Below, piece by piece: positions 1-64,000 of a DNA stretch of 64,000 nt. Made by a program: the position numbers and the translations under genes. The DNA comes from a virus. The stretch's first letter is position 1, and each line of letters begins with the position of its first letter. The notes under the pieces were generated by a model. That model was not told where the DNA came from. It saw only the letters and a list, made by a program, of their open reading frames with translations, and did not search any database. The stretch spans positions 1 to 64,000 of the IMG/VR virus record IMGVR_UViG_3300017605_000706; one strand, given 5' to 3'.

Positions 1-1
1 G

Positions 2-337
2 CTTGACGCAGATCTGTACGACGTCGACACGAATCAACGCGTTGCTTCGGGTAGACTGATTGACCTCGTGATGAATTATTTTCACACGAGCGTGGCTGGT
101 ACGTATATCCTTGTACTTGATCCGGCTTGCGCTGAGATCGACCGTCTCACGGAAGAGAACAAGCTCCTCTGGGAAGAGCTGAATCTCAAGCGGCCGCTGG
201 CCGAGATCATGTTCAGCGATTCGATGCGTGCCTGGTTGGAGCGCGAGGCTCCCCGAGAAGTTCACCTGTTCATGGCCATGCGCGAGAAGCTGCGCGCGTA
301 CGACAAGGCGCGCGGCGCAGATTCCGACGAGGAGTGA
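2..337 (+). CDS. Hypothetical protein, 5' end cut by window edge
   Basis: The frame is open from base 2, so the true start lies upstream; in-frame GTG (68) and ATG (71) are internal candidates only. The C-terminal half is charged and helical (a LTEENKLLWEEL stretch suggests a short coiled coil) and ends in acidic residues. No family recognised. GGAG inside its last codons serves as the ribosome binding site of the next gene. Confidence 0.6.
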   Translation, partial: LDADLYDVDTNQRVASGRLIDLVMNYFHTSVAGTYILVLDPACAEIDRLTEENKLLWEELNLKRPLAEIMFSDSMRAWLEREAPREVHLFMAMREKLRAYDKARGADSDEE

Positions 338-342
338 AAAAG

Positions 343-648
343 ATGACCGATACCACGATCGACGAATTGCTCTCGCGTTCGCCCCAATACGTGCGCGAAA
401 TGTACGAAGCCCTCAAGAAGGGAAACGTTTCACGCATGGAAGAGATCTACACCGTAGATCTCGCTCGGCGCCAGTTGCGGTCCGATCGGCTCGCCGATCT
501 TGAAGAAAAAGTAGCCGAATTTTGTGGCGTGTTGATCGCGCGACTCAGAGCTGCAGGTCAAGATCATAAATCTGATCACTACGCGCCAGTGCTTACGCGG
601 TTGTCTGACGTGGTAAGAATGATCCGCAATTCTCGTGAAGGGTTCTGA
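343..648 (+). CDS. Small charged hypothetical protein (101 aa)
   Basis: I chose ATG 343 because GGAG at 331-334 sits 8 bases upstream; a GTG at 334 overlapping the previous stop (GTGA) is the alternative. The protein is mainly helical with many Arg/Glu and no membrane segment. It follows the previous gene by 5 bases, so the two are probably co-transcribed. Function unknown. Confidence 0.7.
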   Translation: MTDTTIDELLSRSPQYVREMYEALKKGNVSRMEEIYTVDLARRQLRSDRLADLEEKVAEFCGVLIARLRAAGQDHKSDHYAPVLTRLSDVVRMIRNSREGF

Positions 649-651
649 ACC

Positions 652-1704
652 ATGGGCCGCAGGCTTTACCGAGTCCCTCTTGACTTTTCCTGGCCTCTCA
701 ACAAGACGTGGCAGGGCTTCCTCAACCCGCACTACGGCGAGTGCCACAAGTGCGTCGCCTGTGACGGCTCGGGCTACAGCCCCGAGGCCAAGCTATTCCG
801 CGATCAGTGGTACGGCAACGCGCCGTTCGATCCGGTCGCGTACGGCGCCAAGCTCTTGGCCGCCGACCACCCGAAGATCCGCGCGCTTGCTGTACGCAAC
901 GTCAAGAACGCGCCCGAGTACTACTTGACGCCTGCCGAACGTCGCGCTGAGAGAGACGCCCTCGCTCGAGCGAGCGCTGATCTCGAAGCGCTGCACAAGG
1001 ATCGCACCCTCGATCAGCTCAAGGCAGAACTTGACGCGCCTGCAGGTATCGAAGATCTGGAGCAGCCAGGCCTTGCGCGTTTCAGTGTTTATCGTGAGGC
1101 AGCGGTAAAGCGTGAGCAGCAGCGCCTCCTCGAGATGTGTTTCAGGAACCACTGGAGCAATAACCTGATCCAGGCCGACGTCGATGCCCTGGTCAAGGCA
1201 GATCGCCTTTACGAGTTCACACGTCGTCCTCGCAATGACGCTCAGCGCGCTGAGCTTGAGGCGTCAGGTAACCACTGGCTGTCGGAGTGGAACGGCTACA
1301 CGCCTACCGCCGAAGAGGTCAACGAGTGGTCCCTGGATGGGTTGGCGCACGACGGCATCAACGCAAACGTCTGCATCGAAGCGCGCTGCGAGCGAGAAGG
1401 CGTCCCCGATACGTGCCCCGTCTGTAACGGCAATGGCGAGCATTGGACCAGTCCTGAAGCCGAAGCGATCGCCGAGGCGTGGGAGCCTCAAGATCCGCCC
1501 AAGGGCGACGGCTACCAGCTCTGGGAGACGACCAGCGAAGGCTCGCCCATCTCGCCCGTGTTCGAGACTCTCGAAGCACTCTGTGACTACGCGGCTGAGT
1601 ACTGCACGACGTTTGGCAGCTTCACGGCTACCGTCGACGAGTGGCGCCAGATGCTCGACGCTGACTTTGTTCACGCCAAGCGCGGCAACGCGATTTTCAT
1701 GTGA
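652..1704 (+). CDS. Phage protein with two DnaJ-type zinc motifs (350 aa)
   Basis: Two Cys motifs of the DnaJ central-domain style are visible: CHKCVACDGSGYSPEA near residues 31-46 and CPVCNGNGEHW near 254-264. Each supplies CxxCxGxG-like zinc ligands, far apart in sequence, as if two half-sites pair. The C-terminal third is rich in aromatic and acidic residues. I believe similar proteins occur widely in phages as uncharacterised genes, but that is recollection. No J-domain is present, so it is not a full DnaJ. Starts 3 bases after the previous stop. Confidence 0.8.
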   Translation: MGRRLYRVPLDFSWPLNKTWQGFLNPHYGECHKCVACDGSGYSPEAKLFRDQWYGNAPFDPVAYGAKLLAADHPKIRALAVRNVKNAPEYYLTPAERRAERDALARASADLEALHKDRTLDQLKAELDAPAGIEDLEQPGLARFSVYREAAVKREQQRLLEMCFRNHWSNNLIQADVDALVKADRLYEFTRRPRNDAQRAELEASGNHWLSEWNGYTPTAEEVNEWSLDGLAHDGINANVCIEARCEREGVPDTCPVCNGNGEHWTSPEAEAIAEAWEPQDPPKGDGYQLWETTSEGSPISPVFETLEALCDYAAEYCTTFGSFTATVDEWRQMLDADFVHAKRGNAIFM

Positions 1705-1877
1705 AGCGGCGTGATCTTACTATCTGGACGAAGTTCCGTTACATATACGAGAATAATCGCGTAGGCGGCTTCGTCTGGATTGTCGACTCTGATTACGACT
1801 GGTCGACGCAAGAGAATCAGGGATCGACTGGCTGGGTGGCCGCGAAACTGGATCAAGACGTTATTGAGGAGCCTTAG
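1701..1877 (+). CDS. Short hypothetical protein (58 aa)
   Basis: GTG start overlaps the previous stop (ATGTGA), the coupling used throughout this genome. The product begins MKRRDLTIWTKFRYIYENN, is rich in Trp/Tyr/Asp and lacks a membrane segment. It resembles the N-terminal beta part of the PWEIH proteins (a short aromatic strand-rich domain) but lacks the PWEIH element; the next gene is a family member. Function unknown. Confidence 0.6.
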   Translation: MKRRDLTIWTKFRYIYENNRVGGFVWIVDSDYDWSTQENQGSTGWVAAKLDQDVIEEP

Positions 1878-1880
1878 GCC

Positions 1881-2381
1881 ATGCTGAAGCTGTGTGATTA
1901 CCGACCGGTTGCGTCTACAAAAGACGACGCGTTGGAATTCGGTCGTCTAATCGCGGACAGTAAAAACAAAGGCCTTGATCCTGGGAAGGATCCTGCGTGT
2001 GAAGCTCTTTACAGAAAACTGAATCCTGACTGGTTTCGCAACTGCGACTGCCCCATCTACCGTGGAATTCTGTGTTGCGCCGTGGCAAAGGGCGCTGTAG
2101 AGCTTCGCGCTAAGCGTTTCCAGGCAACTATCGTAGCCGCTGTCATTGTCGGCATAGGTTATCGACCCGAACCGATGAAGCTGCTCATACACTCGACAGA
2201 AAACCTTGAATCTGCTTTGGATTCGGCGTGGCCACAGATCTATGAAGCGGTTCGACACTATCCCAGAACCCTTGGACCGTACAGATCGGTGGACGGAATC
2301 CCGTGGGAAATCCACAATATCAGCGACGCGACTGATCGCAAGAACGCCGTTGAACAGTACCTGAACGAGAAATTACCTTGA
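1881..2381 (+). CDS. PWEIH-family paralogue 1 (166 aa)
   Basis: The C-terminus carries the family signature SVDGIPWEIHNISD followed by a helix ending in the protein's last residues. The N-terminal half contains CDCPIYRGILCC, giving the family's second landmark, Y-R-G at the start of a beta strand. Two extra Cys pairs near YRG are peculiar to this copy. It is among the longest of the 17 paralogues (usual range about 100-168 aa). No membrane segment or signal peptide; probably cytoplasmic. Function unknown. Confidence 0.75.
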   Translation: MLKLCDYRPVASTKDDALEFGRLIADSKNKGLDPGKDPACEALYRKLNPDWFRNCDCPIYRGILCCAVAKGAVELRAKRFQATIVAAVIVGIGYRPEPMKLLIHSTENLESALDSAWPQIYEAVRHYPRTLGPYRSVDGIPWEIHNISDATDRKNAVEQYLNEKLP

Positions 2382-2785
2382 CTACTAAGAGTAACTACAT
2401 CGCAGCTCGCCGCGCCGCGCTTGCCGCTGCGACTCAATACGGCGCAGCTTTGGGGCAGGATCTAGACGCGAACGATCTACACGTCAAGCTCGAAGCCGCC
2501 CAACTGGCGCAGAGAGTGGCGTTCGAGGCGTGGGATCCCACCGCGTTTCGGGTGTTCACTGCGTGGGAGGTTTACGCCGACGCGTACCACGACGCAGCGG
2601 ACACCTTGGAGCCTCTTTCTGTGGATGCGACAGCAGACGAAGTCACTGCCATGATCTCGTTGATCAAGAGTGATCCGAGTGCAGCTGCGGCGCGGCAAAA
2701 GTACGAAGAAGCCGTCGCTGCAGCTGGCGGGCGCACTATCGAAGTGATCCGCGAACTGATGACAACGGAAGACGAAGGTAAGTGA
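2378..2785 (+). CDS. Ala-rich helical hypothetical protein (135 aa)
   Basis: TTG start overlaps the previous stop (TTGA). The protein is almost all alpha-helical, Ala-rich and acidic at the C-terminus, with no Cys. Its stop overlaps the next GTG start. No family recognised. Confidence 0.65.
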   Translation: MTTKSNYIAARRAALAAATQYGAALGQDLDANDLHVKLEAAQLAQRVAFEAWDPTAFRVFTAWEVYADAYHDAADTLEPLSVDATADEVTAMISLIKSDPSAAAARQKYEEAVAAAGGRTIEVIRELMTTEDEGK

Positions 2786-2961
2786 AGCCCTGGAAACGCG
2801 TGGTTCACGCCATTATCGGCTTGGTCTTGATCGGGCGGACCCTCGCGGTGCTGGTCGCCTTAGACCACGGCAACTGGAACGGATCGCGTCAGGATGGTGC
2901 AATCATGCTGCTAGCCATTGCTGTCTGGATCTTGCTCGACCGCAAGAAAGATGTTGAGTGA
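2782..2961 (+). CDS. Small two-helix membrane protein (59 aa)
   Basis: GTG start overlaps the previous stop (GTGA). Two hydrophobic segments are visible, residues about 8-26 and 41-52, separated by a polar loop, with basic residues at the N-terminus and a KK pair at the C-terminus. Holin-like topology is possible, but it lies in an accessory/early block away from the lysis enzymes, so I do not assign a role. Confidence 0.6.
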   Translation: MKPWKRVVHAIIGLVLIGRTLAVLVALDHGNWNGSRQDGAIMLLAIAVWILLDRKKDVE

Positions 2962-4077
2962 ATGCCACACCTGAAGAATTTCATCGCTGAAAACCCGTCC
3001 GACTGGCTCCCCAAGCTCGTCGAGACGTACAAGATCGACGCCGTTACTGCCGGTGACTTGGTCTCGCTCAAGTACGACCAGATCAACTCGCCGATGGCCG
3101 ATCCGATCGTCCAAGAATGCCGTGGAGTGATCGTCCACGTCCCAACCGGCGCCGTGTTGGCGCATCCCTACAACAAGTTCTGGAATCACGGCGAGCACCT
3201 GGCCGCAACGATCGACTGGTCGACTGCGCGCGTTCAAGACAAGCTCGATGGATCCTTGATGATCTTGTACTGGCACCCAGCGAACGGCGCTTGGCAAGTC
3301 GCCTCGAGCGGCAACCCTATCGCAGGCGGGCGTTTGGGCAAGCTCTCTTCGTCGTTTGCCGAAGCCTTCTGGGATACGTGGCGAACCCTGCGCATGACCC
3401 TACCGCGCATTCTGTTTCGGCGCGCTACGCTTATGTTCGAGTTCTGCAGCCCTGAAAACAGGGTTGTCTGCAGGTACCCCACACCGAGGATCGTTCTTCA
3501 CGGCGCTCGTTGGCTCGACGGCGAGCATGAGTTTTCTCGCGGTGACCTTATGGTGCTGGCAGACGAGATCGGCGCAGAGCTAATCCGTGAATGGCGCCTC
3601 AATGACCCTGCACTCGCGCTTCAGGACGCCGCTGCATTGGACCCAACGACACACGAAGGCTTCGTTGTCGTCGATGACTACTTCAACCGAGTCAAGATCA
3701 AGAGCCCGCGCTACGTCGCGCTTCACCACCTCAAGGGCAACGGTGCTGCGACAACTCGTCGAGCGATCGCCCTCTGGAAAGCCGGCGAAGTGGGCGAGCT
3801 GCTCGCGCACTTTCCCGAGCTGGTCCCAGATGTTCAGCCGGTGATCGACACGCTCTCTCTTGCTGCGGAAGCCGCTTACCAGCTTTGGCGTAGCGCCAGC
3901 GAGACGAGCGCTACCCGTAAAGACTTCGCGCTCGCCGTCAAAGACTCGCCTGTCGCGTCGGTCTGTTTCAAGCTGTACTCTCACGAAGCTCCGTCGCTGG
4001 ACGCAGCGCTCAGTATCCTACGAGACCTGAGCCTGGTTACGCTTGAGCAGCTCGTAGAGACTTTGACACGAAAGTAG
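2962..4077 (+). CDS. RNA ligase, T4 Rnl1-like nucleotidyltransferase
   Basis: ATP-dependent ligase of the covalent nucleotidyltransferase superfamily. Visible motifs: ECRGVIV (52-58), NKFWNHGE (71-78), motif I KLDGS (94-98) with Lys94 as the predicted adenylated residue, FEFCSPENRVV (159-169) as motif III/IIIa, EGFVV (232-236) as motif IV, and KIKSPRYV (245-252) as motif V. Length (371 aa) matches T4 Rnl1. The family seals nicked RNA, classically repairing tRNAs cut by host anticodon nucleases. No polynucleotide kinase partner is visible in the window, so ends may be healed by another enzyme or the substrate may differ. Confidence 0.88.
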   Translation: MPHLKNFIAENPSDWLPKLVETYKIDAVTAGDLVSLKYDQINSPMADPIVQECRGVIVHVPTGAVLAHPYNKFWNHGEHLAATIDWSTARVQDKLDGSLMILYWHPANGAWQVASSGNPIAGGRLGKLSSSFAEAFWDTWRTLRMTLPRILFRRATLMFEFCSPENRVVCRYPTPRIVLHGARWLDGEHEFSRGDLMVLADEIGAELIREWRLNDPALALQDAAALDPTTHEGFVVVDDYFNRVKIKSPRYVALHHLKGNGAATTRRAIALWKAGEVGELLAHFPELVPDVQPVIDTLSLAAEAAYQLWRSASETSATRKDFALAVKDSPVASVCFKLYSHEAPSLDAALSILRDLSLVTLEQLVETLTRK

Positions 4078-4081
4078 CCAC

Positions 4082-4864
4082 ATGACCGACGAGGAAATTA
4101 ACAAGTTCGAAGCGCTGCTGAAGGCAGCCACTCCGCAAAAGTGCGTCATCGCAAAAGGCGACCCACCCCGATGCTGTGTTCATGACGTGCTGACAGATTG
4201 GGAGGACGGCGACTGGCGTTGCCCCTACGGCGATACGCGATACTTTATCCCGGAGCGAGATCGGCCGCTACTTCGCACCACCCGTATCTACGGTCCTCGC
4301 CTAATTCAGGAGATCCGACGGCTGCGTAAGCCGTACCAGGAAGCGCTCTCGGCTGTCGCCGATCAGATCTGCGACGCGTCAGCGAAGAAGCTCGTTGAGA
4401 TCACTGCCGAGCGCGACGCCTTGCGTGTCGAGGTTGAACAGCTTCGTGAGGATGAACGGATGCTATTCCCGCATGAACGTCTGGACGTGATGCGGTCCGA
4501 GAACAAGATACTACGCGACGAAGTAGATCGGCTCAAGCACAGCCTAAAGATGGCGCGCTACGACCATGTCAACGACAAGGCGCTCGATACTCAGCGTGAA
4601 CGCTACGAGAAGGCACAAGAAGAGATCGAGACGACGGATAAGCGGCTCGGCGCATACTTCGACGACGCCATTAAGGACATTGACCAACTCCGTCGTGAAC
4701 GCGACGGTGCGTGCGGGCACCTTGCGGCATGTACCGCAGAGCGCGATGCGGCTCGGCAGATCGCACGTGAATTTCATCGCTACGTGCCAAGGCACAACAC
4801 GTCAGACCCAGAGTTCCCGTGCGATTGCGCCGCCTGTGACCCGCCAGACTGGCTAAAAGGCTGA
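4082..4864 (+). CDS. Coiled-coil protein with terminal Cys pairs (260 aa)
   Basis: Begins MTDEEINKFEALLKAATP and ends in CDCAACDPPDWL, both shared with the gene at 5085. The N-terminus has a Cys/His cluster (C20, CC near 30, C47) and the middle (about 105-240) is a long Glu/Arg/Leu-rich coiled coil. Probably an oligomeric scaffold with small zinc-binding ends. A paralogue pair in tandem suggests a local duplication. No known function. Confidence 0.75.
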   Translation: MTDEEINKFEALLKAATPQKCVIAKGDPPRCCVHDVLTDWEDGDWRCPYGDTRYFIPERDRPLLRTTRIYGPRLIQEIRRLRKPYQEALSAVADQICDASAKKLVEITAERDALRVEVEQLREDERMLFPHERLDVMRSENKILRDEVDRLKHSLKMARYDHVNDKALDTQRERYEKAQEEIETTDKRLGAYFDDAIKDIDQLRRERDGACGHLAACTAERDAARQIAREFHRYVPRHNTSDPEFPCDCAACDPPDWLKG

Positions 4865-4871
4865 AAACCAC

Positions 4872-5078
4872 ATGAAAGTATCCGGCGTTAACCATTGGGT
4901 CGGAAAGCCCATTCCGCCTCATCTTCAAGGCCAAGGCCCTTTCGAACTGTCGTTGGAAGACTTCGAGTCATTGACCCTGTACTATGACGTCATGCTTCGG
5001 CGTATCTCAACGCCTGGTGAAGACACCGAGTTTCACATCTTCCTCGACGACAGGGGACGGTCGTTTCGCCAGAGGTAA
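4872..5078 (+). CDS. Small acidic hypothetical protein (68 aa)
   Basis: ATG follows the previous stop by a few bases. Starts MKVSGVNHWVGKPIPPHL and is acidic in the middle. It sits between the two coiled-coil paralogues. The opening resembles MKTDGVNYFVG in the gene at 8049-8492, possibly a shared N-terminal patch. Function unknown. Confidence 0.65.
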   Translation: MKVSGVNHWVGKPIPPHLQGQGPFELSLEDFESLTLYYDVMLRRISTPGEDTEFHIFLDDRGRSFRQR

Positions 5079-5084
5079 AAAACT

Positions 5085-5663
5085 ATGACCGACGAAGAGA
5101 TCAACAAGCTCGAGGCGTTGGTTGCCGCGGCGACGCCGACTGAACGAGAAGACTGCGGCCCACCTCTGTGCCCGCGCTGCAAGAGCGAGTGGACGCTCGA
5201 CGCGGGCATGGAAATCCCGGAGCACCGTCATTGCTGGCTGTGCGCGACCGCGGTTCTTGACGAAGCCCTCCCAGCCATGGCAGCTCTGGTCGCCGAGGTG
5301 CGCCGGCTGAGCACGACGCAGTGCCGCGAATGCGGCGCCCGGCTCCTCTTCTCGGCGCGGAAACAGGGTGACGGCCTGTGCGGACCGTGCCACCGCCGCG
5401 CGGCGGGCACCCAGACCGAGGCCGACATCGAGCGCGACGACCTGCGAGCTGAGATCGAGCGGTTGCGAGTCGAGGCCGTTGAAAGTCGAGCCAACGCGAT
5501 CCAGGCCGAGGCAGTATTTGACGAGGCGGCCAGGAGACTGGAGGCCGAGCGCGCCGAAGCTAGACGGATCGCGCGGCAGTACCACGCTGCCTGGGAGGCC
5601 GAGACTGCGCTGTTCCCGCCGCGCATCGACGGCGGCCCACCAGACTGGCTGGTGAAGCCATGA
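5085..5663 (+). CDS. Coiled-coil protein with zinc ribbons, paralogue of 4082 gene
   Basis: Shares the MTDEEINKLEAL start and the PPDWL ending with the upstream paralogue. Two zinc-ribbon-like clusters are visible: CPRCKSEW (about 28-35) with HCWLC (49-53), then CRECGARLLF (about 83-92) with CGPCHRR (102-108). A Glu/Arg coiled coil covers about 118-170. A role in binding nucleic acid or protein through the ribbons is inferred only. Confidence 0.75.
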   Translation: MTDEEINKLEALVAAATPTEREDCGPPLCPRCKSEWTLDAGMEIPEHRHCWLCATAVLDEALPAMAALVAEVRRLSTTQCRECGARLLFSARKQGDGLCGPCHRRAAGTQTEADIERDDLRAEIERLRVEAVESRANAIQAEAVFDEAARRLEAERAEARRIARQYHAAWEAETALFPPRIDGGPPDWLVKP

Positions 5664-5809
5664 ACAAGAAACCCAAGTCTCGAGAGCAAGTCGCCGCAGA
5701 TAAGCTGCTGAAGCTGGGAGCTACTCATAGCATCGTCGGCTGGCGGCAAGACGGCATCTTTCTCGCCAAGTCAGCCACCGAAGCGCTGCGTATTCTTAAC
5801 GGAAATTAG
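5660..5809 (+). CDS. Short hypothetical protein (49 aa)
   Basis: ATGA overlap with the previous stop. Product MNKKPKSREQVAADKLLKLG plus a short beta-like tail, ending shortly before the next ATG. Basic N-terminal helix; no recognised family. Confidence 0.55.
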   Translation: MNKKPKSREQVAADKLLKLGATHSIVGWRQDGIFLAKSATEALRILNGN

Positions 5810-5811
5810 CC

Positions 5812-6027
5812 ATGACAATCGACATCGAGATCACGGCAAAGAAGTGCTACGACGCCTATCGGGATCAGCGCATCAACCACGAAGAAGACGGCGCCGACCC
5901 CTACGAAGTAGGCCTCCCCGACTGGAACGATCTCCCTGATTACAAGCGGGACCGCTTCCGAGCCGCTGCACGCGCGGCCTACGCAGCCATCGCCAAGCAG
6001 ATTATGCAGATCGCGAACGAGCCCTAG
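5812..6027 (+). CDS. Small hypothetical protein (71 aa)
   Basis: Helical, with LPDWNDLPDYKRDRFRAAAR in the middle, a pattern I associate with small uncharacterised phage proteins. It is the last plus-strand gene before the strand switch and overlaps by 4 bases the end of the convergent gene at 6024. Confidence 0.7.
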   Translation: MTIDIEITAKKCYDAYRDQRINHEEDGADPYEVGLPDWNDLPDYKRDRFRAAARAAYAAIAKQIMQIANEP

Positions 6028-6245
6028 GCAGCCTCGTCCAGCCAAACGATCTGTGTATCACCACCGTGTCCGTGCACGGCCTCAAGCTCTTTCACCGACG
6101 TCCAGATGCTCACGCATCGATAGGGCGTCATCCATGTTACGGCGCACATACCGTTAGAGAACTCGCAGCCTTCGGCGACCACGCCCGTCCCGCTAACGCC
6201 GCTGTGGTCCTTTTCGCGCTGCAGGTGAAATCGTCGGATGTTCAT
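6024..6245 (-). CDS. Conserved phage-type small protein (73 aa)
   Basis: Contains RRFHLQREKDHSGVSGTG, VVAEGCEF and VHGHGGDTQIVWLD, a pattern I recall from many phage and bacterial small proteins of unknown function (beta-rich, about 70-80 aa). Converges with the gene at 5812. Function unknown, but the pattern makes it a confident gene. Confidence 0.8.
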   Translation of the reverse strand: MNIRRFHLQREKDHSGVSGTGVVAEGCEFSNGMCAVTWMTPYRCVSIWTSVKELEAVHGHGGDTQIVWLDEAA

Positions 6246-6269
6246 AGATTGCTTTTCCAGCCGCGCAGT

Positions 6270-6659
6270 CTATCGAATTCGATGCGCCTTGTATACGTCT
6301 GTCGCGATCTTGCGCGTTTCAGGATCATCGATGTCGTGGATCTCCCACGGCAAGTCGTCGAACGGCTCAATTTGATCCGCGTCTGAGTACGTAAGCCGCC
6401 ACGGGATCCCGTCCGCGTTGCGCCAGTTCGCGTCTGCCCATTCAGTCAGCTCAAACACGCTCATCTCGGGCGCTGACACTAGCCGAGGCTCCTCGAACAA
6501 GCACACCCAATGGGGATAAAGATCGCGACGGCGCGTTCTTAGGAGCGGCAGATACCCCAATATGACCACGTGATTCGGCGACCGCACCGTACCGATACGA
6601 ACGCCTCGGTACTTATACGTCACACGTAAGCGGTCGGTTAAACACGGTGCGTGTGCCAT
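6270..6659 (-). CDS. PWEIH-family paralogue 2, with duplicated motif (129 aa)
   Basis: The N-terminal landmark is YKYRGVRIG. The C-terminal region has two PW elements in series, ADGIPWRLTY and then FDDLPWEIHDIDD, as if the signature had been partly duplicated. Ends with a short helix. Its start overlaps the end of the upstream paralogue by about 20 bases. First of three consecutive family members on the minus strand. Confidence 0.72.
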   Translation of the reverse strand: MAHAPCLTDRLRVTYKYRGVRIGTVRSPNHVVILGYLPLLRTRRRDLYPHWVCLFEEPRLVSAPEMSVFELTEWADANWRNADGIPWRLTYSDADQIEPFDDLPWEIHDIDDPETRKIATDVYKAHRIR

Positions 6660-6970
6660 GCGGCCATCGCGATATTTCGCGCCTCTTTGTCAACGATCCG
6701 ATGGATCTCCCACGGAACTCCGTCCGCAGAAATCACCCCCTCTAACCATTCAGGGCTATCGAACCCGTACTTCTGAAGATGCGCATCAAGTTCCCTGTAA
6801 GCGTTCTCAGCAAACTCAGGGCTGTTCATCTTGTCAAGTAGCAGATCGGGAAGCTCCGTGTACTGGTCCTCGTGTACGCTCGTGGCGATGATCCGTGTCC
6901 ACCCACTGCGATGGACGTACAGTGTGAAGCCTCTGTAGACCAGCGTCCTAGCGGTTGAGTTGGAAAGCAC
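6638..6970 (-). CDS. PWEIH-family paralogue 3 (110 aa)
   Basis: Landmarks LVYRGFTLYVHRSGW and SADGVPWEIHRIVD. I chose GTG 6970, which gives a short overlap with the upstream gene like that of its neighbours; a longer frame reaches an ATG at 7051 but would overlap the upstream paralogue by more than 100 bases. The region between the landmarks is helical and acidic. Function unknown. Confidence 0.68.
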   Translation of the reverse strand: MLSNSTARTLVYRGFTLYVHRSGWTRIIATSVHEDQYTELPDLLLDKMNSPEFAENAYRELDAHLQKYGFDSPEWLEGVISADGVPWEIHRIVDKEARNIAMAAWHTHRV

Positions 6971-7256
6971 TGATCGCTTCTTGTCGTGCTTCGGGGTCGT
7001 CGATATCGTGAAGCTCCCATGGGATACCGTCAACGGCGCGTAACGAAACACTTCGACGCCGCGCGTTCTTCACGTTCCCCCAACGCGCGTCGATCACTTC
7101 TCGCATGTCGGCTGGTAGGTCGCTGCCAGAAAGCGTGAACGACGCCAGCAGAACGCGCGTGCTACGATCCGAGTAGGCGTACAGATCTAGAAGCGTCACG
7201 TCCTCTTCGAACCAGACGCCTCGATATTCGCCCTGCTGCAGCCCCTGCATGTTCAC
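6948..7256 (-). CDS. PWEIH-family paralogue 4 (102 aa)
   Basis: Landmarks EYRGVWFEED and AVDGIPWELHDIDDPEAR. GTG at 7256 has AAGG six bases upstream; ATG at 7250 is nearly as good. The compact copy shows the minimal architecture: YRG strand, short linker, PWE(I/L)H, Ala-rich helix. Confidence 0.72.
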   Translation of the reverse strand: MNMQGLQQGEYRGVWFEEDVTLLDLYAYSDRSTRVLLASFTLSGSDLPADMREVIDARWGNVKNARRRSVSLRAVDGIPWELHDIDDPEARQEAISAFQLNR

Positions 7257-7264
7257 GAGGGGCC

Positions 7265-7537
7265 TTACTTCACCCAGGCGCGCGTCTTACCTTCAGCCAG
7301 GAGTTTCTCTCGACGCTTCTCGCGCCAAGCGTCGCCGAGTGCGGGATGCGGATCGAGGACGTCCGCGTCTAGGTTGGAATGGCCATTGTCAGAATCCGCA
7401 TCGTAGAAGTATCCATGAAAATCGGTCACTGCTTGCAGCGCGGGCGAGCCGCAGCAGCCACACCCGGCGATCGCGATCCCGTACTTGGCCGACAACGCAG
7501 TCAGCTCTTTCATGAACTCGTCGAAATTAGCGTTCAT
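7265..7537 (-). CDS. Conserved phage-type small Cys protein (90 aa)
   Basis: Contains LTALSAKYGIAIAGCGCCGS, a pattern (…KYGI.I.GCGCCGSP) I recall from small uncharacterised phage proteins. The GCGCCGSP cluster may bind metal. Its start region overlaps the end of the next upstream gene by 4 bases. Role unknown. Confidence 0.75.
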   Translation of the reverse strand: MNANFDEFMKELTALSAKYGIAIAGCGCCGSPALQAVTDFHGYFYDADSDNGHSNLDADVLDPHPALGDAWREKRREKLLAEGKTRAWVK

Positions 7538-7755
7538 TGGCCTGCCTTTCTGAACACGCGCAGCCCGTGGCGCACGAGAGCCACCTCGTCTTCACGCCAG
7601 TCGCCATCATGAATCGCGTCTTCGGCCATGACGCGAAGAAGCGCCATCGGCGTACCGCCGATCAGACGATCCGTAAGATCTTCACCGTACCTGACGACGG
7701 CAAGCGCGCGCAAAGACGAACGCGCAGATTCGATTTCTTCTTGGGTAGGCTTCAT
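7534..7755 (-). CDS. Small hypothetical protein (73 aa)
   Basis: Helical and charged, starting MKPTQEEIESARSSLRAL; stop overlaps the start of the downstream gene (TCAT on the plus strand). No family recognised. Confidence 0.65.
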   Translation of the reverse strand: MKPTQEEIESARSSLRALAVVRYGEDLTDRLIGGTPMALLRVMAEDAIHDGDWREDEVALVRHGLRVFRKAGQ

Positions 7756-7760
7756 AGTTC

Positions 7761-8045
7761 CTACTTTGACGGCTTCGCGCCTGAAATGTTCAGCGCGATC
7801 TTGTCCTCAAGCTCCGGCGGGTTTTCCACCGGTTGCCGTCCCCACCAGCGCCCGATGCTCGCGCAGAGCATTGTACGTGCCTTGGCTGTCGGCAACATCT
7901 GGTAGATATCGTATCGCCACGAAACCTCTTCGGGCTTGGCGTTCTTGTGCTTGCTATTGCCGTGACGTAGCCGGCGAAGAAGGCTGGCAACCTCGTCGGG
8001 GTGCCTCGTTAGCGCCTCTCGATACGTCAAGTCACAGAGCTTCAT
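7761..8045 (-). CDS. Basic hypothetical protein (94 aa)
   Basis: Starts MKLCDLTYREALTRHPDEVA; basic and helical, with SIGRWWGRQP in the middle. Part of the minus-strand accessory operon. No recognised domain. Confidence 0.65.
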   Translation of the reverse strand: MKLCDLTYREALTRHPDEVASLLRRLRHGNSKHKNAKPEEVSWRYDIYQMLPTAKARTMLCASIGRWWGRQPVENPPELEDKIALNISGAKPSK

Positions 8046-8048
8046 GCA

Positions 8049-8492
8049 TCACACTACAACACCTAGCGCCGTCTCCGCGAATTTACGAATCAAGGCGCGT
8101 TTCTTCTTGCAGTCTTTGACGTAGAAATCTCTGTTGGCGTCATTGTCCCAGCAAGACGGATTGGCGATGAAATCTGCGAGGGAGGCCGCGCGATCACGGA
8201 CGCGTCTGAGAATCAGACGCTGCTCTCCTCGCCATAGCATGTCGGCCTCGAGCGCCTTGTGCAGATATGGGACCGGCCCTAGCTTGCACATAGAAGCCAG
8301 GACGCGTTTCCGCGTCTTCGCGTCGCTTGACACAGACAACGCGTCTTCTAACTGGGCACGGCTCTTCTTGAGAGTCTTGGCCCACTTCTCAACGGCCTCA
8401 CACCACAAGGAAGACGCGATCGAATTGATCATCAACGCGTCACCGACGTCCTTGGGGACGCCGACAAAGTAGTTAACGCCGTCGGTTTTCAT
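8049..8492 (-). CDS. Helical basic hypothetical protein (147 aa)
   Basis: Helical and Lys/Arg-rich, starting MKTDGVNYFVGVPKDVGDAL. Overlaps the upstream gene end by 4 bases (ATGA). No recognised domain; the nearby genes are equally anonymous. Confidence 0.65.
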   Translation of the reverse strand: MKTDGVNYFVGVPKDVGDALMINSIASSLWCEAVEKWAKTLKKSRAQLEDALSVSSDAKTRKRVLASMCKLGPVPYLHKALEADMLWRGEQRLILRRVRDRAASLADFIANPSCWDNDANRDFYVKDCKKKRALIRKFAETALGVVV

Positions 8493-8920
8493 GCGACGTC
8501 CAGAGACTTCTGCTGCCTGGCACGAAGCTTAGCTGCTTCTGAGACAGCGGTGATAGCGTCCCCGAGATCAGGATAGTCGGCGGCCAACTCACACACACGA
8601 TTCAGGTCTCTTTTCGAGAGTGTCCCGCCGATCATGTAGGTGATCACCTCAAGCGCCCATCCGGGCTCTTGACCGGTCTCCTTGCACACAGAAGCCCAGA
8701 CTTTGCCCAGCGTACTGGTCGCCCTATTCAAGCGGTATGCTACCACGTTAGGAATATCTGGCAGGTCTCGGCAACCGCTCGCCACGAGCGCCTGCTCAAG
8801 GCGCTCGTGCGCGCCTGATACGTCGTTTGCCTTACCTGCGTCTCGGCGTTTAAGTTCACGCGCCAGGGCACGCGCAGCAGCAGTTACAGGATCCAGCGGC
8901 ATCTTTTTGGGTCGTGGCAT
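8489..8920 (-). CDS. Helical hypothetical protein (143 aa)
   Basis: Basic N-terminus MPRPKKMPLDP, then two long helices. A 146-base structured gap lies upstream. No recognised domain. Confidence 0.65.
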   Translation of the reverse strand: MPRPKKMPLDPVTAAARALARELKRRDAGKANDVSGAHERLEQALVASGCRDLPDIPNVVAYRLNRATSTLGKVWASVCKETGQEPGWALEVITYMIGGTLSKRDLNRVCELAADYPDLGDAITAVSEAAKLRARQQKSLDVA

Positions 8921-8941
8921 GATCCTACGACGGCCCGCCCG

Positions 8942-9012
8942 CCCACAAATTCAAAAACTGTGTGGGGGCGTCCTCTCAGGAATCAGGGCCCTGACTCGAC
9001 TAAGAGGACGCC
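8942..9012. repeat. Nested inverted repeats in a gap between minus-strand genes
   Basis: Three symmetric elements lie in one gap: CCCACA (8942-8947) with TGTGGG (8961-8966); a perfect 10-bp arm GGCGTCCTCT (8967-8976) with AGAGGACGCC (9003-9012); and inside the latter a perfect 12-bp palindrome TCAGGGCCCTGA (8983-8994). On the minus strand the 10-bp hairpin is followed about 10 bases later by TTTTT, so it could end transcription from 9067-9429 or act as an attenuator or protein site. The gap holds no gene. Confidence 0.6.
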
Positions 9013-9066
9013 ATGGGCGGCTTGTCCAGCCAAGACCCACCGCCATGCGAAGATCATAGCATGGAT

Positions 9067-9429
9067 CTACTTACCGCGCAAGCGATTTGCTTTCTCACAC
9101 TCGTTCGCGAAAGCCCTGAGATCAATAGCCATTTCACGCGTAGCGCCGTCGTTGACGCCCGCGATGGCATCGATCATCGCCGCCCACGCCCTGACCGCGT
9201 CGACAGGCCACGCCGAGATCTCAGCGCCCAGATTCGCCACAGCGTGCGCCATCGCAGGCACTGACGCGCGGATCAGACCCTTGAGATCTACCGTCTCTGG
9301 CGGCAGCTGGCACGCCCTCGCAAGGTCAAGATCCGCCGCTAGCTTGGCCGAGCGCTGGCGTTCCTCAGCCAGCGAGGCTCGCATCGCATCGTAGTCGTCC
9401 AGAGAAAGTGAAATTACCGGGCTACCCAT
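9067..9429 (-). CDS. Hypothetical protein (120 aa)
   Basis: Acidic, helical N-terminus (LDDYDAMRASLAEERQRSA) and Ala-rich helices. A 6-bp hairpin lies right at its start. No recognised family. Confidence 0.65.
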   Translation of the reverse strand: MGSPVISLSLDDYDAMRASLAEERQRSAKLAADLDLARACQLPPETVDLKGLIRASVPAMAHAVANLGAEISAWPVDAVRAWAAMIDAIAGVNDGATREMAIDLRAFANECEKANRLRGK

Positions 9430-9430
9430 A

Positions 9431-9450
9431 CTCTGTAGCTAACCACAGAG
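9431..9450. promoter_or_regulatory. Hairpin abutting the start codon of the 9067-9429 gene
   Basis: CTCTGT (9431-9436) and ACAGAG (9445-9450) form a 6-bp stem with an 8-base loop. On the minus strand it ends one base before the ATG at 9429 and includes the only GAG that could serve as ribosome binding site. It could therefore mask translation. Short stem, so modest confidence. Confidence 0.4.
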
Positions 9451-9460
9451 GTATGATCCG

Positions 9461-9796
9461 TCAATTATCCGATCCGAGAACCTTAACTGCGCTCAGGCAC
9501 GCATGGCACGTGCACTTGCCCGACAGCGCCGTTCTCTTGTGATGCGCGTCGATCATATCACTGAGCGCACCGCGGATCTCCTCCGTCTTGTCACGCAGGA
9601 GATCTCCTAGCAGCTCCGTGATCGCGCTGATCGCGCGGGATACCTCACGCTCGTCGCTGTCTCGACTGAACACGGGCTCGCACAGTGCGATGATCGACTC
9701 CACCGGCCAATCAGCGCTGACCTCGATCTTCTCAGCTTGACGGTCTAGCCGCATGACCATAAGAGGCTCGTAGAATCTTCTAGGGTTACCCGACAT
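9461..9796 (-). CDS. Hypothetical protein with CxCxxC tail (111 aa)
   Basis: ATG 9796 chosen because GGAG lies 5 bases upstream on the minus strand; a longer frame to 9865 would overlap the upstream gene. The C-terminus has KCTCHACLSAV, three Cys and a His that could bind zinc. The middle is helical and acidic. Confidence 0.7.
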   Translation of the reverse strand: MSGNPRRFYEPLMVMRLDRQAEKIEVSADWPVESIIALCEPVFSRDSDEREVSRAISAITELLGDLLRDKTEEIRGALSDMIDAHHKRTALSGKCTCHACLSAVKVLGSDN

Positions 9797-9809
9797 CGCA
9801 ACTCCTATA

Positions 9810-10070
9810 CTATAGGGTCGGCCTGACACTAGACGCACGTACCGACTGAGAATTCGGCGCGTCAATCGATACCCCCGATCGGCCAGGGCTGATCGCGAAG
9901 ATGTCGACCTGATCGATCCCTGCTCCGATCAGCTCAACGAGTTGCACGATATCCGTAAGCGCCACTGAACCTGTGACTACGATCACCGACCGTTCGGAGC
10001 CGCACTCCACAGATGTGGCTGCCGGTCCCCAGATGTCCCTTACGACAGTCAACAGGTTACGGCTCGTCAT
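9810..10070 (-). CDS. Hypothetical protein (86 aa)
   Basis: Mixed alpha/beta composition with GPAATSVECGSERSVIVVTG; ends in a Ser/Arg-rich tail. Lies directly downstream of the replicative helicase gene (10148-12094) and shares its strand. No recognised family. Confidence 0.6.
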   Translation of the reverse strand: MTSRNLLTVVRDIWGPAATSVECGSERSVIVVTGSVALTDIVQLVELIGAGIDQVDIFAISPGRSGVSIDAPNSQSVRASSVRPTL

Positions 10071-10147
10071 ACGTTTTACGAGCGTAGCAGGGGTTACAGG
10101 GATTACACCATAGCCGCTGTAGGGTGAACCCTGTTAACTGCCTTCAG

Positions 10148-12094
10148 TTACTCGACAGGCTCAATCTTATAGTAGAAAACAGACCCCTTGACCTCCGTTT
10201 CAACCATGAACGAGGTCGTAATGCTCGCTTCTTTTAGTTTGCGATGCATCGTGATCGGCTGCTTGACAAAGTGTCGACCGTTAGCAGTCGCGACCTCGCT
10301 AAGCTCCTTGTACAGGTCACTCTGACTGATCAAACGACCTACGTTACTTGTCGTGTTCAGCCAGAGAGCGAGTACGTCCTTGATGACGTCACCCTCGGCG
10401 ACGAACGCCTCACGTTCACGCTGACAGGCCTCGAGCATCGAGTCGATCTCGTCGGCGGTCCGGCCGAGTACGTGACCGATCACGTGCGCCATGACGGTAA
10501 AGTCCGCCATACGGTGCTTGCGATTCCGCACAGCAGCCGATGCTGCGATCTTGCCCTCGCGTAGGACTGCCACGATCCTGTTTAGGTACCAAAGCCACTC
10601 ACCAAAGAGCTGGCCGCGCTTATGCCCAACCTCTTGCTCGAGGTCGCTCGATCGCCCGAAGTCGTTCTCACGGCGATCCAGTTTGAGCAGAAGACATCGG
10701 TCCGCGACATCAGGACGCCTGAATGTCACCGGCGATCTCGAGCTGACGGCGAGAAAAGCCGTCGGCTTGATCTTCACGATCTCGTCGTCGGTGTAGAGCT
10801 TCCTCTTCTGCCACTCACCGCTCGTCGTGTACGCGCAGATCGCGTCCTGAAGCCACGGTATGTACGTGTCGATGTTGTCCATGAAGCCGATCGGCGTTCG
10901 CGCGATCTGAACACTGAACTCGCGCTCGTCACCTTTGCCGATGATCAGCGCCGATCGGCGACCATGGAGCGCCATCTGAACGAGCTGTAGCGCCGTCGAC
11001 TTACCTGATCCTTGGGGGCCGTCGACGAGCAGAATAGGCTTCGCCGGAAACAGATCCGGGAACGCGAGCGCGAAGATCCAGATTGAAAATAGCAACCTCT
11101 GTTGGTGCCCTGCCATGCCGCCACCGGTCGTCTTGGCCCAGCACAGATCCGTCAAGAACGGCAAGAGCACGCCGTTCGGGCCCACCACCACGTCTTCTTC
11201 CTTGGGCGCGACGCCGTCATCATCGTCGGCGAACAGCATCTCTTGTCCGTTGGGGATGATCTCGAGGCCTTCATCCTCTCCAAGACTGCCTTTGATCTTC
11301 CAAAGAGATCCGTCGTACCGATTCACGTAGAGCGTCTTGCGATCTTCGCTCCACGCGACAAACCGTCTTACACTTCTCTCCTTGCCGAAGCACGTGCAGA
11401 AAGCCTGCATTTGGTTGACGATCGCACCGCCGTACCCGCGACCGTCCGACGCATTCAAATTATAGTGATACCAAAGGTGCGCAGCGAAGCGCCGATTACG
11501 ACTGTCGATCGGTACGACCGTGTTCGTACGACCGAAGACGATATAGGGTAGTCCGTTAGGCGCCACGCGCAGAAATCGCGCCCCTGTCTGCTGCTCGTTC
11601 TGCAACACCATGCGAAAGATAGACTGCGCGATCGCTTCCTTGTTGCCTTGCAAACGCTTGTCGTAGCGAATGCCGTCGATACCGAACCGCGTGATCGCCG
11701 CGTTGGTTCCCGGCCCGGCGACCGTGACCGCTGGATCCGGCGCCAACGCTGCAGCGGCTTCTTGCGCCTGCAAAACCTCCGTGACGATCGTCAGAACATC
11801 GGGCGGCGCAGGTGGCGGCGGGATCGGCTCGAGGTCCTCGACCAACGCGAGCGGAGGCCTTGACTGGCCAAAGCCCGGCGCAGGCGTCGGCGTGAGGTAG
11901 ATCCTCTTCAGGATCTCCGCGTCACGCGCTCCTACGAAGACAGTTGTACCGGTTGGGTCCGAAAGAAATACGGCGTCGTCTACCTTACCTTTTTTCTTCT
12001 TACCGCCACCGGCGCTACTATCGCCTGCGTCCTCGTAGTCTGGATCTACATCCAGGTACTCGTCGGACCAGACTAGATCATCAGACATCGCCAT
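10148..12094 (-). CDS. P-loop replicative helicase/ATPase (648 aa)
   Basis: Likely the replication-fork helicase. Walker A is GPQGSGKST (359-367). A Walker B-like GFMDNIDTY follows, then a sensor-type LAVSSRSPVTFRRPDVADR with a candidate arginine finger. The 130-residue N-terminus is low-complexity (acidic, Lys patch, then Pro-rich), followed by a domain about 140-320 with no recognised catalytic motif, which may replace a primase or origin-binding domain. The layout resembles phage and plasmid D5/SF3-like or DUF927-type helicases, which I cannot separate by eye. Divergent from the SNF2 gene at 12129 with only 34 bases between. Confidence 0.78.
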   Translation of the reverse strand: MAMSDDLVWSDEYLDVDPDYEDAGDSSAGGGKKKKGKVDDAVFLSDPTGTTVFVGARDAEILKRIYLTPTPAPGFGQSRPPLALVEDLEPIPPPPAPPDVLTIVTEVLQAQEAAAALAPDPAVTVAGPGTNAAITRFGIDGIRYDKRLQGNKEAIAQSIFRMVLQNEQQTGARFLRVAPNGLPYIVFGRTNTVVPIDSRNRRFAAHLWYHYNLNASDGRGYGGAIVNQMQAFCTCFGKERSVRRFVAWSEDRKTLYVNRYDGSLWKIKGSLGEDEGLEIIPNGQEMLFADDDDGVAPKEEDVVVGPNGVLLPFLTDLCWAKTTGGGMAGHQQRLLFSIWIFALAFPDLFPAKPILLVDGPQGSGKSTALQLVQMALHGRRSALIIGKGDEREFSVQIARTPIGFMDNIDTYIPWLQDAICAYTTSGEWQKRKLYTDDEIVKIKPTAFLAVSSRSPVTFRRPDVADRCLLLKLDRRENDFGRSSDLEQEVGHKRGQLFGEWLWYLNRIVAVLREGKIAASAAVRNRKHRMADFTVMAHVIGHVLGRTADEIDSMLEACQREREAFVAEGDVIKDVLALWLNTTSNVGRLISQSDLYKELSEVATANGRHFVKQPITMHRKLKEASITTSFMVETEVKGSVFYYKIEPVE

Positions 12095-12128
12095 CGTTCA
12101 GAGGGATCGAGTAAGTACCAAAACTGAC

Positions 12129-13739
12129 GTGCTACCCAAGGCAGCTAAACCAGACTGGTTCATCATTCCACGCAGCTGGTCGCGAGAGATCGACACGTTG
12201 CGTAAGAGCCCGCAGATTCAGTTCCTGTCGGAGTCCAAGGCCGCAGTCCATCTTTCGCACCTTCCGCTGATAACGCATCGGTCTGAAGTCCAGCAGACGA
12301 TCGCAGCGTTGGGCGCTCCCCAGATCAGCCGGACCGTTAGCCAGGACAACCTTTCTACTACAACGCTGCGACACCTGGAAGCGCTCTCGGCGGCAGGCAT
12401 CACGCCGAGGGCTCATCAGCTCGATATCCCGCGATTCGTTGCAACCCGACGCGGCGCCCTCATAGGTGACATGATGAGGACCGGCAAGACGGCCTCGAGC
12501 CTTCTGTGCCACGATCCCAGCGCTGGTAAGCTACTCGTCGTCGCGCCCTTGCCCACGCGCGAGGGCTGGCTGCGCTGGATCAACGCGATGTTCCCCAACG
12601 CTAGCACGTTCGTTGCGAAGGGCAAAGAGTACGATCCCGCTGTCTCAGAAGCAGACATCGTCTGGATCAACTACGACGTCTTGTCGCACTGGCGCGCTCT
12701 CGTAACGCTGCCTATCGGACTCGCCATCTTCGACGAAGCTCACCTGCTCTCGAATCACACCGCGCAGCGATCCTCGTCCGCGCTCATGCTCGCGACGAAA
12801 GCGCAGAAGACGCTGCTCCTGTCGGGCACGCCGCTTTGGAACAAGCCCGTCAACCTCTGGACGTTGTGCAACCTGATCGCTCCCGGCGCCTTCGGTTCGT
12901 ACGACGACTTCGGCAGTCGCTATGGCGCGCCAGAGCAGACCATGTACGGCCGCGTCTACAAGGGTGTCTCGAACGCTGAGGAACTCGAGGCGCGTTTCAG
13001 CTCGATCCAGATTGCCCGCTCATGGAAAGACGTCTCCGACAACGTTCCCGCGATCGAGCGCAGCACTGAGACCGTTCCGCTCTCGCAAGCTCAGCTCGAT
13101 CAGATAGACCGCGCTGTCTTCTCGGTAAAAGCCGCCCCTGGTAAGGGCGTCAAGGCCTTCCTAGCTGAGCTTGCACGATACCGCAAAGCCTTGGGGAAAG
13201 TCAAGGCGAAGACGGCGATCGAGTGGCTTCAGTGTGTCAACGAGCCCGTCGTCGTCTGGGCGTGGCACAAGGAAGTCGCCAAGGAGATCGCCGAAGGCTG
13301 CCACGGCTATCTAGTCACCGGCGACACGCCTCCTGAAGAGCGCGCGACGATCTTCGAAGCATGGGCCAAAGAGAACAGGCCTCTTGTCATGAGCATCTCA
13401 GTTGGCCAAGTTGGCTTGGATCTATCTCATGCGCGCCTTGCGCTCTTCTGCGAAGTTGACTGGACCCCGGCTGTTCTGGCTCAGACTGAAATGCGCGTGT
13501 TTAGCCCAGTGCGTCCGATGGCTGTCGTATACTTGGTCGCGGACCACCCATCTGAGCAGACTATGATCAAAGCCCTCTGGCGTAAGATAGACAACGCGCA
13601 GCAAATCGGCGTAGCTGCATCAGAAGGCGCGATCGACGTCCTCTGTGAAGCCTTCGGGATCGGTTACTCGAACTTCGATAAGCTTGCTGCCGCAGGCAAT
13701 CTTGATCGCCTCATGGCCGACGCGCTTAGCCATCAATGA
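12129..13739 (+). CDS. SNF2-type helicase/translocase (536 aa)
   Basis: Superfamily 2 SNF2-like ATPase acting on double-stranded DNA. Motif I is GDMMRTGKT (113-121, usually GDEMGLGKT); motif II IFDEAHLL; motif III LLLSGTPLWNKP followed by the SNF2-typical NLWTLCNLIAPG. Motif VI is degenerate (QTEMRVFSPVRP, not QAxDRxHRIGQ). GTG start at 12129. A second, more canonical SNF2 protein is encoded at 25867; the two are distant. In phages such proteins sit with replication or recombination genes, as here. Confidence 0.85.
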   Translation: MLPKAAKPDWFIIPRSWSREIDTLRKSPQIQFLSESKAAVHLSHLPLITHRSEVQQTIAALGAPQISRTVSQDNLSTTTLRHLEALSAAGITPRAHQLDIPRFVATRRGALIGDMMRTGKTASSLLCHDPSAGKLLVVAPLPTREGWLRWINAMFPNASTFVAKGKEYDPAVSEADIVWINYDVLSHWRALVTLPIGLAIFDEAHLLSNHTAQRSSSALMLATKAQKTLLLSGTPLWNKPVNLWTLCNLIAPGAFGSYDDFGSRYGAPEQTMYGRVYKGVSNAEELEARFSSIQIARSWKDVSDNVPAIERSTETVPLSQAQLDQIDRAVFSVKAAPGKGVKAFLAELARYRKALGKVKAKTAIEWLQCVNEPVVVWAWHKEVAKEIAEGCHGYLVTGDTPPEERATIFEAWAKENRPLVMSISVGQVGLDLSHARLALFCEVDWTPAVLAQTEMRVFSPVRPMAVVYLVADHPSEQTMIKALWRKIDNAQQIGVAASEGAIDVLCEAFGIGYSNFDKLAAAGNLDRLMADALSHQ

Positions 13740-14167
13740 ACTGGGGGCCTTATCTAGCTGCTCGCGCAGCACAAGCGTTTCCGGGCATTCTGCTTTTGCG
13801 CGCTGTCAAAGACAGAGATGGTTCTATCTACTTGGACAAGACAACGATCTGGGCTGATTTTATGGCCTATCGGGGTCTCGTCTGGGCGTTCTCGGGTGGC
13901 GTAACGCAAAATCCATATCGTGCTGGCTACGGTCTAGGCCGCCACAAAGACCTGTTGGTGATTACGCGAAGAGTGCTGAGCCGTCCTGTCTGTAACCACT
14001 CAGACGCGGTCCATGTCGTTGACAGTTACTACCCCGAGCTAGCTGCTTGGCTTGGTACGATCAACGTACGTTCCGTAGACAGCCTTCCGTTCGAGTTGCA
14101 CGCGATCGACGATCTCGCAGCGCGTCGTGCGGCAGGGAAGGCTTACGTAGCGGCTAGCCTCGATTAG
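13736..14167 (+). CDS. PWEIH-family paralogue 5 (143 aa)
   Basis: Landmarks MAYRGLVWAF and SVDSLPFELHAIDD, the latter with Trp replaced by Phe. ATGA overlap with the SNF2 gene suggests translational coupling to it. Converges with the gene at 14154, whose protein also carries a YRG element. Confidence 0.72.
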   Translation: MNWGPYLAARAAQAFPGILLLRAVKDRDGSIYLDKTTIWADFMAYRGLVWAFSGGVTQNPYRAGYGLGRHKDLLVITRRVLSRPVCNHSDAVHVVDSYYPELAAWLGTINVRSVDSLPFELHAIDDLAARRAAGKAYVAASLD

Positions 14168-14936
14168 GGACGACGGCCACGTACGCGCTTGGGTTGTCGG
14201 TTTGCTGCTCTTCAAACTTTGGGCTCTTTGCTCGAGTAAAGATCTCGCCTCGAATCGATCCGAACTCAACTTCGATCGGAATCAGCGCCCACGCCCCCAC
14301 AAGCTCCTCTGCAGGGAGAGGCCCAACAGTCGCCCGCTCTCCTTCGGGCACTTCTTTGTGGTCACGGTGCCCGATCGTGAGCGCTTTGGGCGCGGCGATG
14401 ACAACCGCAGGCGTCTCGAACCCGGGCTTGTACGGCCACGGGGCAAAACCGTTTGCGTAGTACGCAGCCGTCGAAAAATCGTCGCCCCACAACGTCAAGT
14501 TGTCTTGGCCTATGTTGTAGTTTCCGAAGCTCTGAACGAACCCTGTCTTTCGGATGGCCGCCCACTCCTCCCATGCCATACCTCGATAGACCAAGTTTCG
14601 ATCGCTTGTCACGGCATCGAGATAGTGCGCTACTGGGATCGCGTGTACAGGCGCATCCCGTACCAGAGACTTTCGGCCGTACTCGCTTGTTATGACCTGG
14701 CCACGACCACGAGGAACGACTTCGATATGTAGATCGATGGTCGATCCTCTGGCCTCGAACCCGATCACAGTAAATTTGTATCTTCGCGCCGCGAACTGGG
14801 CCCGTAACGGATCGGTGTTATTTCGCGTCATCCAGAGCGTGAACAGCTCGTCGACTTGATGGAAGAGCTGCGAGTCCGCTCCGACCGCGTTGATCAGCAT
14901 CCTCAGCACCTTACACTGCGCCAGAAGAAAACTCAA
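14154..14936 (-). CDS. Possible ADP-ribosyltransferase-like fold protein (260 aa)
   Basis: The middle carries NLVYRGMAWEEWAAIRKTGF, then a Thr/Ser-rich GDDFSTAAYYANG and PAVVIAAPK. This order (YRG, Ser/Thr strand, later acidic strand near the C-terminus) resembles the R-S-E layout of ADP-ribosyltransferases, and I recall similar proteins in phages, but catalytic assignment is uncertain. The N-terminal 90 residues are a separate domain. If it is an ART it could modify host proteins early in infection; the evidence is motif resemblance only. Confidence 0.6.
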   Translation of the reverse strand: MSFLLAQCKVLRMLINAVGADSQLFHQVDELFTLWMTRNNTDPLRAQFAARRYKFTVIGFEARGSTIDLHIEVVPRGRGQVITSEYGRKSLVRDAPVHAIPVAHYLDAVTSDRNLVYRGMAWEEWAAIRKTGFVQSFGNYNIGQDNLTLWGDDFSTAAYYANGFAPWPYKPGFETPAVVIAAPKALTIGHRDHKEVPEGERATVGPLPAEELVGAWALIPIEVEFGSIRGEIFTRAKSPKFEEQQTDNPSAYVAVVPNRG

Positions 14937-15038
14937 CTATGGACCTAGCGTAACGTCAGATGGTGGTGATACTGCTGGTCCTCGCGTAACGAGAGCCGTC
15001 TAGCCAACGGTTCTTTCTCCGTCGGGAAACGAGTCAGG

Positions 15039-16151
15039 ATGCCAACCTGTATCTTGTGCAGCGAAGCTTTGTCTCAAAGCTCCCACGATCTTCTCTGGTT
15101 GCACCCGGAGAGTGATCAGTGCCTTGTCCGGATCACGGACAGCCACGGCGTGTCAGTCGACGCGCGTTTTGAAGTCGACGCAGACGGTACGATCTGGGAC
15201 ACGCACCCGGCGCCTAGCGTCACACCGCGTCAAGAGATCGTCGCTGCGTTCAAGCAGTTTGGCGGGAACCTCTTCACGTCGTTCGACACAGCGGTAAACG
15301 ATCTATTTGACGCGCACGGGCTTCCCCGCCTCGGTGGCGCGTCGGGCGACAGCGGCTGGTCAGCGTACTCGACACTTCAGAAGTGTCCTTATCTGTACAA
15401 GCGCAAGTACATCGATAAGAGACCCGATCCGTACGCGCCGGCTGAGTCTGATGACACGAAGAACTCTGCGCCTGCTCTCGAGATCGGCTCGATGGTGCAC
15501 TTGTACCTCGCCTGTTTCTATCAGCTGCAGATTGACGATAAGTATCCGTTGACGGCGAACCTGTGTCACGAGTACTTCTGCGAACGGGGCGTGAATCCTG
15601 AGTCGACGGAGATGGCCAAGAAGGTCTATGACGGCTATCTCGTCGAGTACGCAGACGAGCCGTTGAGGCCGCTCGCCGTTGAGTATCTGAACGTTGACCC
15701 TCACACCAAGTCTAGCTGTCGCTACGACTTGATCGTGGAAGTCACGGAGCACACGACGAACTATCCCAAGGGCGTCTACAACATGGACCACAAGATCATG
15801 TCGAAGGCGGACTACGCCACCATGAACGGATGGTTCAACAACGGCGAAATCATCGGCCAGATGATGTTGTACCAGAAGAACAGGCTAGATCTGCGATTTG
15901 GCCCTCTTGCTGGCAGCCTGATCAATCTCGGGTTCAAGACGAAGGTCCCGAAATTTCACCGTGTCTACGTTCCCGTGAAAGAGTGGCAGCTCGAAGCTCA
16001 CGCTAAGGATCTCGCGTACTGGAGTGCGCAACGATCAACGTATCGGTCGCTGGGCGTGTGGCCAAGGGCGCGAAACTCTTGCCAGGCTGTCTACGGCCTT
16101 TGCAGCGAGTTTGACTGGTGTTCATCTGATTCGAACCCCGACAATGCCTAA
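15039..16151 (+). CDS. Cas4/RecB-like PD-(D/E)XK nuclease (370 aa)
   Basis: Nuclease of the RecB/Cas4 group. Signs in order: N-terminal CILC; GWSAYSTLQKCPYLYKRKYI with the first cluster Cys; EIGSMVHLYL; the catalytic region with YDLIV and YNMDHKIMSKA (Asp and Lys); GQMMLYQ, the QxxxY motif; and a C-terminal CQAVYGLCSEFDWC supplying three Cys. One N-terminal and three C-terminal Cys is the usual 4Fe-4S arrangement. It is first in a run with an AAA ATPase and an ssDNA-binding protein, a common phage recombination/replication set. Confidence 0.85.
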   Translation: MPTCILCSEALSQSSHDLLWLHPESDQCLVRITDSHGVSVDARFEVDADGTIWDTHPAPSVTPRQEIVAAFKQFGGNLFTSFDTAVNDLFDAHGLPRLGGASGDSGWSAYSTLQKCPYLYKRKYIDKRPDPYAPAESDDTKNSAPALEIGSMVHLYLACFYQLQIDDKYPLTANLCHEYFCERGVNPESTEMAKKVYDGYLVEYADEPLRPLAVEYLNVDPHTKSSCRYDLIVEVTEHTTNYPKGVYNMDHKIMSKADYATMNGWFNNGEIIGQMMLYQKNRLDLRFGPLAGSLINLGFKTKVPKFHRVYVPVKEWQLEAHAKDLAYWSAQRSTYRSLGVWPRARNSCQAVYGLCSEFDWCSSDSNPDNA

Positions 16152-16401
16152 TCTCAAGAAGCTCGAGATACTTGACGTCGACATCGATCACGTCGCGCCT
16201 GAAGATGCGTGCCGCGATGATGCGTGTCCGATCGTCGAGCTACACGCCAAGCACACCGTGTACACACCGAGGGGCAAAGCCCCGACGAAGTGCCCGCTGT
16301 GCAAAGCCACTTACGATAAGTCTGCTGCGGCCTGCCTCACCTGCGGTTGGACGCGGGCATTAGGCCGTCCCAAGCGTCCACACCGGAGAACAAGAGAATG
16401 A
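16144..16401 (+). CDS. Small zinc-ribbon protein (85 aa)
   Basis: ATG overlaps the nuclease stop by 8 bases. Contains CRDDACPIVELH (N-terminal) and CPLCKATYDKSAAACLTCGW, a two-CxxC zinc ribbon. The CRDxxCPxxxxH element recurs in the protein at 17880 with a similar upstream context, so the two share a domain. Ends in a basic tail. Probably binds DNA or a replication partner. Confidence 0.72.
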   Translation: MPNLKKLEILDVDIDHVAPEDACRDDACPIVELHAKHTVYTPRGKAPTKCPLCKATYDKSAAACLTCGWTRALGRPKRPHRRTRE

Positions 16402-17219
16402 GAGAGATCGCAATCAAAAAAGGCGGCTTGCCGAGACCGATTTCGTGCATGTCCTATGGACAGACGCGAAGCGGCAAGACGCGATGGGCGAGCACTTGGC
16501 CTCGTCCGCTGTTCTTCAGCGACGCTACTGAGAAAGGCTGGGAGTCGATTGAGACGGCTCCGCCGGAGTCATTCTTCGAGCCGGATCGCGCCCCGATCGT
16601 CTGGGCGATCGAGGCACCCGCCGACGTTCACACCGCGATCGACAAAGCAGGCCCATTGATCGCCAGCGGTGAAGTCTGCACCATCGTGTTCGACTCGCTG
16701 ACGTTCTATAGCGAACTCTTCTTGAACAAGGTCGTCGGCGACATGCAGAAGACCGGTAAGGTTGACTTGCGTACAGCTTACGGCGCATTGTCCAATCACT
16801 TGGGCGATCTGCGCATCAAGGTCGAGAAGCTGAACGCCAACGTCGTCTGGCTTGCACTCGAGCGTACCCCAGAAGAGAACGAGCGTATGTCCATGCCGAT
16901 GCTTGCGGGTAAGCAGGCGGCTAAGTTCAGTGCGGGCTGCTCATACATTCTGTATCACCGCACCGCGATCGTGGACAAGAAGCGTTCTTATGAGATGCAC
17001 ACGCAGCCAAGTGAAGCCTTCATCGCAGGTGGTCGTGACGCAGGTCTTCTTCCCGACATCATGACGAACCCAAACTACCGCGAATTCGCGGGGATTCTAG
17101 GCATCCTGCCATCCAATCAAACGGTGTTGCCGCTTCAGCCGGTTGTTAGCGCGACGCCCGCTCCCGCTCGACCTGTGCCTGCGCGTCCGGTTACAGCTGC
17201 AGCACAGATCAAGCGTTGA
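16398..17219 (+). CDS. AAA ATPase, phage nucleotide-binding type (273 aa)
   Basis: RecA-like P-loop ATPase of the phage AAA_24 type. Walker A is GQTRSGKT; Walker B is VCTIVFDSLTF; a later VVWLALERTPEEN fits the sensor strand. The C-terminus is a Pro/Ala linker ending in a basic tail. ATGA overlap with the zinc-ribbon gene. In other phages this gene sits, as here, between a Cas4/RecB nuclease and a DUF669-like ssDNA-binding gene, and is assigned to recombination or replication; a Sak4-like annealing-helper role is plausible. Confidence 0.82.
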   Translation: MREIAIKKGGLPRPISCMSYGQTRSGKTRWASTWPRPLFFSDATEKGWESIETAPPESFFEPDRAPIVWAIEAPADVHTAIDKAGPLIASGEVCTIVFDSLTFYSELFLNKVVGDMQKTGKVDLRTAYGALSNHLGDLRIKVEKLNANVVWLALERTPEENERMSMPMLAGKQAAKFSAGCSYILYHRTAIVDKKRSYEMHTQPSEAFIAGGRDAGLLPDIMTNPNYREFAGILGILPSNQTVLPLQPVVSATPAPARPVPARPVTAAAQIKR

Positions 17220-17267
17220 CCGTTTTAGCAAAACACTCCAACTGACAAGAGAACTAGAGACCAACAC

Positions 17268-17810
17268 ATGTCGAACACAATCTTTATCGAGAACGAAGAG
17301 AACATTCGTGCGTGGGACGGAAACGCGGGGCCGTCGCTCCCTGATGGTGAGTACCCGTTCGAGATCGTCGAGGCTCGTGCAGACATGGCGCGTACGGGCG
17401 CGCCGGTGATCTTTACTCGTTTCCGCGTCTTCGAGGGCGAGTACGAGGGCACCGACTTCCAGAAGCGGTACGTGATCAAGAGTGACAAGGACGCGGCTGT
17501 CGGCCGTACCATTCACTTTCTTCGCGTCTGCGGTCTCGAGAAGAGCGCGCAGGGAGGATACAACCTCGACGAGCTGGTCGGCCGTCGCATCTACGGCACG
17601 ATCCAGCGCCGCGAGCGCCCGATGGTGAACCAGCAGACGGGCGAGACGGAGATGCGGACCATGTCCGATCTCATGAACGAGCGCGCCTACGATGAGGCGA
17701 ACGGCGCGGGGTACACTGAGGCACCTGCTCAGCAGCCCGCTCCGGCTGCTCCTGCCGGCCGTCGTGCGGTGGGAGCCAAGAACGGCGCTACCGCTGCGCC
17801 GCGCCGCTGA
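17268..17810 (+). CDS. Putative ssDNA-binding protein, DUF669-like (180 aa)
   Basis: Contains LPDGEYPFEIVEA, the opening strand typical of DUF669-like phage proteins, then a beta-rich domain to about residue 130 and a Pro/Ala/Arg-rich disordered C-terminus. Position after the AAA_24 ATPase and before the polymerase agrees with a single-strand-binding role. A well-separated leader (17220-17267) with AAGAG suggests strong, independent translation. Confidence 0.75.
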   Translation: MSNTIFIENEENIRAWDGNAGPSLPDGEYPFEIVEARADMARTGAPVIFTRFRVFEGEYEGTDFQKRYVIKSDKDAAVGRTIHFLRVCGLEKSAQGGYNLDELVGRRIYGTIQRRERPMVNQQTGETEMRTMSDLMNERAYDEANGAGYTEAPAQQPAPAAPAGRRAVGAKNGATAAPRR

Positions 17811-17830
17811 TCGAGGCTGGAAGCCGGAAT

Positions 17831-17849
17831 AGGGCCTTGTGAGGGCCCT
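17831..17849 (+). other. Hairpin between the ssDNA-binding and winged-helix genes
   Basis: AGGGCC (17831-17836) and GGCCCT (17844-17849) form a 6-bp GC stem with a 7-base loop, 20 bases after the stop of the ssDNA-binding gene. No T-run follows, so it is more likely an mRNA stability or attenuation element than an intrinsic terminator. Confidence 0.45.
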
Positions 17850-17879
17850 TGCGTGCGTCACTTTCAAGGGGAGAGCTGC

Positions 17880-18410
17880 GTGGCATTCAAGCTCAAGCTC
17901 GTCGAACTTCTCACATGGGATGATCCTCAGGAACTGTGTCGTGATGAGCAGTGCCCCTTTGAAGGTGTCCACAAAGCAGGTTCTTGTCGCACGAGCCGCC
18001 AAGAGGCGTGCCTAGCCGATCGCGCCGGGAAAGTCAGATCTGCTCTAGACGAGTGCGTTTACGACTGGGTTACAACCCGCTTCGTTAGAACGTTTCGTGA
18101 CGTATACAGTGACGTGATCCAAGACTACGGTTCTATTACCGAACGAGGCGTGTATCGCGCTCTCGAGCGCCTGATCGACGCGCACCGCGTGATTCGCGTC
18201 GTTCCCTGGCCAAACGGTAGACTCTTGCGCCTGGGCGCCTACCTGCGGTATGATTCTCCTCTGATCTGGGACCTTAGCGGTCACGCTAATATCCAAGAAC
18301 AACTCCGCGATTGCGGCGTTGTTGCAGACGCGATTCCGCTCAAACCGGCTAGAGCGGCGCTCAAGCGCGCCCGCAAGATGACGCTGACGAATGACGCATT
18401 TTACGGGTGA
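17880..18410 (+). CDS. Zinc plus winged-helix DNA-binding-like protein (176 aa)
   Basis: GTG 17880 chosen for the AGGGGAGAG just upstream. The N-terminus has CRDEQCPFEGVH and further Cys, matching the CRDxxCPxxxxH element of the protein at 16144. The second half, ITERGVYRALERLIDAHRVI followed by a beta hairpin, looks like a winged helix. A transcription or replication regulator is likely; no specific family recognised. Confidence 0.7.
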   Translation: MAFKLKLVELLTWDDPQELCRDEQCPFEGVHKAGSCRTSRQEACLADRAGKVRSALDECVYDWVTTRFVRTFRDVYSDVIQDYGSITERGVYRALERLIDAHRVIRVVPWPNGRLLRLGAYLRYDSPLIWDLSGHANIQEQLRDCGVVADAIPLKPARAALKRARKMTLTNDAFYG

Positions 18411-18882
18411 ATCAGAGCAGTTCGGTGTCGCGTGGACGCCGGATCAGATCGCCGCAGTGTGCCTCCAAAAGCCATATCAAGATCGCCGCTACTGGAAAAC
18501 GTATAAGAACACAATCGTGGGTATCGGCACGGAGGCTTCTGAGGTCTTCTCATGGCGTGGTCTCTTGGTGAGATCGACCGCCGACTACGATATCTACAAG
18601 CCTCAGCTGCTATACTCAGCAGGCAACTTTATGCCGCTTCGCAATGCCCATTATCTTGACGTGGTTTGCTACGAGCCGCTCACAGATAAGATTTACGTAG
18701 ATTGGCTAGAGTACGTGCGCGCGTTTGACGACGCGCTGAAGAGCCCTAGACCTAACGCTCTTTTGGCTCCTAAAAAGAAAAGCGTCCTACCTGTCGACGG
18801 GGTCCCATGGGAGATCCACGGGATTTCAGACGCAGAGCCCCGCCGGATAGCCATCGAAGCTTACCTAGACGAGCGGGTCTAG
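18391..18882 (+). CDS. PWEIH-family paralogue 6 (163 aa)
   Basis: Landmarks SWRGLLVRSTADYD and PVDGVPWEIHGISDAE. Lies inside the replication block between a winged-helix gene and the polymerase. Overlaps the upstream gene by 20 bases. The variant landmark WRG instead of YRG recurs in paralogue 8. Confidence 0.75.
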   Translation: MTHFTGESEQFGVAWTPDQIAAVCLQKPYQDRRYWKTYKNTIVGIGTEASEVFSWRGLLVRSTADYDIYKPQLLYSAGNFMPLRNAHYLDVVCYEPLTDKIYVDWLEYVRAFDDALKSPRPNALLAPKKKSVLPVDGVPWEIHGISDAEPRRIAIEAYLDERV

Positions 18883-18887
18883 ATCCT

Positions 18888-19253
18888 GTGTCAGTATACT
18901 GTGCCTGTGGCGGCAAGAGCCGAGTTCTGGAGTCGAGACTCGACGAAGACGGCTGTATGCGCAGGCATCGTACGTGCCGCGTGTGCGAAGCGAGCTGGTA
19001 CACAGTCGAAGTGCGTTCTGAGGTCAGCGAACGGTCCCCTTCGAGCTACGCCTACTTCGCGCGTAAAGTTGCGGGGATCTGTCCTCGCTGCGCCACCACG
19101 CTCGCGCCAGACGACGATCACGTTGAATGCGTGCGATGCGTTGAGCTGCGTAAGAAACGCAAAACAAAGCCCACTGAGCCGAACGATGGCGGGGCAGGAG
19201 ACGAGCCATGTACGACGATGGAGATGACTGGGTCAGTCCCGATGATCTCGTAG
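18888..19253 (+). CDS. NrdR-like double zinc-ribbon protein (121 aa)
   Basis: Begins MSVYCACGGKSRVLESR, and CMRRHRTCRVCEASWYTVE follows, closely matching the NrdR zinc ribbon (CPxCG…ESR…RRRR.C..C…FTT.E) but without the NrdR ATP-cone. A second ribbon CPRCATTL…CVRC lies near residues 65-85. Shares 46 bases with the polymerase gene start. NrdR ribbons bind DNA; this one may be a small regulator of replication or nucleotide genes. Confidence 0.7.
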   Translation: MSVYCACGGKSRVLESRLDEDGCMRRHRTCRVCEASWYTVEVRSEVSERSPSSYAYFARKVAGICPRCATTLAPDDDHVECVRCVELRKKRKTKPTEPNDGGAGDEPCTTMEMTGSVPMIS

Positions 19254-22027
19254 CGAAGCCCGCGGAGCTTCGCGGTCCCGGCCCAGAAGCTGCCAACTGC
19301 GACGACTGTCCGCTTGCGAGAGGCAAGCACCGAGCTGTCCGTGGCGAAGGCTGCAGTAAGCCTCGCATGATCGTCATAGCGGAAGGCCCGGGATCGACCG
19401 AGATCTCACTCGGCCGTCCTCTTGTCGGCGAGTCGGGGAAGCTTCTCATGCGCGCGATGCTTTCGCAAGGCGTCAAGCGCGAAGAGGTCTGGCTCGGTAA
19501 CGCGACCCTTTGCCCGCCCGGCAACAACGACGACGCGTCTGTGCGCCGTCTTGCAGCTTATCACTGTAAGAACAGACTAGCCGCTGAGCTGGCGCAATTC
19601 GTCGACGAAGATACAGGCGCAGCTCCGGCGATCTTGGCTCTGGGCGGTGTCGCAGCCAACGCGTTACTCAACCCGAACAACGAGCCGAAGAAAGACGTCA
19701 CGATCTCGAAGATCGCTTCGACGCTTCATAACGTCAACCCGACGGGGCTCGCCGACCAGCACATGATCGCGCAGATCCACCCCGCGGCGATCTTGCGGGG
19801 TGGCGGCGGCTCAGGCGCACATGACGCGTCGCTGATCTACTGGAACCTGCAGTCCGACATCAAGAAAGTGGCGGGCCTGTCCGACGGGTCCATACAGCCG
19901 TTCAGCGCAGACGTTATCGTAGCCAACAACGATCAGGAAGGCGAAGACGCCTGGGCCAAGATCGAGATCTCGATCCGTCGCCACAAGCGGATCGCAGTAG
20001 ATACGGAGACACGTTCGTGGAACGATAAGCGCTGGTCTGCGCTTCAGCCGCTGCGCGTTCACATGCACGCGCTCGGGATCGCGACGGTTGATATGGGTAT
20101 CTCGTTCGACACCGAAGCGATGCTGCCCGCCGAGATTTTGTGCCTAGAAGATCATACGGCACGGATCGTCGCGCTGCGCGCGTACATCCAAGAGCATCCC
20201 GTGTTCCGGCGAATCGCTAAAGTCCTGGCGGACCCGGCGATCGTCAAGATCTATCACAACCGTCTGTACGATATTCCAGTCCTCGAGAACCACGGCTTCC
20301 GTCTGGAAGGCGCGCAGCACTGTACTGTTCTATTGCACCACGTAGCGTACCCCGGCGCTGCCCACAACCTACAAGCGGTCGTCGCGCAGCAGTTCCCGGT
20401 GAAGCCGTGGAAGAGCGAGTTCCGTAACGGTGTCGCCGAGAAGGGCGAGACACGGGCTGACCTGCTGGACTATAACGCCAAAGATACTTTGGGCACCGCG
20501 CGCGTCTTTCACCCGCTGTTCGTGCACGTCAAGCAGTGTAACGCCGAACGCGCGTACAAGTTCGATCTGCGTATGGCTGCGGCTGCCGATGAGATGCACC
20601 GTACAGGCATCCCCGTCGATCGCGACGAGAATGAGGCGCTCAAGACGCAGTTTGATCGCGTTCTACAGGAGTCGGAGGCTAGCCTCAACGAGATCTTCGA
20701 AGCCAATCGCGAGCCGATCCTCGAAGACATCGCGCGTGAGCAAGCGAAACGCCAACGCAAGAGCGACTCAGACGACTATCTCGAGCGTATTGAGATCCGT
20801 CGCTGTGAGCTACAAAAAGAGATCGCCAAGGGCAAGTTCAAGTGGTCTGTCGACGCAAGCGACCAGTTGATTGCTCTCTTGAAAGCGCTCAAAGTCACGC
20901 TCACGAAGCGGACTGAGAAAGGCAAAGTTGCGACGGACAAAGAAGTCCTTGAGCAGCTAGGGCACATCCCACAGATACGTAACATTCTCGATTATCGTCA
21001 GTCGCAGAAGATGCTCAGCACCTTTGTCGATCCGATGTTTGATCGTCATGACGACACCGGCAAGCTGATCTCTTACGGCTACGTCGATAACGACGGACGG
21101 ATCCACCCGCGCTGGTCCATCCACAAGATCTCGTCTCGCTGGGCAAGTGAAGATCCGATCGTCTCCAACGTTCCCAAGGACGACGCCAAAAAAGGCCGTC
21201 CAAATCTACGTCAGCAGTTCAAAGCAAAGCTTGGCCGCATCCTGGTTGGCTTTGATAAAGCACAGCTCGAAGTTCGTATCATTGCGCTACTGTCCGGTGA
21301 CAAGTTCCTGCTCGAAGTCTTCCGCGACAACAAGGACATCCACACGGAGCTAGCCAAAGTCATCTGGCCTACGTTCCCGTGGCACGCCTTCGAGATTGGC
21401 AAGAAACTAGTCGCCGAATGCGGCGACGACAAGAAGAAAGCCGCAGCTAAGTACCCCTCTCATGACTGGAAGTCGTGGGCAGAGGGCAAAGTCATGCGCG
21501 ATACAACTAAGCGCAGCGAGTTCGGCACGTGGTACCGCGGCGGAATTGAGGCCATCTGGCGCAATATCATCAAAGACTATCCCAGCGTCAAGATGGCGGA
21601 CATCGCGCGCCTTGTCGCTGTCATGAAGAAGAACTGTACGGGCGTGGCTGCTTGGCATGAAGAGCTTGCCAAGCGTGTCGCGCGCGCTCCTCACGAGCTG
21701 AGATCTCACTTCCTCGAGCGCCGTCGTGTGTTCCCGCTCGGTAATGCGTCTCCCACCGAGTACAGCAACATTATCGTTCAGACGTCCGCGACCGAGCTAG
21801 TCAACATGGGCCTCGATCGCATCATGCCGAGGCTGCACAACGACTATCACGACGCGCACCCGATCATCCACATGCACGACGCGATCGTGTTTGAGTGCGA
21901 TGAGGACGACGGTGACCGGCTCTTGAGCGACGTCAACGAGTGCTTCTACGACGAACACGAATCGAACGGCGTCACGATGAAGTTCCCAATTGACGCCAAA
22001 ATCGCAAACAACTGGGCTGACCTATGA
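19208..22027 (+). CDS. DNA polymerase A fused to Fe-S uracil-DNA glycosylase domain
   Basis: Three domains in 939 residues. Residues about 28-220 match family 4 uracil-DNA glycosylase: CDDC (31-34), AEGPGSTE (59-65), GRPLVGESGKLL (69-80), LCPPGN with Cys102, Cys120, and IHPAAIL (190-196); Cys31, 34, 102 and 120 fit the usual 4Fe-4S set. A 3'-5' exonuclease follows with DTE (265-267), NRLYD and YNAKDT. The polymerase has motif A DKAQLEVRI (near 682), motif B RSEFGTWYRGG and motif C HMHDAIVFE (near 890). HDA replaces the common HDE, and DKAQ replaces DYSQ. It is the replicative polymerase; the glycosylase domain may recognise template uracil. Confidence 0.92.
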   Translation: MYDDGDDWVSPDDLVAKPAELRGPGPEAANCDDCPLARGKHRAVRGEGCSKPRMIVIAEGPGSTEISLGRPLVGESGKLLMRAMLSQGVKREEVWLGNATLCPPGNNDDASVRRLAAYHCKNRLAAELAQFVDEDTGAAPAILALGGVAANALLNPNNEPKKDVTISKIASTLHNVNPTGLADQHMIAQIHPAAILRGGGGSGAHDASLIYWNLQSDIKKVAGLSDGSIQPFSADVIVANNDQEGEDAWAKIEISIRRHKRIAVDTETRSWNDKRWSALQPLRVHMHALGIATVDMGISFDTEAMLPAEILCLEDHTARIVALRAYIQEHPVFRRIAKVLADPAIVKIYHNRLYDIPVLENHGFRLEGAQHCTVLLHHVAYPGAAHNLQAVVAQQFPVKPWKSEFRNGVAEKGETRADLLDYNAKDTLGTARVFHPLFVHVKQCNAERAYKFDLRMAAAADEMHRTGIPVDRDENEALKTQFDRVLQESEASLNEIFEANREPILEDIAREQAKRQRKSDSDDYLERIEIRRCELQKEIAKGKFKWSVDASDQLIALLKALKVTLTKRTEKGKVATDKEVLEQLGHIPQIRNILDYRQSQKMLSTFVDPMFDRHDDTGKLISYGYVDNDGRIHPRWSIHKISSRWASEDPIVSNVPKDDAKKGRPNLRQQFKAKLGRILVGFDKAQLEVRIIALLSGDKFLLEVFRDNKDIHTELAKVIWPTFPWHAFEIGKKLVAECGDDKKKAAAKYPSHDWKSWAEGKVMRDTTKRSEFGTWYRGGIEAIWRNIIKDYPSVKMADIARLVAVMKKNCTGVAAWHEELAKRVARAPHELRSHFLERRRVFPLGNASPTEYSNIIVQTSATELVNMGLDRIMPRLHNDYHDAHPIIHMHDAIVFECDEDDGDRLLSDVNECFYDEHESNGVTMKFPIDAKIANNWADL

Positions 22028-22197
22028 AAACTGCGCTTGTCGTCTCTCTCCTCCTAATGCCATGGGGATACCCACCGCCAAAGACGAGTACGCAGGATCA
22101 GATCGAGAGCCTCAAGAAGCGCGTGTCTGATCTCGAGATATCCGTCTACACGCTAGCTGTCTGCTGCCCGCAGTTGCAGGAGTGCCCTGACAAATGA
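22024..22197 (+). CDS. Small exported coiled-coil protein (57 aa)
   Basis: ATGA overlap with the polymerase stop. A hydrophobic start (MKTALVVSLLLMPWG) looks like a signal peptide or anchor, followed by a short coiled coil (SLKKRVSDLEISVYTL) and a Cys-rich end (CCPQLQEC). The size and layout are reminiscent of small spanin-like or periplasmic proteins, but its place in a replication operon argues for caution. Confidence 0.6.
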   Translation: MKTALVVSLLLMPWGYPPPKTSTQDQIESLKKRVSDLEISVYTLAVCCPQLQECPDK

Positions 22198-22832
22198 CAG
22201 TATTTCCGATGGCTTGCATCGAGGGCTGCGATGGCGCGGGGAAGACAACCCTCGTCAACGCTGTCGTACAGTACCTGCACGACCTCGGCTACGACACGTT
22301 CAAGGTCTCGTTCCCGAGTCGTCTGACGGTCTCAGGTCAGTTCATTAGGCGGCAGCTGGAAGCAGGCGCACCGCTCTCGCCGGGCGCGGCCTACCACTTC
22401 CTGGCGGACATGGCCGACCTGGCGCCCGAGATCGCTGCGCGACAGCGCCATGGCGTGGTCGTCACGGACCGGTACACGCTCTCGACTCTTGTCTACCAAG
22501 GAATCAAGGCGGACCTGATCGACTCTACCAAGATCATGGTACCCGATCTGATGGTCTATTGCAAGGCGCCGATTGAGCAGTTGATCGCCGTCGCGCAAGA
22601 GCGCCGCAGCGCGAAGCGCCTCGAGACGTTTGATACTCTGGATCAGAAGATCATAGAAGAACGCGTCTTGTTATACGAACTCTACCTAAGCTTGATGAAG
22701 ACATCGGTGCTTGTTGCAGACATGCGTAAGCCTGTGAATGACTTGGCGGTTGAAGTAGGCCGTGCTATTATTGATCTGTGTCCAGTAGACAAGTCACGGT
22801 CCACCTCGAATCTTCGGGTCGTACCTTCCTGA
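22194..22832 (+). CDS. tmk: Thymidylate kinase
   Basis: Phosphorylates dTMP to dTDP. P-loop CDGAGKTT near residue 11-18 in the context FPMACIEGCDGAGK, the DR(Y/S) motif in VVVTDRYTLSTLVYQG, and a mobile-lid Arg cluster (ERRSAKR). Length of 212 aa is normal. Starts 4 bases inside the previous stop (AATGA). Supplies precursors to the adjacent polymerase. Confidence 0.88.
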   Translation: MTVFPMACIEGCDGAGKTTLVNAVVQYLHDLGYDTFKVSFPSRLTVSGQFIRRQLEAGAPLSPGAAYHFLADMADLAPEIAARQRHGVVVTDRYTLSTLVYQGIKADLIDSTKIMVPDLMVYCKAPIEQLIAVAQERRSAKRLETFDTLDQKIIEERVLLYELYLSLMKTSVLVADMRKPVNDLAVEVGRAIIDLCPVDKSRSTSNLRVVPS

Positions 22833-23239
22833 TTCGTGGCTGTGGGCAGCCCTTTGCTGATTACCGTGATCGTAACAACAAGCGTCTCTTCGTCTGGCTT
22901 CCTGAGCGACGGGGTTGGCGCGTTACTCGTCCGCTGTTCACTGCGTTCGTGCGCCATACGAAGTGCGACAACGACAATTGGAACTTCACGTCATACGCCA
23001 TGGCTGCCCTCATCGAAGATAGCCTCCCCGAAGAAGCGCTTTTCGCGTCCTGTGCGGTCCTCGGTGTTCGCACCGATGCGTTACCGTGCGTAGTACACGC
23101 GGCGTATCGCGCTCTTCGTGGTGGCGAGCACGATCAGATGTATCGCAACGCGTATTTACAGATCTGCGCGGCAAGGGACATAGAACCGGATGAGACCTCC
23201 ACTTCGTTGGCCTGGCGGGAAGAAAAAGCTAGTCCCTAA
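22778..23239 (+). CDS. Hypothetical protein with degenerate J-domain-like end (153 aa)
   Basis: GTG start within the last 55 bases of tmk. Residues about 93-140 read CAVLGVRTDALPCVVHAAYR then ALRGGEHDQMYRNAYLQICA, which follows the J-domain pattern (VLGV…A…AYR.L…H.D…A) but with HD in place of the HPD catalytic triad. If it is a J-domain relative it has probably lost chaperone stimulation. The N-terminal part is beta-rich. Overlaps the methylase start by 50 bases. Confidence 0.62.
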   Translation: MSSRQVTVHLESSGRTFLIRGCGQPFADYRDRNNKRLFVWLPERRGWRVTRPLFTAFVRHTKCDNDNWNFTSYAMAALIEDSLPEEALFASCAVLGVRTDALPCVVHAAYRALRGGEHDQMYRNAYLQICAARDIEPDETSTSLAWREEKASP

Positions 23240-24029
23240 GCTCGTAAGCGGCATGCCCGCGGACACGACGCGATACATCGAACCCATGTGCGGCGGAGCG
23301 GCACTGTTCTTCGCTCTTGACCGCGCGCAATCTGCGGTGCTGTGCGACCTTAACAATGACCTCATCAACGCGTATCGAATCATCCGGGATCGACCGAAAG
23401 AGCTGATCACCGAGCTGAAGTGGCATGAGGCCGCTCACACGACACGCGGCAAAAAGCACTATTACAGCGTCGTCAGCCAGTTCAACGGCATGGCGCTTAG
23501 CTCTACGACACGAGCGGCGCAACTCGTCTACCTGAACAAGACGTGTTTCAATGGCGTTTGGCGGGTCAACAAGTCGGGCGCGTTCAATACCCCAATGGGG
23601 CGCACAGCATCGGGGAAGCCTCCTGTCATCTGCGACGAGTCGGCGATCTTGGCTGCTTCTCGCGTCCTCGCAGGGACTGAACTTCACGCGATCGACGTCC
23701 TCGAGAAGCTAGAAGCGCGGCTAACGTTTGGCCCAGGCGACTTCGTGTACTTCGACCCACCCTACGATCCTGCGTCGAAGACGGCCAATTTCACGAGCTA
23801 CACCAAGTCTGGCTTCGGCGTCGCCCATCACGAAAAACTTGCTGCGCTAGCAGACCGCATCCGAGCTACGGGTGCGTGTGTAGTCCTGTCGCTCAGCGAC
23901 ACGCCGTTCATGCGTGAACTGTACGCAAGTTGGGAGATCGAAGCGATCCAAGCCTCGCGCTCGATTAGCTGTAAGTCTGATAGCCGCAAGCCGGCTGCTG
24001 AACTCATTGTCAGGAGTCACCGTCCTTGA
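23190..24029 (+). CDS. dam: Dam-type DNA adenine N6-methyltransferase (279 aa)
   Basis: D12-class adenine methyltransferase. Motifs: RWPGGKKKL (N-terminus), YIEPMCGGAALFF (SAM-binding), CDLNNDLINAY, YLNKTCFNGVWRVN, and the catalytic DFVYFDPPYDP. The order and length fit Dam-type enzymes that methylate GATC; specificity is inferred from family. Relevant because GATC is strongly enriched in the window and occurs in each arm of a recurring 18-bp dyad upstream of virion genes. Confidence 0.88.
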   Translation: MRPPLRWPGGKKKLVPKLVSGMPADTTRYIEPMCGGAALFFALDRAQSAVLCDLNNDLINAYRIIRDRPKELITELKWHEAAHTTRGKKHYYSVVSQFNGMALSSTTRAAQLVYLNKTCFNGVWRVNKSGAFNTPMGRTASGKPPVICDESAILAASRVLAGTELHAIDVLEKLEARLTFGPGDFVYFDPPYDPASKTANFTSYTKSGFGVAHHEKLAALADRIRATGACVVLSLSDTPFMRELYASWEIEAIQASRSISCKSDSRKPAAELIVRSHRP

Positions 24030-24190
24030 TCACCGTTCACGAACCGTCAAAGTGTGAATATTGCTATAAAAATAAGCCGAACGTGTATTGTGGCCGATGC
24101 CATCGCGCGTTGTGTCCGTCTTGCCACGTCGGCCTAAAATGCACCGAGAAAAAGTGCTCAGCACGCCCCGATGATTCTGGCGTTCGATAA
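24026..24190 (+). CDS. Small Cys/His zinc protein (54 aa)
   Basis: TTG start overlaps the methylase stop (TTGA). Cys/His-rich CEYCYKNKPNVYCGRCHRAL then CPSCH resembles a small cross-brace or B-box-type zinc fold. Directly precedes the regulatory region of 24280, so it is the last gene of the replication operon. Confidence 0.6.
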   Translation: MITVHEPSKCEYCYKNKPNVYCGRCHRALCPSCHVGLKCTEKKCSARPDDSGVR

Positions 24191-24193
24191 GTC

Positions 24194-24257
24194 CTTGACA
24201 CTAGGTCAAGCCTCATGTCAACCTCTGGATCAGATCCTTGATCCCGGTACTGGGATC
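24194..24257 (+). promoter_or_regulatory. Operator-rich region upstream of the first Arg-rich protein gene
   Basis: Contains an inverted repeat CTTGAC (24194-24199)/GTCAAG (24205-24210) with a further GTCAAC nearby and a perfect -35-like TTGACA; no clear -10 at standard spacing. Next is the 18-bp dyad GGATCA-N6-TGATCC (24227-24244), identical in arms to sites at 31873 and 32756. A second near-palindrome GATCCCGGTACTGGGATC (24240-24257) overlaps its right arm. Several GATC sites are present, so methylation-dependent control is possible. Confidence 0.65.
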
Positions 24258-24279
24258 GTATCCAAACAGGAGACTATCC

Positions 24280-24462
24280 ATGGCTCGTCATCGTCGTACT
24301 CGTCGCCGTCGTCTTGGTGATGGTGTTCAGCTGCTCGGCCGCGCGCGCAAGGTGCGCAAGGCCAAGAAGGCCACTGCGTGCAAGACTGCCCGCGGCAAGC
24401 TCCGTAAGGGCTGGCGCTACGGTAAGGGCGGACGCTGCATCCGCGCCAAGGGCAAGCGCTAA
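24280..24462 (+). CDS. Small Arg/Lys-rich protein (60 aa)
   Basis: Strongly basic from end to end: starts MARHRRTRRRRLGDG, includes GRARKVRKAKKATACKTARG and ends RCIRAKGKR. Good ribosome binding site CAGGAG 7 bases upstream of ATG. Two Cys could form a disulfide. Composition resembles viral DNA-condensing core proteins. It is the first of a set of about ten such proteins, most in the virion block. Confidence 0.75.
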   Translation: MARHRRTRRRRLGDGVQLLGRARKVRKAKKATACKTARGKLRKGWRYGKGGRCIRAKGKR

Positions 24463-24484
24463 GCACGAGCCCGTTCCGGGATCC

Positions 24485-24513
24485 GCGTCGGCTCGTGACG
24501 AACGAGCCGACGC
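24485..24513 (+). terminator. Perfect 12-bp hairpin after the Arg-rich protein gene
   Basis: GCGTCGGCTCGT (24485-24496) pairs perfectly with ACGAGCCGACGC (24502-24513) around a 5-base loop. Stability would be high, but no T-run follows, so it may be a factor-dependent terminator or an mRNA 3'-protecting structure rather than a standard intrinsic terminator. The gap 24463-24542 holds no gene. Confidence 0.55.
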
Positions 24514-24542
24514 TCACGTGCCTAAAAGCCTAGGAATATCAG

Positions 24543-24794
24543 ATGCTTTTGCTTCAGCAATGGCAACAGACCGAAAATTTCGAGCCTGATAATCCGACGC
24601 AGGCGCGTTTCGAGACGTATTTCGCTCTTCCGGGGGGTCATGTATCGACCTATTGGAACGGTGAAGCTGTTACAGGCGGCACCCTCATGGGTCCCGTCGA
24701 CACCGCTGTTGACATGGTCAAGTCTAACTGGAAGATCCTCGGCGCAATCGGCCTCGTGGCCGGCGCGCTACTCGCTTACAAGCATAGCCGCTAG
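24543..24794 (+). CDS. Small membrane protein with C-terminal anchor (83 aa)
   Basis: Soluble N-terminal part, then WKILGAIGLVAGALLAYKHS near the C-terminus, a single transmembrane helix with a short basic tail. AGGA 7 bases upstream of ATG. This tail-anchored layout recurs in many virion-block proteins. Converges with the paralogue at 24768. Confidence 0.7.
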   Translation: MLLLQQWQQTENFEPDNPTQARFETYFALPGGHVSTYWNGEAVTGGTLMGPVDTAVDMVKSNWKILGAIGLVAGALLAYKHSR

Positions 24795-25091
24795 GTACGC
24801 GCCTTTTGCAGCTGCGTACGCTACCTCGTCCTCGATCGCGTGGATCTCAAGAGGGACCTCATCGAATGACTTGAGGCGGTGCTGCGCAGCTAGCTCTACG
24901 ACGTAGAGCCACTCCGATCGAGGCCACCCAGACCGAATGCGGTGGCGCTTATCAGTGCCTGGCTCAAGCGCGTCTACGTTGTAGAAAACGTTCCCGGCGT
25001 AGTTGATGCGCAACGTCTTCATCAGGGCCATCGCAGCCGTTATCTGGCCGGGGCTCTCAACCAACGTCCAGTCAAGTCCGCGATAGATCAT
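24768..25091 (-). CDS. PWEIH-family paralogue 7 (107 aa)
   Basis: Starts directly with MIYRGLDWTLVESPG and ends SFDEVPLEIHAIEDEVAYAA plus a helix; Trp is replaced by Leu. Minimal member with almost nothing before YRG. First of three consecutive copies at this locus. Confidence 0.72.
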   Translation of the reverse strand: MIYRGLDWTLVESPGQITAAMALMKTLRINYAGNVFYNVDALEPGTDKRHRIRSGWPRSEWLYVVELAAQHRLKSFDEVPLEIHAIEDEVAYAAAKGAYLAAMLVSE

Positions 25092-25401
25092 ACGCGTCGG
25101 CCGCTGCCTTGAACGTGTCCTCGTCTTCGATCAGCATCAGTTCGATCGGGTACGCCAACTTGGCGTGTAGCTGACGATTGAAGAACACAGACTTAGCTTC
25201 AACCGTCTTTCTAAGATACTCGATCATGTACACGCTGGCCAGTACTTCGATGGGCCAAGTCATGTCCTCCGCCGTAAGCCTTGCAACGTACTTTAGCTCA
25301 CCATCGATCACTGCGTACAGCGCCGGGCCCTTCTTGGCGCCACTGCGAAACTTGTCGCCGCTATACACGGCAACTTCGATTCCTCGCCAGCTATACCCCA
25401 T
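25072..25401 (-). CDS. PWEIH-family paralogue 8, diverged (109 aa)
   Basis: N-terminal landmark SWRGIEVAVYSGD. The C-terminal element is reduced to YPIELMLIEDEDTFKAAADA: P-I-E-(L) and the following helix remain but W and H are lost. Overlaps its neighbours in the same head-to-tail way as the other copies, so it is a true but diverging member. Confidence 0.65.
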   Translation of the reverse strand: MGYSWRGIEVAVYSGDKFRSGAKKGPALYAVIDGELKYVARLTAEDMTWPIEVLASVYMIEYLRKTVEAKSVFFNRQLHAKLAYPIELMLIEDEDTFKAAADAYDLSRT

Positions 25402-25860
25402 CTAAAGCGCGCTTCCGAAGTAAGCGTCAAGCGCCGCCTCGAGCGCGGTGGGATCTAAGATCATGGCGATCTCCCATGGGATACCTGAAGGCGTCACGGT
25501 TCCAGGCTCTGGCGCCCAGATCGACAAGATGAATTCGTCGAGGGTCAGCTTGGCCCAATGAGGGGTCATCGCCTGGAATGGCAGGACTGTTTCGCAGCGG
25601 AGCAGCTCACGTGCGCTATGCTTTGCGTTGGCAGGCCGCGCGTACAAGTACTCTAGTCCTATAGCTTCATCTTCATCGATACTCAAATGCCATAGCGTCC
25701 CCAGGGCCAGAAACGAGATCGTACCCAACCGAGCGTGCATGGGCCACGTAGCGCGGCGCGCCCACGTACTAGACGACTCCGCGAACAGCTCACCATCTCT
25801 ATCGCGCGAGCAGCGCATGAGCTTGCCGTACAGGGTATCGAACGGGTCACGCTTGGTCAC
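25402..25860 (-). CDS. PWEIH-family paralogue 9, diverged (152 aa)
   Basis: C-terminal element TPSGIPWEIAMILDPTALEA keeps PWEI but changes H to A. No clear YRG landmark. GTG start 6 bases after the stop of the upstream SNF2 gene, so it is probably its operon partner. Confidence 0.65.
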   Translation of the reverse strand: MTKRDPFDTLYGKLMRCSRDRDGELFAESSSTWARRATWPMHARLGTISFLALGTLWHLSIDEDEAIGLEYLYARPANAKHSARELLRCETVLPFQAMTPHWAKLTLDEFILSIWAPEPGTVTPSGIPWEIAMILDPTALEAALDAYFGSAL

Positions 25861-25866
25861 ACGCCC

Positions 25867-27753
25867 TCAGACCTGCGGCACCTTCGATTTATTCACGAGG
25901 CTGATCGCCAACCTCCACTCTGTATCGGTCAGGCCAGTCTCAAGGTTTGTCACTAGTCCCTTGGCTATCTCGTTAGATTCCGCTAGCTTAGGCAACTCTT
26001 GCGCGGCGCGGCGTTCCTTGCCGGACTTCGCTTGCCGTACCGCGGGCACGCCTAGCTTAGCGATCTCTTGGATCATAGATCCGATCATGGCCTGGCGGAC
26101 AACCGTCTCCGTTACCAGATCCGCATCAGGCGCCGTGACAGCTGCGTCTACGCTCGCTGCGATATGCTGGCGCTTCTCCGCGATCACGTCAGCGATGCGT
26201 CGCTCGAGAGGGTGATCAGCCACGAGTGTTCTGATCTGACACGCGCGCGTTTGCCCGATTCTGTGAACGCGGTCGCTCGCTTGGTCATTCTCACCGGGCG
26301 TCCAAGCCTGATCCACGAACATTAGCTCGCTCGCTCGCGTGAGTGTCAGCCCTGTTGATCCTGCGCCGATCGTCAGTGCTACCCCTCTGAGCTTTCCCTC
26401 TTGGAACGCTTCTGCGACGGCTTGCGCTTCTTTGACACGCCGACCGTTCACGTAGTAGTCACCGCCACCGAGCACAGTGCCCCAGAAGGCGCGTTTGCAC
26501 AGCACTTCGATCGGCGCTCTGTGCGCCGAGAACACGATGAGCGGCTGTTCCTCTTCCTCAGCTTCTTCAACAACAGTCAGCATCGCCGGGATCTTGCTGG
26601 CTGCTACCTGAGCGCGCACGCGCGACATGTCGTAGAAGTCCGGCATGACGCCGTCGAAACTCTCGAGATCGATCCCGCGTGCTTGCAAAACGGTCACGAC
26701 TTCGTCGAGGGCTGATAACGCCTCCATGTCGATCTCGACGAACGTGTCCGTGTAGATCTTGTCCGGCAAGTCGGTCAGTACGTCTTCTTTTCTACGGCGC
26801 AGCATGACGCGGCGCAGGCGATCAGCCACTTCAGGCTGCGCAAAACCCCACGCCGCGCCTGCGCCTTGTTCGCGGCCGTCGTGCAGCTCGAGGAAGTTCT
26901 TGTAGCTACCAAACGCTTCGTCAGCAGCGCCGATATTCTCTAGGATCGTCCACAGCTCACCAGGACGGTTCAGGAGCGGCGTACCTGTCAACGTCCAAGC
27001 GTACCCGCCACGAGACCGCGCAAGGCTGGCCAGCGCTCTCCATCGCTTGGTCCGCTTGGCCTGAAACGACTTGACGTAGTGCCCCTCGTCGGCAATGACG
27101 GTCAAGCCTTCCGGGATCGGATAGATCGACTCGTAGAGCGCAAGCTTCTCGTCGTCTACAAGGCGCTCGTAGTTCAGGATCACGACTTCGGACTTGCCGG
27201 GCCAGCGAAATGTCTTCGGGATCGTCGCCTTGAGGTCAGGGCGCCACTTGTTGATCTCAGCTCGCCACGTACCGCGGACGTTGGCAGGGCAAATCACGAT
27301 AGCGCTGCCGTAGGGCAGAGCTGCAAGTGCTTGACATGATTTACCTAATCCCATCTGGTCGGCCAGTAGCGCCGAGCTTCTCGAAGCCAGCCAACGCCCG
27401 CCCTCTCTCTGGAACGGGTACAGCGACAGACCTCGCCGGGACGCGATCTCGTCGAACCAGATGAGCCTCTTGTCGGCTTCAGTCCTGATTGCCGACGCGG
27501 TCTCTACGAAAGCCTGAACGCGCTCGGCCACGGCGCGGTCAACACGTAGCGCGACGCTCGATAGCTGCGTCAACCGCTCGAGGATCGCGACCGCCTTGTC
27601 GACGGCTACTTCATAGCGGTGCGACTCGCTGTTCCAGTGCGCGCCGTCGAGAGCGCGCCGGTACGCCTCGTACTTCGGCTTGTCCAGGTTCGAGTGCGAG
27701 ATCTGGATCAGCCCGTCGACGTACGTGACGTTTACGGAAGGGGGTCGTGACAT
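25867..27753 (-). CDS. SNF2-family helicase, SMARCAL1-like (628 aa)
   Basis: Full-length SNF2 translocase. Motif I ADQMGLGKS (131-139), motif II IADEGHYVK (DEGH instead of DEAH), motif III LTGTPLLNRPGELW, motif VI ASDRVHRIGQTR. An N-terminal HARP-like or DNA-binding region precedes (1-105). In this genome it is the canonical one of two SNF2 proteins. Such enzymes remodel branched or RNA-containing duplexes at replication forks. Flanked on both sides by PWEIH paralogues. Confidence 0.85.
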   Translation of the reverse strand: MSRPPSVNVTYVDGLIQISHSNLDKPKYEAYRRALDGAHWNSESHRYEVAVDKAVAILERLTQLSSVALRVDRAVAERVQAFVETASAIRTEADKRLIWFDEIASRRGLSLYPFQREGGRWLASRSSALLADQMGLGKSCQALAALPYGSAIVICPANVRGTWRAEINKWRPDLKATIPKTFRWPGKSEVVILNYERLVDDEKLALYESIYPIPEGLTVIADEGHYVKSFQAKRTKRWRALASLARSRGGYAWTLTGTPLLNRPGELWTILENIGAADEAFGSYKNFLELHDGREQGAGAAWGFAQPEVADRLRRVMLRRRKEDVLTDLPDKIYTDTFVEIDMEALSALDEVVTVLQARGIDLESFDGVMPDFYDMSRVRAQVAASKIPAMLTVVEEAEEEEQPLIVFSAHRAPIEVLCKRAFWGTVLGGGDYYVNGRRVKEAQAVAEAFQEGKLRGVALTIGAGSTGLTLTRASELMFVDQAWTPGENDQASDRVHRIGQTRACQIRTLVADHPLERRIADVIAEKRQHIAASVDAAVTAPDADLVTETVVRQAMIGSMIQEIAKLGVPAVRQAKSGKERRAAQELPKLAESNEIAKGLVTNLETGLTDTEWRLAISLVNKSKVPQV

Positions 27754-28100
27754 GCAGAGATGAAGGCTTGCCTAGCAGCCGCGTACGCGATCTCGTCTTC
27801 TATACGGTGGATCTCCCAGGGAACGCCGTCAACAGGGTGGCCTAGCGGCTGCCTCATCAGAAAAGCGTCGTCGTCACGCGGTATGAACATCGTCCAATCA
27901 GCTCCAGCCCAGTGCAGCAGGCCCCTCTCGACCAAGATAGGCGTGAAGCCCTCCCTCTGATCAATCTCATGAGGTGGGCAGCAATCGGTAATATACGTGT
28001 ACGAAGTGCCGTCAAAGACGAGCTTTAGGCCGATCAGATTGTAGCACTGCGCCAGCCGAATGCAACCCGCTGTCCACGGTGTTATCTGTACGATATTCAT
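27732..28100 (-). CDS. PWEIH-family paralogue 10 (122 aa)
   Basis: C-terminal element PVDGVPWEIHRIEDEIAYAA, followed by a helix, is one of the best-preserved copies. The N-terminal landmark is altered (no YRG). Overlaps the SNF2 start by 22 bases, so it is co-transcribed with it. Confidence 0.74.
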   Translation of the reverse strand: MNIVQITPWTAGCIRLAQCYNLIGLKLVFDGTSYTYITDCCPPHEIDQREGFTPILVERGLLHWAGADWTMFIPRDDDAFLMRQPLGHPVDGVPWEIHRIEDEIAYAAARQAFISACHDPLP

Positions 28101-28471
28101 AGACTTCTCAGGTAAGCTTCCCGCGCCGCCGCGTACGCAAAGCCGTCATCGATACGGTTGATCTCCCACGGAACGCCGTCTACGGAATGCTTGCCGTCGA
28201 TCACGGGGTGGAACCCGGGGTAGTAACTCACGACTTCGAGCGTGAATCTGTCAGCGCTCAACGCGTATCTCTGGTCGAAGACATACAAGCAGCCTCTGAT
28301 CCGCGTGGCCACCTCAGCGTGAACTCGGTATTCGAGGCTTAGGCGCTCTAGGAGCGCGCTGTTGTCGTTAGATCCTGTAGAGAAGCAGCGCAGCCACGCG
28401 CGTCCGTGATCACGGATCAACAGCGTGTCTGCGGAGCGCCACCCTGATATCCTTGTGGGGAACCTCGTCAT
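28097..28471 (-). CDS. PWEIH-family paralogue 11 (124 aa)
   Basis: ATG 28471 overlaps the upstream paralogue's stop (ATGA); a longer frame exists but would lie inside the upstream gene. C-terminal element SVDGVPWEINRIDDGFAYAA; H becomes N. The middle is rich in Arg and aromatic residues. Confidence 0.72.
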   Translation of the reverse strand: MTRFPTRISGWRSADTLLIRDHGRAWLRCFSTGSNDNSALLERLSLEYRVHAEVATRIRGCLYVFDQRYALSADRFTLEVVSYYPGFHPVIDGKHSVDGVPWEINRIDDGFAYAAAREAYLRSL

Positions 28472-28890
28472 GCGCACGATTCCACGAAAGCCTTGCGCGC
28501 CGCCGTGCGTGCGATCGGATCTGTGATCCCGTGAATCTCCCACGGTACGTCGTCGACTGGCCTGAACCCTTGTACGACAGATGCGTGGTCTCGCCAGATG
28601 TCGTTGACGTTTTCAAGAGGGCGCGCCATGGGCATACTTACAGCCATGACAGGGCTCCACCAGCCTTCTTCCGCTGCTGCAAGGTCTGTCGCACGGGCCG
28701 CTCGTACGGGGGAGAGGGCCCAACACGCTTGGTCGAACATGACTACGCCCCGATAGATGAGCCCAATTGGCTTGTCCGGCCTGTCTGTCCGCAGCAGCCC
28801 CGGACTCATCCACACAATCTCACACTGACGACAAAACAAGCGGTCGTCAGCCGTCCAAGACGGCCAAGTCTTTAGTCTTTCTGTCCGCAT
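28468..28890 (-). CDS. PWEIH-family paralogue 12 (140 aa)
   Basis: Landmarks LIYRGVVMFDQACW and PVDDVPWEIHGITD. The N-terminus has CRQCEIVW, a CxxC that may bind zinc. AGAGG upstream supports ATG 28890. It is the first gene of the minus-strand run, divergent from the virion block at 28952. Confidence 0.74.
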   Translation of the reverse strand: MRTERLKTWPSWTADDRLFCRQCEIVWMSPGLLRTDRPDKPIGLIYRGVVMFDQACWALSPVRAARATDLAAAEEGWWSPVMAVSMPMARPLENVNDIWRDHASVVQGFRPVDDVPWEIHGITDPIARTAARKAFVESCA

Positions 28891-28951
28891 CAACCTCTGT
28901 AGACGCCACTAGACGGCGCGTTATTCACTGTGGTAAGCTCGCGATACTCAT

Positions 28952-29860
28952 ATGACTGACGCCGAAGCGGCTGCGATCCTCAAGTCGACGACCGATAACG
29001 TCGAGGCGATGTACAATACTCTTGTACAAACCAGCCGTTCCGCGTCGATTTTGCTCCAAAACGACAAGGCGTACTGCAACGAGCTGCGGCAGTACAACCT
29101 ATACGCCATGGGTACGTACCAGTGGCAGCTCTCGATGATTCAGAGCGCCAAGGCGTTGGGCGTTCAGAACGTTCCTGCCGCGCCTAAGTTCCCGACACTA
29201 TTCAAAATCGCCGGGCAGTCGGGCCAAGACAGCCTGAACATCCAGTGCAGCAAGCTTTCCGGCCTCGGGGGCCTTAACGACGACGGCACCGTCAAGCGTG
29301 AAGCCATCGAGGTCGTCACATCGGACGCGCAGCTCCTCAACCCGAACGCGCCGGTTCCGACGTTCAACGTCGACCCTAACCAAGTCTTCGCCAAGGTTCC
29401 AGGCCTTGGCATCGAGCCGATCACGGTCGTCGTGATCGTCCTCGTAGGCGTCCTGATCACGATTGGCCTAGCCTACGCTATCAAGTTTGTTGAGGCACTT
29501 ACGGGTCAGGGCATTGAGAAAGAGCGCACGCAGCAGGCGAAGCTTCAGATCGCCGCGTTCAACAGTACGATCACAGCGCGGTCCGACTGCTTCAACAAGT
29601 GCCTGCAGACGGGCCAACCCGCCTCGGACTGCGCGAAGACTTGCGAAGCGGCCTTCAAGGCCGACATTCCGAGCATACCTGGCGGCTATACTACGATGTC
29701 CGTCATCGGCGTAGCTGCTGTCGCGATCGGCGCCTTCTGGCTGTGGGGCAAGCGCAAGAAGATCGCAGGCGCCGGTCGACGGTTCGTCTCGGACGAAGGC
29801 GACGACGAAGATCCTATCGAGCTGACACGGTCGATGCGCCGCACACGAGGGTACGCTTGA
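28952..29860 (+). CDS. Double-pass membrane protein with CX3C-X9-CX3C hairpin (302 aa)
   Basis: First gene of the likely virion block. Transmembrane segments at about 156-180 and 248-266; the segment between holds CFNKC (213-217) and CAKTC (227-231), an exact CX3C-X9-CX3C spacing of the kind that forms a disulfide-locked helical hairpin, as in small Tim and CHCH proteins. The N-terminal 150 residues are helical then beta-rich. The tail is basic then acidic, and ends RRTRGYA. A thioredoxin-like gene follows immediately and may form these disulfides. Confidence 0.75.
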   Translation: MTDAEAAAILKSTTDNVEAMYNTLVQTSRSASILLQNDKAYCNELRQYNLYAMGTYQWQLSMIQSAKALGVQNVPAAPKFPTLFKIAGQSGQDSLNIQCSKLSGLGGLNDDGTVKREAIEVVTSDAQLLNPNAPVPTFNVDPNQVFAKVPGLGIEPITVVVIVLVGVLITIGLAYAIKFVEALTGQGIEKERTQQAKLQIAAFNSTITARSDCFNKCLQTGQPASDCAKTCEAAFKADIPSIPGGYTTMSVIGVAAVAIGAFWLWGKRKKIAGAGRRFVSDEGDDEDPIELTRSMRRTRGYA

Positions 29861-29861
29861 G

Positions 29862-30233
29862 ATGAGTCAGATTCCTGAAGACATCGACGCGATTGTTGTC
29901 GTTTTTGTGATGAAGGGCTGCGGCCACTGCGAAGACTACCTGCCGACGTTCAGGCAGGTAGCCCGTAACTGGAATCGTACCGTGCCTGCGTACGAGATCC
30001 GCGTCGATAAGATGACAGAAGAGCAGACGCGCTTCGCCGACCGCATGAAAATTGAAGCGACGCCGACGACGGTAGCCGTCAATCGTCATTCGGGCGGCGC
30101 GATCCGTCTCGAGGGCGCACAGAGTCCTGAAGCGGTAAATTACCTGTTTCAACGGGCGCACGCGCACAATTACGCAGTCGATCAGGCGCGGCGCAAATGG
30201 GCGAAAATGCGCGCTGAAGGGCGTATTAAGTAG
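29862..30233 (+). CDS. Thioredoxin-like protein (123 aa)
   Basis: Thioredoxin fold with the active site CGHC (residues 20-23) in VFVMKGCGHCEDY, and the cis-Pro loop ATPTTVAVN. CGHC is the PDI-type, more oxidising active site. No signal peptide, so it acts in the cytoplasm or within the virion. Located right after the protein with the CX3C pairs, its likely substrate. Confidence 0.85.
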   Translation: MSQIPEDIDAIVVVFVMKGCGHCEDYLPTFRQVARNWNRTVPAYEIRVDKMTEEQTRFADRMKIEATPTTVAVNRHSGGAIRLEGAQSPEAVNYLFQRAHAHNYAVDQARRKWAKMRAEGRIK

Positions 30234-30670
30234 TGACCACCAAAGACGACATCAAAGGCATCTTCAGACAATGCCTTCCCGCGCAGCTGTACGTGCACAT
30301 TGATGACATTGTCGACCATCGCAAAGTCCTGGTAAGAAGCGAATCAGGCGTCACGCTGGTCGCTGAGCCTGATTGGGTGTACCAAGCGCGTCACTGGCAC
30401 TATTTCGTAGGCCTTTGCAGCGTAGTTTGCGCCACCGACGTCGCGTCGGTCATGTACTGGACGTTCAACGGAGGCGAACAGGGGTTCGCCCAAACGCGCG
30501 TGAATGCTTGTGTCACCGACACAGTGAGTGCGATACGCAGGGGCCTTACATTGATGGAGGCCGAGCCCGCCTCGTTCAGGCATCCCTTGAATCTGCCCGT
30601 TGAGATCTATCGGATTGAAGATCCAGACGCGGCTATCGTCGCAGCAGACACGTACCGGCAGTACCTATGA
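30233..30670 (+). CDS. PWEIH-family paralogue 13, diverged (145 aa)
   Basis: C-terminal element LNLPVEIYRIEDPDAAIVAA; Trp becomes Val and His becomes Tyr, but P-x-E-I-x-x-I-x-D-P and the helix fit. GTG start overlaps the thioredoxin stop. The only family member inside the virion block. Confidence 0.65.
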   Translation: MTTKDDIKGIFRQCLPAQLYVHIDDIVDHRKVLVRSESGVTLVAEPDWVYQARHWHYFVGLCSVVCATDVASVMYWTFNGGEQGFAQTRVNACVTDTVSAIRRGLTLMEAEPASFRHPLNLPVEIYRIEDPDAAIVAADTYRQYL

Positions 30671-30834
30671 AACTGGTTCCGCTTCTTGTGGCCGCTTTGA
30701 TCATGTTTGGAGTCCCGTGGTTGACGGGTCTCGGGCTAGGGCTCACAAGCGCAACGTCTGCAAAGATAGGCGTCAGCGCGATCCTCGCGAGCTTGTTGGT
30801 CTACTTATCGGTCAAGCCCGCGCGTAGTACCTAG
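30667..30834 (+). CDS. Small two-helix membrane protein (55 aa)
   Basis: ATGA overlap. Two hydrophobic segments (about 4-25 and 34-48) with a basic C-terminus (KPARST). Holin-like size and topology; it lies next to the Rz-like gene at 31101 and near the cell-wall hydrolase at 31891, so holin is a fair guess. Confidence 0.6.
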   Translation: MKLVPLLVAALIMFGVPWLTGLGLGLTSATSAKIGVSAILASLLVYLSVKPARST

Positions 30835-31101
30835 CGCGAATTCATCTTCCATCGCAAACTCATCCACGGACGAAGCTCTGCTAGAGCTTCGCCGGGTAGA
30901 ATTGATCTCGTCGGTGATCTGCTCGAGACGGTCGCCGAGGTCATCCATGCTCGCGTAACACGCCGCCAGCTGGACGTCGATTGACCGGAGCTTGTGGATG
31001 ACTTCTGGTGGAAGGCTTACCTCTACTGGCGGAGGCATCTCATTGAGAGACTTCTCGACCAGAGAGATTAGACGCATAGCGCCAGACGGTAGTTTAGCCA
31101 T
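30805..31101 (-). CDS. Coiled-coil hypothetical protein (98 aa)
   Basis: ATG 31101 overlaps the upstream stop (TGATG). Helical and acidic with a Ser/Arg-rich segment near residue 70. Follows the Rz-like gene and is probably co-translated. Possible partner in the lysis cassette; not recognised. Confidence 0.62.
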   Translation of the reverse strand: MAKLPSGAMRLISLVEKSLNEMPPPVEVSLPPEVIHKLRSIDVQLAACYASMDDLGDRLEQITDEINSTRRSSSRASSVDEFAMEDEFALGTTRGLDR

Positions 31102-31436
31102 CACGTACCCCGTTTGCGGTCGCGTTCTACAATGCGCCTGAGAGCCTCAAGCGCTGAGGCAATCTTCTCAGCTAGGGCGTGGTATCTGTCAACCTGGGTC
31201 TGATTGGTCGCGATGTACTTGTCGATCATCGCAGCCATCTCTGCCCTGTGACTAGTTTCACGCTCATCATTGCTGCGCCTGAACTCGTCGATAAGCTTGG
31301 CGACGTCGTTCTTATGCGCGTCCGTGAGTTGGTTGACACGGCGCCATAGGTGGACGACTGCCCAAATCAGGACCAAGCAAAAAGCGCCTAAGACGCCTTG
31401 CGCGAGCCAGAATTTAGCTGAGAGGATTTCGGGCAT
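31101..31436 (-). CDS. Rz/i-spanin-like membrane coiled-coil protein (111 aa)
   Basis: One N-terminal transmembrane helix (VLGAFCLVLIWAVVHLW, about 14-30) followed by a periplasmic coiled coil, the topology of inner-membrane spanins. A candidate outer partner is the lipoprotein-like gene at 35655. Topology alone is not proof. Confidence 0.55.
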   Translation of the reverse strand: MPEILSAKFWLAQGVLGAFCLVLIWAVVHLWRRVNQLTDAHKNDVAKLIDEFRRSNDERETSHRAEMAAMIDKYIATNQTQVDRYHALAEKIASALEALRRIVERDRKRGT

Positions 31437-31443
31437 GATACTG

Positions 31444-31464
31444 AGAGGGCCTCAGGCGCCCTCT
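31444..31464 (-). other. 7-bp GC hairpin between minus-strand genes
   Basis: AGAGGGC (31444-31450) pairs with GCCCTCT (31458-31464) around 7 bases. It lies between the stop of the basic protein gene (31469) and the start of the Rz-like gene (31436). No T-run follows, so an mRNA-processing or attenuation element is more likely than a terminator. Confidence 0.45.
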
Positions 31465-31468
31465 TAGA

Positions 31469-31780
31469 TCAGAGATACGCGCGCTGTCTGCGCGCTCGCT
31501 TAGATCCCTTACGTGCGCACTTCGCGAACAGATGCGTTTTCTTGTCGCGGCACTGGTGCGGGTTCCGCTTCCTGGGAAGCTTGCGTCCCGCACAGCGCTG
31601 AGCGGCCGTTACCTTGGCGCCACGCTGGAAGAAGACGATCAGGCAGCCCTTGCCAGAACTCAGCTTGTCGCGTGAGGCCATATCAACAATCGCTTTGTTG
31701 ATACTCACGTTCGACATGCGGTTCTTGGGAGAACGGGCCGCATAGAACTTGTTACCGACCTTGAGCTTCGTGATCGCCAT
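31469..31780 (-). CDS. Basic Cys-containing protein, virion-type (103 aa)
   Basis: Start at ATG 31780 (MAITKLKVGNKFYAARSPKN) has AAGGAG upstream; the longer frame is unsupported. C-terminal half is strongly basic with Cys: RKRNPHQCRDKKTH and CARKGSKRARRQRAYL. Resembles the Arg-rich set of the plus-strand virion block but on the opposite strand. Possible DNA-condensing protein. Confidence 0.7.
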   Translation of the reverse strand: MAITKLKVGNKFYAARSPKNRMSNVSINKAIVDMASRDKLSSGKGCLIVFFQRGAKVTAAQRCAGRKLPRKRNPHQCRDKKTHLFAKCARKGSKRARRQRAYL

Positions 31781-31872
31781 GGGACTCGGGCTCCTTACTT
31801 TTTCACTGGCGGCCGGATAGGCCGGATGCAACATCCGGGTTTGGACTTGCTCATGGGGGCTACCATACACTA
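31781..31872. promoter_or_regulatory. Divergent regulatory gap with inverted repeat
   Basis: Between divergent genes at 31780 (-) and 31891 (+). Contains CCGGATG (31822-31828) and CATCCGG (31832-31838), a perfect 7-bp arm with a 3-base loop, and a direct repeat GGCCGGAT at 31811-31818 and 31820-31827. A -35-like TTGGAC (31841-31846) with a weak TACACT (31866-31871), 19 bases apart, is a poor plus-strand promoter candidate. Confidence 0.45.
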
Positions 31873-31890
31873 GGATCAGGCGCCTGATCC
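31873..31890. promoter_or_regulatory. Perfect 18-bp palindrome abutting the hydrolase start
   Basis: GGATCAGGCGCCTGATCC ends at the base before the ATG at 31891. It is a perfect dyad and shares both arms with sites at 24227 and 32756. Each arm contains GATC. Because it includes the only weak ribosome-binding AGG, in RNA it would fold and mask the start; in DNA it could bind a dimeric repressor or be methylation-controlled. Confidence 0.75.
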
Positions 31891-32778
31891 ATGACTTTCT
31901 GTCTACCCAAGTGGTACCCGCTGTATGATTCTCCTGCCTTAAAGAGTTTCATACTCACGTCGGGCTGCTCGATGGGTACGCCCTCCTGCAGCGCAGGCCT
32001 CAGCGCCGGCAATATTAATTGTAATCCCGCGCAGATGGCCGCGCAGGCTGATCAAAAGCTACGCGCGACGGGGTATATGGGCCCCGCAATTACGCTAGAC
32101 GCTTATACTTTAGCGCGATACATCGCGTCCGAAGTCGGTTCTAGTGCGACCCCGGGCGAGAAAGTGGCCGTCGCCGAAGCGGCAGTTAACCGCGCCCGGC
32201 GCTGGAAGCTGTCGATCACAGGGCTTTTGCTCAACCGATCGCCCGCCCCCAATAAGGGCTACTTCGGCCCGATCCACTGCTCGAACCCCGATGGGTCGCT
32301 CGGCGCACCCTACGGACGGTGGGCGGCCACGAGCAAGGACCCGTCCGCGGCCGACGTCATGCTTGCTCTCCTCGTCACGTCAGGGGAGTCGAACAACTTC
32401 TCACGCGGTGCCGATGACCAGTTCGGTCCCGACATCGAGGGCACCAGCTCTCACCCTACAGGGTGGGCGGCTAAGGCAGTCGCGGCGAAGGGCGAGGCCA
32501 ACAACTACTGGGTAGGACCGCTCCCTGGTGTCGACCACTGGAGAACGTTCCTTTTTACTTATAGACCAGATATATCACCTACTTCGGCACAAGGCAAGGC
32601 TTTAATCGCAGCGGGTGTTCAGGCACTGACGAACCGAACCCGACCTAACTGGACCGGGCTTCCGATGTGCTCGACTGGCGTCAACACAGCTGCGATCGCT
32701 GCGCTGGCGACTGCCGGGATTGCTAGTTTTTTTCTGTACCGGTATAGGGATCTCTGGATCAAACACCTGATCCCATGA
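31891..32778 (+). CDS. Membrane-anchored SleB-like cell wall hydrolase (295 aa)
   Basis: Likely cleaves peptidoglycan. Residues about 70-230 match the SleB/hydrolase_2 type: ARYIASEVGS with Glu81 as the candidate catalytic residue, EKVAVAEAAVNRARR, and Gly/Tyr-rich loops (GYFGPIHCSNPDG). A single C-terminal transmembrane helix (about 268-288) is followed by RYRDLWIKHLIP. Tail anchoring suggests a virion- or membrane-bound enzyme used in entry or lysis. The start overlaps the 18-bp palindrome. Confidence 0.75.
   Translation: MTFCLPKWYPLYDSPALKSFILTSGCSMGTPSCSAGLSAGNINCNPAQMAAQADQKLRATGYMGPAITLDAYTLARYIASEVGSSATPGEKVAVAEAAVNRARRWKLSITGLLLNRSPAPNKGYFGPIHCSNPDGSLGAPYGRWAATSKDPSAADVMLALLVTSGESNNFSRGADDQFGPDIEGTSSHPTGWAAKAVAAKGEANNYWVGPLPGVDHWRTFLFTYRPDISPTSAQGKALIAAGVQALTNRTRPNWTGLPMCSTGVNTAAIAALATAGIASFFLYRYRDLWIKHLIP
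32756..32773. promoter_or_regulatory. 18-bp dyad RGATCA-N6-TGATCY upstream of 32792 gene
   Basis: GGATCA (32756-32761), six bases, TGATCC (32768-32773), within the last codons of the hydrolase and 18 bases before the next ATG. Same arms and spacing as 31873-31890 and 24227-24244. A TTGAC follows at 32786. Confidence 0.65.
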
Positions 32779-32791
32779 TAGGGTCTTGACT

Positions 32792-33337
32792 ATGTACATC
32801 AGTGGCTTCCTTGGCGCAGACGCGACTGCGTACAGTTGCACCAGCACGATCTGTTACGGCGTGGGTACCGTTAACGACGCCGCCGTTCGTGCATTTCAAT
32901 CTGCCATTAATCGCTACGCGTCGAAAGCAGGATTCTCGGCATTCGTTGCCGACGGCAAGATCGGCAATACAACGCTGAGCGCGCTGAAGAAGATTGCAGC
33001 GTGGTTGCCGACGAATTCGTCGGCGAAAGTAGGCGTGGTCAATGCTGCGATCAGCATTCAGACGGCTGCTGCTGCCGCGACTGGTGGTGGCCTGACGTCG
33101 CTGCTGAATTCGTACGCGTCGAGCGTCGGCGCAACCTCGACTACTCCAGCGCCCAAGCCGGCTACGCCAGCGACGAGTACGCTGCCCGCGAGCCAGGTTC
33201 CCGACATCTGGACAAACGCTGCGGCTAGCGCAGGCAGTAGCGGTGGATCGAACACCAAGTGGTACGCACTAGGCGCCGCTGTTCTTGGCGCTGTTGGTTA
33301 TCTGGCGTATCGCAACTACAAGGAAGCCTCGCAGTAA
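32792..33337 (+). CDS. Tail-anchored protein with peptidoglycan-binding-like repeat (181 aa)
   Basis: ATG 32792 has AGGG 8 bases upstream. AVRAFQSAINRYASKAG then VADGKIGNTTLSALKK follows the PG_binding_1 helix pattern (D-G-x-x-G-x-x-T). A Thr/Pro/Ala linker leads to one transmembrane helix (WYALGAAVLGAVGYLAYRN). Same architecture as the next two genes; probably a membrane-attached virion protein that contacts peptidoglycan. Confidence 0.7.
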   Translation: MYISGFLGADATAYSCTSTICYGVGTVNDAAVRAFQSAINRYASKAGFSAFVADGKIGNTTLSALKKIAAWLPTNSSAKVGVVNAAISIQTAAAAATGGGLTSLLNSYASSVGATSTTPAPKPATPATSTLPASQVPDIWTNAAASAGSSGGSNTKWYALGAAVLGAVGYLAYRNYKEASQ

Positions 33338-33338
33338 G

Positions 33339-33902
33339 ATGCTCGGCTATCTAACCGACAGCGACTTCTACTGCTTCACGAAGGGCTCCATTTTTGCCTG
33401 CCGTGGGCGGAACAAAGACATCAAATATGTCTTTGAGACGCTGCAGTCTGTCGTCAAGCAGGTCATGACGCTCCTCGCGCAGAACGGCAAGCTTGCCGTT
33501 CCCGCGAACCCGTCAGCGATCATCGTCGACGGCGATATCGGCAATACGACCGCGACGGCGACGCAGATCGTCGCCGCTTCGTTCGTCAACAACGCCGAAA
33601 TTCGAAATGCGCTTACGCAGCGGGGTACGAGTATCCCGCCCGAGATCAACTCGATCTTGGACACTTCGCTGAGCGTCCAAGAACTCGTTCAGCGCGTAGC
33701 TGCAGGCGCGGCGGAGATCGCTGGCTTCTTCAAGTACGTCTCGGAGAACTTTCCCGAGATCTCGAGGGAGCCTGTCGTCATTCAAGTTCCTGAGCCGCCT
33801 AGACGCCTCACGCCCATCGGGCTTATCGTCATAGGTGTCGTAGCTCTGATCGGCATTGGATTTCTCGGCGCAGCCGCAGCCCGTTCCAAGGAAGATATCT
33901 AA
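33339..33902 (+). CDS. Tail-anchored paralogue of the 32792 gene (187 aa)
   Basis: Shares IIVDGDIGNTTATATQIV with the 32792 protein (VADGKIGNTTLSALKKI) and its C-terminal single membrane helix (GLIVIGVVALIGIGFLGAAA). The central part adds a helical region (about 90-150). Starts one base after the previous stop. Likely membrane-linked virion protein. Confidence 0.7.
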   Translation: MLGYLTDSDFYCFTKGSIFACRGRNKDIKYVFETLQSVVKQVMTLLAQNGKLAVPANPSAIIVDGDIGNTTATATQIVAASFVNNAEIRNALTQRGTSIPPEINSILDTSLSVQELVQRVAAGAAEIAGFFKYVSENFPEISREPVVIQVPEPPRRLTPIGLIVIGVVALIGIGFLGAAAARSKEDI

Positions 33903-34579
33903 TGCTTCGCATGACGCTTATGGGTCTCGGTGCGCTATCTCCGCCAGATGAGGCTATTTGGTGGCTCGCGCCTGGCGGCCGTGACAGTTGGCCTGTTGTT
34001 GTAGCGGCGGGTCCGCTGCATCCTGATGTGAATGTACGTACTGACGACACGCGTCACTACTATTACTGGAGCAAATCTTTCTACGATAGCGTAGCTGCGT
34101 CTCTCGCTGCGATCGGACGGTCTCTTGCTACGCAGCCTCCGCCGGACAAGTCGCAAATATCCGAGGACGCTTGGCCACCTCTTTTGAGTCTCGGCAAAGC
34201 TGCCGACGTCAGGACGGCGATCCAACTCGCGCTCGCGAATCCGCTGAAGCCGAGCGCCCCAGCTCCTGCGCCCGCGCCGGTACCGACCTCGCCCGTACCA
34301 CAGGCATCTGTGCCTGCTCCTGCGGTAACACCGACGAATCCGGCAGTGCCTACAGCGCCCGCACCCACAACGCAGGTTACTCCTGCGTCGGCTGCGTCTG
34401 CCATCGTCCAATCAGGTAATCCGGCGCCTGTACAAGCCGTTCAGGCTTCGGCCACGACCGCGATTACGCCCCCCAGCAGCGCTCTTCGTTGGGTCTTGCT
34501 AGGTGTGCTCGCCTTGGGCGGCGCGGGCGCAGGGACGTACTACTTCATCAAGAAAAGAAAGGCTGTCAAGAATGCTTGA
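33902..34579 (+). CDS. Tail-anchored protein with long Pro/Ala/Thr linker (225 aa)
   Basis: N-terminal globular part (1-110), then a low-complexity Pro/Ala/Thr/Val linker of about 75 residues, one transmembrane helix (WVLLGVLALGGAGAGTYYFI) and a basic tail (KKRKAVKNA). Such long linkers can extend a domain away from a membrane, for example at a virion vertex. Start TAATG overlaps the previous stop. Confidence 0.7.
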   Translation: MLRMTLMGLGALSPPDEAIWWLAPGGRDSWPVVVAAGPLHPDVNVRTDDTRHYYYWSKSFYDSVAASLAAIGRSLATQPPPDKSQISEDAWPPLLSLGKAADVRTAIQLALANPLKPSAPAPAPAPVPTSPVPQASVPAPAVTPTNPAVPTAPAPTTQVTPASAASAIVQSGNPAPVQAVQASATTAITPPSSALRWVLLGVLALGGAGAGTYYFIKKRKAVKNA

Positions 34580-34832
34580 AGGAATCAAGGCGCTGCTCAG
34601 CTCTGAGAAAGCCATCGCCGCTGGCGTACTCGTCTTCTTGTCGGGCGTCTTCGTCCTAACAGGTAAGATGACCGTCGACGCTTGGCAAAATTACACGCAG
34701 TGGGTGCTGGGCATCTACGTGACGGGTAAGACCGTTCAGGGTTCGGTCTCTGCATGGGCTAGCACGAAAACGCCTACGTCGCTTGACGGTACCACCGGCG
34801 GATCGACGATGGGCACTGGGAAGGGCGGTTGA
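34572..34832 (+). CDS. Small membrane protein (86 aa)
   Basis: ATG 34572 overlaps the previous stop by 8 bases. One to two membrane segments (AAGVLVFLSGVFVLTG near 15-32, then a weaker one near 44-60) and a Gly/Thr-rich tail. Reminiscent of small phage holin-like or virion membrane proteins; cannot be resolved. Confidence 0.62.
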   Translation: MLEGIKALLSSEKAIAAGVLVFLSGVFVLTGKMTVDAWQNYTQWVLGIYVTGKTVQGSVSAWASTKTPTSLDGTTGGSTMGTGKGG

Positions 34833-34834
34833 TC

Positions 34835-35104
34835 GTGGCTAAGCGCAGAACCAAGCCTTCCAAGAATCGCTATTTTTGCTACGCCGTTGCGAACGGAAAG
34901 CTCAAGTGGGTCGCCAACACGACCACGGGCTTCTCCTTTCACAAGGCCCGCGCGAAGCTACTGCGTCCTAGCGAGGCCGCTGATCTGGCCTCCAACCGCG
35001 GAGTACGCTGCAAGATCGCAAAGTACAACGCGCACAAAGGCCAGCTGGGGTACGTCTACACCGGACGTACGCATCAGTGGAAGGCTAAGCGGCGGGGGCG
35101 CTGA
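34835..35104 (+). CDS. GYVYQG-family basic protein A (89 aa)
   Basis: GTG 34835 chosen to give the MAK-type start of its relatives (TTG 34829 is the alternative). C-terminal signature GQLGYVYTGRTHQWKAKRRG is shared with proteins at 37370, 37610 and 38641. The rest is basic and helical with scattered Cys. Probably a nucleic-acid-binding or lattice-forming virion protein. Confidence 0.72.
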   Translation: MAKRRTKPSKNRYFCYAVANGKLKWVANTTTGFSFHKARAKLLRPSEAADLASNRGVRCKIAKYNAHKGQLGYVYTGRTHQWKAKRRGR

Positions 35105-35107
35105 CCA

Positions 35108-35395
35108 ATGGCCAAGATTAACGTCTGCGGCGTGAAAGTTCCGGCAAGCGGGATGAACACGTATGGCGGTGGCCACATTGCGCCCACCGCGCGCAACCTG
35201 GGCCAATACGCCAAAGTTAGTAAAGCGACGGCGAAGAAGCTCGCTGCTAGCGCAGGCCGCGATCGGCCACCGCGACCTGGCTACGAGATGACGTTGTGTA
35301 ACGGCGTCTATCTTAGCAACAGCGCCGGACGCTTCGAAGTCGTTAGCCGCGGACCCGGCGAAAACTTATTCGGCGTTCGTAGAAGGAGACGTTAG
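35108..35395 (+). CDS. Basic Arg-tailed virion-type protein (95 aa)
   Basis: Starts MAKINVCGVKVPASG, ends in a run of Arg (FGVRRRRR). Gly- and Tyr-containing middle suggests a compact beta or loop-rich fold. Four bases after the previous stop. One of the Arg-tailed set; DNA binding is inferred from composition. Confidence 0.7.
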   Translation: MAKINVCGVKVPASGMNTYGGGHIAPTARNLGQYAKVSKATAKKLAASAGRDRPPRPGYEMTLCNGVYLSNSAGRFEVVSRGPGENLFGVRRRRR

Positions 35396-35397
35396 TC

Positions 35398-35625
35398 ATG
35401 GCCAAGCGGCACAAATCCCCAGAATTCAGAACCGGCGACTGCGTCAAGTCGCCGCCTGAGCATCACGACGCTGGTAAAATCGTCGGTCGGGAACGCGATC
35501 TGTACCATGTCATGTTCTTCGGCGCCATGCGCCCCAAACGCTTCAAAGCCTACGAGCTTGTGGCCGCGGCGTGTCCTACGTGGCTTGCCGGCACTAAGCC
35601 TCGTCGCAGACGCCGTAGGCGTTGA
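35398..35625 (+). CDS. Basic Arg-tailed virion-type protein (75 aa)
   Basis: Begins MAKRHKSPEFRTGDCVKSPP; the middle (GKIVGRERDLYHVMFFGAMR) looks like a small beta-barrel (KOW or Tudor-like) and the tail is PRRRRRRR. Could bind DNA or RNA. No specific family assigned. Confidence 0.68.
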   Translation: MAKRHKSPEFRTGDCVKSPPEHHDAGKIVGRERDLYHVMFFGAMRPKRFKAYELVAAACPTWLAGTKPRRRRRRR

Positions 35626-35654
35626 TCTCTTCCTGCTTAGCCTAGCTAATCCTT

Positions 35655-36047
35655 ATGAATCCCAGACTCAACTATCTTGCGTGTATCACGGTTTCTGTCG
35701 CGCTCCTGTTGAACGCGTCCTGTTCGAACCCCGAGCAGACTCGTCGCAAGACGGTCGCTGGCGCGTTCAAAGGCGTCAACGCAGCTCGAGACGGTTTCGT
35801 TGCATGGGATCTAGCGCGGCAGGACCAGATCATCGCAGCCGCAACGTCGATCAGCGACGGCGAGGCCAAGCTCAAGAGCTATCGCGAGCACCGTCATATG
35901 GTCGAGCTTGCCTTCGAAGTTGCCTATCGTGGGCTCGCGCTCGCCGCGCTTGAACCGACGATCGCCAATCTCGACAAGGCGCTTACTGGCGTCAACCAGC
36001 TCTACAATCTGATCCAGGGCTTGACCGGAAAGAAGTTGGGACCGTGA
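35655..36047 (+). CDS. Probable lipoprotein (130 aa)
   Basis: Signal sequence ending SVALLLNASCSN: the Cys at about 23 fits a lipobox, though Asn at -3 is unusual. Mature part is helical. Could be the outer-membrane partner (o-spanin) of the Rz-like protein at 31101, or a virion lipoprotein; undecided. Confidence 0.62.
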   Translation: MNPRLNYLACITVSVALLLNASCSNPEQTRRKTVAGAFKGVNAARDGFVAWDLARQDQIIAAATSISDGEAKLKSYREHRHMVELAFEVAYRGLALAALEPTIANLDKALTGVNQLYNLIQGLTGKKLGP

Positions 36048-36304
36048 GTACAACCGACGAACTTCTCGATCTCGCCACGGAAGGCTTGTCCGTCATTGCG
36101 CAACTGACGTCCAACGTCGTTGACGACAATGCCGTGCTTGTCATCAAAGCCGTTCGCGCCGTGATCGAAGCATTCGAGAGCCACAAAGCAGGCGCCGTCT
36201 CGTATACCGACGTACTCGATGAGTATGCCAAGCTAGCGAAATCGCTAGAAGCGAACGACACTGCTGCTGACGCAAAGCTCAAAGACAAGTTCCCTTCTAC
36301 GTAA
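36044..36304 (+). CDS. Small helical hypothetical protein (86 aa)
   Basis: GTG start overlaps the previous stop (GTGA). Amphipathic helices, no Cys, acidic. Ends just before a regulatory region with an 18-bp dyad. Confidence 0.62.
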   Translation: MSTTDELLDLATEGLSVIAQLTSNVVDDNAVLVIKAVRAVIEAFESHKAGAVSYTDVLDEYAKLAKSLEANDTAADAKLKDKFPST

Positions 36305-36308
36305 GAGC

Positions 36309-36350
36309 TTGACTTTCCTATCAGCTTCAGTAGATCATATCTTTGATCTA
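36309..36350 (+). promoter_or_regulatory. Candidate promoter with overlapping GATC dyad
   Basis: -35-like TTGACT (36309-36314), an 18-base spacer and GATCAT (36333-36338) give a fair sigma70-type promoter. The dyad TAGATCA (36331-36337) and TGATCTA (36344-36350) with six bases between overlaps the -10 region, the position expected of a repressor operator. It is the fourth copy of the RGATCA-N6-TGATCY dyad. GGAG follows at 36351. Confidence 0.6.
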
Positions 36351-36364
36351 GGAGATCCTACCCA

Positions 36365-36775
36365 ATGGCTTCCAAGGCACAGCCTCTCTACAAGCGCTGC
36401 AAGAAGGGCGTCCACAAGTCGGGCGCTAAGAAGGGCCGTCTCATGCAGGGCTATATTTGGCCCGGTGGCGGCAAGTGCCCTGTGAAGGGTGTTGTTGGTG
36501 GCAAGAAGGCAAAGGCTTCGCCCAAGAAGCGTAGCCGTAAGCCGAGCCGTCACAGCGTCGCGTACCGCTCTCAGGCTGCTGCTGCCGGACGCTACGGCGC
36601 AGGCGCCGAAGCGTTCATTCGTCGCATGAAGATGACGAAGTCCAGCGGTGCACGCCCGCCCGCTAGTTACTCGCAGCAGGCTTCTGCACTTCAACGTATC
36701 TACGGCCGTTCGGGTTCGATGTCCGGCGCTAGGCGGTCGCGGCCTGTGCGCGGTCGTCGTCGGCGTCGCCGCTAA
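36365..36775 (+). CDS. Large basic Arg-tailed protein (136 aa)
   Basis: Good start at ATG 36365, with GGAG upstream. Starts MASKAQPLYKRCKKGVHKSG and ends VRGRRRRRR; Lys/Arg about one third of residues, with a Gly/Ser-rich C-terminal half. Likely a DNA-condensing or minor virion protein, directly before the major structural gene. Confidence 0.74.
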   Translation: MASKAQPLYKRCKKGVHKSGAKKGRLMQGYIWPGGGKCPVKGVVGGKKAKASPKKRSRKPSRHSVAYRSQAAAAGRYGAGAEAFIRRMKMTKSSGARPPASYSQQASALQRIYGRSGSMSGARRSRPVRGRRRRRR

Positions 36776-36827
36776 ACGTAGACGGCGCTAAACCAAAACC
36801 AACCCAGAAAGAGATAGGTAAACTACC

Positions 36828-37274
36828 ATGGCTATCACGTTCTCGCTCGTCTACGCCTCGCCTCGCCACCTTCGCTACCTGGCTACCAACTCGGGTTCGC
36901 CCCTGGGTGGTACTCAGAACATCCCGAACGACGGCGGCGCGACCCCTGACCTTCTGACCGACATCAACACGCAGGCGTCGGGTTCGCTCCAGAAGATCAT
37001 CACGGCCCGCACCAACGGTATCGGTACCGTCGTTGCTGGCGCGCTGACTCAGGCGCAGGCCCGCGCGATCATGAACGCCGACGGTACGGTTAGCGTCGGT
37101 AACGCGCTCGTTCCCCGTGCCGTTACGACGGTCTCGCCGCGCTCTGGTACCGCTACCTGGGTGATCGACATCAACGTCGACGGCCAGGGCGACCCCGTTG
37201 TTGCCGTGACCTCGTCGGCTGCTGCCGGCGACGCGTACGTCGACATCCAGGCGCTGCACTCGATCCGCGACTGA
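36828..37274 (+). CDS. Candidate major virion protein (148 aa)
   Basis: The prime candidate for the main structural protein. Purine-rich leader (AGAAAGAGATAGG), strongly biased codons (GGT, GCT, CGC, AAC, ACC) and a hairpin stack with intrinsic terminator right after it all point to very high expression. The protein is Ala/Thr/Val/Gly-rich, beta-strand-like (VIDINVDGQGDPVVAVTSS), without Cys or membrane segment, so it could be a single beta-barrel (jelly-roll) capsid protein. It does not look like an HK97 fold, and I recognise no family. Confidence 0.78.
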   Translation: MAITFSLVYASPRHLRYLATNSGSPLGGTQNIPNDGGATPDLLTDINTQASGSLQKIITARTNGIGTVVAGALTQAQARAIMNADGTVSVGNALVPRAVTTVSPRSGTATWVIDINVDGQGDPVVAVTSSAAAGDAYVDIQALHSIRD

Positions 37275-37309
37275 TCGGTCTGGCGACCGATTGGCCGATA
37301 CCATCGGCC
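37274..37309 (+). other. Two tandem 7-bp hairpins after the major structural gene
   Basis: ATCGGTC (37274-37280)/GACCGAT (37285-37291) with a 4-base loop, then GGCCGAT (37293-37299)/ATCGGCC (37303-37309) with a 3-base loop, both perfect. They lie between the stop and the terminator and could protect the 3' end of an abundant mRNA. Confidence 0.65.
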
Positions 37310-37356
37310 CCGGCCCGTGCTGTACGAAGCCAGCCGGACGGGGCCTCTCTTTTTTT
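37306..37356 (+). terminator. Rho-independent terminator after the major structural gene
   Basis: GGCCCCG (37306-37312) pairs with CGGGGCC (37339-37345), with a longer GC-rich alternative pairing inside, followed by TCTC and seven T (37350-37356). This is the clearest intrinsic terminator in the window. The next gene starts at 37370 with its own AGGGGGTGA ribosome binding site. Confidence 0.88.
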
Positions 37357-37369
37357 CAGGGGGTGAGTC

Positions 37370-37606
37370 GTGGCAAAGCCGAGACGCAGCCGATCAGCTG
37401 CCCAAAAACGACGAATTAAAGAAACGGCTGTGTGCAAGGGTCTGTGGCGTAAGATGCACGGCGCCCAAGCCCCTAAATCCGGCAAGCGCATGATGAAGTT
37501 CATGGCTGAGTGCTTCCAGCATATGGGCACACGCCGAGGCGGTCTCGGCTACGTCTACCAGGGAACGCATCACACCTGGAAAGCCAAGCGCCGCGGAGGA
37601 CGTTGA
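37370..37606 (+). CDS. GYVYQG-family basic protein B (78 aa)
   Basis: GTG start after AGGGGG. N-terminus MAKPRRSRSAAQKRRIKETA is strongly basic; C-terminal signature GGLGYVYQGTHHTWKAKRRG. Two Cys pairable (C22, C48). One of four close relatives in a tight cluster. Confidence 0.75.
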   Translation: MAKPRRSRSAAQKRRIKETAVCKGLWRKMHGAQAPKSGKRMMKFMAECFQHMGTRRGGLGYVYQGTHHTWKAKRRGGR

Positions 37607-37609
37607 ACA

Positions 37610-37849
37610 ATGTCTAAGGCAATTAGCATTACAGCGCGCGCGGCTATCTCAAACGCGCGCGCAGGTCATTGCAAGGCGGCGAAGCTTCTAAGAGGCGATT
37701 TGAGGCGCCTCCCAAAGAAGACGGCCTCCGACAAGAAGACCGCTAAAATGGCGCGCGTGATCGTCGATCACTTGTGCGGCGGACTCGGCTACGTCTATCA
37801 AGGCACAGCTCAGCGTAGTTGGAAGGCTTCTCGTAGGAAGGGTCGCTGA
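37610..37849 (+). CDS. GYVYQG-family basic protein C (79 aa)
   Basis: C-terminal signature GGLGYVYQGTAQRSWKASRR. The middle has ARAGHCKAAKLL, the same x-G-x-C-x-x-A helix seen in 37850 and 38641. ATG two bases after the upstream TGA. Confidence 0.75.
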   Translation: MSKAISITARAAISNARAGHCKAAKLLRGDLRRLPKKTASDKKTAKMARVIVDHLCGGLGYVYQGTAQRSWKASRRKGR

Positions 37850-38296
37850 GTGGCCAAGGCGCCTGCAAATCGCCGCGTCAAGCATCAACACGACGCCATG
37901 ACTGCCGCCAAGCGCGGCCAGTGTCGCGTTGCGGCCGTGCACATGCAGAGCGCCAAGCCTACTCGAGGCAGCTCGCCCGTCGAGCGCAGCCACTTCAAGC
38001 GCGCGGCGGCGATCGTCCATGAGAACTGTCAGTGGTCGGCGGCCAGGCTCGCCGGGCCATCGGCGGACTCGAGCAAGTATATCGTCACGTGGGGCGCGGG
38101 TTCGCAGCGTGAAGAGTTTATCACCGATGCGCTCAAGCTCGCCAAGCGCAAGAGCGGTAGTCCGTTCGGCGCGTCGATCTATCGCCGTGACAAGCCAGGG
38201 CGCGGAACACTGATCGCGACCTGCGCGAACGCTGTCTGTAAGCCGGTCAGCGGCCAGACACTGTCTGGCGCCAAGTCCAAAAAGAGGCGGAGATGA
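37850..38296 (+). CDS. Basic GxC-helix protein with extra domain (148 aa)
   Basis: GTG start adjoining the upstream stop. Contains AAKRGQCRVAAVHMQSA (the shared G-x-C-x-x-A helix) and ENCQW, then an extra beta-rich part (SKYIVTWGAGSQREEF) and a basic tail KSKKRRR. Lacks the GYVYQG ending. Related to the neighbours by the helix motif. Confidence 0.72.
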   Translation: MAKAPANRRVKHQHDAMTAAKRGQCRVAAVHMQSAKPTRGSSPVERSHFKRAAAIVHENCQWSAARLAGPSADSSKYIVTWGAGSQREEFITDALKLAKRKSGSPFGASIYRRDKPGRGTLIATCANAVCKPVSGQTLSGAKSKKRRR

Positions 38297-38637
38297 GCAC
38301 ATCGACGTCAAAGATTGTCGGTTTTGGCAGCGCCGGTGTCGCTGCGGCGGCTCTTGTCGTGTCGTTTCTGCACAAGCCTAAGGCTACCAAGATCATCGCA
38401 AGCCTAAGCGGTGTCCTCGGCGCGACAACTCTTGGCCTAGCCGGCCGGCAGATGACCGTAACCCACACGCTCATGCCTGCGCCAGGAGGCCAAGCGGACC
38501 AGTCAAACTCTACAGCGCTTCGCGCAGTCGCCTTTGGCGGCGGCGCGCTCCTGACGAGCGCGGTTGCGCTGTTGATCGGATCAAGCTCGTGCAAGGCGCC
38601 CAAGGCGCTGGGGCGCGCTCGAGGAAGAAGGAGATAG
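38293..38637 (+). CDS. Membrane protein with basic tail (114 aa)
   Basis: ATGA overlap. Two or three transmembrane segments (about 8-25, 33-51, 84-102) and an Arg-rich end (GRARGRRR). Likely a virion membrane component in the hypothesised internal-membrane particle. Confidence 0.68.
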   Translation: MSTSTSKIVGFGSAGVAAAALVVSFLHKPKATKIIASLSGVLGATTLGLAGRQMTVTHTLMPAPGGQADQSNSTALRAVAFGGGALLTSAVALLIGSSSCKAPKALGRARGRRR

Positions 38638-38640
38638 CCG

Positions 38641-38907
38641 ATGCCTCGTGGAAAATGCAGCCGTGCCGCGTTCGCGGCAAAGATCCGCGACGTCAAGCGC
38701 CTCCGTTCGAAGGTCCCGGCGGATCTACGCCCGCTGTTCAACCACCTGCTCAAGCTGTCTATAAACAGCGTCGAGCATGGTTACTGCCAACGCGCGGGAC
38801 AAGAAATCGCCTACGCGCGCAAGCTCTACCAGAAGCATGGCCTCGGGTACGTCTACCAGGGAACGCCGCAGCGTAGCTGGAAGGCTTCCCGCAGGAAAGG
38901 TCGTTGA
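38641..38907 (+). CDS. GYVYQG-family basic protein D (88 aa)
   Basis: C-terminal signature GLGYVYQGTPQRSWKASRRK is nearly identical at protein and DNA level to protein C. Contains the helix VEHGYCQRAGQEIAYARKLY (G-x-C). Recent duplication of the 37610 gene, separated from it by two other genes. Confidence 0.75.
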   Translation: MPRGKCSRAAFAAKIRDVKRLRSKVPADLRPLFNHLLKLSINSVEHGYCQRAGQEIAYARKLYQKHGLGYVYQGTPQRSWKASRRKGR

Positions 38908-38909
38908 AA

Positions 38910-39206
38910 ATGTACCTAGCAGAAGCCACCGGGTTCGATGCCGCTACTTGGATCGCCGCACGCGGTGGCGCAGGCGTCGTCACGCCGTATCAAGTTGCGC
39001 TGCTCTTCACCGATAGCGCAGCCAACCAGTGGGACTCGATCGCCGCGAGCCTCATCGCCGCCAACGTCCCGTCGAGTGTCGTCAGCACGGGCCGCGGGTT
39101 CGCCAACCAAGTCGGCATCACGCCTGATTGGCGCGTGAAGGCAAAGTGGGCAGGCATTGGCGCTCTCGGTGGAGCCATCCTGTGCATTCTGGGAAACCGT
39201 CGATGA
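38910..39206 (+). CDS. Small tail-anchored protein (98 aa)
   Basis: ATG 38910 is preferred; a TTG at 38904 overlaps the upstream stop. Soluble N-terminal region, then one C-terminal membrane helix (WAGIGALGGAILCILGNRR). Its stop overlaps the next ATG. Confidence 0.68.
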   Translation: MYLAEATGFDAATWIAARGGAGVVTPYQVALLFTDSAANQWDSIAASLIAANVPSSVVSTGRGFANQVGITPDWRVKAKWAGIGALGGAILCILGNRR

Positions 39207-39694
39207 TGAGCCTCGGGCTTCTGCCCAAGAAGACGCACGGTTCTGGGGGCCTCTTTGGTACGGAAGGCCAACCTACAGACCTAACTTCGTTCGTCGCTTG
39301 GCTCGCCACGAAGCCCGCGACTGATATTGTCTACATCGTTGACGACAAGAATCCGCAGGGTACGGTCGTCACCGTCGAAGCTTGGCAGGCGATCGACGCC
39401 GACGCCAAGTCCAAGAAGATCAACTTTCAGCTGCGCGACGCCAACATCAAGAACGCGCCTGCGTTGGCCATCAAAGCCGTCGGGCCTGCCGGCATGTTGC
39501 ACGACGCGCTGGCGAAAGTCCTCAGCCAACCGCTGCCCACGCAGCCGGTCACGATCAAGGCCGACCCCGTTCGAACCGGCGCTAAAGTCGTCATGGCCCT
39601 CAGCGCCGTGACGGCGGTTGGGCTGCTGCTCCTCTGGTACGGACCGGGCGCGAAGAAACGCTACCCGCATCGCTACGCCAGGGCCAGCCGATAG
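39203..39694 (+). CDS. Tail-anchored virion-type protein (163 aa)
   Basis: ATGA overlap at 39203. Soluble domain with repeated basic/acidic segments, then one C-terminal membrane helix (about 132-150, VMALSAVTAVGLLLLWYG) and a basic tail ending RYARASR. Converges with and overlaps by 95 bases the lipoprotein protease gene at 39600. Confidence 0.7.
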   Translation: MMSLGLLPKKTHGSGGLFGTEGQPTDLTSFVAWLATKPATDIVYIVDDKNPQGTVVTVEAWQAIDADAKSKKINFQLRDANIKNAPALAIKAVGPAGMLHDALAKVLSQPLPTQPVTIKADPVRTGAKVVMALSAVTAVGLLLLWYGPGAKKRYPHRYARASR

Positions 39695-40160
39695 ACTGCA
39701 GCAAGTCGCGATCAGCGCGAGTGAGCGCCGCGCCTGCGATCGACGACATGGCGCCTTGGTTCGGCGCTAGATGACCCCCTGAGTTCAAGATCAGGTGGCC
39801 TAACTCATGGGTCGCGACGTTAGCGCGGTCTTTGCCCTGGGCGTCTTCGCGGATCCAGAACGCCCTGTCGACCAGATAGGCCCGTCCCCACGCTGGATCC
39901 TCGCCCTCCATGCGATCCGCCCACACTGTAATATCGAGACGGCACTCTCGGTTTTCGTACTTGAACCATTGCGGCCTGCAGACCGGCAAAGGCGGCGCCG
40001 AGGCTACTAGCACTTTGAATCCGCATTCTTCCCAGCGCTTCGCGCCCTCGACGACCTTGTCGTGCTCAGCGACGCCCCGCCCGAAGTGTAAGACGATCGT
40101 CGGTAGGCTCTTGGGGTAGCACGCGGTGGTAAAGGTAAGCAGAAGTACTAAAACCCTCAC
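39600..40160 (-). CDS. Lipoprotein zinc metalloprotease (186 aa)
   Basis: GTG start and an N-terminal lipobox-type signal (VLLLTFTTAC, Cys14). Zinc motif ATHELGHLILNSGGH (HExxH plus a downstream His) and a Met-turn-like GAMSSIAG mark a metzincin-like protease. Four other Cys probably form disulfides in the periplasm. Could mature virion proteins or degrade host envelope. Flanked by virion genes and the sugar island. Confidence 0.75.
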   Translation of the reverse strand: MRVLVLLLTFTTACYPKSLPTIVLHFGRGVAEHDKVVEGAKRWEECGFKVLVASAPPLPVCRPQWFKYENRECRLDITVWADRMEGEDPAWGRAYLVDRAFWIREDAQGKDRANVATHELGHLILNSGGHLAPNQGAMSSIAGAALTRADRDLLQSIGWPWRSDAGSVSSRPVRTRGAAAQPPSRR

Positions 40161-40178
40161 CCGAGAATAGTATCACGT

Positions 40179-41237
40179 TCATTGACGCAGAATCTCGGCA
40201 ATTCGTGAACCGGCTCCACCGTCGCCGAACCGCCCACGCGACTTCCGGCGGCACCTGATCGCGACAGGGACCATTCGTAGTAGTTCATCGATCTGATCGC
40301 CTATCAGCCGGCAAGCGCTGTCCAGCGCTTCGGGGCGCTCAGTCTCACGCCGCAGGATCAGGCACGGCTTCTCGGCGTCCGCCGCTTCTTCGATGAGGCC
40401 CCCTGAGTCCGTAATGACCAAGCTCGACCAGTCTACAAGCTGCGCCATCGCCGTGTGCTCGAGAGGGCCAGGCAAAACAACATGGGGCGGCAAGACAGCC
40501 TCTTGCATCATGGCTTTGAGCTTGGGGTTGGCGTGCGCGGGCCAAACGGCCAAGTAGTCCTTCGGCAAGCTGGCGATCAAAGACACGAGCTTGGGCATGA
40601 TGCTGTCCCACGCCTCGCGTCGGTGGCACGTAATCAAGATGATCGGCTTGCCCGCAGCCCGCTCGACGATGTCCGAGACGATCGACGGCGTCGTGTGCTC
40701 AAGAGCCGATCGGAACGCGTCGATACCCGTGTTGCCGGTGACGTGAATCTCACCCTCAACCTGTTCCCGACGAAGGTTCCGCGCTGCCGCCTGCGTGGGC
40801 GCGAAGTGCAGTGTGGCGATCTTCGAGATCGCGCGGCGGTTCATCTCTTCAGGAAACGGGCTAAACACCGTCGGCGAGCGCAAGCCGGCTTCGATGTGCG
40901 CCACGCGTGTCCCGCTCAAGAACGCGGCCTGAGCGCCTGCGAATGCCGTGGCGGTATCGCCTTGCACCACGGCGTACGCATACTCCCCCCAGCCTACCCT
41001 ACCCGATCCCAACTCCTTGATAGCATTACCGACGAACTCCGTCAAGCTTCCTGTTGTACGATCGACTTCGATCCACTGATCAGGGATCAGGCCCTGCTCG
41101 CGGAGATGGCTAGTCAACAGCTCGCGGTGTTGCGTAACAGCGATCAGATGACATGACTTGCCGAGCGCACGAACGGTACTGGCGACCTTCATGCATTCCG
41201 GTCTAGTGCCTATGATGACAGCCCCCCGGCGCGTCAC
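40179..41237 (-). CDS. wecB: UDP-GlcNAc 2-epimerase (WecB type)
   Basis: Interconverts UDP-GlcNAc and UDP-ManNAc. Motifs in order: IIGTRPECMK, VVQGDTATAF, HIEAGLRSP, FPEEMNRR, HVTGNTGID, ITCHRREAW, SLVITDSGGLIEEA, LILRRETERPE. 352 aa, typical length. GTG start. Begins the viral sugar island; with the dehydrogenase at 44673 it would make UDP-ManNAcA, an O-antigen and capsule sugar. Confidence 0.9.
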   Translation of the reverse strand: MTRRGAVIIGTRPECMKVASTVRALGKSCHLIAVTQHRELLTSHLREQGLIPDQWIEVDRTTGSLTEFVGNAIKELGSGRVGWGEYAYAVVQGDTATAFAGAQAAFLSGTRVAHIEAGLRSPTVFSPFPEEMNRRAISKIATLHFAPTQAAARNLRREQVEGEIHVTGNTGIDAFRSALEHTTPSIVSDIVERAAGKPIILITCHRREAWDSIMPKLVSLIASLPKDYLAVWPAHANPKLKAMMQEAVLPPHVVLPGPLEHTAMAQLVDWSSLVITDSGGLIEEAADAEKPCLILRRETERPEALDSACRLIGDQIDELLRMVPVAIRCRRKSRGRFGDGGAGSRIAEILRQ

Positions 41238-41298
41238 ACCTTGATGCTAACACAGTTGACGGGCAGGTTCGACCTATAGCAGGCTAGGCGGAGTTCTG

Positions 41299-42879
41299 AT
41301 GACAAGACCTTTGGTTTGCGGGTTCCTGAAAGCGCGTAACGAAATTCTGAGGGGTAACCTCCACCGTTGCATAGAGAACCTGTCTAAGTACGTAGACACG
41401 ATCGTTGCGTGCGACGACGGCAGCACCGACGGTACACGTGAGTACCTTCAAAGCGTCATTCCAAAAGATCAGCTGCTCTTGATCGATCCCGGTGATCAGG
41501 ACTTTCGTAAAGAGCTGGCTGTCAAGAATCAGATGCTTGATATGGTCAGACGGATCAACCCGGTGTTCGTCTTCTGGGCAGACACCGACGAGACCGTCGA
41601 CGAAAGCCAAATCCACCTGATCCGGCCTTTCCTGCTTGCGCAGAAAGACAAGCACGAGGTTCACGCCTGGCGCTCTCACTACCTACAGCTGTGGCGCAAC
41701 AAAGAGTACTGCCGCACCGACGACGGATTTGGGGACGGGCGCTTCGTCAAAGTATGGCGGTGGCAGCCGGGACTTAGCTTCAGAATCATTGATGGCACTC
41801 ACCACCAGCAGTTTCCCCAGCAGATCGACCTCACGAAAGTCGAAGACACGCCTTGGAAAGTCATCCACTGGGGCAACTACGGGGTGAGCCTTCGCTGGAA
41901 AGCTATTCAGTACTACGGCGGTCTCGGTGGCGTTGAGCGTCACATGAACTTCGAGGATGCGACTTACGAGTCGACGGACAAGCTTCTCGGCAAGCCGGTA
42001 TCAGCGCCGCTGGCGCCCAAGCCGGTCCCGTACACGCCTCGTGAGAAGCGCGTCATTCTTGACATGAAGAACCTGAAGAATCTGCCTTCATGGTTCACAG
42101 TGGTTATTCCTACGTTCAATCGTGCTGCGTTTCTGCCTGAGACGCTCAACTCGCTCCTACGTCAGACGTACCAGAATTGGGTAGCTGTCGTCCTCGATGA
42201 CGGCTCGACGGACAACACGTACGATTTGATGCAGAAAGCGATGGAACGCGACCCGCGTATCTTCTACTGTCGCTACGACAAGCTCGGCGCAGTCGCCATG
42301 AATGAGCGCGGCGGTGACATGGCAAGTGAGTTCACTGAGTACTGGACGCGCCTTGGCAGTGATGACACGTTCGAGCCTCACAAACTGCGCATGGACGCGG
42401 CTGCGATGAGCCTCGGGCACGATCTTGTCTATGGGTCGTACCGTGTACACAGAGACGGCGCGCTCGCGGAGATCTGCAACCTGCCCGAGGACAAGACAGC
42501 GCTTCGGGACCGCTTTGCCGCTGGCGGTTTCGCGGTCTCGTGGGCTAATATTGCGTGCACGTCAAAGCTGCTACGTAAAGTCAAGAAGCACTACGGTTCG
42601 TATTGCGACGCGCGCCTACGTAACATGGAAGACTTCCTGGTCAACTACAGGCTCACGCGCTTTGCGAAGCCGGTCTGGCGTGGCATCTACAAAGACACCG
42701 TCATCATCGACCCTGGCGTGCCCATGATCGAACAGATGAGCGCGGATCGTGACAACATCAAGCATGACGCCATGTGGCGCGTGAACCCGGTTGGCGCGTC
42801 ATCGGACACTCAGACAACTGCAAACGAAGACGTTCTCACTCGAGAGCTGATCGCCGAGGACATCAAGAAATGGATCTGA
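41299..42879 (+). CDS. Two-domain family 2 glycosyltransferase (526 aa)
   Basis: Two GT-A domains in one chain. Domain 1 (about 1-190): VCGFLKARNE, CDDGSTDGTRE and FWADTDETVD as the DxD-type metal site. Domain 2 (about 260-500): FTVVIPTFNRAAFLPETLNS, LDDGSTDNTYD, RLGSDDTFEP. Perfect GGAG 5 bases upstream of ATG. Transfers sugars from nucleotide donors; its place between wecB and the dehydrogenase suggests it uses sugars made by this island. Confidence 0.88.
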   Translation: MTRPLVCGFLKARNEILRGNLHRCIENLSKYVDTIVACDDGSTDGTREYLQSVIPKDQLLLIDPGDQDFRKELAVKNQMLDMVRRINPVFVFWADTDETVDESQIHLIRPFLLAQKDKHEVHAWRSHYLQLWRNKEYCRTDDGFGDGRFVKVWRWQPGLSFRIIDGTHHQQFPQQIDLTKVEDTPWKVIHWGNYGVSLRWKAIQYYGGLGGVERHMNFEDATYESTDKLLGKPVSAPLAPKPVPYTPREKRVILDMKNLKNLPSWFTVVIPTFNRAAFLPETLNSLLRQTYQNWVAVVLDDGSTDNTYDLMQKAMERDPRIFYCRYDKLGAVAMNERGGDMASEFTEYWTRLGSDDTFEPHKLRMDAAAMSLGHDLVYGSYRVHRDGALAEICNLPEDKTALRDRFAAGGFAVSWANIACTSKLLRKVKKHYGSYCDARLRNMEDFLVNYRLTRFAKPVWRGIYKDTVIIDPGVPMIEQMSADRDNIKHDAMWRVNPVGASSDTQTTANEDVLTRELIAEDIKKWI

Positions 42880-43526
42880 TCAAGGCCCGGGAATTCTGGA
42901 CGTGCGCGGCCGGCTTCCCTGTAGATAAAGAAGCAATTTATCCCCAGCACAGGATCGCTCAGCAGTTCGACGATATCGTTGCTAAGAGCGTCCTCGAATA
43001 CGGCTGTGGCGGAGGCTCTGATACGCTGAGCTTCCTGCGCCGCGGCAACCGCGTGTACTACGCGGACATCGTACCGGGCAACGTTCAGACAACGTCGTCG
43101 CGTGTGGCCGATGCAGGCTTCGCGTCGATGGCTCGGCCGATTACGCTTGCTGCGTCGGACGCGATCCCGCTCAAGGATGCGTCGATCGACGTTGTCTCGA
43201 GCCATGGCGTAATTCACCACATTGAAGAGCCGTTCGCAGTCCTGCTCGAGTTCCATCGGATCCTGAAGCCTGGCGGTTTGATCTACGTCATGTTGTACAG
43301 TGAAAAGCTGCGCGCGGATCTTGATCCTGAGGTCAAGAAGCGGACTGACAGAGGCGCGTCCGAAGGTCGCGCGTTCGGCGAAGCTACCGACGGTGACGGC
43401 TGTCCGTACGCAAGGCCGTACACTGAATCAGAGGGCCGCGATCTGCTCACGAACGCAGGCTTCACCGTCACGAGTACGTATGAATATCTCGACGGCAAGT
43501 TCAGGACTTTCAGGGGAGTCAAGTGA
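42870..43526 (+). CDS. SAM-dependent methyltransferase A (218 aa)
   Basis: Class I methyltransferase. ATG 42870 overlaps the glycosyltransferase stop. Motif I VLEYGCGGGSDTL, acidic motif VYYADIVP, motif III-like DASIDVVSSHGVIHHIE, then LEFHRILKPGG. Likely methylates a sugar or lipid carrier in the same pathway. The C-terminus is beta-rich. Confidence 0.82.
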   Translation: MDLIKAREFWTCAAGFPVDKEAIYPQHRIAQQFDDIVAKSVLEYGCGGGSDTLSFLRRGNRVYYADIVPGNVQTTSSRVADAGFASMARPITLAASDAIPLKDASIDVVSSHGVIHHIEEPFAVLLEFHRILKPGGLIYVMLYSEKLRADLDPEVKKRTDRGASEGRAFGEATDGDGCPYARPYTESEGRDLLTNAGFTVTSTYEYLDGKFRTFRGVK

Positions 43527-43708
43527 TCTTTGCGAAGTCGGATAAACTGGAAACGTGCACGTGCTTTTGCCACATTCCAGAAGGCAAGCAGTGGCGGCTA
43601 CACTGCTTCGGCCCGTGCTGTGATCAGCCTGATCAAAGCGCGCCCGATCCTATGATTGCAGGGCAAATCAAGGCTGAACATGACCGCGTTCTAATGGGAG
43701 TCAAGTAA
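43523..43708 (+). CDS. Small Cys-rich protein (61 aa)
   Basis: GTG start overlaps the previous stop. Cys/His-rich CTCFCHIPEGKQWRLHCFGP with a CC pair; likely binds a zinc or iron centre. No recognised family. Confidence 0.6.
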   Translation: MIFAKSDKLETCTCFCHIPEGKQWRLHCFGPCCDQPDQSAPDPMIAGQIKAEHDRVLMGVK

Positions 43709-43936
43709 ATGGCGAGTCGTAAAAAAGTCACGATCGACGTTTTGTCTAACGGTTTCGTCGTAGACTACATAGGTTCTTCTAGTATCGCGCATCCACGCGT
43801 CATCAAGACGTTCGAGGAACTCGCCACTGAGTTGTGGTCGCTTCTAGGCGAAGCACACAACGTCGGCGATAGGGCCGACTTGATCGTCACGCGAAGCGGC
43901 GTAACGACGTCTGCTGACAAGATCAGGAAGCACTGA
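43709..43936 (+). CDS. Small hypothetical protein (75 aa)
   Basis: Starts MASRKKVTIDVLSNGFVVDY; short beta hairpin then helix. No recognised family; sits within the island's run of small genes. Confidence 0.6.
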   Translation: MASRKKVTIDVLSNGFVVDYIGSSSIAHPRVIKTFEELATELWSLLGEAHNVGDRADLIVTRSGVTTSADKIRKH

Positions 43937-43941
43937 CAGCG

Positions 43942-44136
43942 ATGATCTTCGAGCGAAGAACAGACGATGTCGACTTGAGAAAGCAGCCATGCTGCTGCTG
44001 TGTCTGCAAAGAAGTGTCGTTGTGCACGCCGTCCAACGACTTCTATACGACGCCGATCACGGGCGATTTTCTCGTCTGTGAGCGGTGCTTTTGGGCCAAT
44101 CGGCATCAAGACGTGGAGATGACCAAGTGCCGCTAA
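43942..44136 (+). CDS. Small zinc-type protein (64 aa)
   Basis: CCCCVCKEVSLC and CERCFWANRH form a treble-Cys zinc-binding pattern. Ends inside the next gene. Function unknown. Confidence 0.6.
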   Translation: MIFERRTDDVDLRKQPCCCCVCKEVSLCTPSNDFYTTPITGDFLVCERCFWANRHQDVEMTKCR

Positions 44137-44672
44137 CGTCACCGCACTTCAGCGACAAGATCGAAGATTGGTTGCGCATCGTCCAGGCTGGCGGCGAGGC
44201 GCTGTTCACGGACAAAGACGTGCTGGATCTCGGGCCGTCCTACGGTATCGACACGTACATGTTCGCGCCCAAGTGCCGTAGCTACACCGTCGTCGAGACG
44301 GCGCCTGACGTCCTCGAGCATCTCGCCAAGCTTCAATCCGTCGTCAACTTCAACGTCGTCGTGCACAACCTCCAACGCACGCTGCCGTTCTCCGACGCCA
44401 GCTTCGACCTCGTCATGGACCTGGGTACGCTCGACAACGTCTTGGGCGGTGTCCTGCCATACCAAGAGTGCATGCGCGTCCTGCGCCCTGGAGGCCTGTT
44501 CCTCTGCGCGTTCGCGAACCAGGAAGTCTTGGGAACGCGCTTTTCGGAGTGTGGCGACGAAGAGCGCCGTACGTACCACGAGCTTGTTGCGCTACTGACC
44601 GACGCGGGCGCCAAAGACGTCGTCGGTGCGCGAGTCATGCAGGCTCGTGCGGGCCTGATTGCGAGGAAGTAG
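44127..44672 (+). CDS. SAM-dependent methyltransferase B (181 aa)
   Basis: GTG 44127 has GGAG 8 bases upstream and overlaps the previous stop; a longer frame is unsupported. Motif I VLDLGPSYGIDTY, YTVVETAP, DASFDLVMDLGTLDNVL, MRVLRPGGLF. Smaller than methyltransferase A, and lacks a C-terminal extension. Likely sugar or lipid methylation. Confidence 0.78.
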   Translation: MPLTSPHFSDKIEDWLRIVQAGGEALFTDKDVLDLGPSYGIDTYMFAPKCRSYTVVETAPDVLEHLAKLQSVVNFNVVVHNLQRTLPFSDASFDLVMDLGTLDNVLGGVLPYQECMRVLRPGGLFLCAFANQEVLGTRFSECGDEERRTYHELVALLTDAGAKDVVGARVMQARAGLIARK

Positions 44673-45974
44673 ATGACTAGCTACGATTTGGCCGTTCATT
44701 CCGGCGGATACGTCGGTCTCACGTGCGCGATCCATTTCGCAAAGGCAGGTAAGCGCGTCATCTGCTACGATCCCGATAGCCGTGTCGTTGACGGCATCAA
44801 CTCAGGACAGCCGAAGGCCGGCGAATTCCTGGGTTACCTCGGCAATACGTACCCGCGCGAGAACCTGATTGCCACGAGCACCTTCGAAGAGACTCTAAGC
44901 TGCGACGTTCATATCCTGGCCGTCCCCAGTGAAAAAGATGACGAGCCTTGGATGTTGATTGTTGAGGGCTGCCTCAGCATGATCGCGCGTGAGCGCGCTG
45001 GTAAGAAGACGCTTGTCATCATCGAGAGCACGCTTCAGCCGGGCGCCGTTGACGGCTTTATCAGGGCCAACTCGAGCCTGATCTCGGACACGCTCGAGAT
45101 CGCTGTCTGTCCAAGGCGCGACTGGTTCGCTGATTCTAATAAGAATCTCAGTAGCTTACCTCGCGTCGTCGGCGGCTACACGCCAAGTGCGACTGATTGG
45201 GCATGCGAAGTCCTGTCGACCGTCACGCCGCCCGAGAAGCTCATGAAGACGAGCTATCGAACTGCCGAAGTCACTAAGGCGCTAGAGAACGCGCTCTTCC
45301 ACGCGCCCATCGCGTTGTGCCACAGCCTTGCGCTAGCCTACCCCGAGCTGGATATCGCCGAAGCGGCGCGCCTCGCAGCGACGCACTGGCGCTTCGAGAG
45401 CTTCGGCGGTCTGCACCTGAACTTGGGCACCTCTGGAAGATGTGTGCCAATCGGCTCGAAATATTTGCGCGACGGCGCAGGTGATCAGATTGTCGATCTG
45501 CTCGATTCTGTCCTCGATACCGAAGACGAGATGCCCGAGGCCGTCGCCCAGGCGATCACGCGGCGTATAGGGCCTGACGCGCGCGTATTGATCCTCGGTG
45601 TCGCGTATCGGCCTGGGTTCCGGGACGCCGGCATGTCGGGCGGGCTACGCGTAGCCCGCGCGTTCATGAGCCCCGTCAAGATTGACTTCGCCGATCCCGT
45701 CTTCGCCAATTACGAGATCTGCGACTTAGCGCGCAAGTACGGCCTTCAGAACTTCGAAATCGTCGACGTGGGTGAACTGCACGAAGAGCGTTTGGCGACG
45801 TATGCCGCTGTCATCTTGGCCACACCGCACGCGCAGTTTGCGAACCTGCCTGAGCGCTTCACGCGACTAGGCCAAGTGCTGTTCGACGCGCGCGGCGCGT
45901 GGCTATCCCAGAGACAAACGTTCCAAGATCGTAGTATACTGTACTTGAACGTTGGCTCACCGGGATGGCGTTGA
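44673..45974 (+). CDS. UDP-sugar 6-dehydrogenase (UDP-Glc or UDP-ManNAc DH family)
   Basis: Oxidises a nucleotide sugar to the uronic acid. N-terminal Rossmann GGYVGLTCAIHFAKAGKRVI then ESTLQPGAVDGF, KALENALFHAPIALCHSLA, and catalytic Cys in GTSGRCVPIGSKYL (GxxxxCxP pattern). Second Rossmann RVLILGVAYRPGFRDA. Of family length (433 aa). With WecB upstream, UDP-ManNAc to UDP-ManNAcA is the most economical reading; UDP-glucose remains possible. Confidence 0.85.
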   Translation: MTSYDLAVHSGGYVGLTCAIHFAKAGKRVICYDPDSRVVDGINSGQPKAGEFLGYLGNTYPRENLIATSTFEETLSCDVHILAVPSEKDDEPWMLIVEGCLSMIARERAGKKTLVIIESTLQPGAVDGFIRANSSLISDTLEIAVCPRRDWFADSNKNLSSLPRVVGGYTPSATDWACEVLSTVTPPEKLMKTSYRTAEVTKALENALFHAPIALCHSLALAYPELDIAEAARLAATHWRFESFGGLHLNLGTSGRCVPIGSKYLRDGAGDQIVDLLDSVLDTEDEMPEAVAQAITRRIGPDARVLILGVAYRPGFRDAGMSGGLRVARAFMSPVKIDFADPVFANYEICDLARKYGLQNFEIVDVGELHEERLATYAAVILATPHAQFANLPERFTRLGQVLFDARGAWLSQRQTFQDRSILYLNVGSPGWR

Positions 45975-45977
45975 GAT

Positions 45978-46358
45978 ATGGCTAACCGCCCAGGAATCAC
46001 CGAAGCGAGCCAGCGCGCGCAGGAACGCGTACGCGCGACAGTGACCACACCTCGGAGTAGCATGGCTAAAGATTACGTATTCGACGCAGCTCGTTTTGCA
46101 GGCGAGCGTTCTGACCCAGACACGCATACGTACCTCGTCGAAATTCATCAAGCAGGCGAGACTGTGTTCACCAACCGTGTCGACGCCCTCAGCGTCGAAG
46201 GCGCGCTAAGCGCAACGCGCCAGCGCCTCGACAGCTTGTCGCTCGAAGACCGCAAGAGACTCGTCGGCGACGCGCCGTACGAGATCCAAATCTCTCGCCG
46301 ATTCAAAATCGTTCCCAAAGTCGTCCATATCGTCGTAGATACCGAGGAAGTGACCTGA
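45978..46358 (+). CDS. Hypothetical protein (126 aa)
   Basis: ATG 45978 with an alternative ATG 46062 that has GGAG four bases upstream; the true start is uncertain. Beta-rich middle (YLVEIHQAGETVFTNRVDAL) and helical part. Ends overlapping the epimerase gene (TGATG). Confidence 0.6.
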   Translation: MANRPGITEASQRAQERVRATVTTPRSSMAKDYVFDAARFAGERSDPDTHTYLVEIHQAGETVFTNRVDALSVEGALSATRQRLDSLSLEDRKRLVGDAPYEIQISRRFKIVPKVVHIVVDTEEVT

Positions 46359-47419
46359 TGTCGTCGAGCGGTTGTAGCACAAAGCGCCCCAGTTCTGCCG
46401 CGTTGGCCCCAACCAAGCTGCGCCTCGTAGTTACAGGGGCAAAAGGCTTTGTGGGATCGATCCTGTCGCTACGCGCTGTCGAGCGCGGTCATAGCGTTCT
46501 CGCGCTCGATAACGAGTCGCGAGGCCTGAACCCGATCGGTGCCAAGATAGGCGACTCGTACCAGAAATTCGACTGCATGCAGGGTATCGCAGAGGCGGTC
46601 AAGACACGCGGCTGGGATCGCATCGACGCTGTCGTGCACCTGGCCGCTGCGACTGGCAGCCTTGAACGCCCTCTCGATGAGCTGCTCGAGTTCAACGTCG
46701 GCATGACCCAGCACGTCTACACTGACGCGCTCGCGCTCGGCGCCAAGACGTTCCTGTGGCCGACGACAAGCCTCGCGCTAGGCGTACCCGATAGCCCCTA
46801 CGTAGAGTCCAAGGAGCAAGCACTCCGCTGGCTGCTCCAAGTAGACAAGCAGGCGCGCATCTCACAGCCCGTGCGCTTCTTCAACATGACTGGCGCATAC
46901 AAAGGCCTGACCGAGCGCCGGCTCAATGAAGTGCACATCCTACCCGTGATGCTACAGAAGTATCAGGCACGCGAGCAGTTCGTCGTCAACGGTGGCGACT
47001 ACGCGACTGTAGATGGTAGCCCCAGCCGAGACTTCACGAACATCGTCGACGCCGTCGACACGCTGCTAGACATCGCTGAGAACCGCGCTCGAGGTAAAGT
47101 TGATCAGCCTCGCGCCAAGGACGAAGCCGTCTGGCTGGGTACCGGCCAGAGTACGACGGTCCTCGAGCTGATCAAGATGTTCGATCAGTGGGTAGGCGCG
47201 CTTGACTACAAGATCGGCCCACGGCGCGCGTTCGACTGCGGGTCTCTGATTGTCGAGCCTACGCAGGCCTCGCAGTTCAAGGCCATGCGAGGCGGCCTCG
47301 TACCCGTGCGCATCTCGGTGCGCGATGAGCTAATGGCGCTCATGGAAGACCCCGCAGCGGTCGCAGCTGAAGAGCCTGTCACAGAGACGGTCTTAAATCG
47401 AGTTGTGGAGACAGACTGA
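46358..47419 (+). CDS. NAD-dependent epimerase/dehydratase, extended SDR (353 aa)
   Basis: Extended short-chain dehydrogenase. VVTGAKGFVGSIL is the NAD loop, DAVVHLAAATG a second signature, and YVESKEQAL contains the YxxxK catalytic pair. C-terminal half matches GalE/dTDP-glucose dehydratase-type sugar binding. Completes a minimal sugar-nucleotide set (epimerase, dehydrogenase, epimerase/dehydratase). Substrate unknown. Confidence 0.82.
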   Translation: MSSSGCSTKRPSSAALAPTKLRLVVTGAKGFVGSILSLRAVERGHSVLALDNESRGLNPIGAKIGDSYQKFDCMQGIAEAVKTRGWDRIDAVVHLAAATGSLERPLDELLEFNVGMTQHVYTDALALGAKTFLWPTTSLALGVPDSPYVESKEQALRWLLQVDKQARISQPVRFFNMTGAYKGLTERRLNEVHILPVMLQKYQAREQFVVNGGDYATVDGSPSRDFTNIVDAVDTLLDIAENRARGKVDQPRAKDEAVWLGTGQSTTVLELIKMFDQWVGALDYKIGPRRAFDCGSLIVEPTQASQFKAMRGGLVPVRISVRDELMALMEDPAAVAAEEPVTETVLNRVVETD

Positions 47420-47422
47420 AAA

Positions 47423-47605
47423 ATGAAGATAGAGCAGATCAACAAGCTAGTGCGTAACCAGATCATCTACCATATTCAAGAAGATCTAAATGGTGGAGAA
47501 GGCCTCATGAAAGAGGTGTGGGAGGCGCTTGAAACGGACGCTGATTTTGGCGCAGCCCATACGGAAATGAAGCGTATTATCGAGGCGATCAAGACACTGA
47601 AATGA
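47423..47605 (+). CDS. Small tandem paralogue 1 (60 aa)
   Basis: Product MKIEQINKLVRNQIIYHIQE plus helices; shares LVRxQII, LMKxVWxALExDAxF, and II..I…K with the next gene. A very recent tandem duplication of about 60 residues. Helical, acidic; function unknown. Confidence 0.65.
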   Translation: MKIEQINKLVRNQIIYHIQEDLNGGEGLMKEVWEALETDADFGAAHTEMKRIIEAIKTLK

Positions 47606-47787
47606 CTCAGCAAGACGTCCGCAAGCTTGTCCGCCAGCAGATCATTGCCGCGATCAAGTACGATCTTGACACACGCGGCGATCTGCTTATGAAAGACGTC
47701 TGGGCGGCTCTCGAGGACGACGCCCAATTCGCGACAGCTCATGACGAGCTGCGCGCTATTATCGCCCGGATAGGCCCTAGTAAGTAA
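47602..47787 (+). CDS. Small tandem paralogue 2 (61 aa)
   Basis: ATGA overlap with paralogue 1. Same pattern (LVRQQIIAAIKYDL then LMKDVWAALEDDAQFATAHD). Function unknown. Confidence 0.65.
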   Translation: MTQQDVRKLVRQQIIAAIKYDLDTRGDLLMKDVWAALEDDAQFATAHDELRAIIARIGPSK

Positions 47788-47788
47788 A

Positions 47789-48505
47789 CTAGTCCTGCGT
47801 CATCAGGTTGTAGTGCGCTAGCAGCTGCGCAGCCGTCAACTCGTAGTTGTACAGCGCGACTTTGCCAACGCCGCCCTCGAAGAAGCTAGCGAAGTTTCGC
47901 GTTCCGATGCGAAACGGAGCGTCGTTGGCGACGGGTACGATCGCCAGATCACTTAGGGAGTCTTGGTCCCTGAAGACGCCGTTCTTGAAGATCTTCGTGT
48001 ATCCCGTTGGATACGCGCCACTGACGCTGACTGTGTTGACGACGAACGCGGCATGAATCCACTGGCCTGCCGTGACGGGATCTTGAAAGAACGACCCAAT
48101 GCCAAACCCGCCAGCGGGGTTGTAGCATTCACCTAGAATACGGTTTTCGCGGCCTTCTGTGTTGTTCAGGCCGTACATGCGCATGACGTATTCGTGCTTG
48201 CCCGGCGTCCCCTTGCCGAGCCAGTTTACGTACCCTGTACCGTCTTCGTCCAAAAAGGTCAGTACGTCTGGGCGCATCCACGCTTCAATCGTGAGCACGC
48301 CCGTTGTTGGGATAGACATCGTCGCGGTAGATGGGTACTCGACGTAGCAAGTTTGGCCACCGGACGGAAACAGCCATGCGAGGTCCCCGTTAGGGACCGC
48401 TGTATACCCGACAGCCGGCGACGTCCAGCCACCTGTCTCGGGGATCATGTAGTGCACGGGCCCGTCATTCAGGATGGCTAGGTCGTACAAGCTGCTAGGC
48501 GGCAT
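47789..48505 (-). CDS. LamG-type lectin-like protein A (238 aa)
   Basis: Concanavalin A-like LamG fold. Typical strands: MSIPTTGVLTIEAWMRPD, YPTGYTKIFKNG, NDAPFRIGTRNFASFF and the closing VGKVALYNYELTAAQLLAHY. Starts MPPSSLYDLAILND. No signal peptide. Nearly full-length paralogue of the next gene. Probably a receptor-binding or spike domain of the virion. Confidence 0.82.
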   Translation of the reverse strand: MPPSSLYDLAILNDGPVHYMIPETGGWTSPAVGYTAVPNGDLAWLFPSGGQTCYVEYPSTATMSIPTTGVLTIEAWMRPDVLTFLDEDGTGYVNWLGKGTPGKHEYVMRMYGLNNTEGRENRILGECYNPAGGFGIGSFFQDPVTAGQWIHAAFVVNTVSVSGAYPTGYTKIFKNGVFRDQDSLSDLAIVPVANDAPFRIGTRNFASFFEGGVGKVALYNYELTAAQLLAHYNLMTQD

Positions 48506-48506
48506 A

Positions 48507-49226
48507 TTAGCAGCCGCCTTGCGTCATCGTTGTGTAATGCGACGCCAGCTGCGACGTGGTCAATTCGTAGTTGTAGAGAGCGACTTTGCCGATCGCACCC
48601 TCGAAGAAGGACGCGAAGTCACGCGTGCCGATTCTGAATGGCGCGTTGTTGGCTGTAGGCACGATGTTGAGCGCACTCAGCGAATCCGTGTCGCGCAGGA
48701 CGCCGTTCTTGAAGATCCGCGTGTACCCCGTCGGGTACGCGACGCTCGTGTCGACCGTGTTGATCGTCAATGCGTAGTGAATCCATTCGAAAGGTGTCAC
48801 GGCGTCTTGGAAATACGACCCGACGCCCAAGCCGCCGGCTGCATTGAAACAGTAGCCGGAGATCCGATTGTCTCGGCCCTCACTGTTGCCCTGTCCGTAC
48901 ATGCGACAGGTATACTCTTGCTTGCCGGAGACACCTTTGCCCATCCAGTGGACGTACCCGGTGCCCTCTTCGTGTGTGAAGACGTTGACGTCGGGGCGCA
49001 TCCACGCCTCGATCGTCAAGATGCCCGTCGATGGTACCGACATCGTCGGCATGGACGCGTACTCGACGTAGTACTTGTGGCCAACTGGGAACCACCACGC
49101 CGTGTCGCAGTTGGGCATCTCAGCGAAGCCGACGGCAGGAGACATGCCGCCGCTGATTTCAGGCGTCATGTAGTGGACAGGATTGTCGCCTAGAATTGCG
49201 ATGTCGTAGAGACTGCTTGGCGGCAT
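48507..49226 (-). CDS. LamG-type lectin-like protein B (239 aa)
   Basis: ATG 49226 gives the same MPPSSLYDIAILGDN start as protein A. Shares nearly all strands: TIEAWMRPDVNVFTHEEGTG, TRIFKNG, NAPFRIGTRDFASFF, IGKVALYNYELT. Divergence concentrates in loops, where ligand contacts are expected, so two receptor specificities are possible. Confidence 0.82.
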   Translation of the reverse strand: MPPSSLYDIAILGDNPVHYMTPEISGGMSPAVGFAEMPNCDTAWWFPVGHKYYVEYASMPTMSVPSTGILTIEAWMRPDVNVFTHEEGTGYVHWMGKGVSGKQEYTCRMYGQGNSEGRDNRISGYCFNAAGGLGVGSYFQDAVTPFEWIHYALTINTVDTSVAYPTGYTRIFKNGVLRDTDSLSALNIVPTANNAPFRIGTRDFASFFEGAIGKVALYNYELTTSQLASHYTTMTQGGC

Positions 49227-49231
49227 GGCTT

Positions 49232-49459
49232 TTAGCACTTCTTTCTGAGCTGAACGCCCGGCTCGTACCAATCGCTGCAGAACGAGTCTGGCTCACACGG
49301 AATGAGTGGCGTACCCGCCCACTGCTGATAGTAGGCGTTTGTGCACGATCCGTAGCGACCGCCGACAGGCGCATAGAATCTACAGTTGGCGCAGCAAGAG
49401 CCGCCCTTGGGGACTTGTAGTCCAGGCTGGTGATTGCGAGGGAGCGCGAACTTACCCAT
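49232..49459 (-). CDS. HiPIP-like Cys-rich phage protein (75 aa)
   Basis: Cys spacing CCANCRFY…CTNAYY…CSDWYEP resembles small HiPIP-like or Fe-S proteins found in phages. Located upstream of the LamG genes on the same strand. Function unknown. Confidence 0.68.
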   Translation of the reverse strand: MGKFALPRNHQPGLQVPKGGSCCANCRFYAPVGGRYGSCTNAYYQQWAGTPLIPCEPDSFCSDWYEPGVQLRKKC

Positions 49460-49488
49460 TAGCCTGTAGCCATGCTATCATACTAGCT

Positions 49489-49752
49489 ATGAGACGGCTA
49501 TCCTTTCGAGGCTGTAAGCCGAACCGCCTTCCAGGCGGGAAGGCCGCTAGCCGGCGCCCTAGCGACTTCGATCCCGTTCAGCTTCACGCAGGCGCGCTCG
49601 TCGAGTTCGAGCACACGAAGGATCCGTGTGTCGCGCGTGAGATCGCGATGGATCATCTAACCGAGCGCTGGGACTACTACATCCGGCTGCGCAAGATGGA
49701 GCGCCTGCCTATCTTGAAGCGCCGCCACAAGGCGATCAAGCGCAAGCGCTAA
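49489..49752 (+). CDS. DUF5661-like basic protein (87 aa)
   Basis: Core DFDPVQLHAGALVEFEHTKD then EIAMDHLTERWDYYIRLRKM matches what I recall of DUF5661, found in phages and bacteria; the C-terminus is strongly basic (RRHKAIKRKR). Opposite strand to its neighbours. Possible virion-block outlier. Confidence 0.72.
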   Translation: MRRLSFRGCKPNRLPGGKAASRRPSDFDPVQLHAGALVEFEHTKDPCVAREIAMDHLTERWDYYIRLRKMERLPILKRRHKAIKRKR

Positions 49753-49753
49753 G

Positions 49754-50050
49754 TCAGACTGCCCAACGGCACTTGTACTTGCGGCCCATCGCCATCGCTT
49801 TCATAGCGACGCGTCCGTGATGGAATTGTCGCGCCCTTGCCAAAGCCGTACGAATTCCTTCACAGTCGGGCCTACAGCCGTCGTTCTTGGCGACAACCGG
49901 AAACGCTAGCGTGCTGTTTAGGCGGCCAGGCTCGAGAAACGCCTTGGAGCCGCAGCGTGACAAGACGCGCCTGCGCTCCTGGCGGGTCTTAGGGGCCAGC
50001 CTTGCCCAGCCGCTGGTCGTCTTGGATCGTTGATGCTTGGCCCTAGCCAT
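49754..50050 (-). CDS. Basic Cys-rich protein, possible virion DNA-binding type (98 aa)
   Basis: Basic and Cys-containing: RCGSKAFLEPGRLNSTLAFP, then KNDGCRPDCEGIRTALARAR and a C-terminal YKCRWAV. From memory, a RCGxxxFLxP…FP…C…C.G…A..RA pattern occurs in small basic proteins of large eukaryotic DNA viruses; that is unverified. Probably a structural or DNA-condensing protein. Confidence 0.65.
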   Translation of the reverse strand: MARAKHQRSKTTSGWARLAPKTRQERRRVLSRCGSKAFLEPGRLNSTLAFPVVAKNDGCRPDCEGIRTALARARQFHHGRVAMKAMAMGRKYKCRWAV

Positions 50051-50071
50051 ACGTGATACAATAACATAGCC

Positions 50072-50731
50072 GTGCGCATCAAAGGTAGACGGATCCTGAT
50101 CATAGGCGACTCGCTGTCCTACCCGGGTCAAATCGTAACTGACCTTACGTCGCCGAGCACAAAGAACGCGAGCGCACCCGGCGCTGTCTTGGCTAGCATG
50201 CTGCTTGATCTCGGCGCCAGCGCCGTTCGCATCAACGCTAAGGTCGGCCGCTCCGCCTACAACTTCTTCAAGAGTGAGCAGGGTGATGCGCTCCTGGCGC
50301 AGGACGCCGCAGGCCATCCCGATGTCGTACTCGTCTTCCTCGGGACCAACGACAAGAGTCTCAATACGACCGAGGACAAGAAGGCTTTCACGCGTATCGT
50401 CGACGCGTTCCCCAAAGCCGACGTCTGGGGTATCGGGCCACCGCAGGCAGCCGGCTACGATCCCGTCTTCGCCACGATGCAGTCCGTCTTCGGACGCAAG
50501 CTCATCGACAGCCGGCCGTTTCTAGACGGCGCGTCGAAGGCCTCCGACGGCATTCACTTCCAACAGGCGGGCGCGCAGCTCCTGGCTGAGCGGTTGGCGA
50601 TCGCGCTTGCAGCTACGCCATCACCGTGGCTATCGTACGCTGTCCTGGGAGCCCTGGGGGCGACCGGGATAGGCTTGGCCTATGTTACACTAACACGGCT
50701 AAAGGCCAGGAAGCAACTGAAATCACAATGA
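50072..50731 (+). CDS. Tail-anchored SGNH hydrolase (219 aa)
   Basis: SGNH/GDSL esterase. Block I IGDSLSY, block III FLGTND, block V DGIHF; the block II Gly lies in KVGRSAYN. A single C-terminal membrane helix (WLSYAVLGALGATGIGLAY) with a basic tail. Could deacetylate surface sugars or peptidoglycan during entry. GTG start. Same anchor style as the SleB- and M23-type proteins. Confidence 0.82.
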   Translation: MRIKGRRILIIGDSLSYPGQIVTDLTSPSTKNASAPGAVLASMLLDLGASAVRINAKVGRSAYNFFKSEQGDALLAQDAAGHPDVVLVFLGTNDKSLNTTEDKKAFTRIVDAFPKADVWGIGPPQAAGYDPVFATMQSVFGRKLIDSRPFLDGASKASDGIHFQQAGAQLLAERLAIALAATPSPWLSYAVLGALGATGIGLAYVTLTRLKARKQLKSQ

Positions 50732-51279
50732 GACCGCCAGTTCTTCCCTTGAAGGCGACCACTCACGGCGGGTTTGCCGTAATTCGTAACGGTCCGTCAG
50801 ACGGCGCGTGCGGTACGCATCCGTACCCGTGTGTTCACCCGGGCTACGACGCTGCGGCGCCAGAAGGCACGTCGGTCTACGCGCCGATTAGCAGTATCAT
50901 TGTCGGTATCGGCGACGGAAACTCAGCGCCGTACACTGGGTATGGGCCCTACGTCGCTGAGCTACTAGGCCGAGACGGCTACTACCAATTGATTGCCCAC
51001 ATGAATCCAGGCGATTTGAGTCTGGGTCAAGTAGTCGATGAGGGCGAACAAATCGGAACCGTTAGCTCAGCGAACCACGTTCACTGGGAAGTACGCCGCA
51101 AATTGACGCCTGGGATCGGCAAGACGAACATGGATAACAACCTGGATCCGATCGCCTGGCTGACAGGCGCATACGGCTCGGGTTGGCAGTGGTGGAAATG
51201 GGGCATTGTAGCTGCGCTTGCCGGGCTCGGCTGGTACAGCTACAAGAAGTACGGCGCGGACTATTTCTTGACTAGTTGA
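50728..51279 (+). CDS. Tail-anchored M23 metallopeptidase (183 aa)
   Basis: Zinc endopeptidase of the LytM type. Zn ligands H and D in HPGYDAAAPEGTSV and HxH in ANHVHWEVRR. A C-terminal membrane helix (WWKWGIVAALAGLGWYSYKK) follows. Starts ATGA on the SGNH stop. Cleaves peptidoglycan peptides. Third enzyme with the identical soluble-plus-C-terminal-anchor plan. Confidence 0.85.
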   Translation: MRPPVLPLKATTHGGFAVIRNGPSDGACGTHPYPCVHPGYDAAAPEGTSVYAPISSIIVGIGDGNSAPYTGYGPYVAELLGRDGYYQLIAHMNPGDLSLGQVVDEGEQIGTVSSANHVHWEVRRKLTPGIGKTNMDNNLDPIAWLTGAYGSGWQWWKWGIVAALAGLGWYSYKKYGADYFLTS

Positions 51280-51373
51280 GCAGGTGCTCGGGCACGTACG
51301 GTATCTTTCGACGGTACTCGTACGCGCCAACTAGGAATCCGACCGCAGCTGCGAGAATGAGCCTCTTGATCAT
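51272..51373 (-). CDS. Tiny membrane protein (33 aa)
   Basis: MIKRLILAAAVGFLVGAYEY and a basic-polar tail: one membrane helix. ATG overlaps the glycosyltransferase stop (ATGA) and GGGAG lies 8 bases upstream, both strong support for a real gene despite its size. Ends within the end of the M23 gene (convergent). Confidence 0.6.
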   Translation of the reverse strand: MIKRLILAAAVGFLVGAYEYRRKIPYVPEHLLN

Positions 51374-52098
51374 CGTGGAATCTCCCTTACGCGTGACGCC
51401 CAACTGTCTGTGACCGCGTCAATCGCAGCGCGGCCTTCTGGAAGCTCCGTATAGTACGGATCACTAAGATAGTGCGGGATCTCGGGCGTGGCGTGGTTGC
51501 CGCCGTGGATCAAGTACACGTATCCGGTGTTGACAATTTTGTAGGGCGCGCCTCCGGCGAGGGCGGGTACGATCATGGCTGTATCTGCGCCTGTCTGCGA
51601 CGGGACCCCAGTATGGGTAGGGTATGGATTCTTCAGCGCGAAATCTCGTCGCATGACAAGCGACGCACCGATCATCCACGGCGTTTCTCCCCCGTAGACG
51701 TACTTCCACGCCTTGTCGGTTCGGATCTCGTAGATGTGCATCTCGGTGGATCCGATCATCTGAAGATACGGGTTGTCGCGGATTGCTCGATCAACCACGC
51801 TGAGCCGATCGGGCGCTAGCCAGTCGTCATCGTCCCAGACCGCGATCCATTCCCCTAGACATGCTTCTGTTGCTGCGTTACGTCGGGCGCCGTCGGTTTC
51901 GATCGGCGGGATACCTACGACGCGAATGTTAAACGCTTGAGGTACGACTTTGAGAACGGCGTCTATATGGCTGATTGGACATACGATCACAAGCTCGCGT
52001 CCACAGGCGGCGTACGTTTGCTCCTGAAACCTCTTAACGGCTTCGGGCAGGATCCAAGTTCTAGACTTCGTGGTAAGAGTCACGCATGAGAAGCGCAT
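51370..52098 (-). CDS. Family 2 glycosyltransferase (242 aa)
   Basis: ATG 52098 preferred (MRFSCVTLTTKSRTWI). GT-A signs: RRNAATEACLGEWIAVWDDD with the DxD (DDDD), and GGETPWMIGASLVMRR. Probably adds a sugar to a surface or virion glycan. Divergent from the next gene. Confidence 0.8.
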   Translation of the reverse strand: MRFSCVTLTTKSRTWILPEAVKRFQEQTYAACGRELVIVCPISHIDAVLKVVPQAFNIRVVGIPPIETDGARRNAATEACLGEWIAVWDDDDWLAPDRLSVVDRAIRDNPYLQMIGSTEMHIYEIRTDKAWKYVYGGETPWMIGASLVMRRDFALKNPYPTHTGVPSQTGADTAMIVPALAGGAPYKIVNTGYVYLIHGGNHATPEIPHYLSDPYYTELPEGRAAIDAVTDSWASRVREIPR

Positions 52099-52133
52099 GT
52101 TCTGTTCAGACCTGTGTGATAGACCGTACTTCA

Positions 52134-52718
52134 ATGAACGTCTGGTTTGCAACTGCCTCTCGAGATAGAGAGGCGACTTCTGAATGCCTGGCAACGTGGC
52201 GTGAGCATGGGTACAAAACGGCAGCGCTGTTCGAGTACGGCATGGAGACTGTGACGGAGGCTGACCTGATCTTCTTCACAGGATCGTGGGACAGTAACTA
52301 TGCGGTACTGAATCTCATGGCGCGTCTTTTGGCCGAGAATCACGAGGCGGACGTCGTCATCGCAGGCCAGCCGACATCGCGCCCGGATCCGACAGTGGAC
52401 CCTGTCGTAGTAGCTGCTAACGCCTTCAACCGCTTTTCTGACGGGTGCTTTGTAGTCCGGGCCGCCTCGCCCGGGCCATTGTGGCTCGGCCGCGGCTGGA
52501 TAGAACAAGCGTACAAGGGTACAGGGCCGTTCTGGATCGGCTACAAGAACGCTTGGGCTGAGACTGAGACTACAATGATCGCCGCGAGGCTCGATCGTAT
52601 GATCGACCGGCCTGATATCCAACAAACGCACCTGTTCGCGACAAGCGAAGAAGACAGCGCGTTGTTTCACGAACGCTTAGCGCAATCTTTCCCGGAGTCG
52701 AGCCTATGGGAACCGTGA
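52134..52718 (+). CDS. Possible glycosyltransferase-fold protein (194 aa)
   Basis: ATG 52134. Opening MNVWFATASRDREATSECL, strand ADLIFFTGSW, DVVIAG and NAFNRFSDGCFVVRA followed by WIGYKNAW resembles a GT-A-like family I recall from phage genomes. No clear DxD. Function tentative. Confidence 0.6.
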   Translation: MNVWFATASRDREATSECLATWREHGYKTAALFEYGMETVTEADLIFFTGSWDSNYAVLNLMARLLAENHEADVVIAGQPTSRPDPTVDPVVVAANAFNRFSDGCFVVRAASPGPLWLGRGWIEQAYKGTGPFWIGYKNAWAETETTMIAARLDRMIDRPDIQQTHLFATSEEDSALFHERLAQSFPESSLWEP

Positions 52719-52882
52719 AACAGCCAACAGAGCGTGACGTCGAAGATCTGAACCAGGCGCGCAACGCTCTGGACAGAGCGCTTTCCATGTTCGAGGCAAA
52801 CTCCAAGAGCCTCACTCTTGTCGATGTTGAGCTTGCGCTCAAGCTCCTCGAGAACCTCAGAAAAAGGCTAAGCTTCAAGTGA
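52706..52882 (+). CDS. Short helical protein (58 aa)
   Basis: Overlaps the end of the previous gene by 13 bases. Amphipathic helices (DVEDLNQARNALDRALSMFE). GTG of the next gene overlaps its stop. Unknown role. Confidence 0.6.
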   Translation: MGTVKQPTERDVEDLNQARNALDRALSMFEANSKSLTLVDVELALKLLENLRKRLSFK

Positions 52883-53331
52883 CTGATCTTGAACTGTACA
52901 CGCGCGCTATGACGACGCGTCCCTGGATTTTCGTTAGTGGTCCCATGGCCAAGGAGCCGTATATTGGCCCTCGTCGGGCTATGGAGTTCGCTGCGAAACT
53001 GTGGCGAGCCGGCTGGCACCCGTTCGTTCCGCATCTGAACGCCTTGTGGGAGCTGTCGCAGGGTGAGCTAGAGCCAGGAAGCATCGATGGCGTCGGAGGT
53101 TGGCTGGACTACGACTTCTCGGCCATGTCGCGCTGCGAAGCCCAAACTCGCTTACCGGGCGCGTCGTCGGGTAGCGATCGAGAGACAGCTCTAGCAAAGA
53201 CGACCTACAAGCGGATCCTTACGCCTGAGGAAGCCTTGCGCGGCCCTCAAGAGTTCTTACACTGGCACGTACCTACATCTCGCTGGGGCCGCGTGGTCTC
53301 GGCTGCTGATGCCGACGAGCAGGGACCATGA
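52879..53331 (+). CDS. Nucleoside 2-deoxyribosyltransferase-like protein (150 aa)
   Basis: GTG start. Resembles the DUF4406/nucleoside deoxyribosyltransferase fold: WIFVSGPMAKEPYIGPRRAM, HPFVPHLNALWE, and RLPGASSGSDRETALAK. Probably processes nucleotides or nucleoside derivatives. Overlaps the short helical gene. Confidence 0.72.
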   Translation: MTDLELYTRAMTTRPWIFVSGPMAKEPYIGPRRAMEFAAKLWRAGWHPFVPHLNALWELSQGELEPGSIDGVGGWLDYDFSAMSRCEAQTRLPGASSGSDRETALAKTTYKRILTPEEALRGPQEFLHWHVPTSRWGRVVSAADADEQGP

Positions 53332-53519
53332 GCCTATTCAAGCCCGATTGGGAACGCACACTCAAGATTCTGTACGCTGTGGGTGAGACGCTCGCTACGG
53401 GGAGCGTTCCCACGAAGGGCCTTTCTGATGCCGACCAACGTACAGTCAAGCTGACCGCAGCTGCGTTCGAGCACGCGATTCGTGGTGTGGTTAGCGTCGT
53501 GAAGCGTTACCGCGAGTAG
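53328..53519 (+). CDS. Small hypothetical protein (63 aa)
   Basis: ATGA overlap; helical and basic (KLTAAAFEHAIRGVVSVVKR). Converges with paralogue 14. Unknown function. Confidence 0.6.
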   Translation: MSLFKPDWERTLKILYAVGETLATGSVPTKGLSDADQRTVKLTAAAFEHAIRGVVSVVKRYRE

Positions 53520-54004
53520 CTAGGCTCGAGGATCGTTCCTGTGGGGAACGTCAGCGTCGCAGTAGCCCCCGCTGTGACGTATTGGTCAAACGGCGCCCAG
53601 TCCAGCGCGTTGTAACCCATGATTACGTGGGATGCGATTTTGACCTCGTGTTCGAACGTGAACGCGCGCGTTGCTGCGTCTCGAGCGACGTGGTGATGAA
53701 TTCTGTGAATCTCCCACGGCAGTCCATCGATAGCTACGCAGCTCTCGAGGAGCCGTTCGCCCCGGAAGGTTCTGTGTTCGAATTCGAACCAGTAGGCGTT
53801 GATGCGCTGCCGTACGTGTTCGGCGATCTTCTCGGGATCAGGCTTGCCCTTGGTCGATAGAATCTGGCGTCGGTGCAGGCTGAGGGGATCGCTCTTTCCG
53901 TGAAGTTCCCGCGTGAATAGCTCGACGACGCCGCGCGCTTCGAGCCTCACCTCGAAGCCTCGATACCATACGATCTGGCGCCCGACGGTGATTATGTCAG
54001 CCAT
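53507..54004 (-). CDS. PWEIH-family paralogue 14 (165 aa)
   Basis: Landmarks VWYRGFEVRLEARG and AIDGLPWEIHRIHHHVAR. Here the signature is followed by a further beta-rich C-terminal domain (DWAPFDQYVTAGATATLTFP) also seen in paralogues 15 and 16. First of three consecutive copies at a third locus. Confidence 0.74.
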   Translation of the reverse strand: MADIITVGRQIVWYRGFEVRLEARGVVELFTRELHGKSDPLSLHRRQILSTKGKPDPEKIAEHVRQRINAYWFEFEHRTFRGERLLESCVAIDGLPWEIHRIHHHVARDAATRAFTFEHEVKIASHVIMGYNALDWAPFDQYVTAGATATLTFPTGTILEPSYSR

Positions 54005-54498
54005 GCTTTGATCTCATACTTCAAGTGCTCGCCTGTCGGAAATCGTAAGATAGCCTGCTTGGGGAACTGGACATAGCCTAGCGTCGTCCTTGGCAGCTTC
54101 TTCTTCGCTGAACCAGAACACTCGGTGACTGATCTGAATGGCGGCCAATCGAGTACGCCGCTGTCTAGATCTACGGTGATCTCGACGCTCTTTAGATAGC
54201 TGCAAAGAGCAGACGCGTAAGCTATCTCGTCTTCGATCGCGTGGATCTCCCAAGGCACGTAGTCGATCGCGTGATAGTACTCAAGGTCTCTGAACCTGAC
54301 TACTCGGTTTGACTCGAAAAAATACCTTCCGGGCGGCTTCTTCCGTGGCCGAACCAAGACGCGTGCGTCCCGCGTTTCTACACCGCGTATCCAGCTGAGG
54401 CCTACAGGATCTTGCGAAGCGCTTCGCTGCCAGCGGTACATGCCAGGGCCGCCAACGCTAAGATATCTGCCCCCAGTCCGTGAAAGATGCACCGTCAT
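53992..54498 (-). CDS. PWEIH-family paralogue 15 (168 aa)
   Basis: Landmarks LSWIRGVETRDARV and AIDYVPWEIHAIEDEIAYAS. C-terminal extra domain contains LDWPPFRSVTEC and ILRFPTGEHL, matching paralogues 14 and 16. Start overlaps the upstream copy by a few bases. Confidence 0.74.
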   Translation of the reverse strand: MTVHLSRTGGRYLSVGGPGMYRWQRSASQDPVGLSWIRGVETRDARVLVRPRKKPPGRYFFESNRVVRFRDLEYYHAIDYVPWEIHAIEDEIAYASALCSYLKSVEITVDLDSGVLDWPPFRSVTECSGSAKKKLPRTTLGYVQFPKQAILRFPTGEHLKYEIKAWLT

Positions 54499-54944
54499 AG
54501 CTTGGCTTTGGGACGCGTGATCTCACCTGTAGGGAATACTAGCTTCACTGAAGCGCCGTTGAACGGAGGCCAATGTAGCGTCTCGTGGAGAGTCACCTCG
54601 GCGCTCTGTAGATAGGCCTTTGTCGCAGCAAGGCGCGCCGTGGTGTTCGTGATCCGATGGATCTCCCACGGAATGTAGTCTACGGCTGTCATCGCGCTCA
54701 TCGCGCCGTCTCGTAGAAGATGCGTTGTCTTGCCTCGGATCTGAAGCTCGATATCGCCTTTGAGGCGGGCCTTGTGCAAGGCGATGAAACACAAGTTGCC
54801 GTGCGATCGGACGTGGAACCGCAGCTCGCGTTGGTCTGCCAGGCTGTAATGGAGAACGCGAATCTCAAATCCGCGATGCCATGCTAGGTCTCGCTTCTCG
54901 TTCCAGTAGATGTCAGACGACGTCGACGGGGTCGTTGTCGGCAT
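54495..54944 (-). CDS. PWEIH-family paralogue 16 (149 aa)
   Basis: Landmarks LAWHRGFEIRVLHYS and AVDYIPWEIHRITN. C-terminal extra domain LHWPPFNGASVKLVFPTGEI. ATG 54944 chosen to limit overlap with the upstream gene; longer frames start at 54962 or 54983. Confidence 0.7.
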   Translation of the reverse strand: MPTTTPSTSSDIYWNEKRDLAWHRGFEIRVLHYSLADQRELRFHVRSHGNLCFIALHKARLKGDIELQIRGKTTHLLRDGAMSAMTAVDYIPWEIHRITNTTARLAATKAYLQSAEVTLHETLHWPPFNGASVKLVFPTGEITRPKAKL

Positions 54945-55680
54945 GGAGTACAACGTCTTCATTGAACCACGAAACCGCGACATCGATCGGCGTCAGCTCA
55001 AGGGACGCCCGAATCGTCGATGGGTCGTGCGCGTCCTTGATGCCTTTCTTGATGTCCTTGACAGCCGCTTTCACGCAGTCGACGGCGTTGCGTAGGATGG
55101 TTCCCGGGACGCCGAGCGCTAGCTTGTCGAGGTTGCGTGACCGGATCTGGATCGTCTTGACCAGATTCAGATCGAGGGCGAGAAGCGCATCCTTGTAGTC
55201 AGCCAGGTGACTCGTGATCGTGTCAGCGATAGCCTTCGCAGCTGCAGGACCGTCCTGGCCGTCTCCGCTCGAGAGGAGCGCAGTCATCATGGCAATACGA
55301 ATCCTGTGACGAGAGCCGACTGTACGCGCCTCTTCGTTCAGAGCATCGGCCTCTTCCTTGAGAGGGCCGATCTCGGCACGGAGCTTAGCCAGCTGCTCAT
55401 CAGTCGCGACGAAGCCGAAGCTGACGAGAGTGGCGTGGCTGCGGAACATGTAGTCGATCTTGTTGCGCAGCTTAGCCATCTTCGCAACCACAGGCTCGTG
55501 GTCAACCTTCTTGACGACGATCGACTCAGTCCGCGTTCCAGCCGTGCCTTCAGCGGTTGTGCTAATTGGCTGCCGCTCGTACTGAACGCCGCCACCGGAC
55601 TGCGTCGCGTTCAAAAGGATCCACTTTACAGCGAGGGTGACGGTCTTGTTATCTGCGCTCGTGATACTAATCGTGCTCAT
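54913..55680 (-). CDS. Third gene of the MoxR/VWA cluster (255 aa)
   Basis: Helical and charged, with VDHEPVVAKMAKLRNKIDYM and repeated Ala-rich helices; no catalytic motif. Last gene of the run with VWA and MoxR and probably their substrate or adaptor. Function unknown. Confidence 0.68.
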   Translation of the reverse strand: MSTISITSADNKTVTLAVKWILLNATQSGGGVQYERQPISTTAEGTAGTRTESIVVKKVDHEPVVAKMAKLRNKIDYMFRSHATLVSFGFVATDEQLAKLRAEIGPLKEEADALNEEARTVGSRHRIRIAMMTALLSSGDGQDGPAAAKAIADTITSHLADYKDALLALDLNLVKTIQIRSRNLDKLALGVPGTILRNAVDCVKAAVKDIKKGIKDAHDPSTIRASLELTPIDVAVSWFNEDVVLHADNDPVDVV

Positions 55681-55731
55681 GGTTCGCTTCTTTGACAGGT
55701 TTCAGGGTAATAAATTCACAAGTTCATGGGA

Positions 55732-57027
55732 TCAGATCTCAGGATCCACGAGAACCTTCTTGAAATTCTCTGGCGCGCTGTCCAGGCTGCCGTAGCCAAC
55801 GAGCGCAGCAACCGCCATCGCGACGTTTTTGGGCCGCGCGGGCCACTGCCCAAAGCAACCGCCATCGGTTAGGTGCACCAGCGCATCAAACTTGTCGCGT
55901 AGCTCGCTCACGGCTTGGTAGGCCGGATCGAAGATCGTTCCTCCGCGACCCTTCATGCACTTCCAAACGGCGGGCAGCGACGACGATGGCTGCAGCCAGC
56001 CCTTCCACTGCACCTCCGCGTCGTGGACTACCAAGTACAGTCGAATAGCGGGATTGGACGACGCGGCGACGACTTCGCTGACACAGCGGGCAACGGCTTT
56101 GTCGGACATGGAGCCAGACGTATCGACGATGATGCAGATATTCTTGCGCGCTGAGATGTAGCCTGGCATCAGAAAGCTAGAGCCGTAGTACCGCCGGTTA
56201 CGGCGCTGCCACGACTGGTCATCGCGCCCTGGCCACGCGAGTACCTGGCTAATCGTGTGCCGGACGAGGCGCGCCCAAGAGATTCTCGCCTTGGGCGGTT
56301 CGATGATGCGCGCCAGCGCCTGACCTGCCTGTGTCCCTGCGCCGAGGGACCTCGCCATCTCGCCCATGGCTCGCCAGATAAGCTCGGGGTTCCGCTTGGC
56401 GGTATCCGGATCGAGATCCTCGCCTTCACCTTCGTTGTTGGGCAGATCCGTGTCCACGCCGCAGCCCTGGCCCGCCTGCGGGCGCTTGTTGCCAACGGAT
56501 TTGCCCTTACCAGAGCCGGACCCTCCTGCGCTTACCACTGCAACGGGCGTCTCCGGCTCGACGTCGTATAGGCGCTCTGCCTCCCACAACTTCTGCTCGT
56601 CCGTGAGAGGAAATAGCGGCTTGACTTTCTCGGGAATCGCCAGAACGTCAGCGTGCCGATCCTGCGAGATCTCCAGTAGAACTTGATTGATGGCGCGGTC
56701 TGCGGCTCTGTTCCAACGCGTAGATTCACGGTGCTGCTGGCGCTCCAGCGTTGACGTGATCAGGTGCAGCGACTCATGCGCCATCACGAACGCCAGCTCA
56801 GGCATCGTGAGCATCTGGACAAACTTCGGGTTGACGAAACAGACGCCGTACCGATTGATCGCGGCGGTTTCGACTTTCTCCGTGATTCGAATGCGGAGCG
56901 CGCTTGCGATGATGGCGAACATGGGAAGCTGGTAGCCTAGAACCACCAGCGCTTGACGGACCTGCGCGATCTCAAGAGACTTCGCGTTGGGCCACAGCTT
57001 ACGCAGCTTTTCTTCGTTCAGCGCCAT
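55732..57027 (-). CDS. VWA/DUF2201-type metallopeptidase-like protein (431 aa)
   Basis: N-terminal zincin-like part with HESLH (84-88) in AFVMAHESLHLI; middle Gly/acidic disordered linker; C-terminal VWA with MIDAS DTSGSMSD and a following GGTIFDP and LTDGG. This is the DUF2201 architecture. Works with the MoxR ATPase directly upstream, like RavA-ViaA pairs. In phages such pairs may assemble or remodel complexes. Confidence 0.82.
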   Translation of the reverse strand: MALNEEKLRKLWPNAKSLEIAQVRQALVVLGYQLPMFAIIASALRIRITEKVETAAINRYGVCFVNPKFVQMLTMPELAFVMAHESLHLITSTLERQQHRESTRWNRAADRAINQVLLEISQDRHADVLAIPEKVKPLFPLTDEQKLWEAERLYDVEPETPVAVVSAGGSGSGKGKSVGNKRPQAGQGCGVDTDLPNNEGEGEDLDPDTAKRNPELIWRAMGEMARSLGAGTQAGQALARIIEPPKARISWARLVRHTISQVLAWPGRDDQSWQRRNRRYYGSSFLMPGYISARKNICIIVDTSGSMSDKAVARCVSEVVAASSNPAIRLYLVVHDAEVQWKGWLQPSSSLPAVWKCMKGRGGTIFDPAYQAVSELRDKFDALVHLTDGGCFGQWPARPKNVAMAVAALVGYGSLDSAPENFKKVLVDPEI

Positions 57028-57059
57028 GTTCGTTTAGACTTTCTGTGAGGGCAGTCAGA

Positions 57060-58178
57060 TCAGAAGATAGCGCGATTGTACGCGACGAGTCGACCCAGAG
57101 CAGCTGCGCCGGCAGGAGCCCACTTCGGGTTCTTGGTCACCTGCTTGGGAACAGACTGAACGATCATAGCAGCAGTAGCGCGCTTGATCTCCGCGGACGG
57201 CAAGCGATCGATCCAGACGAAGGCTGCCCAGTAATCCTTCTCAGCGGCGCGGCGCGCGACCGTGATCGCCGCCAGCTCGTACTTGCGCTCCGAGGGCACC
57301 GGCGTCTTCTCGGGATCGTTGGCGATCTGGTCGGGCGTGGGCAGGTGCTTGCGCAGCTCGCGTTGGGCCAAGAACTTGAGCGCGGGGCCGGTACCGACAA
57401 CGCCTGCCAGGATCGCAGCGCCTACCATGTCGCCCTGGCCCGTGGCGTAGTCGCGCGCGAGCGCCGAGTACGCGCGAAGCCCAAGCTCCCACGCGCGGGG
57501 GCTTCCCCACGGCTGCCCGTCGGCGATCGACGACTCGGGCGGCGCGAACTCGATCAGATCTCCCAGGTGCTTGGCGGCAAGCGAGAAGTCCTCGGCTTCG
57601 TTCTTGTACGCAGTCGTAGCGTCGTCGTCTGCGAGAAGATTGGATAGGTTGGGCACGACAGGCGTGCCTGCGAAGAAGTTGGCGATCTCATCGAGCTGAG
57701 GCTGGACCTTGACCTGGACCATGCGGTTGACCATCGCTGCAGAGAGCGTGATGCCGCCCGGGGCCTGATCCGGGTGGTTGCCTGCCATGAGGATGCGCGA
57801 CTTCGGGTGCAGCTGGCGACCGCCTGCGTTACGCTCGAGAGCGAGGCGCAGCATGGGCGCTTCGACAGAGCGCGGGATCGCCGTGATCTCGTCGAGGAAC
57901 AGGACTACAGGCTCGTCACACGCCTGCTCGATCTCGGGAAAGAGCGCGCGCTGGACGTGGCCCTCGTCGACGAATGGCAGGCCCGCGAAATCGGTCGCCT
58001 CCATGTTGGACGCGATCAGCGTGACGCATGGCATGTTGAGTTGCTTGCTGACAGCGCGGGCGATCGCCGTCTTTCCGACGCCTGGCGAGCCGAGCATGAG
58101 GCAGGCGACATTCGCGCGAGCGCACGCGGCGGCGATCTCAGCGGTCTGAGCGAGATTCGAATCGGGGAGCTTGGCCAT
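57060..58178 (-). CDS. MoxR-type AAA ATPase (372 aa)
   Basis: AAA+ of the MoxR/RavA group. Walker A LGSPGVGKT (29-37), Walker B VVLFLDEITAIP, sensor GNHPDQAP and RMVQVKV. Partner of the VWA protein. Energy-dependent remodelling is expected. Confidence 0.85.
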   Translation of the reverse strand: MAKLPDSNLAQTAEIAAACARANVACLMLGSPGVGKTAIARAVSKQLNMPCVTLIASNMEATDFAGLPFVDEGHVQRALFPEIEQACDEPVVLFLDEITAIPRSVEAPMLRLALERNAGGRQLHPKSRILMAGNHPDQAPGGITLSAAMVNRMVQVKVQPQLDEIANFFAGTPVVPNLSNLLADDDATTAYKNEAEDFSLAAKHLGDLIEFAPPESSIADGQPWGSPRAWELGLRAYSALARDYATGQGDMVGAAILAGVVGTGPALKFLAQRELRKHLPTPDQIANDPEKTPVPSERKYELAAITVARRAAEKDYWAAFVWIDRLPSAEIKRATAAMIVQSVPKQVTKNPKWAPAGAAALGRLVAYNRAIF

Positions 58179-58231
58179 GGGATTTACTCAAATTCCTTTC
58201 AGGGTTACAGAAGCACAGACGTGTGAGTCGA

Positions 58232-58453
58232 TCAGGTATTCAAGACAGCTTCGATTTTGCGCTGGTTGATAACGCTCCACTTGTAGTGGGTTGTCGAGAC
58301 AGCCAGCCGTTCGCACGCAGCCCGACACGCGTTAAAGAGTCCAGCGGCGGAATCCTCGCCCCCGACGTCACCGACCTCAAAGGCGTCGTTCTCGTATACG
58401 GCTGTGAAGATCCAGCCCTTATCCCAGTCCAGTGTGATCTTGGTTGGCGTCAC
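58232..58453 (-). CDS. Small hypothetical protein (73 aa)
   Basis: GTG 58453 lies two bases after the upstream stop; a longer frame would run through the upstream gene. Starts MTPTKITLDWDKGWIFTAVY and ends in a basic helix. Its FEVG and WIF strands suggest a small beta domain. Unknown. Confidence 0.62.
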   Translation of the reverse strand: MTPTKITLDWDKGWIFTAVYENDAFEVGDVGGEDSAAGLFNACRAACERLAVSTTHYKWSVINQRKIEAVLNT

Positions 58454-58455
58454 GG

Positions 58456-58677
58456 CTACGCAGCCTCGATCGTCAGCACGAGCTTGCCAACCCACGCGGG
58501 CGTGTCGTCGTTGCCCCACACCTCGATGATGCCCTTCTCGTAGTCGACGTTGACACCGGGCAGCTCAGCGCCGACAGCGTACGGCCCGAACGCCTTCGTG
58601 ACAGTGCAGCGAGAAAAGCTGAACACCATCGTGTCGTGCTGATCCCAGCCCTTCCAAGTAAAGAATGCGCTTTCCAT
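58456..58677 (-). CDS. Small beta-rich hypothetical protein (73 aa)
   Basis: Starts MESAFFTWKGWDQHDTMVFS; ends GIIEVWGNDDTPAWVGKLVL. Aromatic beta-rich composition; adjacent to the previous gene. No family. Confidence 0.62.
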   Translation of the reverse strand: MESAFFTWKGWDQHDTMVFSFSRCTVTKAFGPYAVGAELPGVNVDYEKGIIEVWGNDDTPAWVGKLVLTIEAA

Positions 58678-58696
58678 TGTCTTTTTCTCCTCTGTT

Positions 58697-59092
58697 TCAG
58701 TCGTCGTTATCGTAAGAATTGCGCTGTCGTTCCAAAAGCTCTTGCCTGGTGATTCCGTGCTTGTCCATAAGCGCCTGCACGTGCTGGATAGACTTGGCGA
58801 GCTTCCCGCCGGGAACCGATTCTCTATGGCGCTTGACGGCTCTGATATAACCGTCGGGATCCCCTCGGAGAAGCGTCAGCAGCTCCTCATCAGAATAACT
58901 AGCTGGGGCTGGCGCTGGCCGCGCTTCGATCGCTAGCAGCGTGTTATACAGCCTCAAGAGGGGACAGCTCTCGTTCACACCACCGCTTTTTTCAAGCGCT
59001 TTCTGCAAAGCGCTGCGCAGATCGTATGCGTCATCGGGCGACAGCGTGATCTGCACACACTCGACAGTCGTCTCTGCTTTCTTAGCCTTCAT
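58697..59092 (-). CDS. Hypothetical protein (131 aa)
   Basis: ATG 59092 preferred over a longer frame because it follows CAGGTGAC. Starts MKAKKAETTVECVQITLSPD; helical, charged middle. Unknown. Confidence 0.62.
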   Translation of the reverse strand: MKAKKAETTVECVQITLSPDDAYDLRSALQKALEKSGGVNESCPLLRLYNTLLAIEARPAPAPASYSDEELLTLLRGDPDGYIRAVKRHRESVPGGKLAKSIQHVQALMDKHGITRQELLERQRNSYDNDD

Positions 59093-59123
59093 GTCACCTG
59101 AGACGCCTCTCTCGGTTAAAGAT

Positions 59124-59468
59124 TCACAGCAATCGGATCGACGGAAGATGCGCGAGACGCGCAGGAATTTCCGGGCCGGTCCTGAGAATGATCTGCGCGC
59201 CCGGAGCCCCATCGAGGATCAGGCGCAACATAAAATCAGGCGTCGCGTCGGCGCCGTTAACCAGGATCATCGGAGGCTTTGCCCTCAAGATTGCAGCCCA
59301 GTCAACATGATCGTGATGTATAGCGAAGACTGCCGGCTGATAAGCCTGCAAGATTGCCGTGGTGACGCCCGATCCATACGGTCCTGCCACGACAAGAAGC
59401 GCGTCGTTGCTCCAGTTGAGTTTCTTGAGGACGCCCTCAACCGAGACGACACGATGCTCTTTGGCCAT
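59124..59468 (-). CDS. P-loop-like protein without the Walker Lys (114 aa)
   Basis: VVAGPYGSGVTTAILQAY matches a Walker A frame (GxxxxGxTT) but has Val where Lys is required, and no Walker B Asp is clear (PPMILVNG). It may be an inactive P-loop remnant or a nucleotide-independent fold. Length is too short for a full ATPase. Confidence 0.65.
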   Translation of the reverse strand: MAKEHRVVSVEGVLKKLNWSNDALLVVAGPYGSGVTTAILQAYQPAVFAIHHDHVDWAAILRAKPPMILVNGADATPDFMLRLILDGAPGAQIILRTGPEIPARLAHLPSIRLL

Positions 59469-59490
59469 GTCCCTGAGACGACCTCCGCGC

Positions 59491-59703
59491 TCAGATATTC
59501 ACGACGATCGTTTCAGGATGCAGACGGCGATCGCCTAGCCGACCTTGACGCAAAGCGCCAAGGACCGTCGCTACCTGTGGGCACAAGGGCACCACCTGTC
59601 GGTCCTCTACTTGTACCAGACAGGGCTGATCGCAGGCGATGCTCAAGCGGTCAGACAGGCTCCTGGGAGTCTCAGCCCACGCAAGTACGCGGATCTTGGT
59701 CAT
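59491..59703 (-). CDS. Small hypothetical protein (70 aa)
   Basis: ATG 59703 preferred: AGGAGG lies 4 bases upstream, the best ribosome binding site in the region. Starts MTKIRVLAWAETPRSLSDRL. Contains two Cys. First gene of the minus-strand run and divergent from the last plus-strand block. Confidence 0.7.
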   Translation of the reverse strand: MTKIRVLAWAETPRSLSDRLSIACDQPCLVQVEDRQVVPLCPQVATVLGALRQGRLGDRRLHPETIVVNI

Positions 59704-59796
59704 GTAGCCTCCTACGACGGGTCGACCCGTCGGGGCATTCATGTACTACAAGATCTCCCTAGGCGCTATCACCCCTGGTTGAATGGTCGGTCCGGT

Positions 59797-59880
59797 ATGA
59801 CCGACATCGATTCGAGTAAAATCAATGACTTAGCGGATTCTCTCAGGGCTTTGAATCCTGAGCTGGGGCTGGCGTCTTAG
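59797..59880 (+). CDS. Possible 27-aa leader peptide
   Basis: MTDIDSSKINDLADSLRALN then PELGLAS. Lies in the divergent gap, ends 5 bases before the next start and could couple its translation. No clear ribosome binding site, so this is a weak call. Confidence 0.3.
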   Translation: MTDIDSSKINDLADSLRALNPELGLAS

Positions 59881-59885
59881 CGGGC

Positions 59886-60296
59886 ATGAACGGCAACATC
59901 ACGGTCGGCGAGACGAACTACTCCACGGGCCAGCGCGCGGTGACTCTGGTCAATCCAATCGCGCGGGCGTTCGTTGACAACAAGCGTTACGTCCTGTGGT
60001 TCGGCGCCTACGGGGAGACGCGCCTCATGGTGTGGGCGCGTTCGCTCGAGTCGGCGCTCGATGAGTGCGTCGACTGGATCGCCGACAACGCGCCGGGTCT
60101 ACTGGCCGATGACGGTGTGCATGAGCAGTACAAGCGCCTCGTGGCTGAGGGCGTGGACGAGGAGAAAGCTCAGGAGGAGGCGACTGTCGACACCACGTGC
60201 GCGGGCAACAACGGCCACTACCTCAACTCGTGGGAGTGGGGCATCGTTGCGGAGAACCCGACGCGGGCCCAGGTTCTCGAAATCTTGGGCCGTTGA
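59886..60296 (+). CDS. Small phage-type protein, RSLExAL family copy 1 (136 aa)
   Basis: YVLWFGAYGETRLMVWARSL followed by ESALDECVDW; shares a strand-plus-helix RSLExAL element with the next gene. N-terminal beta-rich part and an acidic helix. Genes from here to about 62700 are somewhat GC-richer, with duplicated leaders, perhaps a recently acquired block. Confidence 0.68.
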   Translation: MNGNITVGETNYSTGQRAVTLVNPIARAFVDNKRYVLWFGAYGETRLMVWARSLESALDECVDWIADNAPGLLADDGVHEQYKRLVAEGVDEEKAQEEATVDTTCAGNNGHYLNSWEWGIVAENPTRAQVLEILGR

Positions 60297-60330
60297 ATTT
60301 TAACTGAACCACCGGAGTCTCAAAGCCATG
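60291..60330 (+). repeat. Duplicated 5' leader, copy 1 of pair 1
   Basis: CGTTGAATTT, 12 variable bases, then a 20-base block ending at the start codon (CGGAGTCTCAAAGCCATGAC). The same layout with identical spacing recurs at 60820-60859. CGGAG is the ribosome binding site. The stop codon of the upstream gene is inside the first block. Confidence 0.8.
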
Positions 60331-60825
60331 ACGAACGCGAACCAAATGTTCTGGCTGTCCACGCGCCCCTACACCTTGGTGGATGCGATCAACCGAGCGG
60401 CTGCGGCGACTGGCTCGGTCCGCTATGCGCAAGCGGCGGCCGGTGCCAACTACAACGGGCATTCGGTGAGCGTGGCCTGGAACGAGTATCGCAAGTACTG
60501 GGTGACCGAGTACTACTGGGGCGAGCGCGTGGTGCTGTACCGGGGGCGCTCACTCGAGCAGGCCCTGCAGGCTGCCAAGCAAGAATACGATCGTGGCGCG
60601 CTCGGTGCCCGCTGCACCTTTACTGCGCGAGACGAGAATGAGGCTGCGGCCGCGCTCGCGGCAGGCTGGTCGCCAACCTCACGAGAGGCGATTAACGCGC
60701 ACTACCGCACGTTCTCTGACGATCGGTTCGGTGAGGTCGGCCATGCGCTCCGAGACAGGACCGACCACCTACTACTGCAAGCAGCTACCGTCGATGAGTA
60801 TCGGGCACTTTGTCGCTCACGTTGA
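60328..60825 (+). CDS. RSLExAL family copy 2 (165 aa)
   Basis: Shares GRSLEQALQAAKQEY and an aromatic beta sheet (VTEYYWGERVVLYR) with the previous gene. Preceded by duplicated leader copy 1. Helical C-terminus. Unknown function. Confidence 0.68.
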   Translation: MTNANQMFWLSTRPYTLVDAINRAAAATGSVRYAQAAAGANYNGHSVSVAWNEYRKYWVTEYYWGERVVLYRGRSLEQALQAAKQEYDRGALGARCTFTARDENEAAAALAAGWSPTSREAINAHYRTFSDDRFGEVGHALRDRTDHLLLQAATVDEYRALCRSR

Positions 60826-60859
60826 ATTTCATCTAGGCAAACGGAGTCTCAAAGCCATG
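60820..60859 (+). repeat. Duplicated 5' leader, copy 2 of pair 1
   Basis: Same as at 60291: CGTTGAATTT, 12 variable bases, CGGAGTCTCAAAGCCATGAC. The downstream gene is unrelated in sequence to the first, so the leader moved or was duplicated independently of the coding region. Confidence 0.8.
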
Positions 60860-61081
60860 ACCAAGAAGCAGTTTGCGGCCTTCTGTCGCAGCGACGCAAA
60901 CTGCGTCACCGCCGTGATCCAGGGTGACGGATATCCCGCTGCGGTACGGCTAGACAGCGACCGCCCCAGCATGCAGCCGGTAAGCGCGTTCGTGGCCATG
61001 CGCTACATCGATCGGTGCTGGTCTGAGCGCGTCGGCGGCTTGCTCGGTTATCGCGAGAATCGGTGGCGGGCCGTTAAATAA
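60857..61081 (+). CDS. Small basic hypothetical protein (74 aa)
   Basis: MTKKQFAAFCRSDANCVTAV followed by a mixed region. Two Cys near the N-terminus. Uses duplicated leader copy 2. Unknown function. Confidence 0.62.
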   Translation: MTKKQFAAFCRSDANCVTAVIQGDGYPAAVRLDSDRPSMQPVSAFVAMRYIDRCWSERVGGLLGYRENRWRAVK

Positions 61082-61101
61082 CTCATTCATCTGATCCGTC
61101 G
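61077..61101 (+). repeat. Duplicated leader, copy 1 of pair 2
   Basis: AATAACTCA, six bases, TGATCCGTCG. Recurs at 61401-61425 with the same spacing. Here it is non-coding leader after the stop codon; there it overlaps the last codons of a gene. Confidence 0.75.
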
Positions 61102-61112
61102 TAAAGGATATC

Positions 61113-61418
61113 ATGACCAAGCGAAACAGCCTCGATCTGGAGTCGCGTCTTGACCGTGCGCTGGCCGCGCCAAAGCCTGCTCTAAAGGCGCCGTTTCAGC
61201 TCGGCCAGTACGTCGAGTTTGTACCTCTCTCAAGCTGCGAAGAGCCGTTTCGCTCCGACGACGTCATGGAGGTGGCGGGCCTCTCCAAGAGCGGTCGCGG
61301 CAAGAAGATCTCGTGGCGCGTTCGCGTATTTACGCTCAACCGCGCTACCGGAGGCGCCTGGGTAAGCGCGGACGTGCTGCAGCCGTACGGCGAGCCGTCG
61401 AATAACTCAGCTACTTGA
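61113..61418 (+). CDS. Small hypothetical protein (101 aa)
   Basis: MTKRNSLDLESRLDRALAAP, then a beta-rich middle that looks SH3-like (QLGQYVEFVPLS, SWRVRVFTLN). AAAGGA before the start. The end of the gene contains leader copy 2 of pair 2. Confidence 0.65.
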   Translation: MTKRNSLDLESRLDRALAAPKPALKAPFQLGQYVEFVPLSSCEEPFRSDDVMEVAGLSKSGRGKKISWRVRVFTLNRATGGAWVSADVLQPYGEPSNNSAT

Positions 61419-61425
61419 TCCGTCG
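61401..61425 (+). repeat. Duplicated leader, copy 2 of pair 2
   Basis: AATAACTCA, six bases, TGATCCGTCG, overlapping the last codons of 61113-61418 and placing CGGAG before the start at 61435. Confidence 0.75.
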
Positions 61426-61434
61426 GAGATGAAC

Positions 61435-61632
61435 ATGCGCAAGACTACGAAGGCAACTCTCGAAGACCGCTTGGCGCAGGTTGTGGACCTGAGGGCGCTT
61501 CTGGTCCCGATCACTTCGGCTGTTGTCTGCGCAGAAACGGTCGAAACCCCTGAAGACTTCGACGCCAATCTTGACGCCGTCGAGGACGGGATCAAGGAGC
61601 TTCTCGCTGCTCTCAAGGAGATTCGGTCATGA
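61435..61632 (+). CDS. Small helical protein (65 aa), possibly readthrough-extended
   Basis: ATG 61435 has GGAG 6 bases upstream. MRKTTKATLEDRLAQVVDL then helix; ends at TGA 61630-61632. The same frame stays open for 26 codons after the TGA and reaches the next gene without a stop, so the pair may be one interrupted gene. Confidence 0.62.
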   Translation: MRKTTKATLEDRLAQVVDLRALLVPITSAVVCAETVETPEDFDANLDAVEDGIKELLAALKEIRS

Positions 61633-61710
61633 AAACGCTGCAATATCGACGGTTGCAATGACCCGGCTTACCTCGGAACCTGCCTCGCCCACCGACTCGG
61701 AGTTGTTCCC
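61633..61710 (+). other. Open zinc-finger-like stretch between two in-frame genes
   Basis: In the frame shared by the genes at 61435 and 61711, these 26 codons read KRCNIDGCNDPAYLGTCLAH followed by RLGVVP, a convincing C-x4-C-x8-C-x2-H zinc motif typical of HNH-nuclease N-termini. No start codon lies inside. Either TGA readthrough, an assembly error, or a broken gene. Confidence 0.5.
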
Positions 61711-61977
61711 ATGCCTTCAACCGACAGCAAGAATCGCATGTCACGAGCCGTGGCCAAGCGCATCGCCAAGGAATTCAAGCGTACTACGCGGCGTGACGCG
61801 TGGGCTTGGACGACAGCGCACGCGGAGATCGTTGACGCGCTTGTGATGGATGAGATCCGCGTCGCATGGACGGCCGACAGCGCCGCCGTCTTTACTCCGG
61901 CTGAGATCATGGAGTTCCGCTCGATGCTCGTCGAGGAACTTGCCGCTGCCGGGTACCCGATGGAGGAAGCCAAGTGA
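61711..61977 (+). CDS. Basic helical protein (88 aa)
   Basis: MPSTDSKNRMSRAVAKRIAK then a Trp-containing helix; GGAG 8 bases before the ATG. In frame with the preceding zinc-like stretch. Ends GTGA on the next gene. Confidence 0.65.
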   Translation: MPSTDSKNRMSRAVAKRIAKEFKRTTRRDAWAWTTAHAEIVDALVMDEIRVAWTADSAAVFTPAEIMEFRSMLVEELAAAGYPMEEAK

Positions 61978-62492
61978 CCGCCCGCATCGAAGTGGATCAC
62001 TCCGAGGACTGCCCCACGCGCATCCGGGGCGGTCGATGCACCTGCGAAGTCCAGGTGAGCGCACGCAACGTGACCGAACCGGTGAAGGCCCGCATCACCA
62101 CCCGAGCCGGCCGCAAGATCCGCCACGTCGCGCCGGGTCACGTGGTGGACGTGGCGACGGGCCAAGGATTGTGGCGCTACAACGCGCCCGGGTTCATGCC
62201 GCGAGCCGTATGGATGGGGATGGAGCCCGGCAGCGGCGCGTGGCTGGACTGGTGGGTCGCGAGGCGCCCCGAGCGAGAGGACCGCGCACCTAAGCAATTC
62301 ACGCTCGGCCGGATGGTTCCACTTCTCGTCCGCGTGATGCTGGCGATCGGGGGCTGGGGTATCGAGGAGCGCAACCGTCTCGCGGATTCGATCATCGAGG
62401 AACTTGCCTTGGAAGAACAACTCGTGCGCGGGGCCTGCGGCGTAGTCTCCGGGCTTATCGAGGCGTGGCAGGCGATCGGGGGATGGTCGTGA
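61974..62492 (+). CDS. Hypothetical protein with CxC zinc pair (172 aa)
   Basis: GTG start overlaps the previous stop. N-terminal DCPTRIRGGRCTCEV is a small Cys cluster, then beta-rich and helical parts with several Trp. GC-richer codons than neighbours. Unknown. Confidence 0.65.
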   Translation: MTARIEVDHSEDCPTRIRGGRCTCEVQVSARNVTEPVKARITTRAGRKIRHVAPGHVVDVATGQGLWRYNAPGFMPRAVWMGMEPGSGAWLDWWVARRPEREDRAPKQFTLGRMVPLLVRVMLAIGGWGIEERNRLADSIIEELALEEQLVRGACGVVSGLIEAWQAIGGWS

Positions 62493-62692
62493 GCCGTTAC
62501 AATCGCAAGACAACGCCGGTGGCTACTCTTCGCGACGACGAGATCTCGCAGGAGATCGCGCTCCGAAAGTCCGACGCCAACCTGAACGAGAAGCACGTCA
62601 CCGTGACCAGCTATACGTGGCCTAGCACGCCTGCGATCACTGGTCGCCGCACGGCTCCGCTTCCGCCCAACTGGGTCGTACCGAAGGTTTGA
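62489..62692 (+). CDS. Small hypothetical protein (67 aa)
   Basis: GTG 62489 overlaps the previous stop (GTGA). MSRYNRKTTPVATLRDDEIS, then a Pro-rich end (RTAPLPPNWVVPKV). Unknown. Confidence 0.62.
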   Translation: MSRYNRKTTPVATLRDDEISQEIALRKSDANLNEKHVTVTSYTWPSTPAITGRRTAPLPPNWVVPKV

Positions 62693-62723
62693 ATAGCCTA
62701 GCACAGCTAAAGGTCAAATTGCC

Positions 62724-62978
62724 ATGTCAAAGATCAAGCTTGTCCCGCCTACGAACACTCACAGCATGTTCACGATCATCACGTACGACGCCGTTGGCGT
62801 GACTCACACAGTTCTTCATGTCGCGCCCTGGAAGTTGACGGCTGTAGGCGCGCAAGGCGAAGTGGTCACGCTGCGCGACGTGGGAGGCCCCCTTGCGACG
62901 ATCCCATGTACTGACAGCGAAGAGGCCCAGAACCTCTCACGGGACATCGCAGACCTCATGGAAGAGACTGAGCGCTAG
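62724..62978 (+). CDS. Small beta-rich hypothetical protein (84 aa)
   Basis: MSKIKLVPPTNTHSMFTIIT, then alternating hydrophobic strands; acidic C-terminus. Unknown. Confidence 0.62.
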   Translation: MSKIKLVPPTNTHSMFTIITYDAVGVTHTVLHVAPWKLTAVGAQGEVVTLRDVGGPLATIPCTDSEEAQNLSRDIADLMEETER

Positions 62979-62980
62979 CC

Positions 62981-63211
62981 ATGCCCAAGACCACCCCTAC
63001 GTATCGAGTCACTGTTTCAGTGTGCGTGCCGGTCTCCCTCACGCTGACGATTCAGCGTGATGAGCACGATCCCGATATTGCCCAGATTATCGCCGTTGAC
63101 GGTCCTATGTACGCTCCGTCTCTGACAACTGTGCGTGAGTGCCTCGACGAAGAGACGCTCACGTATATCGACAAGCAGCTCGCTGCGCTGGCGCTTGAGG
63201 ACGCGCGCTAG
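62981..63211 (+). CDS. Small beta-rich hypothetical protein (76 aa)
   Basis: MPKTTPTYRVTVSVCVPVSL with beta strands, then an acidic helix (LDEETLTYIDKQLAALALED). Starts two bases after the previous stop; may pair with it. Unknown. Confidence 0.62.
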   Translation: MPKTTPTYRVTVSVCVPVSLTLTIQRDEHDPDIAQIIAVDGPMYAPSLTTVRECLDEETLTYIDKQLAALALEDAR

Positions 63212-63215
63212 CGTC

Positions 63216-63425
63216 ATGCCCCGCGCAGAGCTTACCCCAGCGCAGCAGGCACTGTATGATTCTATCCAGAGTAGCGGTGAATCAATCATCCCCAATCGCG
63301 GGCAGACTCGAGAGTCGTCACGCGCGCGGTCCGCGTGGATTCGGACGGCGAAGAGCCTTCGCAAGAAGAATCTGATCGCGCTGCAGCAAGTTGGTGTTGA
63401 TACCTGGAAAGCCTCTAGGCTATGA
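63216..63425 (+). CDS. Small winged-helix-like protein (69 aa)
   Basis: TPAQQALYDSIQSSGESIIP, then SAWIRTAKSLRKKNLIALQQ and VGVDTWKASR fit a short winged helix (two helices, recognition helix, hairpin). Probably a DNA-binding regulator of the accessory block. Confidence 0.62.
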   Translation: MPRAELTPAQQALYDSIQSSGESIIPNRGQTRESSRARSAWIRTAKSLRKKNLIALQQVGVDTWKASRL

Positions 63426-63435
63426 AGCAAACTGG

Positions 63436-63861
63436 ATGATCTACGCGCTAAGATCGGGGTCGGCGCGCCCTCCAGCGCGTGTAACACGTTGGCCAGGGAT
63501 CGCGTTTCCTATCCCATTCCAAGAATGGCGAGGCCGCATATACCGCGGCCTCTTTTTCGGTGTGCACGGAGTGAAGGAAGGCTCACCTATTTGGTCCGGC
63601 GTGGTGCGCGCGCGGACCTGCGACTACGTTGACTACAAGTCGACTATGATCGCCTCTAACGCAAACTCGCTGCGTCACTTCATCGCGACCGGAGAGCTTC
63701 CTCCGCGCGTCGAGGACGCGTTTGGGTGCTGGCTGCACGAGCGGTTAGCTCAAGGTACACGCAGCCTTGATATGATTCCTCTCGAGATTCACGCTATCGC
63801 TGACCCTGCTGCGTATCAAGCTGCGATCAGAGCTTACCAGAGCGCGTCAGCGCCCTTCTGA
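63436..63861 (+). CDS. PWEIH-family paralogue 17 (141 aa)
   Basis: Landmarks RGRIYRGLFFGVHGV and SLDMIPLEIHAIADPAAYQA; Trp replaced by Leu. ATG 63436 chosen; the frame also runs back to 63391. Far from the other copies, at the right end of the window. Confidence 0.7.
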   Translation: MIYALRSGSARPPARVTRWPGIAFPIPFQEWRGRIYRGLFFGVHGVKEGSPIWSGVVRARTCDYVDYKSTMIASNANSLRHFIATGELPPRVEDAFGCWLHERLAQGTRSLDMIPLEIHAIADPAAYQAAIRAYQSASAPF

Positions 63862-63891
63862 ATAAGCCAGGCGCTGGTTCGTCTCAGAGAC

Positions 63892-64000
63892 ATGACGATC
63901 CTAGCCCATCTTACCAAGCCGGACCTGTTGATCTTGATTGACGCGCTCACGCAGTACACCAAGGCACCTGTCAAGCCCGAGCCTGAAAATGATCTTGTGA
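63892..64000 (+). CDS. Hypothetical protein, 3' end cut by window edge
   Basis: ATG with CAGAGAC upstream. The visible part is MTILAHLTKPDLLILIDALT, followed by about 16 further residues (Lys/Pro/Glu-rich), and the frame is still open at the window end. Cannot be assigned. Confidence 0.5.
   Translation, partial: MTILAHLTKPDLLILIDALTQYTKAPVKPEPENDLV

What the first reader, a model, noticed from the sequence alone, without database searches (positions are those of the whole stretch)
1..1020. Strong over-representation of GATC
I counted 19 GATC in the first 1,020 bases; about 4 are expected from composition. Enrichment appears to continue across the window. Most phages avoid or ignore GATC; enrichment with a viral Dam suggests a function (methylation marking, self-recognition, or packaging control). 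GATC is partly due to codon preference for Asp and Ile codons followed by C.
Basis: partly seen in the sequence, partly recalled or inferred. Interest (0 to 1): 0.6.

Follow-up and report, generated by a model that had tools for sequence, protein, structure and literature searches.

The report
GATC-rich phage, mostly genome signature
This bacterial virus really does contain about three times as many GATC sites as its base composition predicts, but most of that is the ordinary sequence "accent" of GC-rich genomes, and nothing here shows that the virus's own GATC-methylating enzyme causes it or uses it.

Summary
The count is correct: 19 GATC lie in bases 1-1020, 699 in the window and 1,043 in the whole 97.4-kb virus record (10.7/kb). 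That is 2.9x base composition and 2.0x dinucleotide expectation. Codon usage explains about two thirds of the coding sites, not all (754 seen, 490 expected, z 21). Preserving dinucleotides as well leaves 1.19x (z 9). The excess occurs in all codon phases and outside genes, and is Poisson-uniform, with no clusters.

The composition baseline is misleading. Random GC-matched viral contigs have a median of 1.65x, and Alphaproteobacteria 2.7x, including genomes with no Dam. The rest of this genome's k-mer profile predicts 1.9x, so only a residual of about 1.5x is unusual (top 3-5% of controls).

The viral Dam is real (TIGR00571, 237 bits). Its link to the enrichment is not supported. The Dam-positive versus control difference is not GATC-specific: 19 of 136 four-letter words differ at p<0.001. 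It vanishes once dinucleotides are preserved (p=0.69). Dam phages T4 (0.37x), P1 (1.05x) and L039 (0.06x) are not enriched.

Best reading: a genome-signature effect, with an ordinary phage Dam that probably methylates the sites. The cause of the residual is unknown.

The parts
1..1020 (.). 19 GATC sites (positions 11,119,136,205,357,444,457,484,496,534,562,574,621,802,829,876,979,1000,1012)
1..64000 (.). 699 GATC sites, spread at about 11 per kb without clusters; the same density continues to 97,432 (1,043 in all)
23190..24029 (+). Dam-family (D12 class) N6-adenine DNA methyltransferase, 279 aa, DPPY motif at residues 189-192; the only D12 gene in the record
22194..22832 (+). thymidylate kinase, upstream neighbour of dam
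19208..22027 (+). fusion of a uracil-DNA glycosylase superfamily domain, 3'-5' exonuclease and family A DNA polymerase (939 aa)

Best explanation
The GATC excess is a genome-wide, DNA-level compositional bias of a GC-rich phage, not a set of functional sites. About 60% of the log excess follows from the rest of the genome's 4-mer signature (predicted 1.9x, seen 2.9x). That signature is the GA/TC-rich, CC/GG- and TA-poor type; GATC at 2-3x is common in Dam-free, GC-rich Proteobacteria. In genes the bias acts mainly through xxG|ATC and GAT|C codon junctions, on top of a preference for the Ile codon ATC. The remaining 1.2-1.5x is real, but lies within the upper 3-9% of ordinary genomes and has no shown cause. 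The phage's Dam is a typical phage solitary methyltransferase. It most likely methylates these sites (inferred from family and from mostly conserved recognition residues), so that the density is tolerated by GATC-cutting nucleases. It neither explains the density nor visibly depends on it. Shown: counts, nulls, uniformity, panels. Inferred: methylation of the sites and tolerance.
For: Uniform Poisson spacing, with no clusters at 60-2000 bp. Excess in all three codon phases and outside called genes (11.2/kb against 10.5/kb). Random viral contigs at GC 0.53-0.65 have a median of 1.65x and bacteria 1.84x. Alphaproteobacteria have a median of 2.7x. Genomes with no Dam hit reach 2.2-3.3x (G051 Rhodobacteraceae, G055 Bradyrhizobium). 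Ridge regression on 4-mers that lack GAT/ATC has cross-validated R2 0.68-0.75 and predicts 1.92-1.94x for the phage; 3-5% of controls have a residual as large. The Dam contrast is not GATC-specific and is absent under the dinucleotide-preserving codon null (p=0.69).
Against: A residual remains. Dinucleotide-preserving codon shuffles still leave 1.19x (z 9.1), the highest of all palindromic 4-mers. Only 1 of 45 Dam-positive viral loci has a signature residual as large as the phage's. GATC ranks 4th of 136 words in the Dam-positive versus control contrast. The host is unknown, so the host's own signature could not be compared.
Confidence: 0.72

Rival explanations
1. The viral Dam drives or uses the enrichment. 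GATC accumulates because methylated sites mark self DNA, direct strand-specific repair or regulate replication and packaging, so selection or biased repair keeps adding sites.
For: Dam and enrichment occur together. Dam-positive viral loci have a slightly higher GATC residual than controls (median +0.14 against +0.01 log units, p=2e-5, n=45 and 150). The phage is near the top of that group. A HIP-methyltransferase link is reported in cyanobacteria (PMC4390886).
Against: 19 of 136 words differ at p<0.001 between the same groups, so the contrast reflects lineage composition. There is no difference under the dinucleotide-preserving null (p=0.69). Dam phages T4 (0.37x), P1 (1.05x) and L039 (0.06x) show that Dam is not sufficient. 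Equal enrichment occurs in genomes with no Dam hit. There is no clustering. Elhai 2015 reports no general relation between GATC frequency and the number of GATC methyltransferases (PMC4390886).
Confidence: 0.1
2. The phage copies the signature of a particular GATC-rich host (for example an alphaproteobacterial or myxobacterial one), so the whole 2.9x, residual included, is host mimicry.
For: Alphaproteobacterial and myxococcal loci reach 2.7-4.0x. Several are among the loci with the highest 4-mer correlation to the phage when GATC is left out of the comparison.
Against: The 4-mer correlations are moderate (at most 0.74) and spread over several classes. GANTC is not depleted in the phage (0.90x) as it is in Alphaproteobacteria (median 0.40x). 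The first-order GATC ratio of 1.98 exceeds 98% of bacterial loci at this GC. No relative of its polymerase was found in 190 alphaproteobacterial genomes, a search without a positive control.
Confidence: 0.3
3. Codon usage alone: preference for ATC (Ile) after G-ending codons and GAT (Asp) before C.
For: Synonymous shuffling reproduces 490 of 754 coding sites (65%); 67% of sites are xxG|ATC.
Against: Observed is 1.54x the synonymous-shuffle mean (z 20.9), with an excess in all three phases (208 against 115, 39 against 21, 507 against 354) and equal density outside genes. Only 2.7% of viral controls exceed this ratio.
Confidence: 0.05
4. GATC is part of a longer functional element (HIP1 GCGATCGC, CGATCG, a pac-like cluster or an origin cluster).
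For: CGATCG is the commonest 6-mer around GATC (122 of 1,043).
Against: Flanks are close to base composition (C before GATC 35%, G after 35%) and HIP1 occurs only 14 times. No scan window from 60 to 2000 bp exceeds random placement.
Confidence: 0.02

Closest known systems
Phage-encoded Dam of T4, P1 and others (TIGR00571 / PF02086, D12 class)
   Same: Solitary Dam-family adenine methyltransferase on a phage, among DNA-metabolism genes; best solved relative is the GATC enzyme DpnM (2dpm, E 9e-52)
   Different: T4 and P1 are not GATC-enriched (0.37x and 1.05x). This enzyme has R6 where E. coli Dam has K9 and T139 where it has Y138, so exact specificity is unproven
Genome-signature GATC richness of GC-rich Proteobacteria
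   Same: GATC at 2-4x base composition without any Dam gene
   Different: The phage's dinucleotide-corrected ratio (1.98) is higher than nearly all panel members
HIP1 and other methyltransferase-linked iterated palindromes of cyanobacteria (PMC4390886)
   Same: An over-represented palindrome holding GATC together with a GATC methyltransferase
   Different: HIP1 is a highly over-represented 8-mer; in the phage only the 4-mer is enriched and HIP1 is near chance
GATC avoidance by phages of hosts with GATC-cutting enzymes (PMC6286503)
   Same: Concerns selection on GATC numbers in phage genomes
   Different: Opposite direction: all 46 such phages in that study have GATC below expectation

Membership tests
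Dam family DNA adenine methyltransferase (TIGR00571, PF02086) | Whole-protein match above curated cut-off | tested here: met
   TIGR00571 237 bits (cut-off 114.85); PF02086 167.7 bits (cut-off 22)
Dam family DNA adenine methyltransferase (TIGR00571, PF02086) | Catalytic DPPY and SAM-binding motif | tested here: met
   DPPY at 189-192 and E31-P-M-C-G35-G conserved in alignment A2
Dam family DNA adenine methyltransferase (TIGR00571, PF02086) | GATC recognition residues of E. coli Dam (K9, Y119, N120, L122, R124, P134, Y138; roles from memory) | tested here: inconclusive
   N121, R125, N133, P135 kept; F120 and V123 conservative; R6 for K9 and T139 for Y138 differ (positions from the alignment)
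Dam family DNA adenine methyltransferase (TIGR00571, PF02086) | Methylates GATC in vivo | not testable with these tools
   needs SMRT or nanopore reads, or a DpnI/DpnII digest
HIP1-type iterated palindrome | A specific 8-mer (GCGATCGC) in great excess | tested here: not met
   14 copies in 97.4 kb, near what CGATCG numbers predict
P1-type pac or origin GATC cluster | Local cluster of GATC sites above random placement | tested here: not met
   No window from 60 to 2000 bp exceeds the random 95% level; dispersion index 1.03
Genome-signature effect | GATC level predictable from other k-mers and shared by genomes without Dam | tested here: met
   Met in the main: predicted 1.9x against 2.9x seen; Dam-free bacteria 2.2-3.3x; a residual of about 1.5x is not accounted for

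The most novel reading that the evidence does not exclude
The 1.2-1.5x residual reflects selection or a repair bias acting through the phage's own Dam, so that GATC sites accumulate genome-wide in some Dam-encoding phages, a viral counterpart of the methyltransferase-linked palindromes of cyanobacteria.
Probability: 0.07. Interest if true: 0.55.

Novelty: new member of a known kind. Interest (0 to 1): 0.15.

Why it matters
If Dam really drove GATC accumulation, base-word statistics could reveal what phage methyltransferases do. The controls show how easily that inference goes wrong. A base-composition null suggests a large enrichment, but GC-matched genomes share most of it, and many words unrelated to Dam differ just as strongly between Dam-positive and Dam-negative viruses.

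Tried and rejected
Codon usage as full explanation (rejected). HIP1/CGATCG extension. Local clusters for packaging or origin. Viral Dam as cause: first looked positive (p=2e-5 on signature residuals), then failed the negative control over all 136 words and the dinucleotide-preserving null. Relief from GATC avoidance in Dam-positive viruses: no difference in strongly depleted loci (1/45 against 8/172 at GC 0.53-0.70, p=0.69). Close relatives: none for the polymerase in IMG/VR, none for the 1-20000 stretch in INPHARED by megablast, none for 40000-50000 among plasmids. Host: 4-mer correlation inconclusive; polymerase not found in 190 alphaproteobacterial genomes. L039 was first suspected of a broken Dam because the fetched range held a stop; the stop is simply the gene's end and the gene is intact. 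The viral and bacterial panels are pattern-sampled fragments, so some controls may belong to Dam-positive viruses (2 of 50 tested carried a D12 gene). No phylogenetically paired Dam-positive/Dam-negative comparison was made.

Full report
Check of the observation. Window 1-1020 holds exactly 19 GATC, against 3.8 from base composition and 13.0 from a second-order Markov chain. The window holds 699 and the whole virus record (IMG/VR, 97,432 bp) holds 1,043, i.e. 10.7 per kb: 2.92x base composition, 1.98x first-order and 1.13x second-order expectation. The second-order figure hides the effect because GAT and ATC consist largely of GATC. The six one-mismatch neighbours at the two outer positions stand at only 0.98-1.21x. 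The first kilobase lies above the genome mean, but not surprisingly so among about 95 windows (P=0.017 each).

Codon nulls. Called genes (my own ORF caller, no annotation) cover 73.5% of the record. They hold 754 GATC: 507 as xxG|ATC, 208 as GAT|C and 39 as xGA|TCx. Shuffling synonymous codons, which keeps proteins and codon usage, gives 490 (ratio 1.54, z 20.9), and every phase is in excess. A stricter shuffle that also keeps all dinucleotides across codon junctions gives 633 (ratio 1.19, z 9.1), the largest ratio of any palindromic 4-mer; phase 0 is fixed by construction in this test. Density outside called genes (11.2/kb) is about the same as inside (10.5/kb). So codon usage explains about 65% of coding sites, and the rest is a DNA-level bias.

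Distribution. GATC is placed as a Poisson process: dispersion index 1.03 in 1-kb bins, longest gap 641 bp against about 649 expected, and no window of 60-2000 bp above random placement. This gives no support for a packaging site, origin cluster or promoter clusters. Flanking bases are near composition and HIP1 occurs 14 times.

Baselines. Two random 15-mer patterns were used to sample viral contigs and one to sample named bacterial and archaeal genomes. At GC 0.53-0.65 the viral median is 1.65x and the bacterial median 1.84x. Alphaproteobacteria reach a median of 2.7x, maximum 4.0x. A Rhodobacteraceae and a Bradyrhizobium genome with no Dam match have 2.2-3.3x over 20-kb stretches. The phage is at about the 96th percentile of viral controls by base composition and above 98% by dinucleotides. 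A ridge model on 4-mers free of GAT/ATC, trained on controls (a third viral sample added; cross-validated R2 0.68-0.75), predicts 1.92-1.94x for the phage. The residual factor of about 1.5 is matched or exceeded by 3-5% of controls. Against codon nulls, 2.7% of viral controls exceed the phage's synonymous-shuffle ratio and 8.7% its dinucleotide-preserving ratio.

The viral Dam. Gene 23190-24029 (+) encodes a 279-aa Dam-family enzyme: TIGR00571 237 bits, PF02086 167.7 bits, phrog_56 E 6e-73, best solved relative DpnM (2dpm, E 9e-52). It is the only D12 gene in the record. Alignment positions equivalent to E. coli Dam N120, R124, N132 and P134 are kept, while K9 is Arg and Y138 is Thr (roles of these residues from memory). 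GATC specificity is therefore likely but not proven.

Does Dam explain the excess? Relatives of the enzyme were collected from IMG/VR. Among high-GC loci, Dam carriers have a slightly higher GATC residual than controls (p=2e-5). The same contrast run on all 136 four-letter words gives p<0.001 for 19 words, and three words score better than GATC. Under the dinucleotide-preserving codon null the groups do not differ (p=0.69). The difference therefore looks like lineage composition rather than a Dam effect. Dam is clearly not sufficient: T4 0.37x, P1 1.05x (first 50 kb of each) and viral contig L039, with an intact Dam homologue, 0.06x. Lambda, without Dam, stands at 0.61x. Nor are Dam carriers less often strongly GATC-depleted (1/45 against 8/172, p=0.69).

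Literature. Phages of hosts with GATC-cutting enzymes avoid GATC (46 of 46 in PMC6286503), so this phage is not under that pressure or is relieved of it. In cyanobacteria some iterated palindromes co-occur with cognate methyltransferases, but plain GATC frequency shows no general relation to the number of GATC methyltransferases (PMC4390886). Sinorhizobial and other alphaproteobacterial phages have been shown to carry GANTC enzymes (PMC5537653). GANTC is not depleted here (0.90x) as it is in Alphaproteobacteria (0.40x), so the host class remains open.

Conclusion. The codon-usage refutation fails. Most of the excess is the expected signature of such a genome, and a moderate residual remains unexplained. 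The functional reading tied to Dam is not supported, though it is not excluded.

Noticed in passing
L060, L062, L063, L066, L070 (IMG/VR contigs of 101-413 kb): Large viruses with zero GATC, zero CATG, zero CTAG and zero or one AGCT in 14-21 kb (50-80 of each expected), while GTAC, TCGA and TGCA are mostly near normal; L060 and L062 also nearly lack ACGT. They carry distant D12 relatives. This multi-palindrome avoidance looks far stronger than the finding I was given.
   Followed up: partly
L039 (IMGVR_UViG_3300032373_001203): Intact Dam homologue (39% identity to the window's) in a GC-0.59 viral contig with only 0.17 GATC per kb (0.06x), although the other palindromes looked at (TCGA, GTAC, CATG) are normal: the opposite of this window.
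   Followed up: partly
window 19208-22027: Uracil-DNA glycosylase superfamily domain fused in front of exonuclease and family A polymerase; no close relative in IMG/VR or INPHARED.
   Followed up: partly
window 40179-47419: Nucleotide-sugar and glycosyl-transfer gene group on a virus: a UDP-GlcNAc 2-epimerase-like start and glycosyltransferase-like protein (by eye), a UDP-glucose dehydrogenase and a nucleotide-sugar epimerase (PHROG matches; gene placement by eye).
   Followed up: no
window 47789-49271: Two adjacent paralogous genes on the minus strand (MPPSSLYDLAILNDGPVHYMIPE... and ...MPPSSLYDIAILGDNPVHYMTPE...) of unknown function.
   Followed up: no
L265 (IMGVR fragment, 8.3 kb): Viral fragment with the strongest GATC excess in the panel (12.6/kb, first-order ratio 3.84) and no D12 gene on the fragment.
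   Followed up: partly
window 1-64000: TTAA is strongly depleted (0.22x over the record) and stays depleted (0.48x, z -5.1) under the dinucleotide-preserving codon null.
   Followed up: no
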